Shown in pieces: positions 1 through 64,000 of a stretch of 64,000 nt of DNA (within the stretch, counting starts at the first letter, position 1; every line of letters begins with the position of its first letter). The stretch spans positions 1 through 64,000 of the forward strand of contig CALJES010000015.1 of the NCBI GenBank assembly GCA_938074205.1, given 5' to 3'. This DNA is from an uncultured bacterium. Lineage in GTDB: Bacteria > Armatimonadota > UBA5829. Made by a program: the position numbers and the translations under genes. The notes below the pieces were generated by a model, which was not told where the DNA came from, made no database searches, and was given only the letters and a program-made list of their open reading frames with translations.

Positions 1-1
1 T

Positions 2-145
2 GTTGAGATGGTTATGCCTGGTGACAATGTGACGATAACTGCTGAGCTGATATCTCCGATAGCTTTGGAGCAGGGTTTGAACTTTGCTATTCGTGAGGGC
101 GGTCGCACAGTCGGCGCCGGAGTAGTCTCAGAGATTATTGAATAG
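2..145 (+). CDS. tuf: Elongation factor Tu, C-terminal end (partial)
   Basis: Only the last 47 codons and the TAG stop are present; the gene begins before the window. The translation contains [10 protein letters not shown], then [19 protein letters not shown], which is the C-terminal barrel (domain 3) of EF-Tu. EF-Tu carries aminoacyl-tRNA to the ribosomal A site as a GTP complex. It sits directly upstream of rpsJ, the usual str-to-S10 junction, so the canonical fusA is probably just upstream, outside the window. Confidence 0.95.
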
Positions 146-210
146 GCAAATAAGGCCACCCGAAGACGAATCAGGCGCAGTCGGGCTGGCGACTTCCAGG
201 AGAGCTGCGT

Positions 211-519
211 ATGCGCAAAGACAAGGTGAGGATCAGGCTCAGGGCATTTGATCACAGAATACTGGACCAAAGTGTCGAGCGTATAGTGGAGACAGTTCGC
301 CGCACAGGCGCTCGGATATCGGGTCCGGTCCTGTTGCCCACTGAGAAGAATATTTACTGTGTGAACAGGGGACCGAACATCGATAAGGAGTCGATGGAGC
401 ACTTTGAGATTAGGACACACAAGCGACTCATCGATATATTGAACCCTGGTCCTAAGACTATTGATGCTCTAATGCGCTTGGACCTACCAAGCGGTGTTGA
501 TATTGAAATCAAACTTTAG
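211..519 (+). CDS. rpsJ: 30S ribosomal protein S10
   Basis: 102 residues, the usual S10 length, with the characteristic [15 protein letters not shown]-terminus and the [13 protein letters not shown] segment. S10 belongs to the 30S head and in other bacteria also works as NusE in antitermination. The ATG is preceded by the SD-like CAGGAGAG. It follows tuf by 65 bases and opens the S10 block; the 88 bases after it hold no gene that I can see. Confidence 0.97.
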
Positions 520-607
520 GAGTTATTACTCGCCGCATATGGTGGTTAAGCATTACGATTGTGTATTTGAGGACGTAAGCTGATATATCGCACCAGGGGA
601 ATGCTGA

Positions 608-1237
608 ATGGTGGATGGAATACTAGGAAGAAAACTGGGAATGACGCAGGTCTTCGACGAAACAGGTAGGCTTGTACCTGTCACGGTCATCGAGGCCGGA
701 CCCTGCGTTGTCACACAGATAAAAACAGTGGAGCGCGACGGGTACCAAGCTGTTCAACTTGGCTTTGGAGATATCAAGGAATCGCGTCTTAACAAGCCCA
801 TAAGAGGTCATTTCGCAAAATCCGGGGCTCCAGCAAAGCGTTACTTGCGTGAAGTACCGGCAGCCAATATTGATGACGTGCAGCTCGGTCAAGAGATTAG
901 AGCGGACGTTTTCGATGCAGGCGACATCGTAAAAGTTACTGGCATATCTAAGGGAAAGGGTTTCGCCGGGGCAGTGAAGAGACACCATTTTCGTGGCGGG
1001 CCTATGACTCACGGCTCAATGGTTCACCGGAAGCCGCAGTCGGCAGGTGCCACCGATGCCGCGCGAACATTCAAGGGCGTTAGGCGGCCGGGGCACATGG
1101 GCAATCGACAGGTAACGCAGAGAGGTCTTACTGTGCACCGCGTGGATCCTGATCGCAATCTCATACTTATTAAGGGAGCAGTTCCAGGGGCTACCGGCGG
1201 TCTGGTAACAATTACTCGCCAGGAAATCGGAGGGTAG
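608..1237 (+). CDS. rplC: 50S ribosomal protein L3
   Basis: 209 residues starting MVDGILGRKLGMTQVFDETG, typical of L3, with the conserved central loop containing GHMGNRQVT that reaches towards the peptidyl-transferase centre. L3 is an early assembly protein of the 50S. It is followed by rplD after 4 bases, in the standard S10-operon order. Confidence 0.97.
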   Translation: MVDGILGRKLGMTQVFDETGRLVPVTVIEAGPCVVTQIKTVERDGYQAVQLGFGDIKESRLNKPIRGHFAKSGAPAKRYLREVPAANIDDVQLGQEIRADVFDAGDIVKVTGISKGKGFAGAVKRHHFRGGPMTHGSMVHRKPQSAGATDAARTFKGVRRPGHMGNRQVTQRGLTVHRVDPDRNLILIKGAVPGATGGLVTITRQEIGG

Positions 1238-1241
1238 ACGG

Positions 1242-1868
1242 ATGCCTAGAGTCAGTGTTCAGAATATGTCGGGCGAGGCCGTCGGAGATATTGAACTAAA
1301 GCCGGAAGTTTTTGAAGTTGAGCCGAACATCGCGCTAATGCACCAAGCTGTCGTGGCCGAGGAAGCAAATGCTCGGCTGGGAACAGCTGATACTAAAACA
1401 CGTGCTGAGGTCAGTGGCGGAGGAAGAAAGCCTTATCGACAAAAGGGAACTGGTCGCGCACGACAAGGTTCAATTCGCGCTCCGCACTATACTCACGGAG
1501 GAGTGGTATTCGGTCCACACCCTCGGTCGTACGAGAAAAGACTGCCGAAGAAGATGAGGCGGGGCGCAATCAGATCGGCTCTTTCTGCAAAGCTTGCCGA
1601 AGGTGCCGTAGTGATTGTAGACGAGATTAAACTGGACAAGATAAGCACCAAGGCAATGGCAGCTTTTCTGGACAGTGTTGAGGCTTTCGGTAGAACGTTA
1701 ATAATTGCAGACACAATCAGCGACGAGCTGAGATTGTCTGTGCGAAACATACCAGGCGTAGAGCTCAGACTGTCGCCCGCTGTGAGTGTTCGGGAAATTC
1801 TGAACGCCGAAAAGATAATTATGACGAAGGCGGCAGCTGAGAAATTGCAGGAGGTGTTCGGGTCGTGA
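1242..1868 (+). CDS. rplD: 50S ribosomal protein L4
   Basis: 208 residues. The conserved loop region reads GGGRKPYRQKGTGRARQGS, the part of L4 that lines the exit tunnel. In E. coli L4 also represses the S10 operon; no comparable leader can be judged here because the operon start lies outside the window. The stop codon overlaps the GTG start of rplW, suggesting translational coupling. Confidence 0.97.
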   Translation: MPRVSVQNMSGEAVGDIELKPEVFEVEPNIALMHQAVVAEEANARLGTADTKTRAEVSGGGRKPYRQKGTGRARQGSIRAPHYTHGGVVFGPHPRSYEKRLPKKMRRGAIRSALSAKLAEGAVVIVDEIKLDKISTKAMAAFLDSVEAFGRTLIIADTISDELRLSVRNIPGVELRLSPAVSVREILNAEKIIMTKAAAEKLQEVFGS

Positions 1869-2152
1869 AAGACGCGTATTCGGTGATCAAGAGACCATTG
1901 ATAACAGAAAAGACCATGAATCTGACGGCCGTGGGCAAGTATGCATTTGAAGTTGACCCGAACGCAAACAAGATAGAGATTGCTCGAGCTGTCGAAGAAA
2001 TTTTTGGCGTAGAAGTGGTTAAAGTCAACACTGTCAATGTGAAACCGAAGACTAAACGTCTGGGCAGGTTTGAGGGTAAAACTGGGGGAATGAAAAAGGC
2101 ATATGTAACACTCAAGCCAGGCCAGAGGATACAGATATTCGAGGGAGCCTAA
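1865..2152 (+). CDS. rplW: 50S ribosomal protein L23
   Basis: 95 residues beginning at a GTG that overlaps the rplD stop. It contains the L23 signature IKRPLITEKTMNL, and FEVDPNANKIEIARAVEEIF. L23 sits at the tunnel exit and docks trigger factor and SRP. Length and position between L4 and L2 are standard. Confidence 0.97.
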   Translation: MKDAYSVIKRPLITEKTMNLTAVGKYAFEVDPNANKIEIARAVEEIFGVEVVKVNTVNVKPKTKRLGRFEGKTGGMKKAYVTLKPGQRIQIFEGA

Positions 2153-2155
2153 CCG

Positions 2156-2983
2156 ATGGCTATAAAGACTTACAAACCGATAACCCCAAGCCTGAGATAT
2201 CAAACGGTTTCTGCGTTTGAAGAAATAACCAAGGCTGAACCTGAGAAAAGCTTATTGCGGCCGCTGAAAAAGAAGGGCGGACGCAATAATCAGGGTCGTG
2301 TAACGGCACGCCATCAAGGCGGCGGGCATAAGCGGATGTATCGCATCATAGACTTTAAGCGCGACAAGGTTGGCGTACCGGGCAAATGTGTCGCCATCGA
2401 GTACGACCCAAATAGGTCGGCGCGGATTGCCTTAATTCAATACATCGACGGCGAGAAGCGCTACATCCTTTGGCCGCTCGGGTTAAATGTTGGTGATACT
2501 GTTATCTCCGGCAGCGATGCCGATATCAAACCGGGCAACTGTCTCCCTTTGGCCAATATACCGTTGGGTACCATTGTTCACAATATCGAGCTCCAGCCTG
2601 GTAAGGGTGGGCAAATTGTAAGAAGCGCAGGTGCGGGCGCGCAGATTATGGCGAAAGAGGGCAAGTATGTTCAGCTCAGATTGCCGTCTGGTGAGATAAG
2701 AAATGTGCTCGCCGAATGCAAAGCTACGGTTGGCCAGGTCGGCAATGTGGAGCACGAAAATATTTCTCTCGGCAAAGCAGGCCGTGCCCGCTGGTTGGGC
2801 AGGAGGCCTGCAGTAAGAGGCGTTGCTATGACGCCAAGGGATCACCCGCACGGAGGAGGAGAAGGTAAATCGCCAGTGGGCCGGAAGACGCCCATGTCGA
2901 AATGGGGTAAACCAGCTCATGGTACTAAGACTAGAAAGAGAAAACAGTCAGACAAACTAATCGTGAGACGACGCGGCAAGTAG
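2156..2983 (+). CDS. rplB: 50S ribosomal protein L2
   Basis: 275 residues, full length for L2. Diagnostic segments are [17 protein letters not shown] near the N-terminus and the C-terminal [19 protein letters not shown], whose histidine loop lies close to the peptidyl-transferase centre. It starts 3 bases after rplW and is followed by rpsS. Confidence 0.98.
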
Positions 2984-2994
2984 GAGGATATTTA

Positions 2995-3279
2995 ATGGCG
3001 AGATCTATTAAGAAGGGCCCATATGCGGATCCGAAACTCGTCAAGAAAATCGAGCAGTTGAACGCACGCGGCGAGAAGAGAATCATCCAAACCTGGTCGC
3101 GGCGGTCCACTATCTTGCCGCTGATGATTGGCCATACGATTGCGGTTCATGACGGCCGCAAGCATGTGCCGGTATACATTACAGAGAACATGGTTGGTCA
3201 CAAACTTGGCGAGTTTGTGCCTACCAGGACGTTTAGGGGACACGGTCACCATACTGAGCGTTCGACCGCTTTGAAGTGA
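2995..3279 (+). CDS. rpsS: 30S ribosomal protein S19
   Basis: 94 residues starting [15 protein letters not shown] and including [20 protein letters not shown], both typical of S19, a 30S head protein that contacts the A-site tRNA region. An AGGAGGA Shine-Dalgarno lies just before the ATG. The stop is TGA, direct evidence that UGA terminates in this genome. Confidence 0.97.
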
Positions 3280-3301
3280 CTTTTGGGAGGCTTGAGATTC
3301 C

Positions 3302-3874
3302 ATGGAGGCTATTGCACGGGCACGTTATGTGAGGACTTCTCCTAGGAAGGCCCGGCTTGTTGTAGATGCCATTAGAGGCAAAGAAGTGCGCGAGGCGTTG
3401 GCCATACTTCGGTACACGCCGAACAGAGCAGCGCGTATCGTAGAGAAGGTGGTTAGGTCGGCTGTCGCAAATGCGGAGAATAATTTCCATATGGATGCCG
3501 ACAACCTCAGAATATCGCGCGCTTTCGTTGACGGTGGACCGAACATTATTAAGCGCCTTCGCTATGCGCCTATGGGTCGTGGCTATCGGATAATAAAGAG
3601 AATGAGCCATATAACAATTGCAGTTGAAGAAACCGAGCCGAAACCCGACAGAAAGGCTCGAAGAAGGCCGGCGACCGGCGCTGCAGCAAAGCGCGCTGCT
3701 GCTTCCGAAGCGAGGGTGGGTGAAACTAAGAAAGTTTCTGCAATTGCTGAGGAGAAGCCCATAGAGCCAACCACGGAGACGCAGAAGTCGGTCGAAGGTG
3801 AAGAGACTCAGACCGAGGTCGAGAACAAGGCCGATATTCAGGACACAGAGTCTGAGGGCAAAGGAGGCGCGTAG
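3302..3874 (+). CDS. rplV: 50S ribosomal protein L22 with long C-terminal tail
   Basis: The first ~115 residues are a normal L22, with [19 protein letters not shown] and the tunnel hairpin region ending RGRGYRI-like (here [13 protein letters not shown]). The protein then continues for about 75 residues rich in Ala, Lys, Glu and Thr, first basic ([16 protein letters not shown]) and then acidic, giving 190 residues against about 110 usual. The tail is probably disordered and solvent-exposed; its role is unknown. The stop abuts the TTG start of rpsC. Confidence 0.96.
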
Positions 3875-4645
3875 TTGGGACAGAAGGTTAATCCAATAGG
3901 GCTCAGGGTTGGAATCATTCGCGATCCTGATAGCAAGTGGTTTGCTACGGATCGGGAGTTCCCGGCGCTCGTGCTCGAGGACTACAAGATTAGAAAGTTC
4001 CTGAAGAATGCCCTCTATGCAGCGGGCGTTTCAAAGATAGAAATCGAGCGAGCTGCCAACAGAGTGAAAGTTACGATCTGGGCAGCGAAACCCGGGATAA
4101 TTATTGGACGTGGCGGGCGAGGCATTGATGATATCCGCGCGGATCTTGAAAAGCTTACTGGAGGGAAAACCGTAATTGTTAATGTCCAGGAAATCCGTAC
4201 GCCGGAACTCGATGCTCAGCTTGTCGCGGAGTCGATTGCACAGCAGATAGAGAAGAGAATTTCTTATAAGCGCGCTTGTAAACAAGCGGTTCTGCGCACT
4301 ATGCGAATGGGTGCCAAGGGTATCAAGGTTAGAGTTGCCGGTCGACTTGCAGGAGCCGAAATGGCTCGCGCTGATGGTGAGAAGGCGGGCAAAATTCCGT
4401 TGCATACTCTTAGAGCTGATATCGACTACGGCTTCACAGAGGCAAGAACAACCTATGGCAACATAGGAGTTAAGGTGTGGATCTATAAAGGTGATATTCT
4501 GCCTGGCGCCCAGCGCGAGGAGTCAATAGAAGAGCAGATAGCCAAGAGACCCAGACGCACCCGCACTGCTAGCCGGGAATCGGCGGCGCGCCAACAGGAG
4601 ACTGACGAAATCTCTAAGACCGTGACCGGAGAAAAAGGAGAATAG
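3875..4645 (+). CDS. rpsC: 30S ribosomal protein S3
   Basis: 256 residues from a TTG start that touches the rplV stop; an AAGGAGG Shine-Dalgarno lies inside the end of rplV. It opens [16 protein letters not shown] and has the KH-domain loop [21 protein letters not shown]3 lines the mRNA entry site. About 35 C-terminal residues after AKRPRRTRT are extra, low-complexity and end acidic. Confidence 0.96.
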
Positions 4646-4651
4646 TCAGCT

Positions 4652-5086
4652 ATGCTGATGCCAAGACGAACTAAATACAGAAAGCAGCAGCGCGGTTCCA
4701 TGAAGGGAGTTGCGACTGCAGGTAACAACGTTGACTTCGGCGAGTACGGACTACAAGCCCTGGAACCCGCGTGGATTACAGCCAACCAAATCGAGGCCGC
4801 TCGTGTTGCTATAACCCGTCATATCAGAAGGGGAGGTCAGGTTTGGATTCGAATATTCCCGGATAAACCGTACACGCGCAAACCTGCCGAGACCCGTATG
4901 GGTGGCGGCAAGGGTAATCCGGAAGGCTGGGTTGCTGTGGTCAGACCTGGTAGAATGCTCTTCGAGGTAAGTGGTGTTTCTGAAGAGCTTGCAAGAGAAG
5001 CGATGAGACTGGCGGCTCATAAGTTGCCGATAAAAACTAGATTTGTAACTAGAAAAGAGCAGGGCGATATCTGTGAGACAGTCTGA
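4652..5086 (+). CDS. rplP: 50S ribosomal protein L16
   Basis: 144 residues with the L16 signatures [16 protein letters not shown] and [20 protein letters not shown]16 organises the A-site tRNA elbow contact on the 50S. A second in-frame ATG (two codons in) could also be the start. It overlaps rpmC by 14 bases. Confidence 0.96.
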
Positions 5087-5288
5087 GTTTCGAAAGAAAG
5101 TAAAAGAAGCTACAGAAGCTGAGCTTGAGGTAATGCTAAGGCAGGAGCGTGAAGGGCTGTACAAGCTGAGGCAACAGTTTGCTCTCAAGCAGCTCTATAA
5201 TGTTCACGCTATTAAAACTGCCAGGAAGAACGTGGCGCGCATACTTACGGAAATGCAGCTGCGTAGGGCTGGACAGAGTAGGGGATAG
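5073..5288 (+). CDS. rpmC: 50S ribosomal protein L29
   Basis: 71 residues from a GTG inside the end of rplP. It is the short two-helix hairpin expected of L29, with [15 protein letters not shown] and [17 protein letters not shown]29 lies at the tunnel exit next to L23. The 14-base overlap with rplP and the 6-base gap to rpsQ imply coupled translation. Confidence 0.94.
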
Positions 5289-5294
5289 CACGTT

Positions 5295-5558
5295 ATGACG
5301 ACTGGGCAAAGGGGTAGACGCAAAGTTCGTGTTGGAAGAGTTGTGAGCGACAAAATGGACAAAACCGTGGTGGTCGCCATTGACACTCTCGTAAGGCATC
5401 CGCTGTACGGTCGAATCATGCGGCGGACGACGAAATTTAAGGCTCACGACGAGAACAACGAATGCGGCATTGGAGACATTGTCGAGATCATGGAAACCAG
5501 ACCGCTGTCAAAAGAGAAGCGCTGGCGGGTATGCCGGATTATTGAGAAGGCTAAGTAA
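5295..5558 (+). CDS. rpsQ: 30S ribosomal protein S17
   Basis: 87 residues with the S17 core [20 protein letters not shown] and the loop [20 protein letters not shown], ending in [21 protein letters not shown]. It is an OB-fold primary 16S binder. Position between L29 and L14 is canonical. Confidence 0.97.
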
Positions 5559-5578
5559 GAAAGCAAAAGGGAACTACC

Positions 5579-5947
5579 ATGATTCAGCCTTACACTCGAC
5601 TTAGAGCAGCAGATAACACTGGAGCACGTGAGATCATGTGCATCCGGGTGCTCAAGGGCTCGAATGCCCGTTATGCGAAGGTTGGGGACATAATAATGGG
5701 TGTCGTAAAGCAGGCGGCGCCGGGCGGAGCAGTCAAGAAGAGCGATGTAGTCAGGGCCGTTGTAGTCCGCACAAAGAACGATATACAGCGCTCAGATGGA
5801 TCTGTGCTCCGCTTTGATGACAACGCTGCTGTTATCATCAACAATGCGAACGAGCCCAGAGGTACCCGGGTATTTGGGCCTGTGGCGAGAGAACTCCGCG
5901 AGAAGGGTTTTATGAGAATCATATCGCTTGCGCCTGAAGTGCTCTAG
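5579..5947 (+). CDS. rplN: 50S ribosomal protein L14
   Basis: 122 residues, the standard L14 length. It starts [18 protein letters not shown] and contains [15 protein letters not shown] and [21 protein letters not shown]14 forms the intersubunit bridge with L19 and is the docking site of RsfS. A 66-base gap follows before rplX. Confidence 0.98.
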
Positions 5948-6013
5948 CGAATACTGGCGCAGCGAGCAGCCAATTAGCGTTGAGCCTGACTTGCTGGTTT
6001 CGGAGATAGCTAG

Positions 6014-6382
6014 ATGGGAAGACAACCAAAGCCAACTTTTGAAGGAAAACTGCAGATCAAAAAGGGTGACGAGGTTATTGTCCTTGCTGGCAAGGACAAA
6101 GGCAAGCGCGGCAAGGTGATACAGGCTTTGCCCGAAGAAGGAAAGGTCATTGTAGACGGTGTCAACGTTGTGACGCGCCATCAGAAGCCGCGCTCAGCTA
6201 CATCTCGTGCAATGATTCGCCAGCAGTTGGGCGAGATGATGGTGCCGCTTGGGATATATGTGAGCAAAGTGATGCTTGTTTGCCCCAAGTGCAATAAGGA
6301 GACCCGGATTGCCAAGGCTCGCACTGCTGACGGGGATTCTGTCCGAAAGTGCAAGAAGTGCGGAGAACTCATAGACGCATAG
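6014..6382 (+). CDS. rplX: 50S ribosomal protein L24 (zinc-ribbon type)
   Basis: 122 residues. The KOW segment KKGDEVIVLAGKDKGKRGKV is clear, and the C-terminal part carries four cysteines as two C-x2-C pairs (C90/C93 and C113/C116), so this L24 should bind zinc. It initiates 50S folding next to the tunnel exit. Zinc-type L24, S14, S4 and L36 all occur in this window, so I see no sign of zinc-independent replacements. Confidence 0.96.
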   Translation: MGRQPKPTFEGKLQIKKGDEVIVLAGKDKGKRGKVIQALPEEGKVIVDGVNVVTRHQKPRSATSRAMIRQQLGEMMVPLGIYVSKVMLVCPKCNKETRIAKARTADGDSVRKCKKCGELIDA

Positions 6383-6446
6383 CCTTTACTCGAATGTCAG
6401 AGTAGTTTGTTGAAGATTCTTACTCCGGAAACGTGGGTATCGAATT

Positions 6447-6989
6447 ATGCCTAGACTCAAAGATAAATACAGAAACGAAGTTGTGCAGGCACTTATGAAG
6501 CAGTTCCAATACAAGAACGTGATGCAAGTGCCGCGCGTTACGAAGGTAGTTGTTAGTATGGGCGTTGGGCAGGCGGCGCAAGATTCTCGTCTGCTTGACG
6601 CGGCTATGAATGATCTGTCGCTCATCACTGGTCAAAGACCGGTGATTACCAGAGCGCGGAAGTCTATATCTAACTTCAAGATAAGGAAAGGTAACCCGAT
6701 TGGGTGCAAGGTGACCCTGCGTGGGGCAATGATGTACGAGTTTCTGGATAGGCTTTTTAATGTTGTTTTGCCGAGAGTCAGGGACTTTCAGGGTATCCCG
6801 CCCGACTCATTCGACGGTCGTGGTAACTTCAGCATGGGTCTCAAGGAGCAACTTGTATTTCCTGAGATCGATTACGACAAGGTTGATCGGTCTCGAGGAA
6901 TGAACATCGCAATATGCACTACCGCTAAGACTGACGAAGAGGGTAGGGCCCTGTTGAAAGCCCTGGGGTTGCCATTCAAAGAGGTCTGA
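6447..6989 (+). CDS. rplE: 50S ribosomal protein L5
   Basis: 180 residues with [20 protein letters not shown], the [20 protein letters not shown] segment and the late [20 protein letters not shown] motif. L5 binds 5S rRNA and contacts the P-site tRNA. It normally precedes rpsN directly; here an EF-G-like gene is inserted, starting 4 bases after the L5 stop. Confidence 0.98.
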
Positions 6990-6993
6990 CCGA

Positions 6994-9066
6994 ATGAAAA
7001 AATATCCTATTGATTCGATTAGAAACGTTGCACTGGTAGGACACGGTGGCACTGGAAAGACGTCGCTAGCAGAGGCGATGCTCTACACTTCAGGGGCGAT
7101 CAGCCGGTTGGGCCGAGTGGACGACGGCACTTCTACCGGCGATTTCGATCCTGAGGAAGTCCAACGCAAGATCAGTATCAATTTGGCCGTTTTGCCGTGT
7201 GAGTGGAAAGATGCGAAGATCAACTTGGTAGACACGCCGGGTTATCCGGATTTTGTTGGTGACGTAATCGGAGCGATGCGCGCGGTGGAAGCAGCTCTGC
7301 TTATCGTTGACGGTACGGGCTCTATCGATGTAGGTACGGATACTGCGTGGGACTTGGCAACGCAAGCCGGCATTACGAAGTTGTTCTTCGTCAATAAGCT
7401 TGAGAAGGAGAACACGGATTTCTACCGCACGTTGGAGTCGCTGCGTCAGAGATTTGGCACCAGCGTAGCGCCTTTGCAGTTACCGATTGGATCTGAGGAC
7501 AAGTTCGTCGGAGTAGTGGATCTACTTACCCATAAGGCCTACAAGTGGGAGAACGGAAAGATTGTGCCTATTGAGATGCCGTCCGAGATGGAAGGGCAAA
7601 TCTCCAAAATGCGCGAATCACTGATAGAGTCTGTGGCCGAAATGGACGACGCTCTGATGGAGAAATACTTCGACGAAGGCACGTTGTCCGACGAGGAAAT
7701 TGCGAAGGGCTTGGAGATGGGTCTGCGCGCAGGCAAGGTCGTGCCTGTCCTTTGCGGATCAGCGATGAAGATGGTCGGTGTGGACACGCTGCTTGACTTA
7801 ATAGTGTCGAGCGTGCCGTCGCCTGCCAGTGTGCCACCCGTGAAAGGTGTGAGTCCATCGGGAGCCGAAGAAACTCGCGCGCCTGACGATTCGTTTTGTG
7901 CCCTTGTATTTAAGACGATGGCTGATCCTTACGTGGGCAAGCTGACGTATTTCCGAGTTTTCTCGGGGTCTATTAGGTCTGACTCTCACGTCTATAACGC
8001 GAATAAGGAGCGCGAAGAACGGGTAGGCCAAATTTACTTCGTGCAGGGTAAGAATCAAATTCCGACACCCGAAATCGGCGCCGGGGATATAGGAGCTGTA
8101 GCCAAGCTTCAGGAGACTGCGACCGGCGACACGCTGTGCGATAAAGCTCATCCAGTCATTCTGAAACCGATCGAGTTTCCAGAGCCAGTGTACTCTCTTG
8201 CGGTTCGAGCTAAGACGAAGGCCGATGAGGATAAGCTCGGACCGGCTCTGCAGAAGCTGGCGGAAGAGGATCCGACGTTCCAAACTTATCGAGACCAGGA
8301 TATCGGCCAAACGTTGATATGTGGTCTAGGTGAGACCCAACTCGACATCATGGTTGAACGGCTTAGACGCAAGTTTGGTGTCGAAGTCGAAACAGAAACT
8401 CCAAAAGTTCCCTACAGAGAGACGATTACTACTACAGCAGAAGCCCAGGGTCGTCACAAGAAGCAAACCGGCGGGCGTGGGCAGTTCGGCGATTGTTGGA
8501 TTCGGCTTGAGCCTTTGCCCAGGGGTAGTGGTTACGAATTTGTGGATCAGATTGTGGGCGGTGCCATACCGCGCCAGTTCATTCCCTCGGTAGATAAGGG
8601 AATCAGAGATGCGATGAGCCAGGGAATACTTGCCGGGTATCCCGTTGTGGATGTCAGAGCCGTGTGCTATGACGGGAGCTATCATACGGTAGACTCTTCA
8701 GACCTGGCTTTCCAGTTGGCTGGCAGACTTGCCTTCCGCGCAGCGGCTGAGAAAGCAAATCCAGTTCTGCTCGAGCCGATCTACGAAATGGAGATCATAG
8801 TGCCCGAGGAGTTTATGGGTGACGTAATAGGCGATCTCAACTCCAAGCGTGGCAGAGTTCTTGGAATGGAGCCGCTGGGCGGCGGTAGACAGAAAATTAA
8901 AGCCCACGTTCCGCAAGCTGAGATACAGCGCTATTCGATTGACTTGCGCTCTATCGCGCGAGGACGGGGTAAATTCTCGGCTAGGTTTTCGCATTACGAA
9001 GAAGTACCGCCCAATGTGGCGCAGACGATAATTGCGGAAGCTGAACGAGCTCGGAAAGAGGAGTAG
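6994..9066 (+). CDS. EF-G-like translational GTPase (EF-G-2 type paralogue)
   Basis: 690 residues with the five-domain EF-G layout. The GTPase motifs are non-canonical: the P-loop is GHGGTGKT, where EF-G has AHIDAGKT; G3 is DTPGY, with Tyr in place of the catalytic His of DTPGH; and the guanine motif is NKLE, where NKxD is usual. Domain IV follows the segment TGGRGQFGDCWIRLEPLPRG, and the C-terminal domain includes GDVIGDLNSKRGRVLGM. These changes fit the EF-G-like/EF-G-2 family (compare the second EF-G of Thermus), whose role is poorly defined, so I do not use fusA. It is packed between rplE (4 bases) and rpsN (3 bases), so it is made with the ribosomal proteins. A canonical fusA probably lies upstream of tuf. 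Confidence 0.9.
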   Translation: MKKYPIDSIRNVALVGHGGTGKTSLAEAMLYTSGAISRLGRVDDGTSTGDFDPEEVQRKISINLAVLPCEWKDAKINLVDTPGYPDFVGDVIGAMRAVEAALLIVDGTGSIDVGTDTAWDLATQAGITKLFFVNKLEKENTDFYRTLESLRQRFGTSVAPLQLPIGSEDKFVGVVDLLTHKAYKWENGKIVPIEMPSEMEGQISKMRESLIESVAEMDDALMEKYFDEGTLSDEEIAKGLEMGLRAGKVVPVLCGSAMKMVGVDTLLDLIVSSVPSPASVPPVKGVSPSGAEETRAPDDSFCALVFKTMADPYVGKLTYFRVFSGSIRSDSHVYNANKEREERVGQIYFVQGKNQIPTPEIGAGDIGAVAKLQETATGDTLCDKAHPVILKPIEFPEPVYSLAVRAKTKADEDKLGPALQKLAEEDPTFQTYRDQDIGQTLICGLGETQLDIMVERLRRKFGVEVETETPKVPYRETITTTAEAQGRHKKQTGGRGQFGDCWIRLEPLPRGSGYEFVDQIVGGAIPRQFIPSVDKGIRDAMSQGILAGYPVVDVRAVCYDGSYHTVDSSDLAFQLAGRLAFRAAAEKANPVLLEPIYEMEIIVPEEFMGDVIGDLNSKRGRVLGMEPLGGGRQKIKAHVPQAEIQRYSIDLRSIARGRGKFSARFSHYEEVPPNVAQTIIAEAERARKEE

Positions 9067-9069
9067 CCT

Positions 9070-9255
9070 GTGGCAAAGAAATGCTTGATCGAGAAACAGA
9101 AGAGACCGCCTAAGTTCAAAGTGCGCAAATACAACCGCTGCGGCGTGTGCGGGAGACCGAGAGGGTACATACGCCGATTTGGCCTGTGTCGTATTTGCTT
9201 CCGGGAAATGGCGCATCGTGGTCTGATTCCCGGAGTGAGAAAGGCGAGCTGGTAA
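9070..9255 (+). CDS. rpsN: 30S ribosomal protein S14, type Z (zinc-binding)
   Basis: 61 residues from a GTG three bases after the EF-G-like stop. This is the short zinc form: C24-x2-C27-x12-C40-x2-C43, with the ending [12 protein letters not shown]14 is in the 30S head. Length and cysteine spacing exclude the longer, cysteine-free form. Confidence 0.97.
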
Positions 9256-9312
9256 ATAACCACGATGGACCACATATAGAGTGCGGTTGTAACCAGTTAA
9301 TGGAGGATCCGA

Positions 9313-9711
9313 ATGAGCGTAACCGATCCTATAGCCGACCTTCTGACGAGGATTCGAAACGCGAACCTTGCAAACCATGAGACTGTTGAGGTACCTGCGT
9401 CAAGGCTTAACATAGAGATTCTGCGTATTTTGCGGGATGAAGGATTCATACGGGGATATCAGCTCCTGGAGGACTGTAAGTTTCCCACTGCAAGGATACA
9501 ATTGAAGTACGGCCCTAAAAGAGAAAGAATTTTGACCAATCTCAAACGGGTATCGAAGCCAGGACTGCGCGTTTACGCCAAGCGAGACAAGGTTCCTAGA
9601 GTCTTGAGGGGTTTAGGTATAGCAATTTTGAGTACGTCGAAGGGTGTGATGACCGACCGAGAAGCCCGCAAGTTGGGAATCGGCGGTGAGGTTTTGTGCT
9701 ACGTTTGGTAG
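9313..9711 (+). CDS. rpsH: 30S ribosomal protein S8
   Basis: 132 residues starting [18 protein letters not shown], the hallmark of S8, and ending with [21 protein letters not shown]8 is a primary 16S binder and in E. coli the autogenous repressor of the spc operon. A GGAGGA Shine-Dalgarno precedes the ATG. Confidence 0.98.
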
Positions 9712-9721
9712 TGAGGTAGCT

Positions 9722-10315
9722 ATGAGTAGGATAGGCAAATTGCCGATACCGTTGCCGAATGGCGTAGAGGTTATCCAAAATGACGGTGAGCTAGTCGTGA
9801 AAGGTCCAAAAGGAACCCTTTCGCGTAGGCTTCCGCCTTCCATTTCTGTTCGAGTCGAGAACAATCAGATAATCTGCGAAAGGCCGTCAGACGATCGCGA
9901 GCATCGCGCGCTTCACGGCCTCACGAGAACGCTGATCAACAATATGGTCGTCGGCGTTACTCAAGGTTATGAAAAGCGCCTGGACGTGTTAGGGGTTGGT
10001 TACCGTGCTGAGATGCAGGGTAATAACCTTGTGCTCAGTGTTGGCTACTCCCATCCCGTGGTCATAGAACCCAAGCCAGGAATCGAATTCGAGGTCGGCA
10101 CGGATACGCGTGCCGGGTTTATGGTGTCGGGCCAGGTTGCAAGAATGCCGTTCGTGCTTGTGAAAGGTATCGATAAAGAGCTCGTAGGTCAACAAGCGGC
10201 TGAAATCAGAGCTGTTAAGCCTCCTGAACCGTATAAAGGGAAGGGCATACGCTACGCCGGCGAATACGTTCGCCGTAAGGCGGGGAAAGCCGGCAAGGCT
10301 GGCGCAAAGAAATAG
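9722..10315 (+). CDS. rplF: 50S ribosomal protein L6
   Basis: 197 residues from the ATG that starts [17 protein letters not shown], the standard L6 N-terminus. The frame is open 12 codons further upstream, but that would overlap rpsH and add nothing conserved. The C-terminal [21 protein letters not shown] is typical, followed by a short Ala/Gly/Lys tail. L6 is near the factor-binding site. Confidence 0.97.
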
Positions 10316-10411
10316 CATTTTGAAGCAGTTAAGTCGACCGACTAAGAGGTTGATCTTTAGCGAAACTGGTTTTCCCACGACGGGAGAGATAAATAATGGT
10401 GAGGAGTCCAG

Positions 10412-10771
10412 ATGGACCGCAAGCAACTTTTGCGAAGTAAGCGGCACAGACGAGTTCGTAAGAAAATCAGCGGAACTGCTGATCGGCCGAGACTCAACGT
10501 GTTTAGAAGTCTCGCCAATATCTATGCTCAAGTAATAGATGACGAGCGGGGTCACACACTTGTAGCAGCATCAACGCTCGATCCGGAGATCAAGTCTGCC
10601 ATTAAGAGCGGCGGCAATGTCGAAGCTGCCAGGCTGGTTGGTCACCTGATAGGAAAGCGTGCCCTGGAAAAAGGTATACATACTGTAGTTTTCGACCGAG
10701 GAGGGTACAAGTACCACGGTCGTGTTGCAGCTCTTGCTGACGGCGCTCGAGAGGCAGGACTCAAGTTCTAG
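10412..10771 (+). CDS. rplR: 50S ribosomal protein L18
   Basis: 119 residues with [20 protein letters not shown] and the C-terminal [20 protein letters not shown], both diagnostic for L18, a 5S rRNA binder. A 96-base gap separates it from rplF and about 120 bases from rpsE, wider than elsewhere in the cluster; neither gap shows a gene. Confidence 0.97.
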
Positions 10772-10892
10772 TGAAAGCGTAGGGCTACTAAGAAGCTCTT
10801 TTAACCGTCGGAGCGGATTGAATAACTGTTGTTAAGCTTGAGCAAATTAATTGACTGAACCATAGCATAAAAGGCAGTACTTGGGAGGAAAA

Positions 10893-11531
10893 ATGCCTAG
10901 GATCAATCCAGATGAGCTCGACCTGCAAGAGCAGGTTATTCGGACCAACAAGGTTCAGAAGACGCATAAAGGTGGCCGCACGTTAAGTTGGAACGTGCTG
11001 GTGGCTGTCGGCGACAGAAAAGGCCATGTCGGTGTCGGCTTGGGTAAAGCGGCCGGTATACCGGACGCTATACGTAAGGCTATTGAAGATGCAAAGAAGC
11101 AAATAATAGAGGTGCCTCTTGTGGGCACTACGATACCGCACGAAGTGGAGATGCCGTACGGAGCGGCTTTGGTACGTCTCAAACCTGCTTCACCTGGAAC
11201 AGGAGTAGTTGCAGGGGGCGCTATCAGACCTGTTCTCGAGCTTGCAGGAATACGAGATGTGCTTGCCAAGTCTTTGGGCTCGCGTAATCCTATTAACACA
11301 GCGCGCGCTACGATGGAGTGCTTGAAAGCACTGAAGGTGCCGGAGCGCGTGGCCGAGGTGCGAGAACGGCCGCTTAGGGAATTGGTTCCATGGCTTGTTA
11401 GAAAGCGAGAAGAAGAAGGTGTGTTTGAGGAATTCTCTGAAACTACGGAGTCAACTGAGCTAGAGGCATCCGAAGAATCGGGTGTGATTGAACATGCAGA
11501 TGCTATGCAAAATGCAACCGAAAAGAACTAA
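10893..11531 (+). CDS. rpsE: 30S ribosomal protein S5 with acidic tail
   Basis: 212 residues from the ATG at 10893; a TTG four codons earlier is in frame but lies on the GGGAGGAA Shine-Dalgarno. S5 motifs include [20 protein letters not shown] and [16 protein letters not shown]5 guards decoding fidelity. About 45 residues after the usual end (from [14 protein letters not shown]) are acidic and low in complexity, an extension like those on L22 and S3. Confidence 0.96.
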
Positions 11532-11542
11532 ACGGGGCAGTG

Positions 11543-11746
11543 ATGATTAAGGTAACTTTGGTCAAGAGTCTCATAGGGTCGACCGAACGGCAACGGGCAA
11601 CCATCAGGGCTCTAGGATTGGGAAAAGTGGGCTCGTCGGCTGTGCACTTTCCAAGCGATGCCGTGATGGGAATGATCCGTTCGGTCTCGCATTTGCTAAA
11701 GGTAGAGAAGTTGCCCGAACCGGTGGAGGTCAAGAATGAGGCTTAA
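11543..11746 (+). CDS. rpmD: 50S ribosomal protein L30
   Basis: 67 residues (68 if the adjacent GTG at 11540 is used). It shows the L30 pattern [20 protein letters not shown] and [14 protein letters not shown]. It overlaps the start of rplO by 11 bases, the usual rpsE-rpmD-rplO order. Confidence 0.94.
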
Positions 11747-12182
11747 TGATTTACATCCGGCGCCGGGGTCCACACACAAACGCAAGCGCGTTGGACGTGG
11801 TACAGGCTCCGGGCACGGAACTAGCGCCGGTAGAGGTACAAAAGGGCAAAAGGCGCGAACCAGTGGTGGAGTCAGGCCCGGCTTCGAAGGTGGTCAGACG
11901 CCGCTGCACCGTAGACTGCCGCAGAGGCGTGGCTTCAGAAACATCACTCGCAAGGAGTATGCGGTGGTCAATTTGGACGATCTTGAAGAACGATTTGAGT
12001 CCGGAACGGAAGTTACACCGGAGCTCTTGGTCGCCAGTGGTCTTGTCAAGAAGGTGAAAGACGGCATCAAGATTTTGGGCGATGGCGAACTGACCAAGAG
12101 CTTCAAGGTTAAGGCACACAAGTTCAGCAAAACGGCTGAGGAAAAGATTAAGGCTGCTGGAGGCTTGGTGGAGGTTCTGTAA
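11736..12182 (+). CDS. rplO: 50S ribosomal protein L15
   Basis: 148 residues starting [20 protein letters not shown], then [20 protein letters not shown], the glycine-rich extension of L15 that threads into 23S rRNA. Its start lies inside rpmD and its TAA stop shares its last base with the secY ATG. Confidence 0.97.
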
Positions 12183-13465
12183 TGCTTTCATCTGTCGCAG
12201 GCGCGTTTAGAATACCCGACCTCAAGCGAAGAATAACTTTTCTTTTCGCTATGTTTGCGGTGTATGTACTAGGTCTACACATACCTGTTCCCGGAGTCGA
12301 TACGACTATTCTCGTCGAGAGGTTGGGTGGCGGCCTGTTCGATATTCTTGATGCGTTTACTGGCGGTGCATTCAAGAAGTATACAATCTTCGCGATGGGC
12401 ATAATGCCCTACATAAACGCATCCATTATCATGCAGCTGTTGACAATAGCCATACCGCAGCTGGAGGAAATGCAGAAGGAAGGAGCCGCTGGGCAAAAGA
12501 GAATACGACTTTATACCAGGTGGCTAACCGGTGTGCTCGCGCTCTTCCAGGCATACGGTACAACCACGTGGCTCAGATCAATTGGTGCGGTCCAGGGTTC
12601 CGGTGGGTTTTTTGATCTGAAAGTCCTGCAAATAGCGATCACTCTGGTTGCAGGGACGGCCTTCTTAATGTGGTTGGGAGAGCAAATAAGCGATAAGGGC
12701 ATCGGAAATGGTGTGTCTATCGTTATCTTTGCTGGCATTATTGCTTACTTGCCGTTTCAGGTCGCACAGACTCTGGAGGTAATCAAAACGAACAATGACT
12801 GGTTTGCACTGTTTGTGCTAATCGTGCTTTTTGTCGGTACCGTCGCGTTTATGATCGCCTTTACTCAGGCACAGCGCAAAATTCCGATCCAGCATGTGAA
12901 GCGCGTAATCGGAAACCGAATGGTCGGAGGGCAGTCCAGCTATCTGCCGCTGAAGGTAAATTCGGCAGGTGTTATTCCCATCATATTTGCAGTTTCCATA
13001 CAATACTTTCCGATGACGGTAGCCAATATAGTGACCCATGGGGATCCTGAGCATTGGCTTACTAGGTTTGCAAACAGCTTAGTGCCTGGAGCTACATGGT
13101 GGGGTTCCGTGATCTATGCCGGTATGATTATATTCTTCACCTATTTCTACACGGCAGTAACTGTTAACGTGAAAGATCTTGCCGACAACCTCAAGAAATG
13201 GGGCAGTTTCATCCCAGGCATTAGACCGGGCAAGCCGACGCAAGATTATTTGGACCGTATAATGACGCGGATCACCTTGGCCGGCGCCATCTTTCTTGCT
13301 ATCGTTGCTCTATTACAGTATTACGTGCCACAGCTTACGGGTATTAGAACGTTCAGTCTGGTTGGCGGCACCTCACTGTTGATAGTCGTTGGTGTGGCGC
13401 TTGAGACGATGCAAGCTATTGAATCGCATCTGCTCATGCGTCACTATGAGGGATTCATAAAATAA
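12182..13465 (+). CDS. secY: Protein translocase subunit SecY
   Basis: 427 residues with about ten hydrophobic segments. It contains the SecY signatures HIPVPGVD near the first periplasmic loop and GIGNGVSIVIFAGI, and ends with LMRHYEGFIK. SecY is the channel of the SecYEG translocon in the inner membrane. Its ATG overlaps the rplO stop, tying its synthesis to ribosomal proteins. A 77-base gap precedes adk. Confidence 0.98.
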   Translation: MLSSVAGAFRIPDLKRRITFLFAMFAVYVLGLHIPVPGVDTTILVERLGGGLFDILDAFTGGAFKKYTIFAMGIMPYINASIIMQLLTIAIPQLEEMQKEGAAGQKRIRLYTRWLTGVLALFQAYGTTTWLRSIGAVQGSGGFFDLKVLQIAITLVAGTAFLMWLGEQISDKGIGNGVSIVIFAGIIAYLPFQVAQTLEVIKTNNDWFALFVLIVLFVGTVAFMIAFTQAQRKIPIQHVKRVIGNRMVGGQSSYLPLKVNSAGVIPIIFAVSIQYFPMTVANIVTHGDPEHWLTRFANSLVPGATWWGSVIYAGMIIFFTYFYTAVTVNVKDLADNLKKWGSFIPGIRPGKPTQDYLDRIMTRITLAGAIFLAIVALLQYYVPQLTGIRTFSLVGGTSLLIVVGVALETMQAIESHLLMRHYEGFIK

Positions 13466-13542
13466 GGTTTTTCCGGAGTGAGGGTCAGGGTCTTATTTCC
13501 GAGGAAACGCTTAGGCTTAGATACTCGTCAAAGGCGAAAGGT

Positions 13543-14187
13543 ATGCGAATAGTTCTGTTCGGTGCGCCTGGGTCTGGCAAGGGCACTCAGGCTGGGATAC
13601 TCGAAAAAGAGTTCGGGGCAGTGCATATTTCGACTGGCGATACACTTCGCGAAGCTGTGGTGAAGGGCTCGGCGGTCGGCATGCAAGCCAAAAGCTATAT
13701 GGACCGCGGTGAACTTGTGCCAGACGAAGTGGTGATTGCAATCGCCAAGGAGAAATTGGCTTCGTTGGGAAGCAACGGTTTCGTATTGGATGGCTTTCCG
13801 CGAACAGTAGCGCAAGCCGAGGCGCTGGATGCCGTGTTGGCGGAACTGCAGAAGCCTTTGGAGGCAGTCATAAACCTAAGCGTCGACGAGGAAGAGCTAG
13901 TGAGAAGGCTCTCAGGCAGGCGTGTCTGTCCAAAGTGCGGAGAGCCCTATCATGTTGATTCTAAACCGCCCACAGTTGCTGATAAGTGCGATCTGTGCGG
14001 TGCCAGCTTGGTGCAGCGCGAAGACGACAAACCTGATGCGATAAGGAATCGACTTAGGGTTTATCAGGAGCAGACCGCTCCGGTGTTGGAATATTACCGT
14101 CGCAAAGGTCTTCTTCGAGATGTGGAGGCCAAAGGCGGGATAGACGAGATCACGCAGCGGATAAAGTCATTAATCGGGGTTCGATGA
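13543..14187 (+). CDS. adk: Adenylate kinase (zinc LID)
   Basis: 214 residues. The P-loop GAPGSGKGTQ is at residues 7-16, followed by ISTGDTLREAV for AMP binding. The LID has two cysteine pairs (CPKCGEPYH and CDLCG), so it is the zinc-stabilised long form. It catalyses ATP + AMP = 2 ADP. It overlaps map by 4 bases in the common secY-adk-map order. Confidence 0.98.
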   Translation: MRIVLFGAPGSGKGTQAGILEKEFGAVHISTGDTLREAVVKGSAVGMQAKSYMDRGELVPDEVVIAIAKEKLASLGSNGFVLDGFPRTVAQAEALDAVLAELQKPLEAVINLSVDEEELVRRLSGRRVCPKCGEPYHVDSKPPTVADKCDLCGASLVQREDDKPDAIRNRLRVYQEQTAPVLEYYRRKGLLRDVEAKGGIDEITQRIKSLIGVR

Positions 14188-14957
14188 TAATAAGAAAGAC
14201 GCCGGCAGAGATAGAGAAAATGCGGGTTGCCGGCGCAGCAGTGGCATGGTGCCTCGATGAAATTGTAAGACGGATCGTGCCGGGCAAGACCACTACCTTG
14301 GACATTGACAGAATAGCTGAGGAGCTTATCCGATCACACGGCTGGGTCAGTTCATTTAAGAACTACCGAGGGTATCCAAATACCGTGTGCGTGGCGGTAA
14401 ACGAGGAAGTTGTCCACGGAATCCCTGGCGATAGGGTGCTTGAAGCAGGCGATATAGTGGGAATTGACCTTGGCATCGCTGTGGATGGGTGGCACGCTGA
14501 TGCGGCCTTGACAATAGCGGTCGGTGGAAAGGCATCTAAAGAAGCTGAACGGTTGCTGCGCGTGACCAAGGAGGCGCTTTACAAGGGAATTGAGCAAGCT
14601 CGACCTGGTAAGCACCTTTCAGATATAGGCCACGCGATTCAGAAGCATGTGGAACTTCATGGCTTTTCGGTTGTAAGGGATTTGGTAGGGCACGGAATCG
14701 GGCAGTCGCTGCATGAGGATCCGCAGGTGCCAAACTACGGTAAGCCGGGACGCGGAATTAGGTTGGAAGAGGGAATGACGCTCGCGATTGAGCCGATGGT
14801 CAACGCGGGCGGTTATGCTGTGGAAACTCTGGGAGACAGTTGGACGGTAGTATCGAAGGACAGATCCCTATCGGCACACTTCGAACACACCGTGGCGATT
14901 CGCAGAGACGGACCCGATATCCTTACGTTGTTGCCTGTTGGGGGGCTGTCAAGATAG
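14184..14957 (+). CDS. map: Methionine aminopeptidase, type I
   Basis: 257 residues of the pita-bread fold. Visible active-site stretches are GYPNTVCVAVNEEVVHGIP (substrate His), DLGIAVDGWHADAALTIAV (two metal Asp), GHGIGQSLHEDP (metal His) and LAIEPMV (metal Glu), with EHTVAI at the end. It removes the N-terminal Met from new proteins. The stop is immediately followed by the infA ATG. Confidence 0.98.
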   Translation: MIIRKTPAEIEKMRVAGAAVAWCLDEIVRRIVPGKTTTLDIDRIAEELIRSHGWVSSFKNYRGYPNTVCVAVNEEVVHGIPGDRVLEAGDIVGIDLGIAVDGWHADAALTIAVGGKASKEAERLLRVTKEALYKGIEQARPGKHLSDIGHAIQKHVELHGFSVVRDLVGHGIGQSLHEDPQVPNYGKPGRGIRLEEGMTLAIEPMVNAGGYAVETLGDSWTVVSKDRSLSAHFEHTVAIRRDGPDILTLLPVGGLSR

Positions 14958-15176
14958 ATGCCTAAAGAGAAACCTATTGAGGTCGAAGGAAAGGTGATAG
15001 AAGCGTTGCCTAATGCAACGTTTCGAGTTGAGTTGCCGAATGGCCATGTCGTATTAGCACATGTGTCAGGTAAAATGAGAATGCATTTTATAAGAATTCT
15101 TCCCGGAGACCAGGTGAAAGTAGAGTTGAGCCCTTACGACCTTACTAGAGGTCGTATAACATATAGGTATAAATGA
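14958..15176 (+). CDS. infA: Translation initiation factor IF-1
   Basis: 72 residues, an OB-fold protein with [19 protein letters not shown], then [22 protein letters not shown]-1 blocks the A site during initiation and assists IF-2/IF-3. It starts directly after map with no gap and precedes rpmJ by 24 bases. Confidence 0.98.
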
Positions 15177-15200
15177 GCATAGAAGGAATGGTGTACAGCG

Positions 15201-15317
15201 ATGAAGGTTAGAGCTTCGGTAAAACCGATGTGCGATAAATGCAAGGTCATAAAACGAAAGGGCGTTGTTAGGGTGATTTGCAAGCAATACCCTAAGCATA
15301 AGCAGAGGCAGGGATAA
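15201..15317 (+). CDS. rpmJ: 50S ribosomal protein L36 (zinc form)
   Basis: A 38-residue protein read directly from the sequence, beginning [20 protein letters not shown] and ending [10 protein letters not shown]. It is the zinc-ribbon form with C11, C14, C27 and H33. L36 joins 23S helices at the base of the 50S stalk. Its place between infA and rpsM is canonical. Confidence 0.97.
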
Positions 15318-15379
15318 ACCGATGTCTTTGTCAGCTGCGGTATTCGTTAGTGCTGATTCTATATGGAGGGTAAAGTAGC

Positions 15380-15754
15380 TTGGCAAGAATAGCGGGTGTA
15401 GACCTCCCAAGAGACAAGAAGGTTGAGTATGCGCTTACCTACATCTATGGGATAGGGCTTTCAAGCGCCAAGAAGATTGTGGCAGCCGCTGGTGTAGATC
15501 CCAACAAGAGAATGCGGGATCTTACTGAGGCCGAAATATCGGAGCTCAGAAAGCAGATTGAGGGGAACTACACGGTGGAAGGCGATCTGCGGCGCGAGTA
15601 CGCGATGGCTATCCGGAGGCTGATGGAGATAGGGTGCTATCGCGGACTACGCCATCGCCGCGGTTTGCCAGTTCGCGGGCAGAGGACCAAGACAAATGCT
15701 CGCACGCGCAAGGGTCCTAGAAGAACTGTCGGAGTTAGGCGCAAAAAGTCCTAG
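15380..15754 (+). CDS. rpsM: 30S ribosomal protein S13
   Basis: 124 residues from a TTG start preceded by GGAGGG; no ATG or GTG fits because the conserved N-terminus [20 protein letters not shown] begins at once. The C-terminal tail [19 protein letters not shown] reaches the P-site tRNA. S13 heads the alpha-operon part of the cluster. Confidence 0.97.
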
Positions 15755-15775
15755 GGTTTAGAAGGGAGGCTATAG

Positions 15776-16177
15776 ATGGTTAGAAAAACAGCGTCCTCGT
15801 CATCGCGAGGCAAGGTCCAAGAAAAAAAGAACATAGCGGAGGGTATTGCTCATATAAAGAGCACTTTCAATAACACGATTGTATCCATAACCGATGTTAA
15901 CGGGAACGTGATCTCCTGGGCGAGTGCCGGCACGGTAGGGTTCAAGGGCACAAAGAAGAGTACGCCATTCGCCGCGCAGCTCGCAGCAGAATCTGCTGCT
16001 CGCAAGGCAATGGAGCACGGAATGAAGCGTGTTGCCGTGCATGTTAAGGGGCCGGGTGCAGGTCGAGAGACGGCAATAAGGTCTCTGCAAGCTGTGGGAT
16101 TAGACATTACTCTTATCAAGGACTGCACACCGATTCCGCATAACGGTTGTCGGCCGCCCAAGAGAAGAAGAGTGTAA
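15776..16177 (+). CDS. rpsK: 30S ribosomal protein S11
   Basis: 133 residues with [20 protein letters not shown], the [19 protein letters not shown] segment and the conserved ending [16 protein letters not shown]11 lies on the 30S platform near the Shine-Dalgarno helix. A GGGAGG motif precedes its ATG. Confidence 0.98.
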
Positions 16178-16223
16178 CTCCAAAGCCAAACTGAGGCCAG
16201 TTTTCTAGGAGACGAGTAGACAT

Positions 16224-16856
16224 ATGGGATCACTAGCTACCCCAGTCTGTAGAATGTGTAGACGCGAAGGTGTCAAGCTGTACTTGAAAGGCGAGAAATG
16301 CTATTCGCGCAAGTGTCCTGTTGAAAGGCGACCGTATCCGCCTGGCCAGCATGGTCAACTGCGGATGCAGAGAAAGCTCTCGGATTATGCTGTTCAGCTT
16401 CGCGAAAAGCAGAAGATGCGCAGGATTTACGGTATCCGAGAGCGACAGTTTAGACGGTATGTAAAGGAAGCGATTAGGCGTCCTGGTGTAACTGGCGAGA
16501 ACCTGCTTCAACTTCTCGAAATGCGGTTGGACAACGTGGTGTATCGCCTAGGATTGAGCTCCTCAAGAGCTCAGGCACGCCAGTTCGTGTCGCACGGTCA
16601 TATTCTGGTAAACGGCAAGAGGGTCAATATACCTTCTTACCAACTGCGCCCAGGCGATACTGTGCAGGTTGCGGATGGCGCACGCAATATTCCGCCACTC
16701 GTTGCGGCTGTAGAGGCTGCTGGCGGGAGAGCTCTGCCGGCATGGCTTGAGTTTGATGCGAACGAGATGCGCGGTAGGGTACTTTCAATACCCACCAGGG
16801 ACGAAATTGACACTGACGTTCAGGAATCTTTGATAGTCGAGTTCTATTCAAGGTAA
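16224..16856 (+). CDS. rpsD: 30S ribosomal protein S4 (zinc-binding form)
   Basis: 210 residues. The N-terminal knuckle has C9, C12, C26 and C31, so this is the zinc-binding (C+) S4. The S4 RNA-binding domain includes [20 protein letters not shown] and [21 protein letters not shown]4 nucleates 30S assembly and, in E. coli, represses the alpha operon. Confidence 0.98.
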
Positions 16857-16872
16857 ATGGAGGCGACGGATT

Positions 16873-17967
16873 ATGGAAATGGTAACGCCGCGAATCGAGA
16901 TTCTGGAGGACGGCGCTGTATACGGGAAGTTCGTCGCCGAGCCGCTGGAACAAGGATTCGGCTATACCATTGGAAATGCACTAAGGAGAGTTCTTCTTTC
17001 CTCGATACCTGGTGCAGCAATAACGTCCGTAAAAATCGATGGCGTTCTGCACGAGTTTTCAACAATACCGGGAGTGCGTGAAGACACGACCGAATTGATA
17101 CTTAACCTCCGCGAGGTATTCGTGCGGATGGAGCTGGACGGTACCGATCAGCCAGAACCTATGGTGATAAGGCTGGATGTTCATGGCCCAGGTGAGGTCA
17201 CGGGGGCTGATATCCAGACCCCACCGGAGATTACAATAGTCAATCCCGAAGTTCACATAGCTACGCTCGACGACGAGACGGCTACTCTTAGGGCTGAAAT
17301 GACTGTTGAGCGTGGTAAAGGATACGTACTTCCTGACAGGCAGGACAAAGCGCGCCTGCCAATTGGGGTGATTCCCGTTGGAGCGGTCTTTACGCCTGTG
17401 AGAAAAGTTAGCTATACTGTAGACCCTACGCGTGTAGGGCATAGAACAGACTACGATCGGCTTGTATTGGAAGTCACGACCAACGGTACTATATCGCCGA
17501 GCGAAGCTGTGAGTGAAGCTGCAAGAATACTGGATGAGCAGCTTAGGCTCTTCTTTGACTTCGCGCGCAGGCCGAGAGGCACTGTGAGTGAATTCAGGCT
17601 CGGCCGGGGGGCTCTTCCGAGTCCGCCTGATGCTAGGATAGAAGAGCTGGATTTTTCCGTGAGAACCTATAACTGTCTCAAGAAAGCTAACATTCTGACT
17701 ATTCAAGACCTGGTGCAGCTTAGCGAAGCAGACCTACTGAATATTAGAAACTTCGGCAGGAAATCTCTTCAGGAGGTGAAAGAGAAGCTGGAATCGCTCA
17801 ATCTTTCCCTCCGGGAGTCCGGCGAGTCAAAAGTGTCCAGTGCCGCACAGCCGGCAGAACTAGAGGACACGGAGGAAACAACTGCCCTGGACAAAGCGGC
17901 GAAGGATACCCAGGACTATCCAGAAGCCGAAGCGTCCGATGAACAACCCGAGGATACAGGACAATAG
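16873..17967 (+). CDS. rpoA: RNA polymerase subunit alpha
   Basis: 364 residues. The N-terminal domain has GFGYTIGNALRRVLLSSIPG, the dimerisation core; the C-terminal domain has LDFSVRTYNCLKKANI and NIRNFGRKSLQEVKEKL, which contact UP elements and activators. After the usual end near residue 320 there is an acidic tail of about 45 residues rich in Glu, Asp, Ala and Thr. Followed by rplQ after 15 bases. Confidence 0.98.
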   Translation: MEMVTPRIEILEDGAVYGKFVAEPLEQGFGYTIGNALRRVLLSSIPGAAITSVKIDGVLHEFSTIPGVREDTTELILNLREVFVRMELDGTDQPEPMVIRLDVHGPGEVTGADIQTPPEITIVNPEVHIATLDDETATLRAEMTVERGKGYVLPDRQDKARLPIGVIPVGAVFTPVRKVSYTVDPTRVGHRTDYDRLVLEVTTNGTISPSEAVSEAARILDEQLRLFFDFARRPRGTVSEFRLGRGALPSPPDARIEELDFSVRTYNCLKKANILTIQDLVQLSEADLLNIRNFGRKSLQEVKEKLESLNLSLRESGESKVSSAAQPAELEDTEETTALDKAAKDTQDYPEAEASDEQPEDTGQ

Positions 17968-17982
17968 TGAGGGGTTTCGCAC

Positions 17983-18411
17983 ATGCGACATCGTGTTGCT
18001 GGTAGAAAACTGGACCTTCCGACTGATCAGCGGATGGCACTGTTGAAGGGTATAGTGCGGTCCTTGATAATGTACGAGCATGTGGAGACTACCGAGGCCC
18101 GCGCAAAAGAAGCAAGAGCTATTGCTGAGAAGCTGATCTCGTTGGCAAAGAAGAATACGTTGGAAGCGAGAAGACAGGCTCGCAGATTGCTGCCGCCACC
18201 TCGTGTTTCGCGTAACTTGTTGAGTATGAGGGGTAAGGCTCAAAGCGAGGCAAGAAAGGCTCTTGTCGCCCAGGATCCCGTTAAGAGGCTTTTTGACGAG
18301 GTGGCTCCAAAGTTCTCAGATAAAGGAAGCGGTTTCGTAAGAATTACAAAAATCGGCTTTCGGCGTGGTGACGGAGCTCCTCTAGTAAAGATGGAGCTAG
18401 CGTACGATTAG
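17983..18411 (+). CDS. rplQ: 50S ribosomal protein L17
   Basis: 142 residues. The N-terminus MRHRVAGRKLDLPTDQRMAL and the ETTEARAKEARAIAEKLISL helix identify L17, a protein near the tunnel exit. The C-terminus FVRITKIGFRRGDGAPLVKME is complete. It directly follows rpoA, as in most bacteria. Confidence 0.97.
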   Translation: MRHRVAGRKLDLPTDQRMALLKGIVRSLIMYEHVETTEARAKEARAIAEKLISLAKKNTLEARRQARRLLPPPRVSRNLLSMRGKAQSEARKALVAQDPVKRLFDEVAPKFSDKGSGFVRITKIGFRRGDGAPLVKMELAYD

Positions 18412-18458
18412 CGTTGCCCTTCCGTGTTCAACAGCGTTCTGGAGGGCGGCAGGTTGCA

Positions 18459-19199
18459 TTGCGCAACATCAAGGTCATACTTGAGTACGACGGCACGGAT
18501 TTTTACGGGTTCCAGTACCAGCCAGGCGTGCCTACGATCCAGGGAGAACTGGAGAAGGTGCTCTCCAAGATTTTGAAGGAACGGGTCACCGTATATGGGT
18601 CTGGTCGAACTGATGCGGGTGTGCACGCGCTGGGGCAAGTGATAAACTTCCGGTCGCAGGCAAAGATTCCCATCGACCGGGTCTGTATAGCAATGAATTC
18701 GCTGCTGCCGCCGTCCATAGCAGCGATCTCGGCGTGTGAGGTCAAAGAGGATTTTCACGCGCGGTATTCGGCAAGATCAAGGCTTTACAGATACGTTATT
18801 CTCAATAGGAGCGTGCGGAGTGCTATCCAGGGGCGGTTTTGTTGGCACGTTCCCGAGCCGCTTGATGTCTGTGCGATGAGTCAAGCAGCCGAGTGTCTTG
18901 TCGGAGTGCACGATTTCACAGCGTTTGCGACCGCTGATCGAGACGAGCGGGATTCATCAAGTGTAAGGAACGTCATGCAGGCATCGGTCGAGCACCAAGG
19001 AGAGCACGTAGTTTTCAATATCAGAGCAAATGCTTTCCTTCGGTCGATGGTCAGAAGTATTGTAGGGACGCTGGTCGAGATCGGATTGGGGAAAAGACGT
19101 GCGTCGGAGATGTGTGAAATACTAGAGTCTTGCGACCGCAGACTGGCTGGAAAAACAGCGCCGCCGCAAGGACTCTTTCTCGTAGAGGTTGAATACTGA
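18459..19199 (+). CDS. truA: tRNA pseudouridine(38-40) synthase TruA
   Basis: 246 residues from a TTG at 18459, where the conserved TruA N-terminus [19 protein letters not shown] begins; a GGAGGG lies 12 bases upstream. The frame is open back to a TTG at 18414, but those extra 15 residues are not conserved. The catalytic Asp is in [11 protein letters not shown] (D52). TruA modifies the anticodon stem of many tRNAs. Its last base overlaps the rplM ATG. Confidence 0.95.
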
Positions 19200-19630
19200 T
19201 GAAAACATACTTTGCTAGAAAGGAAGACGTTACCAGGAAGTGGTATGTAGTCGATGCTGCAGGTGTGCCGTTGGGCAGGTTGGCTGCGGAGGTGGCTAAG
19301 ATCCTTCGAGGGAAGCATAAGCCCATATTTACACCGCATGTCGACTGCGGAGACCACGTGATAGTAATCAATGCTGACAAGTGTGTGCTCACTGGTCACA
19401 AGTCAGAAGAATTGATTTATTGGCACTCCGGTTATCCAGGTGGTCTTAAGAGCATTTCGCGCGGAAAGCTAATGGCTACTTCGCCGGTCAAGGCTGTGCG
19501 AAGGGCTGTGAAAGGCATGCTGCCTCATAACAAACTTGGCGACGCAATGCTCAAGAAGTTGAAAGTATATGCTGGTTCAGAGCACAAACATCAAGCTCAG
19601 AAGCCTGAGGAGCTGAAGCTAAATATATGA
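19199..19630 (+). CDS. rplM: 50S ribosomal protein L13
   Basis: 143 residues with [20 protein letters not shown], the L13 hallmark, and [20 protein letters not shown] near the C-terminus. L13 is an early 50S assembly protein. It overlaps truA by one base and precedes rpsI by 58 bases. Confidence 0.98.
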
Positions 19631-19688
19631 TCTACAGCATCGAATGGTAGAAATAATTCTTGACAGTTAGGGCAAGTCGGAGGACGAT

Positions 19689-20084
19689 TTGGAAGAAGTT
19701 GCTAGATACTACGGTACAGGGCATAGAAAAAGCGCCATAGCCAAGGTATGGCTGGTTCCAGGTCAGGGCAACGTTACCATAAACGGAGTCCCAATGAGTG
19801 AGTACCTGGGCCGCAAGTCGTTAGAACTACAAGTGCTTCAGCCTTTGGAAGCGGTGGGGGCTTTGGGCGCCTACGATGTGATAGCGCACGTTAGTGGCGG
19901 AGGCATAGCAGGGCAAGCGGGCGCCGTTCGTCACGGAATCGCGAAGGCGTTGCTTGAGGTGAGCCCAGATATGCGCACGCCGCTCAGACGCCAAGGCTTC
20001 CTTACCAGGGATCCGCGAGTCAAAGAGCGGAAGAAATATGGACGCAAGAGAGCGAGGAGAGGCTTCCAGTTCTCGAAGCGCTAG
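19689..20084 (+). CDS. rpsI: 30S ribosomal protein S9
   Basis: 131 residues from a TTG preceded by GGAGGA. It contains [19 protein letters not shown], then [22 protein letters not shown] split around the usual glycine loop, and ends GFQFSKR; the C-terminal Lys-Arg contacts the P-site tRNA. It is the last gene of the ribosomal cluster, followed by a strong terminator. Confidence 0.98.
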
Positions 20085-20116
20085 GTTTGGCGGATTCTAA
20101 CATGGCATTGTTTGGA

Positions 20117-20155
20117 CTGGCCCAGTGCTGCTGCGCTGGGCCAGCATTTGTTTTT
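20117..20155 (+). terminator. Rho-independent terminator after rpsI
   Basis: A perfect 9-bp stem (CTGGCCCAG / CTGGGCCAG) with a 10-base loop is followed by CATTTGTTTTT. It lies 32 bases after the rpsI stop and plausibly ends the whole ribosomal transcript. Confidence 0.9.
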
Positions 20156-20451
20156 AATGTAAGCAGCCAAAGGGGAGGGTAGGCTAGGCGGGCTGTAGAA
20201 GGTTCAAGTGTCCGATCTAACGTGGTGATAGGTAATGGCTGCACTGCAGGGCTGTCAAAGGTTCAGCGACAGCATTCACCGCGGGATCAGAAAGGTCCGT
20301 TGCTTACTCTGCGGTTTCGCCACAGCGCGAACAGTCGGACGCGTAGCCAGTCAACGTAGAGAAGTTCGGGGTAACTTCGATTCTCGCGTCCTGGCTCTTT
20401 GTTCGTACGACCTATCCGTTTCGAGAAGGGGATACTCGTGCCACGACACTG
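20156..20451. other. Intergenic stretch without a recognisable gene
   Basis: About 300 bases between the rpsI terminator and rluD. Both strands were read. The one plus-strand frame that stays open (from an ATG at 20235 into rluD) gives an Arg/Cys/Ser-rich translation with no recognisable motif. A small hairpin (GAAGTT / AACTTC) is visible around 20358-20375. The rluD promoter should lie here, but I see no convincing -35/-10 pair. Confidence 0.5.
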
Positions 20452-21453
20452 GTGACCCAGTTGAATACGTTGACTACGTTCGAACTAACGGTCGACGAGG
20501 GAGCTGGAGAGAGGCTTGACGTTTATATAGCCAGCCGGCTTGGAGATCTTTCACGTTCGACTGTGCAGAAGCTTGTCGAAAAAGGCAACGTTCTGGTCAA
20601 CGGACGGACTGTCCGTTCAAGCTATAAAGTTCGGCTCGGTGATCAAATAAGTATCTGCGTACCTGCCTCCGAGCCAACACATCTTACTCCTGAACTGATA
20701 CCTCTTGATATAGTTTATGAAGACCAGTATTTGCTTGTCGTTAACAAGCCTCGTGGAATGACTGTGCATCCGGCTCCTGGTTCGACACACGGGACACTAG
20801 TAAACGCTATTCTTGCTTATTGCGGTGACCTATCAGGTATAGGTGGCGAAGAACGACCCGGCATAGTTCACCGCTTGGACAAAGATACTTCGGGGCTTTT
20901 GGTTGTTGCCAAGACGGACGTTGCTCACCAAGAGCTTCAGCAGCAGATTCAGCGTCGAACGGCTGAAAGACACTATTTGGTTCTGGTTTGGGGTGAAACG
21001 AGATTCAACAAAGCCGTAGTTGACGCTCCTATTGGCAGACACCCTACTGACAGACAGCGCATGGCTGTCATAAAGGATACCGAGAGATACACAGCACGCG
21101 AGGCGATCACGAATCTTACTGTGCGGAACCGCTTTCGAGGTTTTACGCTCTTGGAAGCAAAACTAGACACAGGTCGCACGCATCAAATCCGCGTTCATTG
21201 TTCCTTTATCGGGCACCCCGTAGTAGGTGATCCCGTATATGGTGCTAAGGACAGAAAGCCGCCCTCGTGCTATAGTAAACAAGAGCAAGCTGAGTTGGTT
21301 GCGTTGATAGATTCTCTCGGCGGTCAGGCGTTGCATGCTTACCGTCTTTGTTTCGATCATCCAATATCGGGAGAAAGAATGTATTTTGAGGTCCCGCCGC
21401 CGCGGGAGATGGCGATGTTGATTGAATGGTTGGAAGGGCATTCGAACAGGTAA
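20452..21453 (+). CDS. rluD: RluA/RluD-family 23S rRNA pseudouridine synthase
   Basis: 333 residues from a GTG. An S4 RNA-binding domain ([19 protein letters not shown], about residues 15-75) precedes the catalytic domain with motif [18 protein letters not shown] and motif [17 protein letters not shown]143 of HRLD is the expected catalytic Asp. RluD-type enzymes make pseudouridines in helix 69 of 23S rRNA. The exact target cannot be told from sequence, so RluD is the most likely rather than certain name. Its end overlaps the next gene by 28 bases. Confidence 0.88.
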
Positions 21454-21641
21454 AAGTAGGCGATATTGCGACAATGCGTAAGGCGCATGCCTGCGGGTCA
21501 TTTGATTGGCGGGTAGTACGCGTAGGAGCTGACATCGGTATAAAGTGTCTCAGGTGTGGCAGACGCGTGCTGCTCAGCCCGTCATATTTTCGAATGCGGT
21601 TGAAATTTTTAACAGAACAGAACTCAGCGGGAAGAGAGTAG
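21426..21641 (+). CDS. DUF951-family protein
   Basis: 71 residues. The pattern [20 protein letters not shown], then [19 protein letters not shown], is that of the DUF951 family, small proteins of unknown function with a conserved His-x-Cys-Gly-Ser and a C-x2-C pair, presumably a metal or nucleic-acid binding fold. The ATG lies inside rluD (28-base overlap); the upstream 8 or so residues are not conserved, but no other start codon is available. Probably translated from the rluD mRNA. Confidence 0.85.
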
Positions 21642-21661
21642 GAATAGCGAGTTGATCTGAG

Positions 21662-22396
21662 ATGTCACGATTCTTCTGCGGTGCTTGTGGATGGAATTAT
21701 TGGCATTGGCGTGGGGTATTTTATCCTGAAGAGTTGCGGACATGGGACTGGTTAGGTTATTACGCACAGTTCTTTGACACGGTGGAGATCAATGCGTCAT
21801 TTTACCGGTTGCCGGAACGCAAGACGTTCGAACGGTGGCGCAAGGCAACACCGGACAGCTTCGTATTTGCTGTAAAGGCGAGCCGATATTTGACGCACGT
21901 TAAGAAACTAGTTGACCCTGAAGAACCGCTTCAAAGGCTGCTCGAGAGTTCGGATGGACTTGGCGAAAAACGCGGTCCCATATTGTTTCAATTTCCTCCT
22001 AGTTGGGAGATCGATTTAGATCGTCTTGAACAGTTTCTACGGATTCTGCCGTCAGGACTACGTACAGCCTTTGAGTTTCGCAACGACACGTGGCACACGA
22101 AGGAGCTTTGGGACTTGCTTTCGCGCTACGGTGCTGCCTACTGCATGATGGATTCCCCGGGATTGCCTCTTCACGTACGGCGGACGGCAGACTTCGCGTA
22201 TCTACGTATGCATTCCGGTGGAGAAGAGCACCGTGGTAATTATACCGACGAAGCTCTGGCCGTTTGGGCTGATAGGATTAGTCGGATGCTGCAAGATGGA
22301 GACTTCTACGTTTACTTCAACAATGATATCCACGGTTACGCTGTGCAAAACGCTCTGACTTTGCGGAAAATGGTTCTCGGCGAAAGCCACGGTTGA
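21662..22396 (+). CDS. DUF72 (YecE-like) family protein
   Basis: 244 residues, close to the usual family length. It shows DUF72 features: GACGWNYWHWRGVFYPEELR at the N-terminus, FFDTVEINASFYRLP, FVFAVKASRYLTHVKKL, then FQFPPSW, FEFRNDTWH and YFNNDIHGYAVQNA. The fold is TIM-barrel-like and the biochemical function is unknown. It follows the DUF951 gene by 20 bases on the same strand. Confidence 0.9.
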   Translation: MSRFFCGACGWNYWHWRGVFYPEELRTWDWLGYYAQFFDTVEINASFYRLPERKTFERWRKATPDSFVFAVKASRYLTHVKKLVDPEEPLQRLLESSDGLGEKRGPILFQFPPSWEIDLDRLEQFLRILPSGLRTAFEFRNDTWHTKELWDLLSRYGAAYCMMDSPGLPLHVRRTADFAYLRMHSGGEEHRGNYTDEALAVWADRISRMLQDGDFYVYFNNDIHGYAVQNALTLRKMVLGESHG

Positions 22397-22771
22397 GGCT
22401 TGCTCTTTCAAAGTTACTGTTTGCTTTGAGTTTGCATCCTCACTTTTGTGCTCCGACAAGTGGTTTGTAGCTGCCAACGTGTTAGTTTTTCCACAGCGAG
22501 TGGTGTGGCGTGGAAATACAAGTAATCTGCTCAGTTGGTAATCGGGTTCTTGTGCGGCATGAAGTTATTGTCCGCGAAAAGTGAATATCGAAAAAGTGAA
22601 TAGCAAGTTCTCGTTCCGTAACTATTTTTCTAGCTCAGATACTTAGCGAAGTAAGCGAGCCATTGGCTCAAAGGGGTGCTCAATATTGAGTCCTTCATGA
22701 AGATTCCTGGAGGACTGAATCTTGAGCATGCAAGAGACACAAAGGTTGCCTTAACAAAATAGGCGTGCAAT
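22397..22771. other. Intergenic stretch with clustered hairpins
   Basis: No gene is visible between the DUF72 stop and the structured RNA. The right half holds several stem-loops: GAGCC-ATT-GGCTC at 22657-22669 and the long inverted repeat listed separately. These could be part of the leader of the downstream RNA or end the DUF72 transcript; no T-run follows them. Confidence 0.5.
22677..22728. repeat. Long imperfect inverted repeat (hairpin)
   Basis: The arms at 22677-22695 and 22711-22728 pair as TGCTCAA/TTGAGCA, one mismatch, ATT/AAT, one mismatch, AGTCCT/AGGACT. This gives about 16 of 18 pairs with a 15-base loop. It stands 45 bases upstream of the GEMM-like RNA. It has no poly-T, so it is not an ordinary terminator. 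Confidence 0.75.
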
Positions 22772-22968
22772 AGACACCGACAAGGGCAAAACCCGAGCGA
22801 TCGGGTGACGCAAAGCCGTGGGGCTCACAGCCGTCCGGGGATAGTAACCGCCAATCAGCGCTCTTGGTTGCCGGGCTCGGACTGCGGCTTGAGCTAGCCG
22901 GGCTGCCGAAGGTCTGGAAAAGCCGTGATCAAGTGGGTTAGAACCTGCTTTGTAGCTTGCCGGTGTCT
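22772..22968 (+). ncRNA. c-di-GMP-I (GEMM)-like riboswitch aptamer, no downstream gene
   Basis: The 5' half matches the GEMM core: ACAAGGGCAAA, then a GNRA-capped helix (ACCCGA-GCGA-TCGGGT), then GACGCAAAGCC at 22808-22818. The ends close in a perfect 8-bp stem, AGACACCG at 22772-22779 with CGGTGTCT at 22961-22968, with GTAGC just before the 3' strand. Two internal copies of GCCGGGCT (around 22870 and 22897) also resemble the 3' GEMM consensus. The P3 region is much longer than the usual ~40 bases. A strong hairpin follows at once and the next plus-strand gene starts about 1.3 kb away, so this may be a stand-alone regulatory RNA. Confidence 0.55.
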
Positions 22969-22981
22969 GCCACAATACAGA

Positions 22982-23006
22982 TGAGGCGAGGTTCTACCTC
23001 GCCTCA
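22982..23006. terminator. Terminator-like hairpin between the RNA and the convergent hydrolase gene
   Basis: A perfect 11-bp stem (TGAGGCGAGGT / ACCTCGCCTCA) with a TCT loop. It ends the structured RNA on the plus strand and lies 30 bases past the stop of the minus-strand hydrolase. The T-run is weak on both sides, so the efficiency is uncertain. Confidence 0.7.
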
Positions 23007-23035
23007 CTCATTATCCGGCGTGACTCAATAGATAC

Positions 23036-24079
23036 TTACAGCCACTTGTCTAGCCACTGGTAAGCAACCTCTCCGTGAAACTGATGTCCACCGTCGAAGA
23101 CATCGTGTTCAACGTGATCGGGTACCCCGTAGACCTGGTATGCTTTCTTGACTTTTACAAATGCTCTACGGGCGGCATCAATTGGAAAGCCGGAGTCCAT
23201 TAGCCCGCTTTCAATTAGCAACGGTCGCGGTGCGATCATTGCTGCTATGTCGGCTAGATCGAAATATCTGCGCAGCGCGGGCACGAACTGCGATCCGCAG
23301 AAGTTAGCGTTGTTTACTACAAACACTTCCAACTCCGACAGGTAGCCACTTACGACCGCAGCTTTGATGCGCTTGTCCAAAGCCGTCGTCCAAAGCGTCA
23401 TTGTTCCGCCGAAACTCAGTCCGACACATCCGATCCTGTCCGGATCTACTTCTGGCCGCTCGCATAGATAATCCAGCGCTCGGCAAGTGTCGTGTATGTC
23501 TAGTGCCAGCAGGTTAATTCCTAGTAGGGAGCCTCTTATGAAATGCACGTTACACAAATCACGTCCCCAAAGTGAGAAGCCGGCTTCTCTGCGTTCTCCG
23601 AAGCATCTGTAGTCAAATGTCAACGTCACGTACCCGCGTTTGGCAAACTGGACGGCATAATCGTAGTTGTGTTGCTCTATGCACTGCTGCACTTGTTCGA
23701 CCGAATAGTCAGGCCGCGGTTCGATCACCCCCGCAACTGCGCAGCAACCTGGGCCATGTCCGTGCAGGCACAAAAGGGCACGCGACGGCCTTTCCAACAC
23801 TTTCGGTATAAGAAGATATCCTGGCACTGAAGACAGCGGATCCGAATCAAAAACAATCTTGTGCCTTATATAATCGCCCTTGTCAACACTTTCCAGGACC
23901 TCCGCTTGAAGAGGAGCCCACTCGGGCATTTCGCTCAATAAGTCTCTGACTTTAGCCACAGCTTTAGTGCGCCACGCTCTCGCTTCGTGTTCGTCAGAGG
24001 CATCGAATGCACAAAGCGGCTCCATCTTTCGGCAACGGGCGTTGAAATAGTCGGTTGTAGAGAACATACGGCCCGCCAC
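23036..24079 (-). CDS. Alpha/beta hydrolase, acetyl-xylan-esterase/dienelactone-hydrolase-like
   Basis: 347 residues from a GTG at 24079, which has GGAAGG ten bases upstream; an ATG at 24067 or the longer frame to 24220 are alternatives. The core is an alpha/beta hydrolase: ALLCLHGHGPG for the oxyanion region, nucleophile elbow GCVGLSFGGTM, an acid in LIESGLMDSGFP and the catalytic His in DGGHQFHGE. This resembles the large esterases acting on carbohydrate esters (abhydrolase 7/AXE1-like). No signal peptide is apparent, so it is probably cytoplasmic. The substrate is not known. Confidence 0.82.
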   Translation of the reverse strand: MAGRMFSTTDYFNARCRKMEPLCAFDASDEHEARAWRTKAVAKVRDLLSEMPEWAPLQAEVLESVDKGDYIRHKIVFDSDPLSSVPGYLLIPKVLERPSRALLCLHGHGPGCCAVAGVIEPRPDYSVEQVQQCIEQHNYDYAVQFAKRGYVTLTFDYRCFGERREAGFSLWGRDLCNVHFIRGSLLGINLLALDIHDTCRALDYLCERPEVDPDRIGCVGLSFGGTMTLWTTALDKRIKAAVVSGYLSELEVFVVNNANFCGSQFVPALRRYFDLADIAAMIAPRPLLIESGLMDSGFPIDAARRAFVKVKKAYQVYGVPDHVEHDVFDGGHQFHGEVAYQWLDKWL

Positions 24080-24348
24080 GCTATCATCACCTTCCCTGTA
24101 AGCACTGCCTATTTCGCGGGGTGGGTTTTGAATTCCTCTTTTTTGGCCAATTCTCAGAAGATGACACGATTTGAATGCGTATTCAGGCGACTGGTAGAAT
24201 ATTGCATAGGATTGGTACATATTGATATACAGATTTTCCGTTGTTAGTACCTAATTTCCGCAGTTGGATTAGAGCCTTATGGGTTCTTGCAAAACGCGCT
24301 CAAGCGCGCAGGTGGATGCTCTACCGAATTACTTCGTTCGCACTACGT

Positions 24349-25131
24349 ATGGGTGAATGTAGAATCGTAGCAGGAATAGATATTGGCTCCTTGAGTACTG
24401 ATGTAGTCCTCTTGCGGGGGAAGGACATCTTGTCGTACGCAATAGTGCCAACCTTACCAACCGGCCAAGAAGCTGCTAACAAGGGATTCAATGTGGCTCT
24501 TGAAAAAGCCAACCTTCGCTTAGAAGAAATCTTAAGAATAGTTGCTACGGGGTATGGCAGGCACAGTACAACTTTGGCGCACAAAGCTGTAACAGAGATA
24601 ACCTGCCACGCGGTTGGTGCAAGGAGTATCTACCCAGAAGTTCGCACTGTGATAGATATAGGTGGTCAGGACAGCAAGGTCATAAAACTTGCTTCTGACG
24701 GTAGAGTAGAAGATTTTGTTATGAATGACAAGTGTGCTGCCGGAACGGGCCGATTCTTGGAGGTGATGGCTCGTTCTTTGGACGTGCCTTTGGAATCTAT
24801 GGGTTATCTTTCATCTTTGGCATCCCAGAACGTACGGATCACGGCTACTTGTACGGTGTTTGCCGAATCAGAGGTCGTTGCGTTGATTGCGCAAGGCGTT
24901 CCAAAAGAAGACATCGTGAAAGGCCTTCATCGTGCAATAGCAGAACGTATCGCGGGCATGGTTTGCAGGCTACGCGCCAAGCCGCCATTTGTAATGACGG
25001 GCGGAGTGGCAAAGAACAAAGGTGTAGTCTTGGCGATACGCGAAGTGTTGAATTCGGATGTTTGTGTTCCTGATGAACCCCAAATCGTTGGAGCCCTCGG
25101 CGCAGCGCTTCTTGCTCAGTCTGACGAGTAG
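24349..25131 (+). CDS. 2-hydroxyacyl-CoA dehydratase activase (BadF/BcrA/HgdC family)
   Basis: 260 residues from the ATG at 24349; the upstream open frame is not conserved. The ASKHA ATPase motifs are clear: VAGIDIGSLSTDVVLL (phosphate 1) and VIDIGGQDSKVIKL (phosphate 2). The two cysteines expected to hold the interdimer [4Fe-4S] cluster are in NDKCAAGTGRF and ATCTVFAESEV, and VMTGGVAKNKGV is the adenosine motif. Such proteins use ATP to inject one electron into 2-hydroxyacyl-CoA dehydratases or benzoyl-CoA reductases. No dehydratase subunits lie in this window, so the partner is elsewhere. Activity implies anaerobic or microaerobic metabolism. Confidence 0.9.
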   Translation: MGECRIVAGIDIGSLSTDVVLLRGKDILSYAIVPTLPTGQEAANKGFNVALEKANLRLEEILRIVATGYGRHSTTLAHKAVTEITCHAVGARSIYPEVRTVIDIGGQDSKVIKLASDGRVEDFVMNDKCAAGTGRFLEVMARSLDVPLESMGYLSSLASQNVRITATCTVFAESEVVALIAQGVPKEDIVKGLHRAIAERIAGMVCRLRAKPPFVMTGGVAKNKGVVLAIREVLNSDVCVPDEPQIVGALGAALLAQSDE

Positions 25132-25296
25132 CCAATCTTGCATATCCGGACGGCGATGCGAGTAAAGAGGTTGTACCTGCTTTCTTCAAATCACTAGAAT
25201 AGTTTGCCTTCTCTCCGAACTTTTTTCTGAACCTCTACGCAATGGCTTTGTATTTAGAACCAACAGATTGACCCTCAGTAGCAGGCACACACCATC

Positions 25297-25326
25297 TTGT
25301 CGAGAAAGGTCGGTATCTGGTACACT
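25297..25326 (+). promoter_or_regulatory. Possible ppdK promoter
   Basis: TTGTCG and TACACT are separated by 18 bases, 37 bases before the ppdK ATG. Both boxes are imperfect matches to the sigma-70 consensus. Confidence 0.35.
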
Positions 25327-25362
25327 AGATGTCGGCATACTACTGACCAGGAGGACGACTAT

Positions 25363-28050
25363 ATGTCTAACAAGAAACGCGTTTACCTTTTCCGAGAGGG
25401 TAACGCCAGCATGCGTGACCTGCTGGGCGGAAAGGGCGCTAATCTTTGTGAGATGACAAACCTAGGCTTGCCAGTGCCACCCGGCTTTGTTATCACGACC
25501 GAAGTTTGCAACGAGTACCACAAGACGGGCAGTTTGCCAGATGGCCTTTGGGATGAAGTTCTTGTTGCGCTCGCTGATGTGGAACGCGATATGGGCAAGA
25601 AGCTAGGAGATCCCCAAAATCCGTTGCTTGTCTCAGTGCGTTCGGGTGCGAAGTTTTCAATGCCCGGTATGATGGATACTATCCTCAATCTAGGGCTGAA
25701 CGATGAAACACTCCATGGGCTCATTGCCCAAACCGGCAACGAAAGATTTGGCTACGATGCTTACCGTCGGTTCCTGATGATGTTCTCCGATATCGTTCTG
25801 TCGAGCGATTATCCGGACTTAGCTAAGCACAATTTCGAGCACATTTTCGATGAGCTTAAGCACACTAAGGGTGCCAAGTTGGATACCGATGTAGATGCAG
25901 CCGGTTTGAAAGAGCTCGTCGGAAAATACAAGGAATACTTCCACAAGGTTACCGGAAAGGATTTCCCGACCGATCCGATGGAGCAGCTCCGTCTTGCTGT
26001 AATAGCCGTCTTCAAGAGCTGGAATAACGAGCGTGCTGTGATCTACCGCAACCGCGAGAAGATTCCTCACGACCTAGGAACTGCTGTCAACGTGCAAACG
26101 ATGGTTTTTGGCAACATGGGCGACGACAGTGGTACGGGAGTGGCTTTCACTCGCAACCCTGCTACCGGTGAGAAGAGGCTTTTTGGCGAATTCCTGAAGA
26201 ATGCACAAGGTGAGGACGTCGTCGCCGGCGTTCGGACACCTCAGCAGATTGACCAGCTTGAGAAAGAGTTTCCTCAGATCTATCGGCAGTTGGTCGAGAT
26301 AGCCGATAAGCTCGAAAAACACTACCGAGACATGCAGGATATAGAATTCACCATAGAGAAAGGCAGACTCTTTATTCTGCAGTGTCGCGCAGGCAAGAGA
26401 ACCGCGCAAGCTGCCGTGAAGATTGCTGTCGATATGGTCAACGAGGGTCTGATAAACAAAGAAGTGGCACTCACACGAGTCGCTCCGGAGGCAGTAGAAC
26501 AGTTGCTTGCTCCAAGAATAAAGCTTCCGCCGGAGAGCAGACCAAAACCTCTTGCAAAGGGCTTGAATGCTGGGCCTGGTGGAGCATGTGGCAAAGTTGC
26601 TCTCGACTCGAAGACTGCAATTGAGATGGCTGAGAAGGGCGACAGCGTGATACTCGTCAGAAAAGAAACGAACCCTGACGATCTGGGCGGCATGCTTGCT
26701 TCCAAAGGCGTTCTTACAGCTCTCGGTGGCCGCACTAGCCACGCTGCACTTGTAGCCAGGCAGTTCGGTATTCCGACGGTCTGCGGATGCGGCGCAATAA
26801 AGATCGATGAAGCTGCCCGCCAGTTCTCAGTGGACGGAGTAGTCGTTAAGGAGGGCGACGTAATCACCATAGATGGCACGCTGGGCGAGGTTTATAATGC
26901 GGCACTTGAGACGGAAGAACCTAAGGGCCTGACCGGAGATGGTGCAGTCTTTATGTCCTGGGCGGACGAAGTGCGCAAGCTCGGTGTGCGCGCCAATGCG
27001 GATACGCCGGAGCATGCTGCAGAGGCTGTGGAACTGGGCGCAGAAGGCATCGGTCTTTGCCGAACTGAACACATGTTCCTCGGTGCGGACCGTGTGCCGC
27101 TGGTGCGCGATATGATTCTAGCTGAGGATGAGGAGACAAGGCAGAAAGCTATCGACAAACTATTGCCGCTCCAGCGGAGGGACTTTGTAGGTATATTCAA
27201 GGCGATGGGCGGCAGGCCTGTTACGATCCGCCTTATCGATCCGCCGCTACACGAGTTTCTTCCTCCGCTCGTAAGCCTGGAAGTTGAGGTTTGTGAGCTC
27301 AAGTGCAAAAATCCAAACTCGCCGGAATTGGTCGAGAAAGAGAAGCTGCTCGCCAAGGTGCGAGAGATGCACGAAGCCAATCCAATGCTGGGGCTACGTG
27401 GTTGCAGACTGTCGATAGTATTTCCGGGAATCGTTAACATGCAGGTCAGCGCGATTATCGGTGCTGCGTGCGAGGTCAAGAAATCAGGCATGGACGTGCA
27501 CCCGGAGATTATGATTCCGTTGGTGAGCACCGTGAACGAGCTTACGTACCTCAAGGCGCAGCTTGATGAGGTAGCAAAGAAGACTATGACCGATGAAGGA
27601 TGCGAAGTCGACTACCAGTTCGGCACGATGATCGAAGTGCCACGTGCCGCGTTAACTGCCGACGAAATTGCGACCGAGGCAGCCTTCTTCAGCTTCGGTA
27701 CAAATGACCTTACGCAGATGGGTTACGGCATCTCGAGAGACGACGCAGGCAAATTCCTTCGAGTGTATCTCGAAAAAGGGATATTCAAGAACGATCCTAC
27801 CGAAACCATAGACCAAAAGGGAGTAGGACGGATGATGCAGATCTGCGTGGAAGATGCTCGGCGAGTTAATCCAACCATCAAGCTCGGAATCTGCGGCGAG
27901 CACGGGGGCGAGCCAGAGTCTGTGAAGTTCTGTCATCGGTTAGGGTTGAACTATGTGTCTTGTTCGCCGAAACGAATACCAGTGGCGCGCTTAGCAGCTG
28001 CACAGGCGGTTATCGAGGAAAAGGGATTGGCTGAGCAGAGAGACAAGTAG
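25363..28050 (+). CDS. ppdK: Pyruvate, phosphate dikinase
   Basis: 895 residues from the ATG at 25363, with GGAGGA seven bases upstream; a longer frame to 25297 lacks conservation. The N-terminal ATP-grasp part starts LLGGKGANLCEMTNLGLPVP. The phospho-carrier His is H460 in GGRTSHAALVARQFGIPT. The C-terminal PEP/pyruvate barrel includes GLCRTEHMF, and GICGEHGGEP with the acid/base C844. It interconverts pyruvate + ATP + Pi with PEP + AMP + PPi, serving glycolysis or gluconeogenesis. Full length and followed by a strong terminator, so it is probably monocistronic. Confidence 0.97.
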   Translation: MSNKKRVYLFREGNASMRDLLGGKGANLCEMTNLGLPVPPGFVITTEVCNEYHKTGSLPDGLWDEVLVALADVERDMGKKLGDPQNPLLVSVRSGAKFSMPGMMDTILNLGLNDETLHGLIAQTGNERFGYDAYRRFLMMFSDIVLSSDYPDLAKHNFEHIFDELKHTKGAKLDTDVDAAGLKELVGKYKEYFHKVTGKDFPTDPMEQLRLAVIAVFKSWNNERAVIYRNREKIPHDLGTAVNVQTMVFGNMGDDSGTGVAFTRNPATGEKRLFGEFLKNAQGEDVVAGVRTPQQIDQLEKEFPQIYRQLVEIADKLEKHYRDMQDIEFTIEKGRLFILQCRAGKRTAQAAVKIAVDMVNEGLINKEVALTRVAPEAVEQLLAPRIKLPPESRPKPLAKGLNAGPGGACGKVALDSKTAIEMAEKGDSVILVRKETNPDDLGGMLASKGVLTALGGRTSHAALVARQFGIPTVCGCGAIKIDEAARQFSVDGVVVKEGDVITIDGTLGEVYNAALETEEPKGLTGDGAVFMSWADEVRKLGVRANADTPEHAAEAVELGAEGIGLCRTEHMFLGADRVPLVRDMILAEDEETRQKAIDKLLPLQRRDFVGIFKAMGGRPVTIRLIDPPLHEFLPPLVSLEVEVCELKCKNPNSPELVEKEKLLAKVREMHEANPMLGLRGCRLSIVFPGIVNMQVSAIIGAACEVKKSGMDVHPEIMIPLVSTVNELTYLKAQLDEVAKKTMTDEGCEVDYQFGTMIEVPRAALTADEIATEAAFFSFGTNDLTQMGYGISRDDAGKFLRVYLEKGIFKNDPTETIDQKGVGRMMQICVEDARRVNPTIKLGICGEHGGEPESVKFCHRLGLNYVSCSPKRIPVARLAAAQAVIEEKGLAEQRDK

Positions 28051-28086
28051 TAGGCGTAATTTGATCAAGTCAGTTTGAGCTGATAC

Positions 28087-28122
28087 GCGGGCAGGATTGC
28101 GAGATCCTGCCCGCTTCTTGTT
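28087..28122 (+). terminator. Rho-independent terminator after ppdK
   Basis: A perfect 11-bp stem, GCGGGCAGGAT / ATCCTGCCCGC, with a 6-base loop is followed by TTCTTGTT. It lies 37 bases past the ppdK stop. Confidence 0.92.
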
Positions 28123-28217
28123 AGTGCATAGCGCAACTCAGCTTTCACAGAACAGGAAAAAGTAAGTAATACAGTTACGAAGTACTTGAGCCTTTAAGAG
28201 ACTGATATGGAAAATAG

Positions 28218-29768
28218 TTGGGGGCCGTTCAAAACTCGACGCGCAGACGATTTCTCAATATAGTCGCAGCCGGTGCTATTGCGCTCGCACTGGAGAGGCA
28301 GGACTTCGTATTCGCGTCAGGAAAGCAACCCATGAAAAAGCCTAATATCTTGTTTATTATGACCGATCAGCACCGTGCGGATTGTCTTGGCTGCTATGGC
28401 AACTCCATCATTCGTACTCCCAATCTTGATCGAATAGCTCGAGAAGGCGTGCTATTTGTACGTGCCTACTCGAGCACTCCTACTTGCACGCCAGCTAGAG
28501 TGGCAATACTAACCGGCCTGTCGCCTTGGCATCACGGCATGCTTGCGTATGGTAGGATCGCCGAGCGCTATGCATTCGAGCTTCCTAGAGCAATGTCGGA
28601 CGCCGGCTACTACACGTTTGCCATTGGAAAACTCCATTATTACCCGCAGCGCAACTATCATGGTTTCCATGGTGCTCTCCTTGATGAATCTGGGCGTGTA
28701 GAAACGCCGGGGTTTATCAGCGACTACAGGAAGTGGTTCAATGATAAGGCACCAAACCTCGAACCGGATGCGACGGGTATTGGCTGGAATAGTTATCTTT
28801 CCGCACCATATGCGCTGCCTGATGAGCTCCACCCGACAAGGTGGATGGGTGACAGGGCAGTTGAGTTTCTTGAAAAGTATAACCGCAGCGAGCCATTCTT
28901 CTTGAAGGTTTCATTTGCCCGACCGCACAGTCCCTATGATCCGCCCAAGCGGTTCTGGGATATGTACGATGAGACAGAAATGCCATCGCCATACATAGGT
29001 AACTGGGCGAGAATCTATGCTCCGATAGAGGATTCCAAGGACGTTAACCTCTGGCACGGCGATCTAGGGATCGAACAGGTCAGGAAGTCTCGCCGCGGTT
29101 ATTACGGGAATGTCTCGTTCATAGACGAGCAAGTAGGGCGTATCCTACAGACGTTGGAAAGCCGTGGATGCTTGCACAATACGCTCATTCTCTTCACCTC
29201 CGACCATGGTGATATGCTTGGTGACCATCATCTTTGGCGTAAGTCATATGCCTATGAAGGTTCGGCACGCATTCCTATGCTGATTCGGTGGCCTGAAAGT
29301 TTGATTGCTGGCGCTAAGCGCGGTAGGTGCCTTAGTCAACCGGTCGAACTACGAGACATTCTGCCAACATTCCTCGAGGCCGCGGGTGTTCGCATTCCAG
29401 ATACTCTCGACGGTAGAAGCCTTCTGACTTTAATACGGGATGAGGCTTATGAGTGGAGAGACTGGATCGATCTCGAGCACGGTGCCTGCTACGCCAAAGA
29501 GAATGTCTGGACAGGTCTAACGGACGGGCGCTGGAAGTATGTCTTCCACGCCTATGGCGGTCGCGAGCAGCTTTTCGACTTGTGGAACGACCCACACGAA
29601 CTTCGAGACTTGGCTGCGGATACATCGCACGTTGGAATCCTCAGAACCTGGCGGGAAAGAATGGTGGAGCACCTGAGTGAGAGAGGGGAGACGTTCGTTA
29701 AGAACGGAAGACTAGTCATTCGTCGAGAGCGCATGGTGTATGGGCCATTGTACCCGAGCAAAGCCTAG
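28218..29768 (+). CDS. Tat-exported sulfatase
   Basis: 516 residues from a TTG. The N-terminus has a twin-arginine motif (TRRRFLN) followed by a hydrophobic stretch, so export by Tat is likely. If translation instead starts at the ATG at 28332 the protein would be cytoplasmic. The mature part begins KKPNILFIMTDQHRADCLG with metal-binding Asp. The formylglycine precursor is C90 in the C-T-P-A-R motif. TSDHGDMLGDHHLW supplies further metal ligands. The family hydrolyses sulfate esters, often of polysaccharides. An anaerobic-type or aerobic formylglycine-generating enzyme must be encoded elsewhere. It may cooperate with the carbohydrate-related genes nearby, such as the lyase at the window end. 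Confidence 0.9.
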   Translation: MGAVQNSTRRRFLNIVAAGAIALALERQDFVFASGKQPMKKPNILFIMTDQHRADCLGCYGNSIIRTPNLDRIAREGVLFVRAYSSTPTCTPARVAILTGLSPWHHGMLAYGRIAERYAFELPRAMSDAGYYTFAIGKLHYYPQRNYHGFHGALLDESGRVETPGFISDYRKWFNDKAPNLEPDATGIGWNSYLSAPYALPDELHPTRWMGDRAVEFLEKYNRSEPFFLKVSFARPHSPYDPPKRFWDMYDETEMPSPYIGNWARIYAPIEDSKDVNLWHGDLGIEQVRKSRRGYYGNVSFIDEQVGRILQTLESRGCLHNTLILFTSDHGDMLGDHHLWRKSYAYEGSARIPMLIRWPESLIAGAKRGRCLSQPVELRDILPTFLEAAGVRIPDTLDGRSLLTLIRDEAYEWRDWIDLEHGACYAKENVWTGLTDGRWKYVFHAYGGREQLFDLWNDPHELRDLAADTSHVGILRTWRERMVEHLSERGETFVKNGRLVIRRERMVYGPLYPSKA

Positions 29769-29810
29769 CATGTCTAAAAAGTCGTACAGGAAACGCCCTT
29801 CCGACTGAAT

Positions 29811-29840
29811 TTGGAAAGAACTGGCGCGTTGTAGTATAAT
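29811..29840 (+). promoter_or_regulatory. Promoter of the aminotransferase-oxidoreductase pair
   Basis: TTGGAA and a perfect TATAAT are spaced by 18 bases. Transcription should start near 29847, about 55 bases before the ATG of the aminotransferase. Confidence 0.75.
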
Positions 29841-29859
29841 CCCTACACTACGCGCGCCA
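29822..29859. promoter_or_regulatory. Palindrome over the -10 box (candidate operator)
   Basis: TGGCGCG at 29822-29828 is mirrored by CGCGCCA at 29853-29859, and an inner GTAG (29831-29834) by CTAC (29848-29851). The symmetric site spans the -10 box and the start of transcription, where a dimeric repressor would block initiation. Confidence 0.5.
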
Positions 29860-29902
29860 AGCGCGAATCTACCGAATCCAGAGGGGACAAGGAGGATCAC
29901 AC

Positions 29903-31024
29903 ATGTCGTCAGACAAGAAAGTGCCATTCTACGGCCACGTCAGACAGTATCACAACCTCAAGGCAGAAATCGACAAAGCCATCGTGGATGTTCTTGAGAG
30001 CGGAAAGTACACGATGGGACCTACGCTGAAGCGGTTTGAAGAAGAGCTGGCTGCGTACATGGGTATGAAGCAGGCGATTGGGGTTAACTCCGGCACTGAT
30101 GCGCTTTGGCTTACTCTGCTAGCGCTGGGCGTCGGTAAGGGCGATGAGGTCATAACGACCGCAAATACTTTCTTTGCGACAGCCGAAGCAATTTGGCTCA
30201 TCGGCGCAACGCCTGTGTTCGTGGACTGTCATCCGGACACGCGTAACATCGATGTTACGAAAATCGAGGAGAAGATCACCCCCAAGACAAAAGCAATTAT
30301 TCCCGTGCATCTATACGGGCAGCCGGCAGAGATGCGCGAAATACGAAGGATCGCAGATAAGTATAACCTCATAGTGCTCGAGGACTGTGCTCAGGCTCTG
30401 GGCTCGCGCGGCGATGATTTCAAGATTGGGGAGCTTTCCGATGCAGTTGCAACAAGCTTCATAACAGCGAAGAATCTGGGTACCTTTGGCGATGGAGGGG
30501 CAGTGATTACCAATCGGGATGATATTGTAGAGCCGCTGCTGCGTATGCGCAACCACGGATCGATAAAGCGCTCCGTGCACAGTGTCGGCTGGAACAGTCG
30601 TCTCGACGATCTTCACGCAGGTATTCTCTCGGTGAAGTTGAAGCATTTAGACGAATTCAACGACGCCCGCATCGAACGTGCCAAATGGTACGAGGAGTTC
30701 CTCGCCGGTTCTAAAATCAAGCTTCCATACTGCAAGCCTGGTTACCGGCACGTATACCATCTTTACGTCATCGAGACGCCAGGCAGGGACGATTTGCAAG
30801 CGTTTCTTCAAGAGCGCGGTGTGGAAACCCTTACCCACTATCCCATAGCTATTCATCAGCAAGAGGGTTTCCCGTTTGGCGCAGGAGATCCACATCCGGT
30901 TCTGCCTGAGACGGAAAAGAATGCTGCTCAATGTTTGTCGCTTCCGATGTACCCAGAACTCACAAAGGACGAGTGCAAATACGTTGCAGACTGCATCCTG
31001 GAATGGGAACGTTCAAGGGCATGA
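29903..31024 (+). CDS. DegT/DnrJ/EryC1/StrS-family sugar aminotransferase
   Basis: 373 residues, start supported by AAGGAGGA 8 bases upstream. Family marks are the N-terminal loop TMGPTLKRFEEELAAYMG, GVNSGTDALWLTLLALG, ILED-type VLEDCAQALGSR and the PLP lysine K190 in SFITAKNLGTFGDGG. These enzymes transaminate nucleotide-linked keto-sugars for surface polysaccharides or antibiotics; the sugar cannot be predicted. It is 32 bases upstream of a Gfo/Idh/MocA oxidoreductase, a pairing often seen in aminosugar synthesis, and both seem to be driven by the promoter at 29811. Confidence 0.92.
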   Translation: MSSDKKVPFYGHVRQYHNLKAEIDKAIVDVLESGKYTMGPTLKRFEEELAAYMGMKQAIGVNSGTDALWLTLLALGVGKGDEVITTANTFFATAEAIWLIGATPVFVDCHPDTRNIDVTKIEEKITPKTKAIIPVHLYGQPAEMREIRRIADKYNLIVLEDCAQALGSRGDDFKIGELSDAVATSFITAKNLGTFGDGGAVITNRDDIVEPLLRMRNHGSIKRSVHSVGWNSRLDDLHAGILSVKLKHLDEFNDARIERAKWYEEFLAGSKIKLPYCKPGYRHVYHLYVIETPGRDDLQAFLQERGVETLTHYPIAIHQQEGFPFGAGDPHPVLPETEKNAAQCLSLPMYPELTKDECKYVADCILEWERSRA

Positions 31025-31056
31025 ACCTCAAACAACCGAGGTAGTAGGAGTGGCAA

Positions 31057-32082
31057 ATGGCACAGATTTACACTGTAGCAATAACTGGTTTAGGTAAAAG
31101 GGGCAAGGTCCACGCAGATGTGTTTCACAGGGTAGGAAGGTTCAAAGTCGTGGGTTTGTCGGATGTAGATAGGAGCAAATACGAAGAAGCTGCAGCTTTG
31201 TGTGGGAACCCGCCATTTTTTGATGACACGGCGGACATGCTCAAGGCGACTAAGCCCGACGTGTTCTGTTTCTGCACGCCTCCTTCGATTCGGTTACCCT
31301 TGATAAGACTCGGCGTTGAGGCTGGCGTAAAGCTTATCGCGTATGAAAAGCCGATGGCGACTAGTATGAACGAAGCCATTGAGATTCGCAATTTGCTGCG
31401 TTCTGCAGGGGTCAAGTCGGTGCAAAGTCACCAGCGCAAATATAACGTCCAGTTTCAACGGTGCAAGGAGGTTGTCGAAAGCGGCGCGCTGGGTCGCATA
31501 CACACAATCTATGCTACCGGCACCGGTTGGATGATGCATCTCGCGACGCACCTTGCGGATTATATGCGCTGGTTCAATGGAGAGGCAGAGGCCGAGTGGG
31601 TCGTGGGTCAGGCCGTAGGACGAGGAAAGCTGACTGACAACCACCCGTCTCCGGACTATTTGGCCGGTTTCATCCAGTTCGCCAACGGCGTGCGAGGCAT
31701 AATGGAAGTAGGCGAACTTGCTCCGGACGTGCCAGAGGTTGACTACTGGTGGCGTAAGGTCAGGTTCATTATTCAGGGCACGGAAGGTTTTGCGGAGGTG
31801 CACGTGGGTGGCGGATGGCGGGCCGTTACACAAAGCCGAGGATGGGAGGGTTCCGACGAGGGAACGTGGGATGCTGATCACGAGCAAGTCCCCTATATAG
31901 AGGACATCGCCCTGTGGCTCGATGGTGTGAAGCACCATCCGTGCGACGGCGAGAGCGCGTACAAAGACCAGGAGATAATGTGTGCACTTATGCGCTCCGC
32001 AGTGCAGAGGCGCAGAATAGACATACCTCTTGGTCCCGGCGAGCCGGAAATAGAGGCTCTAGCGAGAGTTTTGCCCGAATAA
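31057..32082 (+). CDS. Gfo/Idh/MocA-family oxidoreductase
   Basis: 341 residues. The Rossmann start has VAITGLGKRGKVHA with a glycine-rich loop, followed by VVGLSDVD for the cofactor ribose. The family EKP motif is at residues 97-99 (AYEKPMATS). The C-terminal half has an HLADYMRWF segment with a His in the usual substrate region. Such enzymes oxidise or reduce a sugar hydroxyl with NAD(P). AGGAG precedes the ATG. Likely cotranscribed with the aminotransferase and possibly provides its keto-sugar. Confidence 0.92.
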   Translation: MAQIYTVAITGLGKRGKVHADVFHRVGRFKVVGLSDVDRSKYEEAAALCGNPPFFDDTADMLKATKPDVFCFCTPPSIRLPLIRLGVEAGVKLIAYEKPMATSMNEAIEIRNLLRSAGVKSVQSHQRKYNVQFQRCKEVVESGALGRIHTIYATGTGWMMHLATHLADYMRWFNGEAEAEWVVGQAVGRGKLTDNHPSPDYLAGFIQFANGVRGIMEVGELAPDVPEVDYWWRKVRFIIQGTEGFAEVHVGGGWRAVTQSRGWEGSDEGTWDADHEQVPYIEDIALWLDGVKHHPCDGESAYKDQEIMCALMRSAVQRRRIDIPLGPGEPEIEALARVLPE

Positions 32083-32129
32083 GGTCCTTGGCGTTTGAGT
32101 GTTCGACTGTGCTTTGTTCGTAACGGTGA

Positions 32130-32162
32130 AAAATGGGGCTGGTAAGAACCAGCCCCATTACT
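32130..32162. terminator. Bidirectional terminator
   Basis: A perfect 10-bp stem (TGGGGCTGGT / ACCAGCCCCA) with an AAGA loop. It has an A-run on the left and TTACTT on the right. It sits between the converging oxidoreductase and PEP-CTERM genes and can serve both. Confidence 0.85.
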
Positions 32163-32238
32163 TAACCTACCTATTTCCGTTTCAGAAAGATCATCCTGTC
32201 TTGGGTAGAGTCGTCGCCTCTGTTTATCTACGCCTTGG

Positions 32239-32971
32239 CTAGCCCTTGCGCAGGCGTCTGAACCCGGCAATCGAACAGATCCCTGTAAATGCGAGTAGCA
32301 AAGTGCTTGCCTCGGGTATTACGGGCACCTCGTTGAGGTTCTGACCGTCGGTGTAGCAGACGTCCTTCGTGATATCAACCGTCGTCCAATCGATGTTCTT
32401 GACAGCGTTCAGATACTGCTCTGCGAAAGGCCGAGCTTGTGCGAACTGGCCAGGCTGTACTCGGAAAACGCCGCTATCCAGGTCGAAGTCGTCATCGCTT
32501 ATAACTTCCCATATTGCAAGCTGCATTCCGGCAGACTTAGCCGCAGAGCTAAGGCTGTCCCATCCATAATTCTGAATGAGCCATACCTTTCGAGCCCAGT
32601 TGTCGTCGCCGATTTCGGGCTTACTCTGATCCGGCGGTACAGGCTTCTGACCAATAAGCTGCTTATACCAATCCGGACTAGCAATCGCCTCTGCTTCTAT
32701 GCAGTACATCCATGGCAAAGTACACCGTGTTAGGCACACCCGCTGGAGGATCGCCCGGTACTCCTACAAAGTCCTCCACTTTCACATAGAACGCGCCGGC
32801 TTGAACGACGCCGCTGTGCCAAGACCCCCAAGTGATGTTGCCGCTTTGGTATATCGAATTGAGTTTCGTTAGCCGCCAATCCTCTCCCGTTGCGCGGGCG
32901 GCTAGGGCTGATGTGTTGGCCAGCACGGTTGCTGCTAGAACGGCTAGCATGGGTAACACCGGTCTCTTCAT
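32239..32971 (-). pseudogene. PEP-CTERM surface protein with thioester-like motifs, frameshifted
   Basis: Two overlapping minus-strand frames make up one protein. The first (ATG at 32971, after an AGGAGG) has a signal peptide, MKRPVLPMLAVLAATVLANT, and runs to about VPNTVYFAMD. The second carries YCIEAEA to the stop at 32239, with a C-terminal PEP-CTERM anchor (VIPEASTLLLAFTGICS, then FRRLRKG). The frames join if one base near 32707 is skipped. Cys in YCIE and Gln in MQLAIWE match the pair that forms the internal thioester in TED/TQXA-type adhesins. The protein would be exported by Sec and sorted by an exosortase. It is either a real mutation, a programmed +1 shift or an assembly error. Confidence 0.75.
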
Positions 32972-33129
32972 ACGTGGGTCCTCCTTTTTCTTAAGATTTG
33001 TTTTTGCGTCGGGTGAGGGCATCCAACCCATCGACCCAACGTAATGCCTCGCCCGCTGAAACGGATGCCTCAGTTATGTACGACGACTGCCTGCCAAATC
33101 CATACGCACTTAGCGCAGGGCTCAATTAA

Positions 33130-33158
33130 GTTGTAGCACAAAATGTGCCCATAGTCAA
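33130..33158 (-). promoter_or_regulatory. Promoter of the PEP-CTERM gene
   Basis: On the minus strand TTGACT (33158-33153) and TACAAC (33135-33130) are 17 bases apart. The spacer contains the palindrome GCACA-AAA-TGTGC (33136-33148), a candidate operator. The leader to the ATG would be about 150 bases. Confidence 0.55.
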
Positions 33159-33425
33159 TAATTGTTGAAAAAAACAGGTATTTATTACAGTATGACACCA
33201 GTCCTACCTGGTATTTATACTTGGCTTTTACACTGGGCTACAACTAGGGCATGTGTGCCATGATATTCTATCATTTGTTGAAGTTAGAGTAATCGTACCC
33301 TGCGTGCCTACAGGGATGTGGTTGCGAAGGTAATACACTTGCCTGCTGATAACAGTAATTTTGTCTGCCGGATTCGGCGGGCTGAATTTGCGTTGGCGAT
33401 GATTGGGGTGTCATTCACCAGGAAA
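33159..33425. other. AT-rich intergenic stretch
   Basis: No supported gene. A 9-base direct repeat, GGTATTTAT, occurs at 33177-33185 and 33210-33218. The start of the TMTC-like gene may lie at the right end, because its frame is open from a GTG at 33318. Confidence 0.45.
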
Positions 33426-35213
33426 ATGATATCCGCGCACTCTTCTTATAAGAAACAGGTTGTGGTGGTTGGCCTTGCTTGTCTGGGTTTAGCAGCAGTT
33501 GTGGTGCTTTCCTATGTTCCTGTAATTGAAGCTGATTTCGTTGGCTATGATGACGAGCTGTATGTAACAAAGAACCTTTATGTACAAGCCGGGCCAACCG
33601 CTGAATCACTTTCTTGGGCGTTTACCACATTTGCGACGGGGAACTGGCATCCGCTGACTTGGATATCGCACATGCTCGACTGCGCCATCTACGGATTGAA
33701 TCCTAGCGGTCACCACCTCACCAATCTGGTTTTGCACTGCGCGAACACAATTCTATTGTTCCTTGCCCTTGACGTACTGACCGGGTCTATTTGGAAAAGC
33801 GCCATCGTTGCCATACTGTTCGGGATACATCCGCTGCATGTTGAGTCGGTGGCCTGGGTTTCCGAGCGCAAAGACGTGCTAAGCACTTTGTTCTGGATGT
33901 TTGCCTTGCTCGCGTACGCTTTTTATACTCGAGCACCAACTTTAAAGCGCTATATGAGTGTGGCCGTAGCCTTCGTACTCGGTCTACTCGCAAAGCCGAT
34001 GGTTGTGTCCCTGCCGGTCGTGCTTTTGGTCCTTGACTATTGGCCTCTTAAGAGATTTGATCAGACGGGTGCGTGCGGCAACAGGTGGCGACATATCTGG
34101 TGCTTGATACTGGAAAAGCTCCCGATGGGTGCTTTGTCGCTGGCATCCTGCGTTGTTACCTACGTTGCCCAGAAAGGATGGCCGGGCACGAAAATGGGTT
34201 GTCTGCCAGATTTGCCGCTGAGCGTTAGAATTGACAACGCGGTGGTTTCTTATATCACCTATCTTGCTAAGGCAATCTGGCCCAGTAATCTTGCTGTAAT
34301 CTATCCCCATCCCCAGAACTCAATTCCGCATTGGCAGGTACTCGCGTGCACTGTTGCATTCTTACTTCTTTCCTGGGCGACATTCATCTTGCGCGCGCAT
34401 CATCCATACCTGTTGTCTGGCTGGCTGTGGTATGTAGTGACGCTGATACCGGTGATAGGGATCATCCAGGTAGGTGAGCAGGCAATGGCAGATAGGTACA
34501 CATATATTCCACTTGTCGGTGTTTTTATCGCTGCTATTTGGTACGGATCGCGGTTAGTTGAGGGAATTGCGGTTAATAGATTGCTGCGTAGCGCTCTGGT
34601 TGTGATCAGTGTGGGAGTGATGGTGGTTCTCAGTGCGTTCACGCGCGCGCAGACGCAGTATTGGCACGATAGCATTTCGCTTTTCAGCCACGCCCTGCGA
34701 GTAACGAAGAACAACTATGTGGCTCATCTGAATCTGGCAGTAGCACTTGAGTCTCGAGGAGATTACGAAAGTGCGCGCTATCATTACGAGCAAGCACTTA
34801 GGCTTCAACCTGATTGGGTTCACGCTCTATATAACTACGCAGTCCTACATGGCAGACTTGGTAACAAAAGATCTGCTATGGCCTTGTATCGAAAGGTGGT
34901 GCGTATCCAGCCAGACCACGCTCTCGCGCATTACAACATTGGGGTGATGTACGATGAAGAAGGCAACATCGAAGCGGCAATTCGTGAGTATAGGAAGGCC
35001 ATTCAATATGCGCCAGCGTTTGCTCCTGCCCACGTGAATCTAGCAGTCGACTTGTACGAGCGCGGCAAATATCAAGAAGCTTGGCGGCATGTGCAGGAAG
35101 CGCAGGCGCTTGGGTTCACGGTGAACCAACAATTCCTACGTGCGCTTTCGTTTAGAATTCGATCTTACGGGGGTAGACAAACTGGTGGAAAGGATCGCAG
35201 TATGGATGATTAG
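33426..35213 (+). CDS. TMTC/DUF1736-like multi-pass glycosyltransferase with TPR repeats
   Basis: 595 residues from the ATG at 33426; ATG 33399 and GTG 33318 are in-frame alternatives and none has a good Shine-Dalgarno. A first membrane helix is followed by a loop with GYDDELYVTKN, whose acidic pair is typical of GT-C enzymes. About ten further hydrophobic segments follow, including HPLHVESVAWVSERKDVLS, the signature of the TMTC/DUF1736 group. The C-terminal ~140 residues are four TPRs (YVAHLNLAVALESRGDYESA and so on). Eukaryotic relatives O-mannosylate proteins; bacterial roles are mostly unassigned. The stop overlaps the start of the GNAT gene. Confidence 0.85.
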   Translation: MISAHSSYKKQVVVVGLACLGLAAVVVLSYVPVIEADFVGYDDELYVTKNLYVQAGPTAESLSWAFTTFATGNWHPLTWISHMLDCAIYGLNPSGHHLTNLVLHCANTILLFLALDVLTGSIWKSAIVAILFGIHPLHVESVAWVSERKDVLSTLFWMFALLAYAFYTRAPTLKRYMSVAVAFVLGLLAKPMVVSLPVVLLVLDYWPLKRFDQTGACGNRWRHIWCLILEKLPMGALSLASCVVTYVAQKGWPGTKMGCLPDLPLSVRIDNAVVSYITYLAKAIWPSNLAVIYPHPQNSIPHWQVLACTVAFLLLSWATFILRAHHPYLLSGWLWYVVTLIPVIGIIQVGEQAMADRYTYIPLVGVFIAAIWYGSRLVEGIAVNRLLRSALVVISVGVMVVLSAFTRAQTQYWHDSISLFSHALRVTKNNYVAHLNLAVALESRGDYESARYHYEQALRLQPDWVHALYNYAVLHGRLGNKRSAMALYRKVVRIQPDHALAHYNIGVMYDEEGNIEAAIREYRKAIQYAPAFAPAHVNLAVDLYERGKYQEAWRHVQEAQALGFTVNQQFLRALSFRIRSYGGRQTGGKDRSMDD

Positions 35214-35760
35214 AAAGGACCTGGAAAATGTTCCAGAATATCCACTGCCCGCTGGTTACGGGTTTCGCACTTATCGACGCGGCGACGAACGCATTTGGGC
35301 CGAAATACAGACGCGGGCGGGCAATTTCGAGAGTCTTGAAAAGGCTTTAGAGGATTTCGAGCGAGAGTTTTCAAGCAAGGTAGAAGAATTTGAGCGCAGA
35401 TGCCTTTTTCTGGTGGCAAGCGAATCCGGCGAAGCTATAGGGTCGACAACCGCCTGGTTTGACCCAGACTACCGCGGCCAGGATCACGGGCGCATTCACT
35501 GGGTAGCGATAGTTCCAGAGTACCAAGGAAGGGGTTTGGCGAAGCCGATGCTTGCAGAGGCGATGAAGCTCCTGCGTAAATGGCACAAGCGAGTATACCT
35601 CGCAACGCATACTGGCTGTCTAAAAGCCATCAATATGTACCTTGATTTCGGTTTTGAGCCGGATATGAAGAAGGAACGGGCTGATGAAGCGTGGAGGATG
35701 ATAGCAAGTGCGATAGACCATCCCGCGTTGGAGCGATTGCGAGACGGAGGAAAAAAATGA
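35206..35760 (+). CDS. GNAT-family N-acetyltransferase
   Basis: 184 residues from the ATG at 35206, which begins within the last codons of the TMTC-like gene; the frame is open further upstream but conservation starts about here (EYPLPAGYGFRTYRRGDE). The acetyl-CoA site is HWVAIVPEYQGRGLAKPML, which contains the Q/RxxGxG/A-type loop, and the C-terminal THTGCLKAINMYLDFGF is typical of GNAT beta6-7. The substrate is unknown. The TGA stop overlaps the next ATG (ATGA), so the downstream zinc-ribbon gene was built for coupled translation. Confidence 0.88.
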   Translation: MIRKDLENVPEYPLPAGYGFRTYRRGDERIWAEIQTRAGNFESLEKALEDFEREFSSKVEEFERRCLFLVASESGEAIGSTTAWFDPDYRGQDHGRIHWVAIVPEYQGRGLAKPMLAEAMKLLRKWHKRVYLATHTGCLKAINMYLDFGFEPDMKKERADEAWRMIASAIDHPALERLRDGGKK

Positions 35761-35978
35761 AACGCAAACGGGCAGGTGCGCTCAAATGTTTGAGGTGCGA
35801 TGTTGATTTGGAGTATGCAGGCACCAAGCTGTTTAGAGAAGGGATCAACTGAGGCTGGCTGGGCTTCTTCGGCGAGCTTTTTGAAAGGAGTGAGGCCTTT
35901 GCCGTCTATTGTTGTCCCAACTGCGGAAAGGTGGAGTTTTTTCTCGAGAAAGTCGGCGTGAAACATCGATCCAAATAG
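35757..35978 (+). pseudogene. Small zinc-ribbon protein interrupted by an in-frame UGA
   Basis: The ATG overlaps the GNAT stop and has GGAGG upstream. The frame reads 31 codons, meets TGA at 35850-35852 and then stays open and protein-like to TAG at 35976. The whole would be 73 residues with C-x2-C (CLRC) near residue 11 and a second pair (CPNC) after the TGA, then KVEFFLEK. From memory, similar small zinc-ribbon proteins have a Trp at the UGA position (EGTRWG-like), one base change away. UGA is a normal stop in other genes here, so nonsense mutation is the simplest reading; readthrough is possible, and I see no clear SECIS hairpin. Confidence 0.7.
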
Positions 35979-36031
35979 AGTACCTTCCGGCGGTTCGTTC
36001 TAGACTCCAAATCGCCTCCCTGGATTGCGGC

Positions 36032-37201
36032 TCAGTGCACCGTATCTACCATTTGCTTCCAAACGACTGCTCTGATTGCGTCTGCAGCGGCTTTCGATAC
36101 TTCTTCGGGTGTCTTGCCCATTAACCTCGCATCGGCTTCAGAAACTATGATCAGTGGTTTGTCTCGCACTAGCACACCGTATCCGCTGGGGTCTATCTTA
36201 ATCTCATACATCTGAACATTCGAATCGAGCACGTCGTTTATAGTGCTGGCCAACTCATTGGCGATTTCGATGGAAGTTTTACCAGCGACTGGTGCTGGGC
36301 GGTAGATCAAAGTGCTGTTGATATACACCCCAGGTACTTCTTTTCCATCTACGCTATCCGTCCTGACTTCAGCTTTGACTGCCCGGGTGGTTTCCCTTCT
36401 TTTGATTGGGATTCCTAATTCGCGAATAACTTTCTTCGCTGCAGCCACGCGCTGGGCATCGAGCGGGTGCGACCTGTAGATTCCCCAGTCCACCATCTCC
36501 GGCCTTTTCGCGAGCCTTTCCAGAAAAGTCAGCAAACCTACCGGATTGTAGCCCGCCTCGCGCATATAGATGATTGCTCCATAGTCGGAATCTCTTTCAG
36601 CCTGCATTCCATATCCGTTTAGACGAGCAATCTGATAAAGTTGAGCGCCCAGCACAATATTACTCACGTCTGACCCCCTCGCACCGCTCACGATACTCGC
36701 CAAGAGGGCGATCGCTATTTGATTGTTGAGAGAAGCCTGCTTTTCAAGTAAGTAAACCATATGATGATGCGCGGCATGAACAATTTCGTGGGCGATGACA
36801 GCTGCCAACTCATGATCGCTTTCAACAAAGTCCAGCAAACCTCTGTATACGTAAATGTATCCGCCTGGTACTGAAAACGCGTTCACGTCGCTTTCTTCGA
36901 TGATGTTGAACTGGTACTGAAATGGGGTCACTCTTGAGGAGCCGTAAAGTGCCGGTACTTCTTTGGAGTTTGCGACTGCTGCTATTCTCTCGCCGATTTC
37001 ACGCACCCTTTTTAGATCTGCGGCGTTATCACTGAGCTTGTGCTCTTTAGCTATCTGCGCCGCTGCTTCCTGACCCAGTTTCACCTCTTTTTCGCCCAGG
37101 ATTGGCTCCGACGTGGCTACAGAACTGAGAACCAGCAGCACAGTTAAGAGTGCTGCTGCGTTGAGGATCAGCTTTCGAGGAAAATACTTTACCGCTTGCA
37201 T
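36032..37201 (-). CDS. M48-family zinc metalloprotease, secreted or membrane-anchored
   Basis: 389 residues with an N-terminal hydrophobic segment (LILNAAALLTVLLVLSSVAT) that acts as a signal peptide or anchor. The zinc motif is HEIVH (H138, H142) and the third ligand is E202 in MQAERDSDYGA. The layout matches BepA/LoiP-like periplasmic proteases that clear misfolded envelope proteins. The C-terminal ~110 residues after the protease core form an extra domain that I do not recognise. Converges on the zinc-ribbon gene. Confidence 0.9.
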   Translation of the reverse strand: MQAVKYFPRKLILNAAALLTVLLVLSSVATSEPILGEKEVKLGQEAAAQIAKEHKLSDNAADLKRVREIGERIAAVANSKEVPALYGSSRVTPFQYQFNIIEESDVNAFSVPGGYIYVYRGLLDFVESDHELAAVIAHEIVHAAHHHMVYLLEKQASLNNQIAIALLASIVSGARGSDVSNIVLGAQLYQIARLNGYGMQAERDSDYGAIIYMREAGYNPVGLLTFLERLAKRPEMVDWGIYRSHPLDAQRVAAAKKVIRELGIPIKRRETTRAVKAEVRTDSVDGKEVPGVYINSTLIYRPAPVAGKTSIEIANELASTINDVLDSNVQMYEIKIDPSGYGVLVRDKPLIIVSEADARLMGKTPEEVSKAAADAIRAVVWKQMVDTVH

Positions 37202-37298
37202 TGTTGTCTCCGACTTTTACCGACCCAACCCCGGCGTCATTGCGGCAGCAGTTCCATATGTATTGACGTAATGGGAAGCTCAGCAGTTGCCTAGTTTA

Positions 37299-39962
37299 CT
37301 AAGTCGATACCGCGCCTGCGGTATCGCCAATGGTAGGTATGTGTAGCGTAAAGGACGTTCCCACGCGTCTTCTGCTCGACACCACGAGCGTGCCGCCGAG
37401 GATGTCCACCAGATCGTGGACTATAGACAATCCTAGCCCGAACCCCGGCGGTTTGTGATGGTCTTGGCTGTTTACCGATTGTAACTGGTGGAACGGATCA
37501 AAAATGGCAGGCAAGTCCTTTCCAGCGATCCCTGGACCGGTGTCCGTAATTATCGCGTCAAAACCCGCGGTGCTTGAAGTCAGGCGTACTTCTATAGACC
37601 CGCGCGATGTGAACTTCACTGCATTGGACAGAATGTTGTTTATTATTATGCTGACTTTCTCTTCGTCGTACAAGCCTATTGTGTCTCGGCCGTGAATTTG
37701 CAAATCGATTCTGAGCCCTTTCTTTATCGCCTCCGGCATCACGAGCGAAATTGCTTTGCTGACCAGATCACTGGGTTTGCACGCCTTCGGACGAAGCTCG
37801 ATGCTGCCTGCTCTAACCCGTGCTGCCTCCAATAGGCTGCCTACCAGGCCGATAAGATTGTTCGCTGCGGCTACGATCTTACCCAGAAGCCTACGCTGAT
37901 CGCTGTTCAGCGGTCCCGCAAGCTCGTCGAGTAGCATTTCAGCATAGCCCTTGACCGCGGTCATCGGAGTCCTGATCTCATGCGTAATCCCGTTTAAGAA
38001 TTCCTGCTGCATTTGGTACGCCTTCTGAAGCTCGGCGTGGGATTGACGAAGCTGCTCTTCGGCCAGTCGCCTCTGAGTAATGTCGCGGATTATGCTGAGC
38101 ACCAATTCGGTCTTACCTTCGCGAAGAATCGGAGACCACGATTGCGATACCCACTTGGTCTGACCTGATCGAGTAACAAATCTCCATTCGAGGTTTACTA
38201 AAACCTCCCCGCCTAGGCCACGTTCCATAGCTTTCAAGAACTCTGCTCGGTCGTCGGGGTGGACCATATCTGGCGTAAACCAGCTAAATTCATTCGGTCG
38301 GTATTCCAGCATTGATTCAACCGCTGAGTTGACATGGACAATATCCCCGTCTGTGTTGCATAGCACGATTACGTCGTGAGAGCTCTCGACTATGTTTCTG
38401 TATTTCTCTTCGCTTTCGCGCAGAGCCTGTTCGGTCCGATGCAGATCAGTGATGTCGAAAATCACTGAATCCACGTAAACCAGATTTCCTGAATCGTCAA
38501 AGATTGGTTGACCGCGCTCGCGACAAATCGCTATACTGCCGTCTTTTCGTCGAATGCGGTAGACTATTGCAAATGACGTTTTCTTCTCAACGGCCTCGTC
38601 GACGACTCCAGCAATCCGCTCCTGATCCTCAGGGAGTATAAGGCCCATTAGGACAGACACCGGTTTGCCGACAAAGTGTGTGTCAGGCCAACCTGTAAGT
38701 TGCTCGATGGCTTGGCTCACAAAGTCGATTATAGGCGGCTCGACGAATAATAGCTTGCGGACAACCGCTCCGGGGATATTTTCAATTAGAGACCGAGACC
38801 ATCTTTCTTCTTTTTTTAGTGCAAGCTCGGCCTTTTTCCGCTCGGTGATGTCGATTGCAACCCAAGCAACACTTTTTGTCGTACCATCTTTTCCAATGAC
38901 AGGACTGAGATAATGCCTGAATGACCGCCCTTCCCGCTCGTCCTCAAATTCGGCGGCTTCGCCCGTTTCGACCACCCGATGGAATATCTCTTGACGTGAT
39001 GCTCGGATCCCAGGGTCGAGTTTATCCCAAAGATTTATTCCTTTCACATTTTTTGCGTCAATGCCAAACCGATTTGCCAGCATTTCATTCGCGAGCAGCA
39101 ATCTGCCCTCGCGGTCGCTGAGTGAAGCCGGATGCCGCAGGGCGTTGACGAAAGTACGCAGCACCGTTTCATTTTCGCGTAGCGCTTCTTCGGCTTCTAC
39201 TCGGCGGGTTATGTCACCGAAAGTGCTTATAATACCCTGAATGTTCCCTCGGCTGTCTATGAGAGGTCGCCATGAAATAGACACCCAAAGTTTGGTGCCG
39301 TCCTTGCGCACCAGTCTAGCAGTGTGGTCAAATCCCGAAATCCCGTTTCTTACTGCTGACCAGTGCACAACCAGTCCTGAGTCAGGTGGGTGCTCAATCA
39401 GTTGCGCACCACCCAGAATCTCATCAATAGTATATTTTGTGAGTGCCGCCATTTGTTCATTCGTGTAGAATACTCGGCCCAGTGCGTCTTCCATTATCAC
39501 GCCGGCGGGTATTGTCTCTGCGAGTGACTTGTACAGTAATTCGCGTGCATGCAGTTTGTGTAACTCATCCTGTTTCCGAGTTATATCTCGAATAACTGCA
39601 ATGGCAAAAACGGGGTTCTCTGGCCACGAGATCACGCTGGTGTCTATAAGCAATCTGCTTCCATCTCTTCGAACGATGGTGTAAACTTGCGAATCCGTCA
39701 ACTGTGCGCCTGCTGTGCGCAGTGCCGCACGTTTTTGCATAAGTTCGAAGGTATCAGGGGTCGTGAACTCCGAGAGACTTCTGCCGATGATGTCCTCGCG
39801 GCGATATCCACCCAATAGTTCGAGGGCGGGCTGGTTAATTTCGGCGATCACCAGACCGACGATGGCTACCAGAGGGTCATAAGTGTTGCCGATCACGAAA
39901 TCCCGTAATACTTGGGGGACGTCAGATATCGAGTAATTGCTCTCAGGATTATTCCTGCTCAT
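37299..39962 (-). CDS. Multi-PAS sensor histidine kinase
   Basis: 887 residues, no membrane helix, so probably cytoplasmic. Five PAS modules follow one another (starting near residues 15, 145, 265, 385 and 515), several with PAC-type endings such as FAIAVIRDITRKQDE. The kinase part has the H-box FLNGITHEIRTPMTAVKGY, N-box NNILSNAVKF, G1 DTGPGIAG and G2 GFGLGLSIVHDLVD. No response regulator is adjacent, so the partner is unknown. The PAS set could sense redox, light or small ligands; no cofactor residue can be assigned from sequence. Confidence 0.93.
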   Translation of the reverse strand: MSRNNPESNYSISDVPQVLRDFVIGNTYDPLVAIVGLVIAEINQPALELLGGYRREDIIGRSLSEFTTPDTFELMQKRAALRTAGAQLTDSQVYTIVRRDGSRLLIDTSVISWPENPVFAIAVIRDITRKQDELHKLHARELLYKSLAETIPAGVIMEDALGRVFYTNEQMAALTKYTIDEILGGAQLIEHPPDSGLVVHWSAVRNGISGFDHTARLVRKDGTKLWVSISWRPLIDSRGNIQGIISTFGDITRRVEAEEALRENETVLRTFVNALRHPASLSDREGRLLLANEMLANRFGIDAKNVKGINLWDKLDPGIRASRQEIFHRVVETGEAAEFEDEREGRSFRHYLSPVIGKDGTTKSVAWVAIDITERKKAELALKKEERWSRSLIENIPGAVVRKLLFVEPPIIDFVSQAIEQLTGWPDTHFVGKPVSVLMGLILPEDQERIAGVVDEAVEKKTSFAIVYRIRRKDGSIAICRERGQPIFDDSGNLVYVDSVIFDITDLHRTEQALRESEEKYRNIVESSHDVIVLCNTDGDIVHVNSAVESMLEYRPNEFSWFTPDMVHPDDRAEFLKAMERGLGGEVLVNLEWRFVTRSGQTKWVSQSWSPILREGKTELVLSIIRDITQRRLAEEQLRQSHAELQKAYQMQQEFLNGITHEIRTPMTAVKGYAEMLLDELAGPLNSDQRRLLGKIVAAANNLIGLVGSLLEAARVRAGSIELRPKACKPSDLVSKAISLVMPEAIKKGLRIDLQIHGRDTIGLYDEEKVSIIINNILSNAVKFTSRGSIEVRLTSSTAGFDAIITDTGPGIAGKDLPAIFDPFHQLQSVNSQDHHKPPGFGLGLSIVHDLVDILGGTLVVSSRRRVGTSFTLHIPTIGDTAGAVST

Positions 39963-40048
39963 ACAAAATGGCTCCTATTTCTGCGAAGCCATTTGATCTC
40001 TTGTACTCACTCATTAGAATTATGAGCGCAACTACCAATAGGGTTTAC

Positions 40049-43021
40049 TCAATTGGCAACGATGTTGACCAACTTTCCTTTCACCACTACGATTTTTTGA
40101 ACGGTCTTCCCCTCGAGCTCGGCCTTTACTTTGCTTGACGACAACGCTGCTACCTTCAGAGTTTCCTCATCGGCGTCGGCGGGCACTACCATTCGGTCCC
40201 GAACCTTACCATTGATCTGTGCTACTATTTCGATTTCTTCAGCCTTTGCCACTTCGGGGTCATAATCGGGCCATGGCTGTTCAATTGTAAACCCTTTTCT
40301 ACCTAGAATTTCCCAAAGCTCATCTGCGATATGCGGTGCTATCGGAGAGATTAACAAAACCAAGTTTTCAACGGCCTCGTCAATTGCCGCTGCAACACCG
40401 CTTCTGGGTTCATTTGCTTTCGCGGCACGTGGGAGGACAGCGTATATCTCGTTAACCAGTTCCATAAGTGCCGCAACTGCAGTGTTAAAAGAGAACTCCT
40501 CTATGTCTTCTCCAACCTTGCGTATTGTTTGGTGAGTCTTACGTCTCAGTGCTCTCGCATCCGGATCCAAATCTTTTTGGAGGCCATTTATCGCCGCGCG
40601 CCAGTTCGGGTTGAACCGCGTTGCCCATTCGTTCACCAGTCTCCACACACGTCCCATAAAGCGGAACGCGCCGTTCATCCCTTCTTCACTCCATTGAATT
40701 GCTTCTTCAAATGGGGCGACAAACAGTTCATACGTACGCAACGCGTCCGCACCGTATTTTTCTACCATTGAGTCTGGCGTAACGACGTTCCTTTTAGACT
40801 TGGACATCTTAACCCATTTCCAGATAATCTTATCTGGCGGGTATTTCCGGGCTTCTTCGGGAGTGAGCGGGATTAAGTCGCGTTCGATCTCATCTTCATC
40901 AGTTTCCACATCAACGGATTCGCCGGCTTCAATCGTCCGATGAGGGGTGTAGGCTAGTACCATTCCTTGGTTCTTCAGTTTAGCAAATGGTTCTACGAAC
41001 GGCACCAATCCCGCATCATACAGCACTTTGGTCCAAAACCTTGCGTACAGTAGATGCATCACAGCGTGTTCGGCCCCCCCGACGTAGAGATCCACAGGCA
41101 GCCAGTATGCCACGAGGTCTTTATCGAACGGCGCAGTATCAAGATGCGGAGTTACAAAGCGCAAGAAATACCAGCTGGAACACGCGAAACCGCTCATCGT
41201 ATCGGTTTCTCTTTTTGCAGGAGCGCCGCATTTAGGACACGTCGTGTTTACGAACTCGGGAATGGACGCCAGCGGCGATTCACCGGTGCCAGTGGGCTGA
41301 TAGTTCTCAACGTCAGGTAGTAACACGGGTAAGTCTTCCTCGGGTACAGGGACCTCTCCACACTTCTCGCAGTGCACGATCGGGATTGGTGCTCCCCAAT
41401 ATCGCTGCCGCGATATCAGCCAATCTCGCAACTTATAGTTGACAGCGAACCTGCCTTTGCCCGTCTTTTCGAGCCATTCAGTTACCACCTTCTTGGCAAC
41501 AGCACCCGGCGTTCCTGAAAACTCGCCGGAGTTTATCATGTCACCGTATTCATCATGAAATATGACGTCTCCGTAGAACGGCTCCCTCGCCAGAAGTTGC
41601 ATCAGCGTGTCCACGTTTTCGAGTGATGGGGCGCGTTCCTTGATGAGCGATAGAATCTCGCGTTCAGACTCAAACGAATCAAAGGGCACCACTCCGCGGT
41701 TTGCGAATATAAACGCCCAGCGCTTTCCGACGATCTCAATCCACGCTTCTGTGTTGGTCAAGTAAGCACAAGCGATGTCTATGTACTCGTCGGCTTGTTC
41801 CTCGTTTTCGAGTGTTACATAGTAGAAGCTGTCCCTATGTTCGAACTTTATGCCCTCTTGTTGCAGTACTTCTTCGAAGCCTTCTTCCACTATTTCATCA
41901 AACACTCGGCTCTTAGAAATGCCGTCCGTCCTGTCGATTACTGGAATTATAGGTATGCCGTATTTGAGGGCAAATTCAAAGTCGCGCTGGTCGTGAGCGG
42001 GTACTGCCATAATGGAACCTGTTCCATAACCCATCATCACGTAATCAGCTATCCAAATAGGTATTCGCCTGTCGTTTACAGGGTTGATCGCATAGGCGCC
42101 GATAAACACGCCGGTTTTTTCACGCTCAGTTGATTGCCGCTCCACTGCACTTGCTCGGGCCGCTTTCTTTCTGTACTCCTCTACTTCGTCGCGCATATTG
42201 GGGTTAGTCAGCTTATCGACCAGTGGGTGCTCGGGTGCCAGAACCATAAAAGTTGCTCCCCAGAGCGTGTCCGGACGAGTAGTGTATACGATGATTTCAT
42301 CGCCCTGTTCGGAGTGGAATACGACTTCTGCGCCCTCGCTCTTGCCAATCCAGTTTCGCTGCATAAGTTTGATCGACTCAGGCCAGTCGACCAGGTCTAG
42401 GTCATTTATAAGTCGCTCAGCGTAATCTGTTATTTTGAAGAACCACTGTGGTAGGTCTTTTTTCTCGATTAGAGAACCGCACCGCCAGCACCGACCGTCT
42501 TTGACTTCTTCGTTCGCCAGAACGGTCGCGCAAGACGGACACCAATTAGCGGGCGACATTGCCCTGTACGCTAATCCGCGCTTGTACAACAAAAGGAATA
42601 TCCACTGGGTCCACTTATAGTAGTCCGGCGATGACGAATTAATCTCGCGTGACCAATCATAGCTGATACCGATGAGGTTCATCTGCCGCTTGTAATTCGC
42701 GATATACTGCGGAACGGTGTACTTGGGATGGCTTTTCTGCTTTATAGCCTCGTTCTCGGCCGGCAGTCCAAACGCATCCCATCCCATAGGATGGAGCACG
42801 TTGAACCCCTTCATACGCTTGTAGCGGCAAACTACGTCCGTAGGAATATAATTGCGACAGTGGCCAACCGAAAGACCAGCACCGGAAGGGTATGGAAAGA
42901 AGTCGAGCCCGTAAAACTTGGGCTTATCGGTTTGATCAGGGGTGCGGAATAAGTTCGCCTCATTCCACCTTTCCTGCCATTTCTTCTCAATTTCTGTGAA
43001 GTTGTATTTGCGCTCTGCCAT
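40049..43021 (-). CDS. leuS: Leucyl-tRNA synthetase with an unusual insertion
   Basis: 990 residues from the ATG at 43021, preceded by AGGA; the frame is open 29 codons further but unconserved. The start MAERKYNFTEIEKKWQERWN is typical LeuRS. The HIGH motif reads SVGH (residues 51-54). The zinc knuckle has CPSC and CWRC (161-181), the editing domain has TTRPDTLWG and YGTGSIMAVPAHDQRD, and KMSKSKRN is the second class I motif. Between the editing domain and DMINSGEFSG there are about 110 residues (roughly 385-495) where the usual linker is short. It charges tRNA-Leu. Confidence 0.97.
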   Translation of the reverse strand: MAERKYNFTEIEKKWQERWNEANLFRTPDQTDKPKFYGLDFFPYPSGAGLSVGHCRNYIPTDVVCRYKRMKGFNVLHPMGWDAFGLPAENEAIKQKSHPKYTVPQYIANYKRQMNLIGISYDWSREINSSSPDYYKWTQWIFLLLYKRGLAYRAMSPANWCPSCATVLANEEVKDGRCWRCGSLIEKKDLPQWFFKITDYAERLINDLDLVDWPESIKLMQRNWIGKSEGAEVVFHSEQGDEIIVYTTRPDTLWGATFMVLAPEHPLVDKLTNPNMRDEVEEYRKKAARASAVERQSTEREKTGVFIGAYAINPVNDRRIPIWIADYVMMGYGTGSIMAVPAHDQRDFEFALKYGIPIIPVIDRTDGISKSRVFDEIVEEGFEEVLQQEGIKFEHRDSFYYVTLENEEQADEYIDIACAYLTNTEAWIEIVGKRWAFIFANRGVVPFDSFESEREILSLIKERAPSLENVDTLMQLLAREPFYGDVIFHDEYGDMINSGEFSGTPGAVAKKVVTEWLEKTGKGRFAVNYKLRDWLISRQRYWGAPIPIVHCEKCGEVPVPEEDLPVLLPDVENYQPTGTGESPLASIPEFVNTTCPKCGAPAKRETDTMSGFACSSWYFLRFVTPHLDTAPFDKDLVAYWLPVDLYVGGAEHAVMHLLYARFWTKVLYDAGLVPFVEPFAKLKNQGMVLAYTPHRTIEAGESVDVETDEDEIERDLIPLTPEEARKYPPDKIIWKWVKMSKSKRNVVTPDSMVEKYGADALRTYELFVAPFEEAIQWSEEGMNGAFRFMGRVWRLVNEWATRFNPNWRAAINGLQKDLDPDARALRRKTHQTIRKVGEDIEEFSFNTAVAALMELVNEIYAVLPRAAKANEPRSGVAAAIDEAVENLVLLISPIAPHIADELWEILGRKGFTIEQPWPDYDPEVAKAEEIEIVAQINGKVRDRMVVPADADEETLKVAALSSSKVKAELEGKTVQKIVVVKGKLVNIVAN

Positions 43022-43057
43022 ATTCTGCCGTCCTATCTGACACAACGTAAACACCAA

Positions 43058-43089
43058 GCGGAACTGGTGGTTTTGTGGGGGAGTTCCGC
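43058..43089 (-). promoter_or_regulatory. Hairpin in the leuS leader
   Basis: An 8-bp perfect stem (GCGGAACT / AGTTCCGC) with a 16-base loop sits in the roughly 95-base leader between the leuS promoter and its ATG. It lacks the conserved T-box sequence, so its role is open. Confidence 0.45.
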
Positions 43090-43122
43090 GTGCGAGCTTG
43101 GAGTTCACAGCTTGACGAGTTG

Positions 43123-43152
43123 ATTATAAGTTTGTTCAATGAGAGGTGTCAA
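43123..43152 (-). promoter_or_regulatory. leuS promoter
   Basis: On the minus strand a consensus TTGACA (43152-43147) and consensus TATAAT (43128-43123) lie 18 bases apart. This is the strongest sigma-70 promoter that I see in the window. Confidence 0.85.
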
Positions 43153-43230
43153 GAAACACACATGAGGTTCCATCCTCACTCCTTTGCATATACAGGCATC
43201 TGTAGTCGAAAAACTACCCTTCTTTACTCG

Positions 43231-43259
43231 TTGACAAAATGATTTTTTGGGGTGATACT
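43231..43259 (+). promoter_or_regulatory. Promoter of the secreted 528-residue protein
   Basis: TTGACA and GATACT are spaced by 17 bases; the start of transcription would be near 43266, about 75 bases before the ATG. Confidence 0.7.
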
Positions 43260-43342
43260 ACCATTGGATGTATTGTTGTGCGGCACACTCGATTGCAGTT
43301 TCGTGCAGTGATCAGTAACACGTAGAAAGGAGTAGGGGAAAC

Positions 43343-44929
43343 ATGCGAACAAAATCTTTAGGCATTCTTGTCGTCACGGTGGTGCTGACAACCCTGTGTG
43401 GTGCTCACGCGACAGTTATCACAGTCACCCCAGTGCAGCGTTTGACTCCGCCTGGTGTCGAACCTGCTGAGTGGGAGTGCACTAACGGTTGGAGCATCGT
43501 TACTAACAAGATGGGCGTAGGCAGGATTATGGTAAGTGGGCCGGCTTATTGCGAAGCGCCTTACCGGCCTTATGTGGCTTATGAGCTGGAAAACGTTGGT
43601 GGAACCAACTATCCGCGCTGGGTCTACGTGAAAGACGCTTTCGGCAATCCGATCCCCAAGTACGATATGGGCCGTGGCGCCTTCTACGCGTCGTGCGACA
43701 GGCACTATGGACAAGATGGCAATACAGGAAAAACGCCGTCTACGGTTTGGTTGGGTACAGATCAACACGCCGGTCTTCCGCTAGCCGGCATCGCTCTGCG
43801 CCAGATCAAAACCGCCAAGTACTGCACCTTTGTCTCCCGTAATCCGACGTTGTTGAAACCAGGTGTGGCAGATTCAAACTGGGACAGCTGGAAAGAAGCT
43901 TGGTACAATCCACGCCAGCCGATCTCCCTGCAGTTTCTGGTTCGTCACCCTACCAATCCTGGTTTGGTTGCGCAATTTTGGTACAGACCGTGGGGTAACG
44001 ATGCATTCATAGGAGATCAGGCGTGTGATGGCAGGCTTCAAATCTGGGAAGAGCACATTTGTATAGGTTCGGGAAACCGGGGAAGGTGGCTTAGTCCTCC
44101 CGACTGGGAGGGGTTACCATCAAGGGCTTTCAATAGCTGGGACGAGCTTCTAAACTCTTATCGAAGTGATGATCCAGAAAAGGTTCCGTTTAAGGACTAT
44201 GTGCTTGTTGAGACAACTGGGGATTACCCAAACGGTTTCAAGAGCCCGGGATTCAAGGGCAACACTGAGCCTCCAGGAAGACCTTTCTGCACTGGCACGG
44301 GTAAATGTCTGAATTTTGAGGTCGGCGCAAGGTTTTACAGGTTTTTCTTGCCTGATGGTACTCAAAGAACGTGGTATCCCGAGTCACTTGGCTTTCGGGG
44401 TCAGCTGGATCATTTCGTCCTGGAGATCGACCGCAACGAGGACGGTGACGTGAACGACCCAGGCGAATCTGCCATTTACGATTTCGAGCCGCCTGCAGAC
44501 GATCCCGGTCCCAGAATAGTCTATCTGAACCAACGATGTCTGGATGACCGCAACGGCCTCGATACGCTGCTCGAGAAGCTGGGCGAACCTGACAATATAT
44601 ACGACCCTGTGCAGAATCCATACAAGGATACCAAGGAGAGCCGACTGTACGACGTCCTCTTCAGAATATCCGGCAGGGTTACGGAAAGGTTCAACCCTTA
44701 CTTCGCCCTTGACGACGGTGCCGGTTTAGGTGCGGTCACACGGGTGTACACGTTGGATGAACCGAATCCCTACACTTGGATTCCATACAACTTTGTGAAC
44801 CCAGGCGAATACTGGACCAGTTGGGGATTGCTTGAAAGGTTCAGAGCAGCAGGCAGCCAACCGTGGGTCCTAAAGCCTTTCATTATGTGGACCGCAAAGA
44901 CCCACAACAGGCAGATACACGAATACTAG
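43343..44929 (+). CDS. Secreted protein of unknown function with a calcium-loop-like motif
   Basis: 528 residues; AGGAG precedes the ATG. The first ~22 residues (MRTKSLGILVVTVVLTTLCG) are a Sec signal peptide. The rest is rich in aromatic residues, Pro, Gly and Asp, with several cysteines and no transmembrane segment, as in an extracellular beta-rich protein. EIDRNEDGDVNDPGE (about residues 362-376) has the DxNxDGDxxD pattern of calcium-binding dockerin or EF-hand loops, but only one copy. I do not recognise the family. It has its own promoter and terminator, so it is monocistronic and possibly abundant. Confidence 0.8.
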   Translation: MRTKSLGILVVTVVLTTLCGAHATVITVTPVQRLTPPGVEPAEWECTNGWSIVTNKMGVGRIMVSGPAYCEAPYRPYVAYELENVGGTNYPRWVYVKDAFGNPIPKYDMGRGAFYASCDRHYGQDGNTGKTPSTVWLGTDQHAGLPLAGIALRQIKTAKYCTFVSRNPTLLKPGVADSNWDSWKEAWYNPRQPISLQFLVRHPTNPGLVAQFWYRPWGNDAFIGDQACDGRLQIWEEHICIGSGNRGRWLSPPDWEGLPSRAFNSWDELLNSYRSDDPEKVPFKDYVLVETTGDYPNGFKSPGFKGNTEPPGRPFCTGTGKCLNFEVGARFYRFFLPDGTQRTWYPESLGFRGQLDHFVLEIDRNEDGDVNDPGESAIYDFEPPADDPGPRIVYLNQRCLDDRNGLDTLLEKLGEPDNIYDPVQNPYKDTKESRLYDVLFRISGRVTERFNPYFALDDGAGLGAVTRVYTLDEPNPYTWIPYNFVNPGEYWTSWGLLERFRAAGSQPWVLKPFIMWTAKTHNRQIHEY

Positions 44930-44950
44930 CGGCATCTAAGTCAAGTGGAC

Positions 44951-44984
44951 AATCAGGAGCGGGACGCAAGCCCCGCTCCTGATT
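44951..44984 (+). terminator. Terminator after the secreted protein gene
   Basis: A perfect 13-bp inverted repeat (AATCAGGAGCGGG / CCCGCTCCTGATT) with an 8-base loop. It lies 21 bases past the stop and ends in ATTATTG rather than a long T-run. Confidence 0.8.
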
Positions 44985-45346
44985 ATTGCACGGTGAAATA
45001 TTCCCTGAGATACGCTCTTCAACTGGGCCTGAGGGACTCAGCCAATAGTTCTGCTTTCAAATTGGCCGCATTTCTAATGCGACTTAGTAGGTCCACTCTA
45101 TTTTGTCGGCCCCTCATAAGTGCTAAACCGAATTGCGCGCACAAAAATTGACATGCTATAATACTCGCACAATGCGGGGCATTTCATTTGCCGCCGATTG
45201 ATGTGAGCGGTTCTTGAAGTGTTCCGCGTCACAAAAGATTACGTTGCGCGAGCACGCGGGCCCCGCGCAGCAGCGATGTCGTTTATAATTGTTACTGACG
45301 GAAACACAATAGAGTCCACCCCCGCGTATTTTAAGGAAAGGAAGCG
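44985..45346. other. Intergenic region upstream of the ABC-like operon
   Basis: No gene is visible in about 360 bases. It holds an extended -10 promoter (listed separately), a short GC hairpin CGCGG-GCC-CCGCG near 45255-45267 and a second TATAAT at 45284-45289 without a clear -35. AAGGAAAGGAAG before 45347 is the ribosome binding site of the next gene. Confidence 0.5.
45154..45162 (+). promoter_or_regulatory. Extended -10 promoter of the ABC-like operon
   Basis: TGCTATAAT combines a perfect -10 with the extended TGn element. The TTGACA just upstream is only 3 bases from the -10 and cannot be its -35. The leader would be about 175 bases. Confidence 0.6.
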
Positions 45347-48300
45347 ATGGCTATTAGTAGAGTTAAGAGTACTAACGTAATCTTCGCAGTTGTAGTCATC
45401 CTTATCCTGGCTGTGCTGTTCTGGCCGATGAAGCAGACCAGGCCGGTGACGAAAGCCTCGGCTTCCACAACACCAGCTGAACAGAAACCAGCCTGTCCGG
45501 AGCCTTTAGCGAAGAGATACAAATCCATTGCAGCGTCGATAAACAGCGAACGGGTTAAAGCAGACGTTTACACTCTGTCTTCGTACCCGTCACGGTTGGT
45601 AGGATATCCCGGCTGCGAGAAGGCTGCTGAGTATATTGAAGACCAATTCCGTAAAATAGGCCTCGAAGAGGTGCGCAGCGAACCGTTCCGAGTGACGGTT
45701 CCCATTGACGAAGGTTCCCGTATTGTAATAGATGGCCAAAGCTTCCCGATTTATGCACTGTGGCCTAATCTGGTCAGGACATCTCACCTTCCGCCTGAGG
45801 GACTGGAGGTCCACGTAATTGATGCCGGCAGCGGTCGGCTGCCTGATTTTGACGGCAAGGCAGTCAAAGGTAGCGCAGCTCTTGTCGATTTTAACTCAGG
45901 CACAGAATGGTTGAATGCGCCCAGACTGGGAGCACGAGCACTACTTTTTGTCGAACCAGACACCACCATGCGCGGCGAGGGTGAGGCTAAGTTCAGCGCC
46001 ATCCCAGTTTCAATGCCGCGGTTCTGGGTCTCAAAGGAAACTGCTGCGAAGATAAGGGCTTTGATCGCTCAAGGAAGGGCGAATCGAGCGAGGATCTACT
46101 GTACAATGCCCTGGGAGAAAGTTAGGGCGCGCAATATCACAGGTATAATCCGCGGTACAGATCCTAAACTTCGCGATGAATGGATAGTTCTGCACGCTTA
46201 CTACGATGGCACCTCGGTTGTACCTGCCCTGGCGCCAAGCGCGGAGTCATCTTGTGGTATTGCCGCGCTTTTGGAGCTGGCTCGCTTATTTAAGCAGCCC
46301 CAGTTTGCCCCGAAACGATCCGTGATGTTCCTTGCAACTAGTGGACATTTCCAATCTTTGGCTGGAATGCGCGCCTTCATGGAGCGACATATAGATTCCT
46401 ATAGGCTGCCGGGGACGCTCGACCGCATCCACGAGTATCTGAACAGAAAATGGCCTGCCGACGGGCCAAAGGCGCTGCCATGGCCTCCAATCCTGCTCGC
46501 TATACTGTTGCTGCTCATAGTTTGGTGGATATGGACCAAGCTTAGATTTCTTAGAAGCCAGGTTCCTGCCATTGTGAGCGTTCCAATTGTCTTGGCAGCT
46601 TTGGTAATCTGGTACTGCTACAGCCTGACCGCCAGCTTTCTCAAGGGCTTTAATTATGAAATACCCAATCCTCCGCAATTCTATGTTTGGGCTGGTCTCG
46701 ATCTTTCTAGCCAAACGCAGGGAGTTGGCATTTTCTACAAGGGTTACTTCTACGACTATCGGGAAGATATCCAAGGAAAATTCTCCGATCTTGCCAGTCG
46801 TGCACGAGAAAACTCAGAACGAGTCGCAGCAACGTTGGGGTTCTTTGAGACCAGAGCTTCGAGGTTTGCTGATGGCGTAAACCCGATCACTGGCAAGAAC
46901 TGGCGCAACTTTGTGCCGGGTAAGTTTGCATTGGATAGCGAGGTGGTCACGCTAGCGGGTGGAATAGGCGTGTCATTTGTCTCTATTGATGATGGTAGGC
47001 CGCTCGTAGATACACCATTCGACAAGCCCCAGTACGTCAACTTCGCAAATCTGCACAAGCAACTCGTTATGATTGGTTGTCTGGTCGATCACTGGTTCCA
47101 TGACACCAGAACACCAATGGACGAAGAGATTATCCAGGCGACAGTTGTCGATCGAAAGACCATAAAACTTGCCGATCCGCTGCAGTTGGGATACGTGCAG
47201 GGTGTTTACACCGACGAAGTTGCTAGAGGTCGGAGCTATTATAAGCCGAAGTCCGAAAAAGAACTTCCCAAAATGCTTCCTGATGGGCGGATAACGCTCA
47301 CTGACGAATTGCCGCAAGGAGTTAGGATCGTATATGTCAGGCAAAAGCCTCTTACCAAACTTGGGGTTACTGAGCAGTGTAAGTTCACGCGAATGGGTCT
47401 GCAGGGTGGATTTGCGCGTCTTAGCGGGAATGTCGTGCAATACGACCCGCGTAGGAGTTTTGTTCCTAACCTCAAAGTTGGAGACTGCCTTGCTGTAGTG
47501 AGGAGCCCGCATAAGTCGTTCATGGGTGTGCGGGCTAACATCATAGACAAGACCACTCCCACCGAGGGATTTTTCTCCATTCCTGGAGTTGCCCCGCTGA
47601 CTGCGTACGGATGGCAAAGACTTACCTCGATAGGCGCGTACAAGCTGGATGCAGTGCGCGGAGACATTATCTGTGCTCCCGACCAGGGTTCGTACGGCCA
47701 GTTCTATCCGACAAGCTTCACCATAACCACGGGTTATAAGGACATGCCCATCATTGTGTTCGACTGCAAGGCAACGTCCGTTTACGACCTTGTTGATCCA
47801 CAGTCGCTTCGGGCGTTGACTGGGCTCTCAATGTACGAAGGGGATACTAACGGTGCGCCCAGGCAGTTTGGTTTCGCTGTTGCCGTTCCTGAACCACAGA
47901 ATCCTCATGTGGAGGATATGGCTGTCCTATTCACAGAGGATACGAAGAAGACCCAGGCACTGGCTACAGGAACGACCGCTGAGCTGAAGCGTATACGAAT
48001 AAAGGTCATAATGAGCGCCGGACCAGCCGCGAACCGACTGCTGCTGCTTAATTCAACTTTGGGCAATGAGATAATCCCGGCTGAAGTTGTCCCAGTTCAA
48101 GGTAGGGTCATAAACGATAGAGCTGTTCCTGTCGATTCTTCTTGGCAGGTCAAGGTCGAAGGCGCTTACTTGGACAAGGAGTGCACAGGAAAAAACTATT
48201 ACTTCCTTGGACCTGGCGAAGTTGACTACTCGGTAACAAGGGGTGTAATAGGGCTTTCCAGAGAGCTTCTCAACGAGTTGCCCAGAGGTAGGGAGACTAT

Positions 48301-51300
48301 ACACATAAGGACAAATCACGATACTGTTTTCCCCGCACGAATAGTCAAAGTTCTTACGCTCGACAAACCCTGGTATGAAACGATTCAGGGTGTGTATCTC
48401 GATGAACGGGCAACAGGGAAGAATTACCTGCGTCCTGCGCCTAACGCTCTCGTGGCTGGCTCGCTTAAGACCAGCCAGGTATGTGTTGCCAACGATTTTC
48501 CTACAAGGGAAGAAGTCTACCTCAAAGTAAGGAACGCTTTTGACGGCACGGTGCGCATTATCGAAGCCGGTATCGACGCAATAGATCTGAAAGCGGTAGT
48601 GTTGGGCGAGAATCCGCTTCAGGTTAGAGCGGAAGGCGTCTACTCAAATGCGAAGCTTATCGGTACCAACTATTACCGACCTTCTTCGCTGGAAGAAGGT
48701 ATAAGAGCCCTTGAAGAGGGGGGGCCGTTACTCACGGAGCGGTTCCCTGCAAATGCAGCTTCTCGCACCGTTTGGATTAAGACAAACCAGCCCAAGCCGA
48801 TCAAGGCAAACCTTGCTCGAAGCTTGGTAATTGATAGGCCGATTGAGGTTTTCGTCTCTGGAGTTTACATCGATCCGCAGTGTAAGGGACGCAACTTCCT
48901 CATAACCAAGTTCGGTACATCCTACAACAATGCGTCTCTGCTACGGGGTGAGATCCAACTTACAGACGAGCTACCCAAAGATACGAAGAGGGTCTACGTT
49001 AAACCCTTTGCTCAGCCGGAAGGGATCGGCTACGACGTCACCGAGGGCGGAACTATCGATGAAACTGCCTACAAGGTCGCCAGCGACATGTGGAAGTTGG
49101 ACGAGTATCGCCTGTCGGCGCTTGCTAGCAAAGGGGTCGTGAATGAAGGCCTTAACGCTTTGCATAGTACGGCCAAGTCGTATTTGGACCTAGCCGAGAA
49201 AGCGAAGGGCTCTCTCAACTACAGTGTTTTCGACTCCTACTGCCGTGCGGCTTGGGGCTATGAAGCCAGGGCATATCCTGATGTGACTTCTACCGCCCAA
49301 GACGTAGTGAACGGCGTCATATTCTATCTATTCTTAATGCTGCCGTTTGCATACTTTGCTGAGCGCTTGTTCTTCGCATTCCCTACACTGGGCAGACAGC
49401 TGCTTGCATTTTTTGGCATCTTCTTGGGTGTTTTCATAGTTTTCTATTTTGTGCACCCGGCCTTCCAAATAGTGGGGCAGGCCTCTTTGGTAATCCTTAT
49501 AGCATTCGTAATGTTGGCGCTCAGCTTGCTGGTCATTTCCATAGTGACGGGTAAGTTTGAGGATCAGCTCAAGCAGTTCAACCGCAGCGTGTCTGGTATA
49601 CACAAAGCTGATATTGGACGCATGAGCGTTGCAGCAGCAGCTTTCTCGCTCGGCATATCCAACATGCGGCGCCGAAAAGCGAGGACTGTCTTAACTTGTA
49701 TTACCCTTGTGCTACTCACATTTACTGTACTGTCGTTTACTTCGATAGTGTCAGTGCTTCGCTTCAACAAGGTACCTGCAAAGCGCGACCCAGATACATA
49801 TGTTTACGACGGGATAATGATTCGCACCGCAATGTGGGATCCGTTGCAAGAGATTGCCTACCGGCATCTTAAGGATGAATTCGGAAACAAGGGTCGCAGA
49901 GGTAAAGTCTACCCAGTTGCTCCTCGGGCTTGGTTCTTTGGAACTGTTCTTGGTGAACAATCCTTCCTGACACTGAGGCGCGGAGAGAAGTCCTACGATG
50001 CTAAGGCCGCCATGGGTATGGTTCCTGACGAGGCCGAGATCATGGATTTCGAAACTAATAACCGCAAGATATTCCTGGCTGGCGAGTGGTTCGGATATAA
50101 GAATGGCAAACGTGTGACTGATCGCGTCGATCCGTACTCCATTATCATTCCTGATACGATTGCAGAAAAACTTGGAATCAAGCCATCGGATGTCGGGAAA
50201 GCAAAAGTCGAGTTTGCCGGTGCCAAGTATACTGTAATCGCCATAATTAAGAACGACGTATTCAAGAGGATCAAGGATCTGGACAACGAACCACTTACCC
50301 CTGTCGATTTTATTCTGATGTCGAAACAGGGTCAGCAACAGCAGGCCGGTGCTGAAGCCGGCTTCAGAGAATATACTCACCACGAACCTGCTAACACATT
50401 CATTGTGCCTTTCGAGACCCTTATGAGTCTCGGCGGAGATTTGCGGTCAATAGCAATAAAATTCGCCACCTTCGAGGAGGTCCAGAGGCAGCTAGATTCC
50501 CTGATGCCCAGACTCGGACTGAATCTGTACGCTGGAGTCGGTGGGTATATCTACCGCTACAGTTCGATTGCTGCAAGTGCGAGCAAGGGCTTCTCGAATG
50601 TCTTTATCCCTGTTCTAATTGCTGCTTTGATAGTTCTTAACACAATGCTTGGTTCTGTGTATGAGCGTGTTAAGGAAATCGGTATATTTAGTGCCATCGG
50701 ACTTGCTCCGAACCATATTGCAATTCTGTTCATCGCGGAATCAATGGTCTATGCCAATCTCGGAGCCGTTGCTGGGTACGTCATCGGACAGGGCGTAAGC
50801 AAGTTGCTTATGGCGACAAACTGGTTGCCCGGACTTTATTTGAATTTCTCCTCAATGTCCGCGGTAACTAGTACGCTTATTGTTGTGGCCGTCGTGCTCC
50901 TCAGCACTCTCTATCCTGCAAGGAAAGCTTCGGAGGTAGCTACTCCTGCTGTTGATCGCACTTGGAAAGTGCCTGATCCCGTGGGAGATACTTGGGACAT
51001 AGTATTGCCGTTTGCCGTTACGGGCGAGCAGGCGCTAGGTGTTAATGTTTTCCTACGCGAGTGGTTCCAGGCTTACGAGGAGTACTCGATAGGCGACTTC
51101 GTAACGCAGGACGTTCGGACAACAACCTTCGATACCGACTATGGCAAGGCATACCAAATTTCTTGCAAGACTTGGCTTGCACCGTTTGATCTTGGTGTCA
51201 GTCAAACGGTCATTTTGCAAACTTTGCCCACATCTATGGAGGACGTGTTTGAGGTGAAAGTGCGCATAATACGCGAGAGCGGTGACATATCCAACTGGAA

Positions 51301-51439
51301 ACGGGTTAACAGAAGGTTCCTGAACACGCTTAGGAAACAGTTCCTAATTTGGCGAACACTTCGGCCGAGCGATCGAGAGAGGTATCTTAGTCAAGCACGC
51401 GCCGAGGAGGCTGGTGAAACAGCTCCTGCACCGGCGTAG
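45347..51439 (+). CDS. Giant fusion: inactive M28-like peptidase, unknown repeats and FtsX/MacB permease
   Basis: 2030 residues. After one membrane helix (13-27), residues ~60-365 resemble an M28 aminopeptidase with a PA-like insert. The catalytic positions look lost: LHAYYDG stands where AHYD is expected, SAESSCG replaces the DDN motif, and TSGHFQS replaces the Glu pair. Helices at ~379-425 are followed by a large exported part with five copies of a ~65-residue unit (starting near 601, 927, 1004, 1085 and 1161; pattern GVY-D-x4-GKNY, then LTDELP, then VYVK). Residues ~1320-1400 hold four helices, and 1435-1870 form an FtsX/MacB permease (MRRRKARTVLTCITLVLL; YERVKEIGIFSAIGLAPNHI). A ~160-residue C-terminal domain follows. 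It heads a six-gene block. Confidence 0.85.
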   Translation: MAISRVKSTNVIFAVVVILILAVLFWPMKQTRPVTKASASTTPAEQKPACPEPLAKRYKSIAASINSERVKADVYTLSSYPSRLVGYPGCEKAAEYIEDQFRKIGLEEVRSEPFRVTVPIDEGSRIVIDGQSFPIYALWPNLVRTSHLPPEGLEVHVIDAGSGRLPDFDGKAVKGSAALVDFNSGTEWLNAPRLGARALLFVEPDTTMRGEGEAKFSAIPVSMPRFWVSKETAAKIRALIAQGRANRARIYCTMPWEKVRARNITGIIRGTDPKLRDEWIVLHAYYDGTSVVPALAPSAESSCGIAALLELARLFKQPQFAPKRSVMFLATSGHFQSLAGMRAFMERHIDSYRLPGTLDRIHEYLNRKWPADGPKALPWPPILLAILLLLIVWWIWTKLRFLRSQVPAIVSVPIVLAALVIWYCYSLTASFLKGFNYEIPNPPQFYVWAGLDLSSQTQGVGIFYKGYFYDYREDIQGKFSDLASRARENSERVAATLGFFETRASRFADGVNPITGKNWRNFVPGKFALDSEVVTLAGGIGVSFVSIDDGRPLVDTPFDKPQYVNFANLHKQLVMIGCLVDHWFHDTRTPMDEEIIQATVVDRKTIKLADPLQLGYVQGVYTDEVARGRSYYKPKSEKELPKMLPDGRITLTDELPQGVRIVYVRQKPLTKLGVTEQCKFTRMGLQGGFARLSGNVVQYDPRRSFVPNLKVGDCLAVVRSPHKSFMGVRANIIDKTTPTEGFFSIPGVAPLTAYGWQRLTSIGAYKLDAVRGDIICAPDQGSYGQFYPTSFTITTGYKDMPIIVFDCKATSVYDLVDPQSLRALTGLSMYEGDTNGAPRQFGFAVAVPEPQNPHVEDMAVLFTEDTKKTQALATGTTAELKRIRIKVIMSAGPAANRLLLLNSTLGNEIIPAEVVPVQGRVINDRAVPVDSSWQVKVEGAYLDKECTGKNYYFLGPGEVDYSVTRGVIGLSRELLNELPRGRETIHIRTNHDTVFPARIVKVLTLDKPWYETIQGVYLDERATGKNYLRPAPNALVAGSLKTSQVCVANDFPTREEVYLKVRNAFDGTVRIIEAGIDAIDLKAVVLGENPLQVRAEGVYSNAKLIGTNYYRPSSLEEGIRALEEGGPLLTERFPANAASRTVWIKTNQPKPIKANLARSLVIDRPIEVFVSGVYIDPQCKGRNFLITKFGTSYNNASLLRGEIQLTDELPKDTKRVYVKPFAQPEGIGYDVTEGGTIDETAYKVASDMWKLDEYRLSALASKGVVNEGLNALHSTAKSYLDLAEKAKGSLNYSVFDSYCRAAWGYEARAYPDVTSTAQDVVNGVIFYLFLMLPFAYFAERLFFAFPTLGRQLLAFFGIFLGVFIVFYFVHPAFQIVGQASLVILIAFVMLALSLLVISIVTGKFEDQLKQFNRSVSGIHKADIGRMSVAAAAFSLGISNMRRRKARTVLTCITLVLLTFTVLSFTSIVSVLRFNKVPAKRDPDTYVYDGIMIRTAMWDPLQEIAYRHLKDEFGNKGRRGKVYPVAPRAWFFGTVLGEQSFLTLRRGEKSYDAKAAMGMVPDEAEIMDFETNNRKIFLAGEWFGYKNGKRVTDRVDPYSIIIPDTIAEKLGIKPSDVGKAKVEFAGAKYTVIAIIKNDVFKRIKDLDNEPLTPVDFILMSKQGQQQQAGAEAGFREYTHHEPANTFIVPFETLMSLGGDLRSIAIKFATFEEVQRQLDSLMPRLGLNLYAGVGGYIYRYSSIAASASKGFSNVFIPVLIAALIVLNTMLGSVYERVKEIGIFSAIGLAPNHIAILFIAESMVYANLGAVAGYVIGQGVSKLLMATNWLPGLYLNFSSMSAVTSTLIVVAVVLLSTLYPARKASEVATPAVDRTWKVPDPVGDTWDIVLPFAVTGEQALGVNVFLREWFQAYEEYSIGDFVTQDVRTTTFDTDYGKAYQISCKTWLAPFDLGVSQTVILQTLPTSMEDVFEVKVRIIRESGDISNWKRVNRRFLNTLRKQFLIWRTLRPSDRERYLSQARAEEAGETAPAPA

Positions 51440-51488
51440 AGTATGTCTCGATTTTCTAATCCATAACTGCTAAGGGGCGGGTAGTCAG

Positions 51489-53465
51489 TTGGCTGAAAGT
51501 CAAGATATTGTTCAAGCGAGAGAAGTTCTAGAGCAAGTATCTGGGGAAGACATAAAGCACCAAAAGTTCGAAGATGGGTTGACCCTGCGGACCGTAATCG
51601 GGTCTCTTTTCGTCGGGTTTATTATGATGCCCGGCGCAATGTATCTGGGTTTGGTCGCGGGGCAGGGGCTAGGTCCGGCGGCCGCCTGGGTTACGGTTGT
51701 GCTCTTCTCAGAAATCGCCCGCAGGTCATTCCAACCTCTCAAGAAGCAAGAGCTGTACATGCTTCTGTATATCGCGGGTGGTTTGGTCGGTGCGGCCAAC
51801 AGCGGGTTCCACGCGCTTATTTGGCACCAGTACTTAGTGCAGTGTCCTCAGATAGGGGAGCTGGCAAAAGAAATCCCCACGTGGATCGCTCCGCGAGCAA
51901 ACGACCCAGCGATTGTGCAGCGCACGTTCCTAAGCACGTCTTGGCTAGTGCCGATCATACTCATTGTTACCAACGAAATCCTCAGCAGAATGATCTGGAT
52001 CGGTGGTGGATATGCCCTCTTCCGAATCACTTCTGATCTCGAGCGGCTTCCATTCCCGTTCGCTCCGATCGCGGCCGCTGGTGCTACGGCGCTGGCCGAA
52101 GCGGGAACGAAAGAAGAGTCTTGGCGCTGGCAGGTCTTCTCGACAGGTTCGGTAGTGGGCTTACTGTTTGGGTTTATTTACGTCTTCATACCCATTGTTA
52201 CAGGTGTAATATTCGGTAAACCTGTTCAGCTTATACCAATACCGTTTATCGATTTCACGCCCAACACTGAAAATGTCCTTCCGGCGGCATGGTCTGCGTT
52301 GTCCGGAGACATAGGTGTAATGCTATGGGGCTTTGTGGTCCCGTGGCCAATCATTCTTGGATCCTTCATTAGCTCAACTATATGCGGGATATTCCTCAAT
52401 CCTATTCTTTACCACATGGGAATGTTCCCGCACTGGACATATGGGACTCCCTACCTTCAGACCCAGATGGCCACCACCATCGACTTCTGGCTTTCTGTTG
52501 CAATAGGGACAGCCCTCGGTATCGCAGTCATTGGTCTTGTAACTGTCGGAGTCGGCGCCGTCAGAGCGATGCGGGATGCGGATAGGCCGACCTTAAAGCG
52601 CACAATGCCCGAGGGTAGAGGCGACTGGAACATTTGGCTTTCCATTGGCGTTTTCTTCTTTGCAGTAATGATGCAAATTGTCATCACCCACACACTCGTT
52701 CCTGGATTTCCGGTCTGGATATTGCTGTTTTATGGGCTTATTTACACTCCGCTTATATCCTATACTTCTGCGCGTTTGGTTGGCCTTACTGGTAGGGGAA
52801 TTTCCTTCCCGTATTTGCGAGAGGCAACGATCATAAAAAGCGGGTATCGAAAGTCGGATATCTGGTTCGCAACTATTCCAATGATTGATGTGGGTGCTCA
52901 AGCCCAACACTTTAGGGAAATAGAGCTTACGGGTACCAAGTTCACGAGTATCGTCAAGGCGGAGATTTTGAAGCTTGTAGTTATTCTGCCAGCGAGCTTC
53001 GCGTTTTGGAGCTTTTTCTGGAAAACCAGTCCTATTCCATCAGCTCAGTATCCGTTCGTGCAAAAGATGTGGCCCGTCAATGCAACGATGGCGTCTATCT
53101 GGTGGACGGCAAACCGCAAGAGCATAACTGAGAACTGGCTCCTTTCAGCGCTTCGGCCTCCCGTAATCGTTGGAGCGGGTATAGGAACGCTGGTGCTTTA
53201 CGCGATTGCAAGCGTATTCAAGCTCCCGATAATGTTTTTCTATGGTTTTGTGAGCGGAATAGGCGCGGCTCCTATGGATCAGATTCCTATGTTCATTGGA
53301 GCTCTCTTAGGCAGATACTACTTCCGACGGCGGTTCGGGGCTGCTAAGTGGTCGCAGTATGCACCGGTGCTGATTGCCGGTTTTGGTTGTGGGACTGGTC
53401 TCACTGCTATGACTGGGGTTGCGGTGGCGTTGGTTACCAAATCTGTCAACTACCTTCCGTTCTGA
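51489..53465 (+). CDS. OPT-superfamily-like multi-pass membrane protein
   Basis: 658 residues from a TTG after GGGGCGGG, 49 bases downstream of the fusion gene. It has about 14 hydrophobic segments. The early GSLFVGFIMMPGAMYLGLVAG helix and the motif ERLPFPFAPIAAAGATALAE resemble oligopeptide-transporter (OPT) superfamily proteins of the uncharacterised DUF6785 kind. OPT proteins are proton-coupled importers of peptides or metal chelates; the substrate here is unknown. Linked to ABC-permease genes, it could supply or remove a product that the complex handles. Confidence 0.7.
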   Translation: MAESQDIVQAREVLEQVSGEDIKHQKFEDGLTLRTVIGSLFVGFIMMPGAMYLGLVAGQGLGPAAAWVTVVLFSEIARRSFQPLKKQELYMLLYIAGGLVGAANSGFHALIWHQYLVQCPQIGELAKEIPTWIAPRANDPAIVQRTFLSTSWLVPIILIVTNEILSRMIWIGGGYALFRITSDLERLPFPFAPIAAAGATALAEAGTKEESWRWQVFSTGSVVGLLFGFIYVFIPIVTGVIFGKPVQLIPIPFIDFTPNTENVLPAAWSALSGDIGVMLWGFVVPWPIILGSFISSTICGIFLNPILYHMGMFPHWTYGTPYLQTQMATTIDFWLSVAIGTALGIAVIGLVTVGVGAVRAMRDADRPTLKRTMPEGRGDWNIWLSIGVFFFAVMMQIVITHTLVPGFPVWILLFYGLIYTPLISYTSARLVGLTGRGISFPYLREATIIKSGYRKSDIWFATIPMIDVGAQAQHFREIELTGTKFTSIVKAEILKLVVILPASFAFWSFFWKTSPIPSAQYPFVQKMWPVNATMASIWWTANRKSITENWLLSALRPPVIVGAGIGTLVLYAIASVFKLPIMFFYGFVSGIGAAPMDQIPMFIGALLGRYYFRRRFGAAKWSQYAPVLIAGFGCGTGLTAMTGVAVALVTKSVNYLPF

Positions 53466-53544
53466 GCCGCTCTGCCAAGGTCACTAGCGGTTGCGTCGGT
53501 TCTTAGCAACACCATCGGAGCACGTAAGGTTGTAGTCTCGAGTT

Positions 53545-54486
53545 ATGAACGTCAGCAAAGCCGGATTATGTTTAAAAAAGGCTATGCGTGAGACCTGGAG
53601 CACAATTGCCTGGGAGGGCGTGACAGTCCGAGTACCGGCAGAGTGGAGTTTGGTCGGCGTAAGCGGAGATGCTCAGAAAGGTTATCTCCGAGTAGACAGC
53701 CCGGCGCAGTCTGTCTTGGAGATGAGGTGGTCGGCAGCATCAGGAAAACCGCCTGAGCTGTTAGCGAAAGGCCGGGAACTTCTGGCTAATCTAGATAAGA
53801 GCTGTCGGAAGCAGGGCACAAAGGTAACAAGCAAGATCAAGAACGAAGGAGATTCTGTAACCTTTTGGTGGAAGGCGGATCGCATCGGCGAAGGCAGATT
53901 GACCTACTGTCAAAAGTGCGACCGGGTGTTGATCGCACAGGTGATCTATCCGCCCGAGGAGGATTTGTCTGATACCGCTCAGAGCATTCTTAGGTCGATG
54001 CGCGATCATCGAAGCGACAACCTTATCGCCTGGGCACTTTACGGTTTTGAATTCGCGGTTCCAGCTAGTTACGTTCTCGACAGACACACTTTGATGTCTG
54101 GATATATCAAGTTAGCGTTTAAAAATCGTGCGAAGCAGTTGGTCGTCGAGCGGTGGGGGCTGGCAAATACAATTGTGGCCGACTATTCGCTAATGGATTG
54201 GTACCGAAAAGACGTTCTTCCTGACGTGAAAGGGTTCAGAACCGACTTTGAGCAAATAGATATTTCAGGTCATCCTGGACTGCGGGTTTGGGGACAAGCA
54301 GCGGGCATCAGACAGGCGGTCAAGTCTGTGGCATACTCACTCACTCTATACACCAATCCCAGATTTCTTACGGGATATGCTTGGCATTGCACGGAGAGCA
54401 ACAGGCTTTACAGTGTGAGAGCCACTCACGACAAAGGTGAAAATATCGCGGAACGCGTGCGCGACTTGATACGATGTCATAAATAG
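53545..54486 (+). CDS. Unknown protein with two similar halves
   Basis: 313 residues, no signal peptide or membrane helix. The two halves look related: TIAWEGVTVRVPAEWSLVG, then GYLRVD and LEMRWSA in the first, and LIAWALYGFEFAVPASYVLD, then GYIKLAF and LVVERWGL in the second. The first half ends with a Cys pair (YCQKCD). This suggests an internal duplication of a ~150-residue beta-rich domain. I do not recognise a named family. It is followed after 2 bases by the PqqD-like gene, so the two are translated together. Confidence 0.8.
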   Translation: MNVSKAGLCLKKAMRETWSTIAWEGVTVRVPAEWSLVGVSGDAQKGYLRVDSPAQSVLEMRWSAASGKPPELLAKGRELLANLDKSCRKQGTKVTSKIKNEGDSVTFWWKADRIGEGRLTYCQKCDRVLIAQVIYPPEEDLSDTAQSILRSMRDHRSDNLIAWALYGFEFAVPASYVLDRHTLMSGYIKLAFKNRAKQLVVERWGLANTIVADYSLMDWYRKDVLPDVKGFRTDFEQIDISGHPGLRVWGQAAGIRQAVKSVAYSLTLYTNPRFLTGYAWHCTESNRLYSVRATHDKGENIAERVRDLIRCHK

Positions 54487-54488
54487 AA

Positions 54489-54917
54489 ATGAGCCGACTG
54501 AGTAACTCGATATCAAGATTCATCCCCTTTTTGGGAGCCAAGCCTAAGATAGACCGCAAGCAGGCGCTTGCAGTTGTGCCAGTGCGCAACCCTCTGATAG
54601 AGTGGGAGCGTCGTGGTAAGGAGATCCACCTGAGTATACCTATGCGCGACGATTGCGTGGCGCGCTTAGTAAAGCGCTTTCTGCGCAACGTGCCGGAAAG
54701 GCGTCGTGTGGCTCTGGATGAGGTTGGCGCTGCAGTTTGGGAGCTGTGCAATGGAGAGCGAAGCATAAACTCGATTGTTGAGTCCATATCGAGAAGCTAC
54801 AAGTTGACCCGTAGAGAAGCGGAAGCGTCAGTTACGATGTTCCTTCAAACCCTTGCTAAACGTAACTATATAGGCCTCATGTCCTTAGGAGGTAGCAAAG
54901 GTGCCAAACGAAAGTAG
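54489..54917 (+). CDS. PqqD-like protein
   Basis: 142 residues. The C-terminal ~90 residues match the PqqD fold: RRRVALDEVGAAVWELCNGE, then SINSIVESISRSYKL and AEASVTMFLQTLAKRNYIGL. PqqD domains bind precursor peptides as RiPP recognition elements, but many stand-alone copies have no known peptide, and no radical-SAM enzyme or peptide gene is visible here. It starts 2 bases after the duplicated protein and overlaps the permease by 17 bases. It may be an adaptor in the ABC complex. Confidence 0.75.
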   Translation: MSRLSNSISRFIPFLGAKPKIDRKQALAVVPVRNPLIEWERRGKEIHLSIPMRDDCVARLVKRFLRNVPERRRVALDEVGAAVWELCNGERSINSIVESISRSYKLTRREAEASVTMFLQTLAKRNYIGLMSLGGSKGAKRK

Positions 54918-56532
54918 TAAGGCAGCGATCGGTCGTCAGACCCAACTGCCATTCAAGCGCGCTCTTGAAATCAGTCTCAAGAGCTTAAAGATAAGGTTCT
55001 GGCGTTCAATGATAACGGCCGCTGGCATTTTCTTGGGAATCGCGTTCCTGACTGTCGTACTAACACAGTCCCTGTTGCAATGGCCGATTCCTGAGAGAGT
55101 TGACGCAGGATTTGTTAGGGTTAGCGGACAGGTCAATGGGCCTGGCGACTATGACGTGTGGACCCCTGCGTCGATTGATGAGGGTCTTAAAGCAGGTATT
55201 CCAAAAGAAGTTCTGGAGCGAGTTGCCGTCGATGGCAAGTTCAACCTAAGAGATATAGTTCAGGGTGCAATAAACGCTGAGCGTGCTGAGAAGAAACTCA
55301 AGCGTTTGGAGCAAGAGTGGCGCGACCTCTCCAAGATCAAGGACGACCTGGCTTTCTACGTAAGTGTCGCCTCAGACGCGGATATAAGAATTCGAGAAGC
55401 GTTGAAACGCGGGGTGCCAAAGTTCACTGCGCGCAACCTAGCAATAGTGGCAGACGTGAGGAAGGACCTGGAAAGAATGCTGGAAGAAGAAGGGCCAAGT
55501 TCAGATAGCAAGGAAGTTCGCGCGCTCAAGGCGGAACTCGATTTCTACATGGCAGCTGCTGCCGATCCAAGGGTAAAACTTTCGGACGCGGTGAAATACG
55601 GTGTTCCAGAGGGAAAAAAGCGCAGAACTCCTGGTGAGAAGGCGACCTTCAAGGGCAGTGATCTGGCTGAAATTATCAGGCAGCAACCGGAGTGGGTTAA
55701 TACACTCTTCGCGAGCGCTGCGTTGGACCAGGACGTCACTATTAAAGACGCTATCAGGCAAGGCGTCCCTGAAACAGTAGCGAAAAGGTTGGCAGGGCAG
55801 GGAAATACTTTCAAGCCCAGCGCGCTCAATGACTTGATCAAGACGTACCCGGATCAGGTAAAGAAGTGGAAGCGCAGAGCAGAGCGCAACTCGATATTCA
55901 AGGCTGTTTCCAAATCAGCTGTTGCTGTAATTGCTCGTTCTCATGCAAGAACTCTGAACGATGTGCTGGCTGACGCGAAACAGTTGGCGAAAGAGGCCGA
56001 CCGTACGAACGTGATGATTGTCAACAAAGACCGAAAGATAAAAGTTGATTTCTCGCGTTACGGGCAGGATGCTGGCAATGTCAAACTTGTTGACGGCGAC
56101 AACATCTATGTCCCAGATCGCAATGCGCGCTATCGGATGATATGGTTGGTGGTTATGTCCTTATTAGTTTGCACAGTTGGTATAACAAACAGTATGCTTA
56201 TGTCGGTAACCGAGCGTTTCAAGGAAATCGGCACAATGAAATGCTTGGGGGCTTTGGATAAGTTTGTAGTTGAGCTGTTTATGCTGGAGTCTGGGATGAT
56301 GGGCGGCGCTGCATCAATTCTGGGCTGGCTGACCGGTTTCATTCTTATGGTTATCGTTGCCGTGTCAACCACCGGTTGGGATGTTATCCGCAATTTGGAA
56401 GCGAAGGCCGTTCTGCTGACGTTTATCGAGGCAGTAGTCATTGGCATGCTTTTGACTATTATTGCGACGATAGCACCTGCCAAGCGAGCGGCGGATATGC
56501 CGCCTGCTATGGCTTTACGGTCTGAGATATAA
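54901..56532 (+). CDS. FtsX-type permease with GVP repeats and an SLBB-like domain
   Basis: 543 residues from a GTG preceded by AGGAGG. The first helix (MITAAGIFLGIAFLTVVL) and the C-terminal FtsX part (SMLMSVTERFKEIGTMKCLG, then helices to ~535, ending ALRSEI) are standard. Between them lies an unusual exported domain. It holds four short repeats of the form D-x-x-I-x-x-A-x-x-x-GVP (near 91, 159, 222 and 277), a charged coiled-coil-like stretch (~120-150), and residues ~349-405 that look like an SLBB beta-grasp (LNDVLADAKQLAKEADRTNV ending VDGDNIYVPDRN). SLBB domains usually occur in polysaccharide export proteins, not in FtsX permeases. Confidence 0.85.
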   Translation: MPNESSKAAIGRQTQLPFKRALEISLKSLKIRFWRSMITAAGIFLGIAFLTVVLTQSLLQWPIPERVDAGFVRVSGQVNGPGDYDVWTPASIDEGLKAGIPKEVLERVAVDGKFNLRDIVQGAINAERAEKKLKRLEQEWRDLSKIKDDLAFYVSVASDADIRIREALKRGVPKFTARNLAIVADVRKDLERMLEEEGPSSDSKEVRALKAELDFYMAAAADPRVKLSDAVKYGVPEGKKRRTPGEKATFKGSDLAEIIRQQPEWVNTLFASAALDQDVTIKDAIRQGVPETVAKRLAGQGNTFKPSALNDLIKTYPDQVKKWKRRAERNSIFKAVSKSAVAVIARSHARTLNDVLADAKQLAKEADRTNVMIVNKDRKIKVDFSRYGQDAGNVKLVDGDNIYVPDRNARYRMIWLVVMSLLVCTVGITNSMLMSVTERFKEIGTMKCLGALDKFVVELFMLESGMMGGAASILGWLTGFILMVIVAVSTTGWDVIRNLEAKAVLLTFIEAVVIGMLLTIIATIAPAKRAADMPPAMALRSEI

Positions 56533-56598
56533 TTTGCCCGATGGTTAGACAATAAAAACCTATTAAGATTCTCCCGTGTAGAGAGGTGAAACCAAACA

Positions 56599-57345
56599 AT
56601 GGCGAACGAAAAGCGTGAATACGTGGTGCGGTGTAAAGACCTATACAAAGAGTTCGTGATGGGAGATACGGTTCTGCAAGCGCTAAAGGGCATCCAGCTT
56701 GATATTTATAGAGGAGAGTACGTATCTATTATGGGTCCGTCTGGTTCTGGCAAGTCAACACTGTTTAACATGGTCGGAGGTCTGGACAAGCCCACCTCCG
56801 GCACGGTGTTCATTAACGATGTGGATATGGCTCAATTGGATGCCCAAGAACTTGCCTACCTGAGATGCCGCACCATAGGCTATATATTCCAGACGTTCAA
56901 CTTGATCCCAGTAATGACGGCCCTCGAAAACGTCGTCTTGCCTATGATTTTCGCAGGAGTTCCGCAAGATGAAGCTGTGGAGCGTGGTATTGAGTTACTG
57001 AAGATAGTTGGTCTGGGCGATCGACTGCATCACAAGCCGACCGAATTATCGGGTGGTCAGCAGCAGCGAGTTGCGTGCGCTCGGGCTCTTGCGAATAATC
57101 CTGCAATAATACTCGCCGATGAGCCGACTGGAAACCTTGATCTTAAGACGGGGAAGGAGATCATTGAACTCCTGCGCAGGCTCAATAAAGAGCAGGGCGT
57201 GACGGTCATTTCGGCAACGCACGATCTCAAAATGATCGATATCTCTGATCGCATCGTCTGGATACGCGACGGCCAGATAGAACGGATCGAGAACAGAGAA
57301 GATATCGAGCTTAAGGTTGGTTCTGTAGAGCACGAAGAAGAATGA
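56599..57345 (+). CDS. ABC transporter ATPase, LolD/MacB type
   Basis: 248 residues. Walker A GPSGSGKST begins at residue 46, the Q-loop is in FQTFNLIPVMTALENV, the signature is LSGGQQQRVACARAL, Walker B is IILADEPTGNLD and the H-loop is SATHDLK. This is the LolD/FtsE/MacB class that powers FtsX-type permeases. GAGAGGTG precedes the ATG. As the only ATPase in the block, it would serve both the 2030-residue and the 543-residue permease, giving a LolCDE-like asymmetric complex. Confidence 0.95.
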   Translation: MANEKREYVVRCKDLYKEFVMGDTVLQALKGIQLDIYRGEYVSIMGPSGSGKSTLFNMVGGLDKPTSGTVFINDVDMAQLDAQELAYLRCRTIGYIFQTFNLIPVMTALENVVLPMIFAGVPQDEAVERGIELLKIVGLGDRLHHKPTELSGGQQQRVACARALANNPAIILADEPTGNLDLKTGKEIIELLRRLNKEQGVTVISATHDLKMIDISDRIVWIRDGQIERIENREDIELKVGSVEHEEE

Positions 57346-57483
57346 CCATCCACCCGAAGATGGGACGAATCTCCAAGTAGTTTGTCAGCTGCCTAGGCAA
57401 GTTGTGGGCGATACAGCAAAAGGCAGTTGAAGTTTCAAAGATGGCATATCTTGACTGCTGGCGGTATTCGTTGCTTCGGAAGT

Positions 57484-60400
57484 TCAGATCAAGCTGCGCA
57501 AAGTAAGACTACGTAGCTCCCTCTCGAAACCTATAGATCTGAGAATCGGCTCGATAGGACTGCCAAGAATAGGCTCCTCACCCAGTCGCGTCAGTTCGAC
57601 TTTGCGATAGGATCTGATGGGCCATGGACTGTCCACGAGATGCACAAGCGATTGCAGGGCAGTTTCAAGATAGTTCTGCTGAAGGTTTGGCTTTACGTTT
57701 ATGATACCGGATCCAAGCTCGACAGTTACTACAGGATTCCCGTCTAGTAGGACTGCGTAGTTCGAATGTATACGGTTCAGCCTTTCGAATCCTATGTCGA
57801 ACGGTCCTGATGTCGAGAAAAGGCAAGCAGGATCACAGGCGTTGATAAGAACTGCTGTAGGTTGATGTCTGGATAGGTCTGCTGATTCCAAATTTGCAGT
57901 CACCCGTTTTAGCTCATTGATCGCTTCAGGAAGTGCAAATTGGGCTCCAGATAGCCCTTCTACAAAATATCCTCGCTCTATTTCACCAGCGAATTCCATC
58001 CTTTGATATGCGCGATACAGCCGTGACCAAGGTACTCTGATTTCCCCCGGCCTTTGCACGAGTTCTCTAGACACTATGCCATATCGTTGCAGTAAAATCC
58101 TTGCGCAGATCTCTGCGCTTTGATCTTCGTCGAGTTCCTGATGGGGTATCGACCTAAGGAGAGTCCATCTGCCCGGTATGGGCTGGGGTGGGTTAACGAA
58201 CGTTCGAGCTATTCGAGAACGAGTGCGATAGAACGCTCGTTTGTCATACCGAGCGTTTAGGTCGACCTCGGCTGAAACCGCAGGAGGTCTGCCCGCGTGC
58301 AGTATTCCGAAATAATCATAAGTCACTTCGCCGCTTAATACGAGCTCCCAAAGGGCGCGCTGGACCGCGCGCGAGTCGAGTCCCGTTTCGAGTACGATTT
58401 CCATTAGGAATAATGCTCCCCGTCGCTCTAGACATTCAAGGACCAGTTGGGCTTCGGAAGAGAGTTTTGGCTTTTTGTTGGATTCCAAAACCCAAGGATA
58501 CAGCGCGCCGAATTCTCGTCTAGTCAGGAACAAGACGTCGCCGGTTTTGTCAGGATTCGGCGATCTGGCAACCCATAGAAACTCTGCAGAAAGGCATAGA
58601 TTGTCAATATATTCTGGCTTGAAATTCCTAACTCTTCTACTCATAATATCTGGCAGCCATATCGAAATAGGCGCCCACACTCCTTCGAGCTGTAATAGGA
58701 CTGTCCGGACTCCTTCTCGTTCTTCTAGTGTTGTGGAGGGATGCAAATGCTGCCAACGAGTCAGAAAGTCTGAGAAGAATTTCGGTGGAACGAGTTTGGC
58801 GTGCGACTTGGCTACAGCAAGCGAACGGCGGTAGACGAGCTCTAGATTATTTGGGCTCATCCAGCGACGAAGGTCAGTCTCAGGTTCAGGTTGTATTTCG
58901 ACGAGCTCTCCTCGGAGCGTCATCTCGTCTATAACCTGTTGCACGGTGTCCTCTGGAACTCCGTAATACGCGGCTATTTGTTGCGGCACCACTGCCGCTC
59001 TGTTTGCGATATGCCTTTCTAGCAGTTCTTTAACGTCAGCGGTAGATGCTTCACCGGCCGCCAGACGCATGTATTCCTCCAACTGTTCGTCCGCAACAAT
59101 ACGGTTCGCCGGCTTGGCTTTCGGCAAGGCTAGACGGATCAATCTTCCCTCGTTGAAAAGGGGTTCTAAGATATGGTTATCCGCTGCTAATTTATCTAGT
59201 TTGTCCTCAGGTATGTCTCCAAGCCGCCGGACTAGTTCATAAAGCTCCTCAGCTGTCCTTACCCTAACCTGCGAACCGGTGCCAAGAAATCGGTTGTCCA
59301 GCTCTTCGATTGCTTGCTCATCAAGTTTTCGATCGACTCTTCCTTTTGCCAAATCTGAGATTAATCCCAGTTCTCCGCTCGAGGGCAGTTTAGATGTTGC
59401 ACATTTCGGTTCGTCCCACTCGTACTGGTATATTGCTTGGAAGTCGAGAAGCATAGTGGATGCGAAAGCTGAAGGCGTTTGGCGTTCGACTAAGCTGAGC
59501 TCAATCTCACCGCGCTGTACTCTTGTCAAGATCTCGTATAATTTCTCGACCTGCAAATAGTCTTGAAGACATTCGCGATAAGTTTCAACCACTATGGGAA
59601 ATCTGTCGAGCGTTCGGGCTACAGCTAGTAAGTCCTTGGCTTTGAGTCTCTGGAGCCAAAGTGGAGTCCGTTTCCCAGGTCGTCCAGTGGGCAGCAAAAG
59701 CGCACGCGCGGCGTTTTGCCTAAATCTCAAACCGAAAAGGGCAGTGTTGGGCAGGTCTTCTAAAATTAGTTGTTCCGCTCTCTCTGGCGTCAATTCATAG
59801 AACAGTCGATCTATGGGCGGAATTTCGCAATCCGGCAATCGAAAAAGTACGCCGTTGTCTCCAGATACGCTTTCCGGTTCCACACCGGTTTGGCGCTTTA
59901 TCAAAGCACCGAATGCAATTCTAAGAGCTTGGTGTACCCTGCCGCCAAAAACGCTCAATACCGCGAGGCGCGGGCATCCGATCTCGTCTTTGAATGTTTC
60001 TAAGACTATGCGGCGGTCTGTAGGCAGCCCGGGTGAACTCGAACTTCCCATCTGTGCACTAATGAACGCGGATAGGTTTTTCGCGGCACGCCTGTCCAGG
60101 CAAAAAGAGTTTTCTAGCCATTGTTCAGGATTCTCTGGGTGCTCTTCGATTGATCGAAACAAAGCGCCCATTCGTTGACCGACTAATGCAGACCGCGGCA
60201 CGCTTTCACCTCGCCAGAAAGGCATCCTCGCCTGCCGCGATTTTGCGAATGTGACCCAGACACGGTCAGCGTCAATTTTCACAATCTTCCAGTTGTTGGT
60301 TCCCAGAGAAAAGACATCTCCCTCACGGGACTCATATATGAATTCTTCGTCGAGTTCTCCCAACTTGACGTCTGTGCCTTCTAGATACACCGGATATTCG

Positions 60401-61914
60401 CCAGTGTCCGGAATTGCACCGCCGTTGGTTATGACCAAACGCTGCGTTCCAGGAAGCGGGGAGATTCGGCCCGTGACCCTGTCCAGCGATACCCTAGGTC
60501 TCAGTTCGCGGAACAGTCTTGAGGGGTATCTTCCAGAAACGAGTTGCAGCGTTATGTTAAAGGCTTCCTCAGTAAGTTCGTGGAACGCATAGGTTCGCCG
60601 GATGGTCCTAAATACTTCGCTTGCCGTCGTGCCATCCACTGATGCCATTGCCACGATCTGTTGTGCCAAAATGTCGAGGCAGTTTCTCGGCACTTTTGTG
60701 TACTCGATATCAGCTTCCATCATTGCGGAAGCTAGCGCAGCTGATTCGGCTAAATCTGAGCAGGTCTTGGGGACGATTATCCCCTTACTGGTTCCTTTAT
60801 ACGCGTGACCTGCCCTACCGACACGCTGCAAACCGCGAGAAACCTCCTTTGGGGATTCGACTTGACAAACGAGGTCCACTGCTCCCATGTCAATGCCTAA
60901 TTCCAGTGTGCCCGTTGCAACCACGCCTCGCAGCTCGCCCGCTTTGAGCGCCTCTTCGGTTTTGTGTCGGATTTCAGGCGAAACGCTGCCGTGATGTGGT
61001 TTGACGAGTTCTTCGCTGGCAAGTTCGTTAATACCCATCGTGAGCCGCTCGACTACGCGCCGGGTGTTTGCAAAAATGATCGTCGACTTGTGTGCACGAA
61101 TCTCCTGGAGCAGCGTTTGGCAGATCGATGGCCAGACAGAACCTGTGTCGGGATGCCTAAGATCGTCGCATGGGCATATCACTTTGAGGTCTATCTGTCT
61201 GCCAATTCCAGCGTCGACAATTTCTACGTATCTTGGCTCGCCCAGGTCATTGAATCCGCCGAGGAAGCGCGCTGTTTCCTCGAGCGGCTTTTGCGTTGCA
61301 GAAAGACCTATTCGGACAGGAGAAGCTGAACAATAGTTTTCAAGCCGTTCGATCAGTACCGAAAGAAACACGCCGCGCTTATTGGGGCTTAGTGAGTGGA
61401 TTTCATCCACGATAATATATCGGACAGTCTGCAGAATGGAGCGCGCGGAAGACGTTAGAATTATGTGAAGAGATTCCGGAGTGGTAATTAGTATGTTAGG
61501 CGGCTTCTTAACCATTCGTCTTCTTTCTTCATATGGTGTGTCTCCTGTTCTTACTGCTACGTTGATTTCAGGCATCGAGAGGCCCATTCGCGCTGCCGTA
61601 TCTCGCATTTCCGACAGGGGCAAGTTCAAGTTACGCTCGATATCGTAGCCGAGGGCTTTCAGCGGAGACACGTATAGTATCTCCACGCCATGTTCTGGTG
61701 CTGCATGTTGCTCAAGATCGATAAGAACGCGGTTGATGGCCGCGAGAAATGCTGCCAGAGTCTTTCCTGAACCAGTAGGAGCAAGTATTAGTGTGTGCTT
61801 TCGCTGAATTATCAGGGGCCAGCCCCGCTTTTGGGGTTCCGTTGGCTCAGCGAATCGGCTGCGAAACCACGTAGCTATTATCGGGTGGAAGTCGGATGGC
61901 AGATCGAAATTCAC
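57484..61914 (-). CDS. Lhr-type large DEAD/DEAH helicase
   Basis: 1476 residues from a GTG at 61914; a TTG six codons upstream is the alternative. Motif I is APTGSGKT, the Walker B box is VDEIHSL, motif III is GLSATQKPL and motif VI lies in RGLQRVGRAGH. After the two RecA domains come ~900 residues of the winged-helix/Lhr-core and C-terminal extension, full length for bacterial Lhr. Lhr proteins are 3'-5' ssDNA translocases linked to DNA repair. A TATAAT ends exactly six bases before the GTG, so the mRNA may be leaderless. Confidence 0.9.
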   Translation of the reverse strand: MNFDLPSDFHPIIATWFRSRFAEPTEPQKRGWPLIIQRKHTLILAPTGSGKTLAAFLAAINRVLIDLEQHAAPEHGVEILYVSPLKALGYDIERNLNLPLSEMRDTAARMGLSMPEINVAVRTGDTPYEERRRMVKKPPNILITTPESLHIILTSSARSILQTVRYIIVDEIHSLSPNKRGVFLSVLIERLENYCSASPVRIGLSATQKPLEETARFLGGFNDLGEPRYVEIVDAGIGRQIDLKVICPCDDLRHPDTGSVWPSICQTLLQEIRAHKSTIIFANTRRVVERLTMGINELASEELVKPHHGSVSPEIRHKTEEALKAGELRGVVATGTLELGIDMGAVDLVCQVESPKEVSRGLQRVGRAGHAYKGTSKGIIVPKTCSDLAESAALASAMMEADIEYTKVPRNCLDILAQQIVAMASVDGTTASEVFRTIRRTYAFHELTEEAFNITLQLVSGRYPSRLFRELRPRVSLDRVTGRISPLPGTQRLVITNGGAIPDTGEYPVYLEGTDVKLGELDEEFIYESREGDVFSLGTNNWKIVKIDADRVWVTFAKSRQARMPFWRGESVPRSALVGQRMGALFRSIEEHPENPEQWLENSFCLDRRAAKNLSAFISAQMGSSSSPGLPTDRRIVLETFKDEIGCPRLAVLSVFGGRVHQALRIAFGALIKRQTGVEPESVSGDNGVLFRLPDCEIPPIDRLFYELTPERAEQLILEDLPNTALFGLRFRQNAARALLLPTGRPGKRTPLWLQRLKAKDLLAVARTLDRFPIVVETYRECLQDYLQVEKLYEILTRVQRGEIELSLVERQTPSAFASTMLLDFQAIYQYEWDEPKCATSKLPSSGELGLISDLAKGRVDRKLDEQAIEELDNRFLGTGSQVRVRTAEELYELVRRLGDIPEDKLDKLAADNHILEPLFNEGRLIRLALPKAKPANRIVADEQLEEYMRLAAGEASTADVKELLERHIANRAAVVPQQIAAYYGVPEDTVQQVIDEMTLRGELVEIQPEPETDLRRWMSPNNLELVYRRSLAVAKSHAKLVPPKFFSDFLTRWQHLHPSTTLEEREGVRTVLLQLEGVWAPISIWLPDIMSRRVRNFKPEYIDNLCLSAEFLWVARSPNPDKTGDVLFLTRREFGALYPWVLESNKKPKLSSEAQLVLECLERRGALFLMEIVLETGLDSRAVQRALWELVLSGEVTYDYFGILHAGRPPAVSAEVDLNARYDKRAFYRTRSRIARTFVNPPQPIPGRWTLLRSIPHQELDEDQSAEICARILLQRYGIVSRELVQRPGEIRVPWSRLYRAYQRMEFAGEIERGYFVEGLSGAQFALPEAINELKRVTANLESADLSRHQPTAVLINACDPACLFSTSGPFDIGFERLNRIHSNYAVLLDGNPVVTVELGSGIINVKPNLQQNYLETALQSLVHLVDSPWPIRSYRKVELTRLGEEPILGSPIEPILRSIGFERELRSLTLRSLI

Positions 61915-61920
61915 GAGAGT

Positions 61921-61926
61921 ATTATA
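61921..61926 (-). promoter_or_regulatory. -10 box for a leaderless lhr mRNA
   Basis: A perfect TATAAT on the minus strand is followed by ACTCTC and then the GTG, placing the transcription start at or next to the start codon. No clear -35 or Shine-Dalgarno is seen. Confidence 0.5.
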
Positions 61927-62036
61927 TCGCAACGTGAACGACTGTTGTTGGTCATTGTCGTTCTCACCGGTTTAGAAGGGGTATTGTTAATCAGGAGCGA
62001 GAAGCCCGCAATCGGCGTCATACAAAAGTGTAGTTT

Positions 62037-62045
62037 TGGTATAAT
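62037..62045 (+). promoter_or_regulatory. Extended -10 promoter of the lyase gene
   Basis: TGGTATAAT gives an extended -10 element like the one at 45154. It lies 85 bases before the ATG at 62131; no good -35 is present. Confidence 0.5.
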
Positions 62046-62130
62046 TGAATAATCCACCACGCAGGATATCCATAATGATAAATATAATTCGTTTGTTTAG
62101 GAACGTGCAGAAGTCGGTAGGAGGAAATCG

Positions 62131-64000
62131 ATGCGCATCTTCTTTACACTACTCGTTTTTGTCCTGATTGTCAGTGGTGCCATTGGGGGGCCGATTTTGG
62201 ACGACATTCTCAATACAATGTACATGGATCAATCGCTTGTCCGGAGCGGCGATGATTATGCGACTGTAACTCATGACAAGCCACTTGGGCAAACCTTTAT
62301 TACAGGAGAGAAGACGGTACGCATCTGCCGGATTGCACTTAATGTCGCTTATGAGCACGAGAGTTGGCAGCCAGGCGAGGAGTTGGTTGTGACGCTGTGG
62401 GATAGTCCCAAGAAGCAGCAGAGGCTAGGCAGCTTTTCCATACCTTATGAGCGCAGACGTTGGAACGGCCGCATACTAATGTTTTCCGTTGAAGCGGACG
62501 TGCAGCCGAACCGCCAGTATTACTTTGAGGTCACTGTAGAAGGCGGCGACGGGACTATACACGGTATACTTCTTGCTCGACATGACCGGCCTTATGAGTC
62601 GGGACAAGCCTACGTAGGCGGAGAACCCATGGATCGAGACATATGGTTCGAGACGTATGTCAAGAAACCCGTCGATCGCGATGCGCAGTTTGAAGAGTTT
62701 TTCTCCAACTTCGATCTTGATCTTCCTGGTCTTGCCAAAGTCAAGGCGGCGGTTGCTGCAAAGGACTGGGATGCGGCTTGCCGTGAATTTTTGAACCATA
62801 TGGAGAGCCGAAGGGACATTTTTCCTGAGGAAGATGCAATTCCTGGGCGGCGTACGCCCCCGGGTTTCGACAAGCGGGAAGCAGATCTAGTGGTTGAGCA
62901 AAAGTGGCCAGCTCAAGACGGCACAATTGTTGATCTTGGTCCGAACTGGAACTATCACGCAACTTGGCCAACACTGGGCGGAGTAGGGCTTACCCGTACC
63001 GGTCTGATGAAACCTCTTGCCTGGGCTTATTCTGCTACAGGTGACCCAAAGTATGCTCGTGCTTGGAATGATATGCTTATTTCACTATTTCGGAACTATC
63101 CTAGTCCACTTAAGTCTGGCGTTATCAAAGGCGAAGGTAAGATCAGACCTACCATTCCCGCCGGCATATCAGGCAGCCTGTGGGATTCGATATCTATAGC
63201 AGCTAGACTGCACCATGAAACATTTTACAACCGCTTCCGCAAGTCGCCACTTTTCACTCAAGACGTTCGCATCGCCTGGTGGGCAAACATGGCCGATATG
63301 GCAAACTGCCTGGAGCGGATGGAAGCAGGTGGAAATTGGACTACGCAGAACACTACCTCGCTTTTCAGTTTGGGAATGAAATACCCGGAATTCAAGAAGT
63401 CCAAGCAGTGGTTTGCGATGGGCTTCGAAGGCATCAAACAGAACCTGATAGACAATACTTTTCCGGACGGCGCTTTGCGAGAAGCTACGACTGGGTATCA
63501 CAGTTTCAGCCTAGGTATGTTCTTCGACACTATCACTCGAGCCAAGAAAATGGGCCTCAAAGTGCCTGAGGAGCATATGAAACGACTCGAAGCAATGTTC
63601 AACTATTCTATGTATTCCACCCAGCCTGACTGGACGCTGCCTGTCTGGGGCGATACGAACCGGCCAATAGACCAGACTGCTCAAATACTCCGCGGTGGTG
63701 AGTATTTCAACCGACAGGACATGATTTGGGTGGGCACGAGGGGTAAGAGAGGTGTCAAACCTGCGCACGACTCCATTGCGTTTATGGAGGCCGGGTATTT
63801 CATTATGCGCAGCGGCTGGGATCCTTTGGCTCTGTATCTAGCTACTCGAAACGGTTTTTCACAGTCGCATTACCATCACGACCAACTCAGTGTAATAGTC
63901 CAGGCTTATGGTTCGGATTTGTTGCCCGACATGGGTGTCTACACCTATGGGACGCCTGAGTGCACTGAACTTGTCAAGACTACTTCTCACAGTACCGTGA
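62131..64000 (+). CDS. Heparinase II/III-like polysaccharide lyase, secreted (partial)
   Basis: Starts at an ATG after TAGGAGGAAA and runs off the window (623 codons seen). A signal peptide (MRIFFTLLVFVLIVSGAIGG) is followed by a ~170-residue beta-rich, possibly carbohydrate-binding, domain. The middle is an alpha/alpha barrel with the pattern GGNWTTQNTTSLFSLGMKYP and PDGALREATTGYHSF. The start of the C-terminal beta domain reads SQSHYHHDQLSVIVQAYGSD, then LLPDMGVYTYG. This fits heparinase II/III or alginate-lyase families, which cleave uronic-acid polysaccharides by beta-elimination. With the sulfatase at 28218, it suggests use of sulfated or uronate-containing glycans. Confidence 0.85.
   Translation, partial: MRIFFTLLVFVLIVSGAIGGPILDDILNTMYMDQSLVRSGDDYATVTHDKPLGQTFITGEKTVRICRIALNVAYEHESWQPGEELVVTLWDSPKKQQRLGSFSIPYERRRWNGRILMFSVEADVQPNRQYYFEVTVEGGDGTIHGILLARHDRPYESGQAYVGGEPMDRDIWFETYVKKPVDRDAQFEEFFSNFDLDLPGLAKVKAAVAAKDWDAACREFLNHMESRRDIFPEEDAIPGRRTPPGFDKREADLVVEQKWPAQDGTIVDLGPNWNYHATWPTLGGVGLTRTGLMKPLAWAYSATGDPKYARAWNDMLISLFRNYPSPLKSGVIKGEGKIRPTIPAGISGSLWDSISIAARLHHETFYNRFRKSPLFTQDVRIAWWANMADMANCLERMEAGGNWTTQNTTSLFSLGMKYPEFKKSKQWFAMGFEGIKQNLIDNTFPDGALREATTGYHSFSLGMFFDTITRAKKMGLKVPEEHMKRLEAMFNYSMYSTQPDWTLPVWGDTNRPIDQTAQILRGGEYFNRQDMIWVGTRGKRGVKPAHDSIAFMEAGYFIMRSGWDPLALYLATRNGFSQSHYHHDQLSVIVQAYGSDLLPDMGVYTYGTPECTELVKTTSHSTV

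Follow-up and report, generated by a model that had tools for sequence, protein, structure and literature searches.

In YbbAP-TesA of E. coli a type VII ABC machine is already known to carry a partner of hydrolase fold (PMC12646458), and the locus described here resembles it in its type VII permease, its MacB-like periplasmic domain, its LolD-like ATPase and its periplasmic partner of hydrolase fold. TesA, however, is an active GDSL esterase and a protein of its own, whereas here an M28/PA head is placed within the permease chain and has lost its canonical catalytic site, and whereas YbbP is a duplicated permease, the partner permease here is a separate mini-FtsX. LolCDE is alike in its LolD-like ATPase, its two different FtsX permeases and its LolE-like periplasmic domain, but here one permease has lost the periplasmic domain, the other has gained about 1400 residues, and there are extra conserved partners (DUF6785-like, 313-aa and PqqD-like). 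For the head itself, YwaD/BSAP (6hc6) and 2ek8 share the M28/PA fold including a PA-type insert, although in the present protein the zinc ligands and the base are replaced, a transmembrane (TM) hairpin is inserted and a permease is fused. Transferrin receptor 1 similarly combines a membrane anchor with an M28/PA fold that has no peptidase chemistry, although it lacks an ABC permease and serves an unrelated function, whereas the giant permease conserves its pocket strictly. A literature search found no publications on M28-FtsX fusions, on M28 pseudoenzymes with permeases or on DUF6785. Our leading interpretation, which we judge about evenly poised between right and wrong, is that, within a type VII ABC machine spread across the Armatimonadota, the giant protein forms the large permease subunit, bears a remodelled M28 head and works with DUF6785-type proteins.

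The window, a stretch of 64,000 nucleotides, contains the giant permease gene as a real open frame (45347-51436) and, co-directionally after it, genes for a DUF6785-like protein, the 313-aa protein, a PqqD-like protein, the mini-FtsX and the ATPase (Table 1).

Table 1. Positions of the giant permease gene, its parts and the genes that follow it; residue numbers refer to the giant permease
Feature	Residues	Position	Strand	Basis
Giant permease gene		45347..51439	+	single open frame, 2030 aa
N-terminal TM helix 1	10-28	45374..45430	+	hydrophobicity
M28 fold, first half with PA-type insert	54-365	45506..46441	+	Pfam M28; profile; model
Equivalent of AAP D99	D287	46205..46207	+	41/41 homologues
Equivalent of bridging ligand D117	E300	46244..46246	+	E 39 and D 2 of 41
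Equivalent of general base E151	H334	46346..46348	+	41/41; aligned with H151 of 2anp
TM hairpin between M28 halves, two helices	377-424	46475..46618	+	hydrophobicity; homologue alignment
M28 fold, second half	440-592	46664..47122	+	profile; structure model
Equivalent of zinc ligand D179	D452	46700..46702	+	41/41 homologues
Equivalent of zinc ligand H256	D555	47009..47011	+	D 39, E 1, N 1 of 41
Repeat unit 1	597-665	47135..47341	+	repeat search, 78 bits
Conserved domain without known family	671-905	47357..48061	+	conservation among homologues
Repeat unit 2	920-988	48104..48310	+	repeat search
Repeat unit 3	996-1060	48332..48526	+	repeat search
Repeat unit 4	1076-1145	48572..48781	+	repeat search
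Repeat unit 5	1154-1219	48806..49003	+	repeat search
Three TM helices ahead of FtsX core	1317-1400	49295..49546	+	hydrophobicity; strong conservation
FtsX/MacB permease core	1452-1868	49700..50950	+	Pfam FtsX; model
C-terminal cytoplasmic domain	1879-2010	50981..51376	+	model comparison; conservation
658-aa, about 14-TM protein, distant DUF6785 relative		51489..53465	+	hhalign
313-aa protein, no predicted TM		53545..54486	+	conserved in block
PqqD-like protein		54489..54917	+	Pfam PqqD 4.8e-13
Second FtsX permease (mini-FtsX, FtsX2)		54901..56532	+	Pfam; homologue comparison
LolD-like ATPase		56599..57345	+	NCBIfam LolD; Walker motifs

Profile matches and structure models together establish a predicted architecture of an FtsX permease, a MacB-type periplasmic domain and a complete, remodelled M28/PA head. 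The fusion of M28 to an FtsX/MacB permease, proposed in the initial annotation, holds, with Pfam M28 (32.7 bits against a cut-off of 21.3) and FtsX (56.3 against 25.5) both above threshold. The C-terminal part belongs to the type VII ABC permeases, those of the MacB/LolE/YbbP type: Pfam, the TM plot and the model agree on the type VII core order of one TM helix, a periplasmic domain (1478-1737) and three TM helices. In structure comparison of the model, whose FtsX part has a mean pLDDT of 62, the periplasmic domain matches YbbP (9ge6) at Z 12.6 and MacB (3ftj) at Z 12.2, resembling LolE, MacB and YbbP about equally. What the initial annotation left out is the cytoplasmic domain that comes after the permease, a beta-alpha-beta4-alpha arrangement with weak fold matches (Z about 8-9), possibly a helix-grip fold as modelled, and the most conserved block of the protein (median 66% identity). 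The 235-residue domain at 671-905 has no Pfam match and is poorly predicted in the model.

Among the neighbours, the ATPase is of the LolD/MacB type expected of a type VII system and displays the Walker motifs (Walker A GPSGSGKST, and DEPTGNLD); its NCBIfam LolD score of 240.1 bits lies below the equivalog cut-off of 307.75, so that it does not qualify as a LolCDE equivalog. In most homologues the mini-FtsX is 203-240 aa long and has no periplasmic domain, and in the order of the source organism it carries an SLBB-type insert. The PqqD-like protein co-occurs with the giant gene, and no Pfam family matched the 313-aa protein. The gene at 51489-53465 has no Pfam match and does not reach the DUF6785 cut-off; aligned to DUF6785 by hhalign, however, it gives a probability of 87% (E 3.8e-6) against 0.2-0.3% for unrelated membrane proteins used as controls, and on this alignment it is a remote homologue of DUF6785. 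The co-directional block, a six-gene system that the initial annotation did not describe, is kept in many Armatimonadota families. In two genomes the giant gene is preceded by FtsX2 and LolD, and Fimbriimonas-like genomes have it without the block around it.

The head was initially placed at residues 60-365, an end point that profile alignment and the structure model rule out: both give a complete alpha/beta M28/PA aminopeptidase fold over about 54-592, interrupted by the hairpin. The model of the head (its range 15..549 in VIA-align corresponds to residues 54-588) superposes on Aeromonas aminopeptidase 1amp at Z 27.9 and 2.5 Å over 267 of 291 residues, and the profile match of the first half to 2ek8 and 6hc6 includes the PA part of both. 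The hairpin occurs in 11 of 41 homologues, the remainder having a short soluble linker or another insert; it is thereby ruled out as a defining trait and is probably a lineage-specific addition.

Alignment to M28 structures and homologues finds the canonical active site absent from the head. Where active M28 enzymes have the zinc ligands H, D, E, D, H, the head has Y, E, F, D, D, and His takes the place of the catalytic Glu. The initial annotation had every metal or catalytic residue replaced, which is right for H97, E151, E152 and H256 (occupied by Y, H, F and D) but not for D179, kept as D452, or D117, conservatively exchanged for Glu. H334 was also considered as the replacement of zinc ligand E152, and profile alignment excludes this by placing it at the base E151. 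Rare D/E/N swaps aside, the substitutions are common to all 44 homologues inspected, and an alternative constellation of D287, E300, H334, D452, E532, D555 and D559 is invariant down to 40-45% identity, the second half of the fold contributing D452, E532, D549-x-R551 and D555-T-P-x-D559. Identity reaches 90% or more at seven of the nine positions of the pocket, compared with 16% of positions in the domain (p 6e-5). As read from the homologue alignment, the di-zinc site is lost family-wide yet not decayed.

The initial annotation saw in this a dead peptidase with a substrate-binding, receptor-like role. That the M28 domain on the permease is catalytically altered is borne out, and the disappearance of the di-zinc ligands throughout the family is consistent with a receptor-like domain that is no peptidase. 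That it is "dead", however, is not established, given the invariant alternative residues and the PDB deposition of the E151H mutant of Aeromonas aminopeptidase as "functional" (2anp). The head may still be an enzyme, with a mononuclear or metal-free site at E300, H334, D452 and D555 (with E532) performing hydrolysis or acyl transfer, and with the ABC machine powering or gating it, by analogy with the feeding of TesA by YbbAP. Such invariance is unlike the drift expected of a dead enzyme, the 2anp mutant points the same way, and the glutaminyl cyclases, which the modelled head matches at Z about 25, are M28 folds with changed chemistry. Against this, three of the five zinc ligands (H97, E152, H256) are gone, and ligand binding or salt bridges buried in the fold could also account for the invariance, D549-x-R551 being likewise invariant in the family; we consider enzymatic activity unlikely.

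The association with DUF6785 is a further argument for the preferred reading, that of a type VII machine working with DUF6785-type proteins. A search with the permease part detected the giant gene in 157 of the 237 genomes of Armatimonadota, and, one incomplete genome aside, it and its DUF6785-like neighbour are missing together from 14 of 61. Across 151 genomes, 108 have both the giant permease and DUF6785, 41 have neither, two have DUF6785 only and none has the giant permease only (phi 0.97, a statistic inflated by the relatedness of the genomes). The source genome has nine DUF6785 copies, and some genomes more; no common neighbour was found for the nine, which lie mostly among housekeeping, glycoside-hydrolase and sugar-transport genes, ruling out operon partners there. 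With neighbours so varied and unrelated, the coupling therefore rests on co-occurrence, and it is well supported. No solved-structure relatives of the DUF6785 families were found by sequence. A search of genome contigs returned Armatimonadota/Hebobacteria MAGs together with two MAGs labelled Actinomycetota and Bacillota, so that restriction to Armatimonadota is not proven; the Actinomycetota-labelled match has contig coordinates identical to those of a genome classed in Armatimonadota. The same search gave a weak match in Muriicola to the M28 part only, and the giant permease was not found in plasmids or in 198 Bacteroidota.

The link to DUF6785 might nevertheless be indirect, both having been lost in lineages of simpler lifestyle without working jointly. 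A patchy, multicopy sulfatase control correlates too (phi about 0.55), and the varied neighbours of DUF6785 in the source genome are in keeping with such an account. Exceptions, however, are few (giant permease without DUF6785, 0/108; DUF6785 without giant permease, 2/110), also inside single genera of mixed presence and absence, and a DUF6785-type gene is put next to the giant gene twice over, by the block and by a giant paralogue that adjoins a true DUF6785/6784 gene; we regard shared loss alone as a doubtful explanation. It is quite unlikely, in turn, that the system serves an ordinary type VII function, LolCDE-like lipoprotein release or FtsEX-like hydrolase activation, with the head merely docking and DUF6785 no partner. 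The ATPase is nearest to LolD, and the even resemblance of the periplasmic domain to LolE, MacB and YbbP would suit it, but, in contrast to the essential Lol and FtsEX machinery, the system is absent from between a quarter and a third of genomes, and its disappearance together with DUF6785 and with the DUF6785-like neighbour would be left unexplained.

All five repeats of the initial annotation were recovered, with none in 40 shuffled decoys, although not as a single array, one preceding and four following the conserved 235-residue domain. Sequence searches of Pfam and the PDB gave no match to the units. They are ruled out as part of the core machine because most homologues do not have them and relatives (G003, G004, G008, G013 and G014) carry large repeat-bearing ORFs in the absence of the giant gene; by this distribution they are a lineage decoration of the head. 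The same two observations make it very improbable that the system exports or anchors a repeat-bearing surface protein through homotypic docking, a notion prompted by 18 further copies in a 4102-aa surface-type protein of the same genome.

For the machine preferred here, the mechanism and substrate that we infer are as follows. The giant permease and the mini-FtsX would pair over two LolD-like ATPases, and ATP binding and hydrolysis would, through mechanotransmission, set the periplasmic side in motion. Having ceased to be a di-zinc peptidase, the M28 head would bind a ligand or partner, perhaps a peptide, a lipoprotein or the end of an envelope polymer, and would pass it to, or gate, the adjoining DUF6785-type protein and relatives elsewhere in the genome. 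It is conceivable, though improbable, that one type VII module with a remodelled M28 head, whether receptor or enzyme, is the shared motor of the whole DUF6785 family, in an ECF-like division of labour for which the MacB/Lol mechanotransmission machine would be the basis. ECF transporters (PMC7755397) are alike by analogy only, one ABC module there serving many membrane proteins encoded elsewhere in the genome; the ABC type differs, and homology to S-components is not claimed. If the preferred reading is true, the range of type VII ABC machines would grow to include a system spread across a phylum, with its partner domain inside the permease itself and an old protease fold adapted to a new use, and the multicopy membrane family DUF6785/DUF6784 would gain its first functional handle. 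The defined, invariant pocket residues, moreover, make the question of receptor or new enzyme directly testable.

Homologues of the giant permease are spread throughout Armatimonadota: 157 of 237 genomes, from 103 of 140 genera, carry the permease part. Pfam, together with the periplasmic-domain comparison, bears out the initial annotation of an M28-type N-terminal domain (the head) and a C-terminal FtsX/MacB permease. The transmembrane (TM) segments are consistent with one arrangement in which TM1 is followed by the head outside, a hairpin, the rest of the head with repeats and middle domain outside, three TMs, the FtsX TM, the periplasmic domain, three TMs and a probably cytoplasmic C-terminus.

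Features of the giant permease, its surroundings and its pocket (Aeromonas numbering; residue counts over 41 homologues)
Feature	Position	Observation
Upstream 528-aa protein	43343-44929	Signal-peptide-like N-terminus; no Pfam match, no relative in homologous loci searched
Giant permease	45347-51436 (+)	One uninterrupted frame, 2030 aa
M28	residues 263-349	Pfam, 33 bits, exceeds curated cut-off
TM hairpin	residues 377-424	Interrupts M28 fold
Second half of M28 fold	residues 440-592	By eye and from weak second segment of 6hc6 alignment
Conserved domain	residues 671-905	One repeat before, four after
Periplasmic domain	residues 1478-1737	Structurally resembles YbbP 9ge6 (Z 12.6), LolE, MacB 3ftj (Z 12.2)
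FtsX	residues 1753-1862	Pfam, 56 bits, exceeds curated cut-off
C-terminal domain	residues 1879-2010	Most conserved block, median identity 66%; weak likeness to helix-grip folds (Z 8-9)
FtsX2	54901-56532	SLBB domains (polysaccharide-export type) in extracytoplasmic loop
FtsX2 homologue	L059:13920-15212	As above; SLBB_2 4e-17
Lhr-type helicase	57484-61932 (-)	1482 aa
Subtilase (own genome)	L097:2239-4548	Upstream of repeat protein, with two other large ORFs
Repeat protein (own genome, contig C6)	L097:6641-18946	4102 aa, secreted surface type, signal-peptide-like N-terminus; at least 18 whole or partial repeats, many Ig-like stretches
H97 position		Y 33, F 5, S 2, H 1
D117 position	E300	E 39, D 2
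Base E151 position	H334	H 41
E152 position	F335	F 32, H 5, C 3, Y 1
D179 position	D452	D 41 (kept)
H256 position	D555	D 39, E 1, N 1
Further invariant residues	D287, E532, D549, R551, D559	Each 41/41

A 13-homologue profile matches the M28/PA aminopeptidases 2ek8 (E 1e-20) and 6hc6 (E 1e-14), starting at the N-terminus and including the PA part, and an AlphaFold2 model built for residues 40-1229 (mean pLDDT 69, M28 part mostly 75-94) superposes on Aeromonas aminopeptidase 1amp with Z 27.9 and 2.5 Å over 267 of 291 residues. Because the aligned model range, 15 to 549, corresponds to residues 54-588, the M28 fold is complete, split here by a hairpin that 11 of 41 homologues carry; in the remainder its place is taken by a short soluble linker or another insert. 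In the second half, GLDLSS holds the D179 equivalent and VDTPFD occupies the place of the catalytic His-Thr-x-x-Asp motif. The claim that every expected metal or catalytic residue is replaced holds for H97, E152, H256 and the base E151, but not for D179. Alignment with M28 structures reveals no intact di-zinc site, and the residue identities indicate that the canonical centre cannot form and that the pocket is conserved with a new set of residues, whose geometry is predicted from the alignment. Of nine pocket positions, seven reach 90% identity or more, a level attained by 16% of the domain (hypergeometric p 6e-5). Further, three distant Fimbriimonas-like homologues (40-45% identity) hold the same set, with Asp at D117 in one, and the altered state is therefore family-wide.

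The giant gene is followed on the same strand by genes for a DUF6785-like protein of 14 TMs, a protein of 313 aa, a PqqD-like protein, a second FtsX (FtsX2) and a LolD-like ATPase. Most inspected families have the block too, with FtsX2 and LolD upstream of the giant gene at two loci (L052, L055). Most FtsX2 homologues have 203-240 aa, the periplasmic domain gone and only a short loop left; in this order FtsX2 has an SLBB-containing insert. The 14-TM neighbour matches no Pfam family, although its profile aligns with DUF6785 at 87% probability (E 3.8e-6, 205 columns, common ERLxFP motif) where unrelated membrane-protein pairs give 0.2-0.3%; this motif may be akin to one in OPT transporters. A giant-gene paralogue (L056) adjoins a bona fide DUF6785/DUF6784 gene. 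The window's own genome has nine such genes (L111-L119) scattered beside unrelated ones (ribonucleotide reductase, dnaA, dprA, GH123, heparinase-like, sugar ABC-like).

In a set of 61 genomes, the same 14 lack both the giant gene and the 14-TM neighbour, a further incomplete genome has only a giant-gene fragment and no neighbour, and the PqqD-like protein follows the same pattern. Across 151 genomes, the giant gene and DUF6785 occur together in 108, neither in 41, DUF6785 only in two and the giant gene only in none (phi 0.97; the Fisher p of 6e-35 ignores relatedness and is not quotable as such), as against phi ~0.55 for a sulfatase control in those same genomes by our own count (103/5/21/22). 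Families f1, f5, f16 and f17 each contain mixed states, as do the single genera g3, g5 and g28. The two DUF6785-only genomes are G088, a 400-contig MAG whose relatives carry the giant permease, and G203, with seven weaker-scoring copies. MAG contigs labelled Actinomycetota (L046) and Bacillota (L048) also carry the system; the former label is probably wrong, since its coordinates match an Armatimonadota genome.

The five annotated repeat copies were recovered in the sequence; the unit matches nothing in Pfam or PDB sequences. Only certain homologues from this genome's GTDB family bear repeats, L067 having about five, L068 two, L078 one and the other aligned homologues none. Given this restricted spread, and the presence of the unit in the L097 protein and in large ORFs from relatives within the family that lack the giant gene, the repeat appears to be a mobile surface module and not the essence of the giant permease. 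Gene runs similar in size to that at L097 lie in L098 and L100.

A His in place of the base is not enough to exclude catalysis, as the PDB entry 2anp, an E151H mutant, bears the title 'Functional Glutamate 151 to Histidine mutant'. Even so, a re-tooled enzyme seems rather unlikely, and binding of a ligand or partner by the head, for which we would give even chances, is preferred to it. The most probable putative partners of such a binding head are the DUF6785-type membrane proteins. In type VII ABC machines, binding and hydrolysis of ATP drive movement on the periplasmic side (PMC12646458). By analogy with YbbAP-TesA, a machine of this type that feeds a hydrolase, the giant permease and mini-FtsX (FtsX2) on two LolD-like ATPases would move the M28 head. 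The feature first described is real, and the system around it, a new form of type VII ABC machine, is of more interest.

Follow-up and report, generated by a model that had tools for sequence, protein, structure and literature searches.

A permease of the FtsX/MacB type, encoded by an uncultured bacterium of the Armatimonadota, carries a genuine Wza-type SLBB beta-grasp domain between its first and second transmembrane helices (TM1 and TM2), and this domain is split into two halves, residues 67–89 and approximately 349–408. The gene (54901..56532; 543 aa, GTG start, intact ORF) lies in the window, that is, the whole stretch of 64,000 nucleotides that was analysed, which comes from a genome of 3.0 Mb in 19 contigs; all its features given below are on the + strand. 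The initial annotation was aware of no SLBB domain in an FtsX permease, and none in an FtsX/MacB-type permease was found to have been reported in the open-licence literature. The same literature gave no report of FtsX in Armatimonadetes or of an Armatimonadota ABC transporter with PqqD.

The permease core and its split SLBB domain

The membrane core places the protein among the type VII ABC permeases. Pfam detects the FtsX C-terminal domain (PF02687, E 2.8e-15) at residues 416–535, within a core of TM2 to TM4 (aa 409–543, 56125..56529) whose fold matches those of MacB, LolCE and YbbP. In the AlphaFold2 model the chain begins with an N-terminal helix followed by TM1 (aa 18–58, 54952..55074; helices 18–31 and 33–58), and TM1 aligns to that of short orthologues. 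Comparison of the modelled TM core by VIA gave Z 18.6 against MacB (rmsd 2.6, 180 aligned), 16.9 against LolE and 16.5 against YbbP, the MacB match spanning about 180 residues, which is the size of the core. When the model was searched against the PDB with Foldseek, type VII permeases ranked first and Wza chains after them. Two marks of a type VII half-permease are present: a four-TM FtsX core with a C-terminal FtsX domain, and a partner ATPase of LolD/MacB type encoded by the adjacent gene. We are moderately confident that this protein contributes one half-permease to a heterodimeric ABC complex of type VII (MacB/LolCDE/YbbAP-like), and the ATP-driven mechanotransmission complex proposed at the outset fits this family membership and the LolD-like neighbour, as far as sequence can indicate.

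The SLBB domain had at first been placed at residues ~349–405. That stretch does belong to it, but the first hairpin, residues 67–89, had been missed. Searched with an SLBB profile, as had been suggested as a check, residues 350–404 matched SLBB_2 (PF22461) with 16.2 bits (E 0.011), below the curated cut-off of 27, and the match takes in profile positions 22–79 only. The absent positions, 1–21, correspond to residues 67–89 (VDAGFVRVSGQVNGPGDYDVWTP; 55099..55167), the beta1–beta2 hairpin. With these residues joined to 348–412 the match improved from 16.0 bits (E 0.013) to 25.6 bits (E 1.3e-5), covering positions 3–79 of 79 and still lying under the cut-off of 27. Joined halves of the orthologue L006 rose from 20.0 to 29.7 bits, above it, while those of L007 and L009 rose from 15.0 to 18.7 and from 21.6 to 23.2 bits, respectively. 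The second half (aa 349–408, 55945..56124) supplies the helix, beta3, beta4, a connector helix and beta5.

The hairpin was also picked out by a control segment scan. Its HMM was built without any FtsX-type SLBB, from 13 SLBB domains that the Pfam family search had identified in five genomes, this one included. Each stretch of 23 residues in the loop was attached in turn to the C-terminal half and scored. In the window protein residues 67–89 were the best of 272 segments; they reached 37.0 bits, and the highest of 500 shuffles 29.4. The scan took in seven of the eight known carriers in the window's family (f1), leaving out G006 (L010), and in all seven the hairpin ranked first and scored above every shuffle: L039 at 32.3 (shuffle maximum 21.7), L040 at 33.0 (26.0), L041 at 16.8 (11.2), L042 at 18.7 (14.5), L043 at 32.2 (27.5) and L044 at 14.9 (13.2).

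The predicted structure agrees. The AlphaFold2 model, built on 20 aligned sequences of which nine bear the insert, has a mean pLDDT of 86.3 overall; between residues 71 and 410 the means by block range from 79 to 96. It shows the SLBB elements in order: strands 71–76 and 82–85, helix 352–358, strands 371–375 and 378–382, connector helix 384–392 and a last strand at 401–404. Foldseek matched it to Wza chains of the PDB across about 60 columns (probability 1.00), and VIA to Wza 7xfd with Z 11.9 and 1.8 A over 77 residues (27% identity); since these 77 aligned residues span 70–407 of the model, both halves are predicted to form one beta-grasp domain. Other VIA matches of the SLBB region were the class-3 OPX protein WzaB (Z 10.7), GfcC (10.5) and ComEA (8.1). 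The solved Wza structures and the predicted fold thus bear out the beta-grasp first suspected at ~349–405, and three results, the Pfam score of the joined halves, the segment scan and the match in fold, rule out a chance likeness of that segment to SLBB.

Two outcomes had been named beforehand as speaking against an SLBB domain, a fold other than beta-grasp and a MacB-type periplasmic domain, and neither was found. The latter is ruled out for the TM1–TM2 loop, which folds as SLBB plus helices, and Pfam gave no match to the MacB periplasmic-domain family anywhere in the permease at E <=1. Like MacB, LolCDE, YbbAP and FtsEX, the window's system has a LolD-like ATPase and a four-TM FtsX core whose TM1–TM2 loop carries an additional domain; unlike them, it has an SLBB with a helical stalk as its outside domain, not one of Porter/Sabre type.

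The helical insert and its GIP/GVP repeats

Some 260 helical residues (aa 90–348, 55168..55944) lie between the SLBB halves and break the domain between beta2 and its helix. They comprise two long helices, 116–144 and 306–335, and short repeats, and when modelled alone gave a pLDDT of 92.9. The model suggests that the two long helices probably form a paired stalk. No known fold for the insert was found by Foldseek at E <=0.001, and the VIA matches were for the most part to coiled coils and helical bundles (the best with Z 7.9 and 6.7 A), which by the tool's own notes may reflect mere arrangement and are not evidence of a new fold.

Four repeats of the form D-x-x-I-x-x-A-x-x-x-GVP had been described as preceding the SLBB domain. 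The motifs are real, but two of the four fit that pattern exactly and the others loosely, and they lie inside the domain, between its halves. The first ends in GIP (aa 90–101, 55168..55203) and the other three in GVP (aa 161–173, 55381..55419; aa 224–236, 55570..55608; aa 278–290, 55732..55770), so that they terminate at residues 101, 173, 236 and 290. The best internal self-alignment scored 93, and the highest value among 300 shuffles was 59. Motif 1 comes directly after beta2, in the place expected of the SLBB helix, and the final repeat unit continues into the SLBB helix at 352–358; from the sequence we infer that the insert grew by tandem duplication around that helix. By a simple pattern, two motifs are counted in L043 and L044 and five or more in L041 and L042, and proteins of the window's family range from 427 to 628 aa.

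Distribution and conserved gene neighbourhood

The small permease is widespread in the phylum, being present in 189 of 291 genomes (E <=1e-24), and most other Armatimonadota orthologues have a short linker from TM1 to TM2 (14 to 53 residues in the other readable orthologues, by a rough cut). Within the window's order the gene occurs in 10 of 19 genomes (E <=1e-20), with 8 of 15 in family f1, both genomes of f3 and neither of the two in f2. A search for the same architecture in other genomes, which had been called for, found an insert in all 10 of these carriers. In family f3 (L012 and L013) the loop holds two uninterrupted SLBB domains, apparently with two extra TM helices between them, and here the SLBB models pass the curated Pfam cut-offs with the whole protein (49.2 and 62.4 bits). 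Among the matches listed, open frames of at least 400 aa belong to the 10 carriers and to G246 and G249, whose matches run unbroken across the loop region. Among the genomes searched, the SLBB architecture is restricted to the window's order.

On a tree of the permease core the SLBB distribution calls for two changes, and a single SLBB clade is not rejected (p-AU 0.248, tested on 59 of 81 rows after long-branch rows and near-copies were dropped). Two permeases from records titled Coriobacteriia and Actinomycetota (L049 and L079) are placed among those of Armatimonadota, a position explained either by mislabelled bins or by gene transfer. An unrelated insert of about 180 residues was seen in the same TM1–TM2 loop in another Armatimonadota lineage (L106:1846-2976 and L118:2668-3798).

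It could be supposed that SLBB and stalk are a drifting and functionally dispensable loop insertion, given how widely repeat number and protein length vary within the window's family and that the L106 and L118 lineage has filled the same loop with something else. We regard this as very improbable. The insertion is retained by every carrier in the order, and the comparison with L039, which is 90% identical, points the other way: the hairpin shows no replacement and 16 silent differences, the second SLBB half 4.5 and 30.5, and the insert 47.2 and 140.8. Across the permease there are 65.2 replacement and 288.8 silent differences, the silent changes being near saturation and the replacements few. 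Judged by these differences, the TM1–TM2 loop is under purifying selection throughout.

The permease gene stands in a conserved operon. Directly downstream is the gene for a LolD/MacB-like ABC ATPase (56599..57345, 248 aa; PF00005, E 4.2e-34; NCBIfam LolD 2e-71, below the equivalog cut-off). Upstream is a PqqD-family protein (54489..54917, 142 aa; PF05402, E 4.8e-13), the end of whose gene overlaps the permease start by 17 bases (54901–54917), an overlap that suggests coupled translation of the two. Further upstream are a W-rich orphan protein, g313 (53545..54486, 313 aa), and a polytopic protein of 658 aa, OPT658 (51489..53465), which we take to be OPT-like. Both are conserved neighbours; neither has a Pfam or NCBIfam family over cut-off, and profile searches of PDB sequences gave no match for either. 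The set is completed by a giant FtsX protein of 2030 aa (45347..51439; PF02687, 4.2e-15) with a degenerate M28-peptidase-like domain (PF04389, 8.1e-08).

In the contig scan of relatives, which covered the best 80 of 285, neighbours were counted at loci with sufficient flank. The ATPase follows the permease at 74 of 78 loci and PqqD precedes it at 48 of 71, while g313 lies nearby at 41 of 64, the polytopic protein at 31 of 52 and the giant FtsX at 26 of 46; all five occur together at 29 of the 80 loci. Some of the loci without PqqD have the giant FtsX and polytopic genes downstream instead. Loci without PqqD are mostly those of Poribacteria, which mostly have the small permease and ATPase only; this suggests that the small permease can perhaps work without the giant FtsX.

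At the positions that we presume to be its metal-ligand sites, the M28-like domain of the giant protein reads YYD, AES and GHFQ, and the orthologues L047, L092, L098 and L114 read as the window does. It is probably a pseudo-peptidase, to judge by these residues. The giant protein also has four repeats of VxGVYxDxxxxGxNY type (aa 617, 937, 1013 and 1170), a pattern matched only in L039 (four) and L043 (one) of the 11 readable orthologues.

Candidate mechanism and ligand

We infer the pairing of the small permease with the giant FtsX from gene order, by which the latter is likely to be the second half of the permease dimer. A homodimer of the small permease, as in FtsX and MacB, is possible. Heterodimers (LolCE) and one-domain asymmetry (BceB) are both described among type VII systems, and the asymmetry of BceB resembles an ancestral half-permease without an outside domain (PMC5985334). 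In the heterodimer that we prefer, the giant M28-like FtsX would provide the other permease half and the adjacent LolD-like protein the ATPase. The ancestral half-permease would have been nearly devoid of an outside loop; a Wza-type SLBB beta-grasp would have been gained between TM1 and TM2 in the window's order, and in the window's family it would then have been broken between beta2 and the helix by a stalk grown through repeat duplication. In type VII systems ATP binding is described as closing the TM stalk and shifting the outside domains (PMC12646458, PMC5985334). In such a mechanotransmission cycle, ATP-driven motion of TM1 and TM2 would carry SLBB and stalk along, and the SLBB domain could serve as a driven periplasmic arm that binds or docks a ligand or partner protein. 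Taken whole, this explanation, a type VII heterodimer half-permease with an acquired, ATP-driven SLBB arm, seems to us reasonably probable.

As to what such an arm might hold, the initial annotation pointed to polysaccharide handling, and a complex whose SLBB grips a periplasmic polysaccharide, pulling on the polymer or freeing it, would be in keeping with the closest solved folds, which are those of two polysaccharide exporters, Wza and WzaB, and of GfcC, a capsule protein, and with the reported cross-linking of polymer to the proximal SLBB of Wza (PMC9603273). The genomic surroundings do not bear this out: none of the 10 flanking genes scanned at three sister loci (beside L042, L043 and L046) is a gene of polysaccharide synthesis or export, the nearest candidate being a GH94 enzyme beside L043, and SLBB_2 matches per family genome do not track the gene (2–13 with it and 4–15 without it, no visible association). 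The glycine motif is also eroded in the window's family. The sGG motif described for the Nqo1-like/Wza SLBB clade by Burroughs et al. (PMC1796856) is replaced near the SLBB helix by ADAKQL; GG is retained in three of the four SLBB domains of L045 and L046. Since the motif is eroded, ligand binding by the SLBB of the window's family may have been lost, and we consider a polysaccharide grip doubtful. Other ligands have precedent, as the transcobalamin SLBB binds cobalamin and a range of soluble ligands is predicted for further SLBB domains (PMC1796856).

An eroded ligand motif is consistent with a contact role, in which the SLBB would dock on a Wza-like exporter, at its SLBB rings, or on the giant FtsX, by protein–protein contact and not through a ligand site. 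The genome does encode SLBB-repeat proteins of OPX kind (10 SLBB_2 matches in three open frames). Against docking, the number of SLBB matches does not follow the presence of the gene; we hold it to be unlikely, if slightly less so than the grip on polysaccharide.

Wza/OPX exporters share the SLBB fold, and the NCBIfam polysaccharide-export model reaches orthologue L046 at 1.1e-8, below its cut-off; in contrast to these exporters, the window's protein is an inner-membrane permease into which the SLBB has been inserted in two halves, and the Poly_export domain that marks OPX proteins is absent from it by Pfam. ComEA and SLBB-bearing ComEC likewise tie SLBB to inner-membrane transport. In ComEC-type proteins SLBB is described as a rare extra domain (PMC6299819), but these are not ABC permeases and the portion of that source cited here mentions no stalk split. 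In transcobalamin a beta-grasp of the SLBB superfamily works with a helical domain, but it belongs to another SLBB clade, with a beta-hairpin insert after the helix and an alpha/alpha toroid, and has no permease (PMC1796856).

The farthest-reaching reading would make this a new class among type VII ABC machines: a half-permease ancestrally without a loop would have taken an ATP-driven arm from the polysaccharide-export toolkit and, with a degenerate-peptidase FtsX as partner, would handle or gate an envelope polymer or its exporter; this is speculative and, at present, improbable. Descriptions of type VII ABC systems usually feature one common kind of periplasmic domain. The permease of the window demonstrates that the TM1–TM2 loop is able to take an unrelated fold that is familiar from ligand-binding proteins, and that this fold can in turn enclose a helical stalk. 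Orthologues with a short loop, a double SLBB and a split SLBB occur in the same operon, and they offer a natural experiment on the role of the outside domain.
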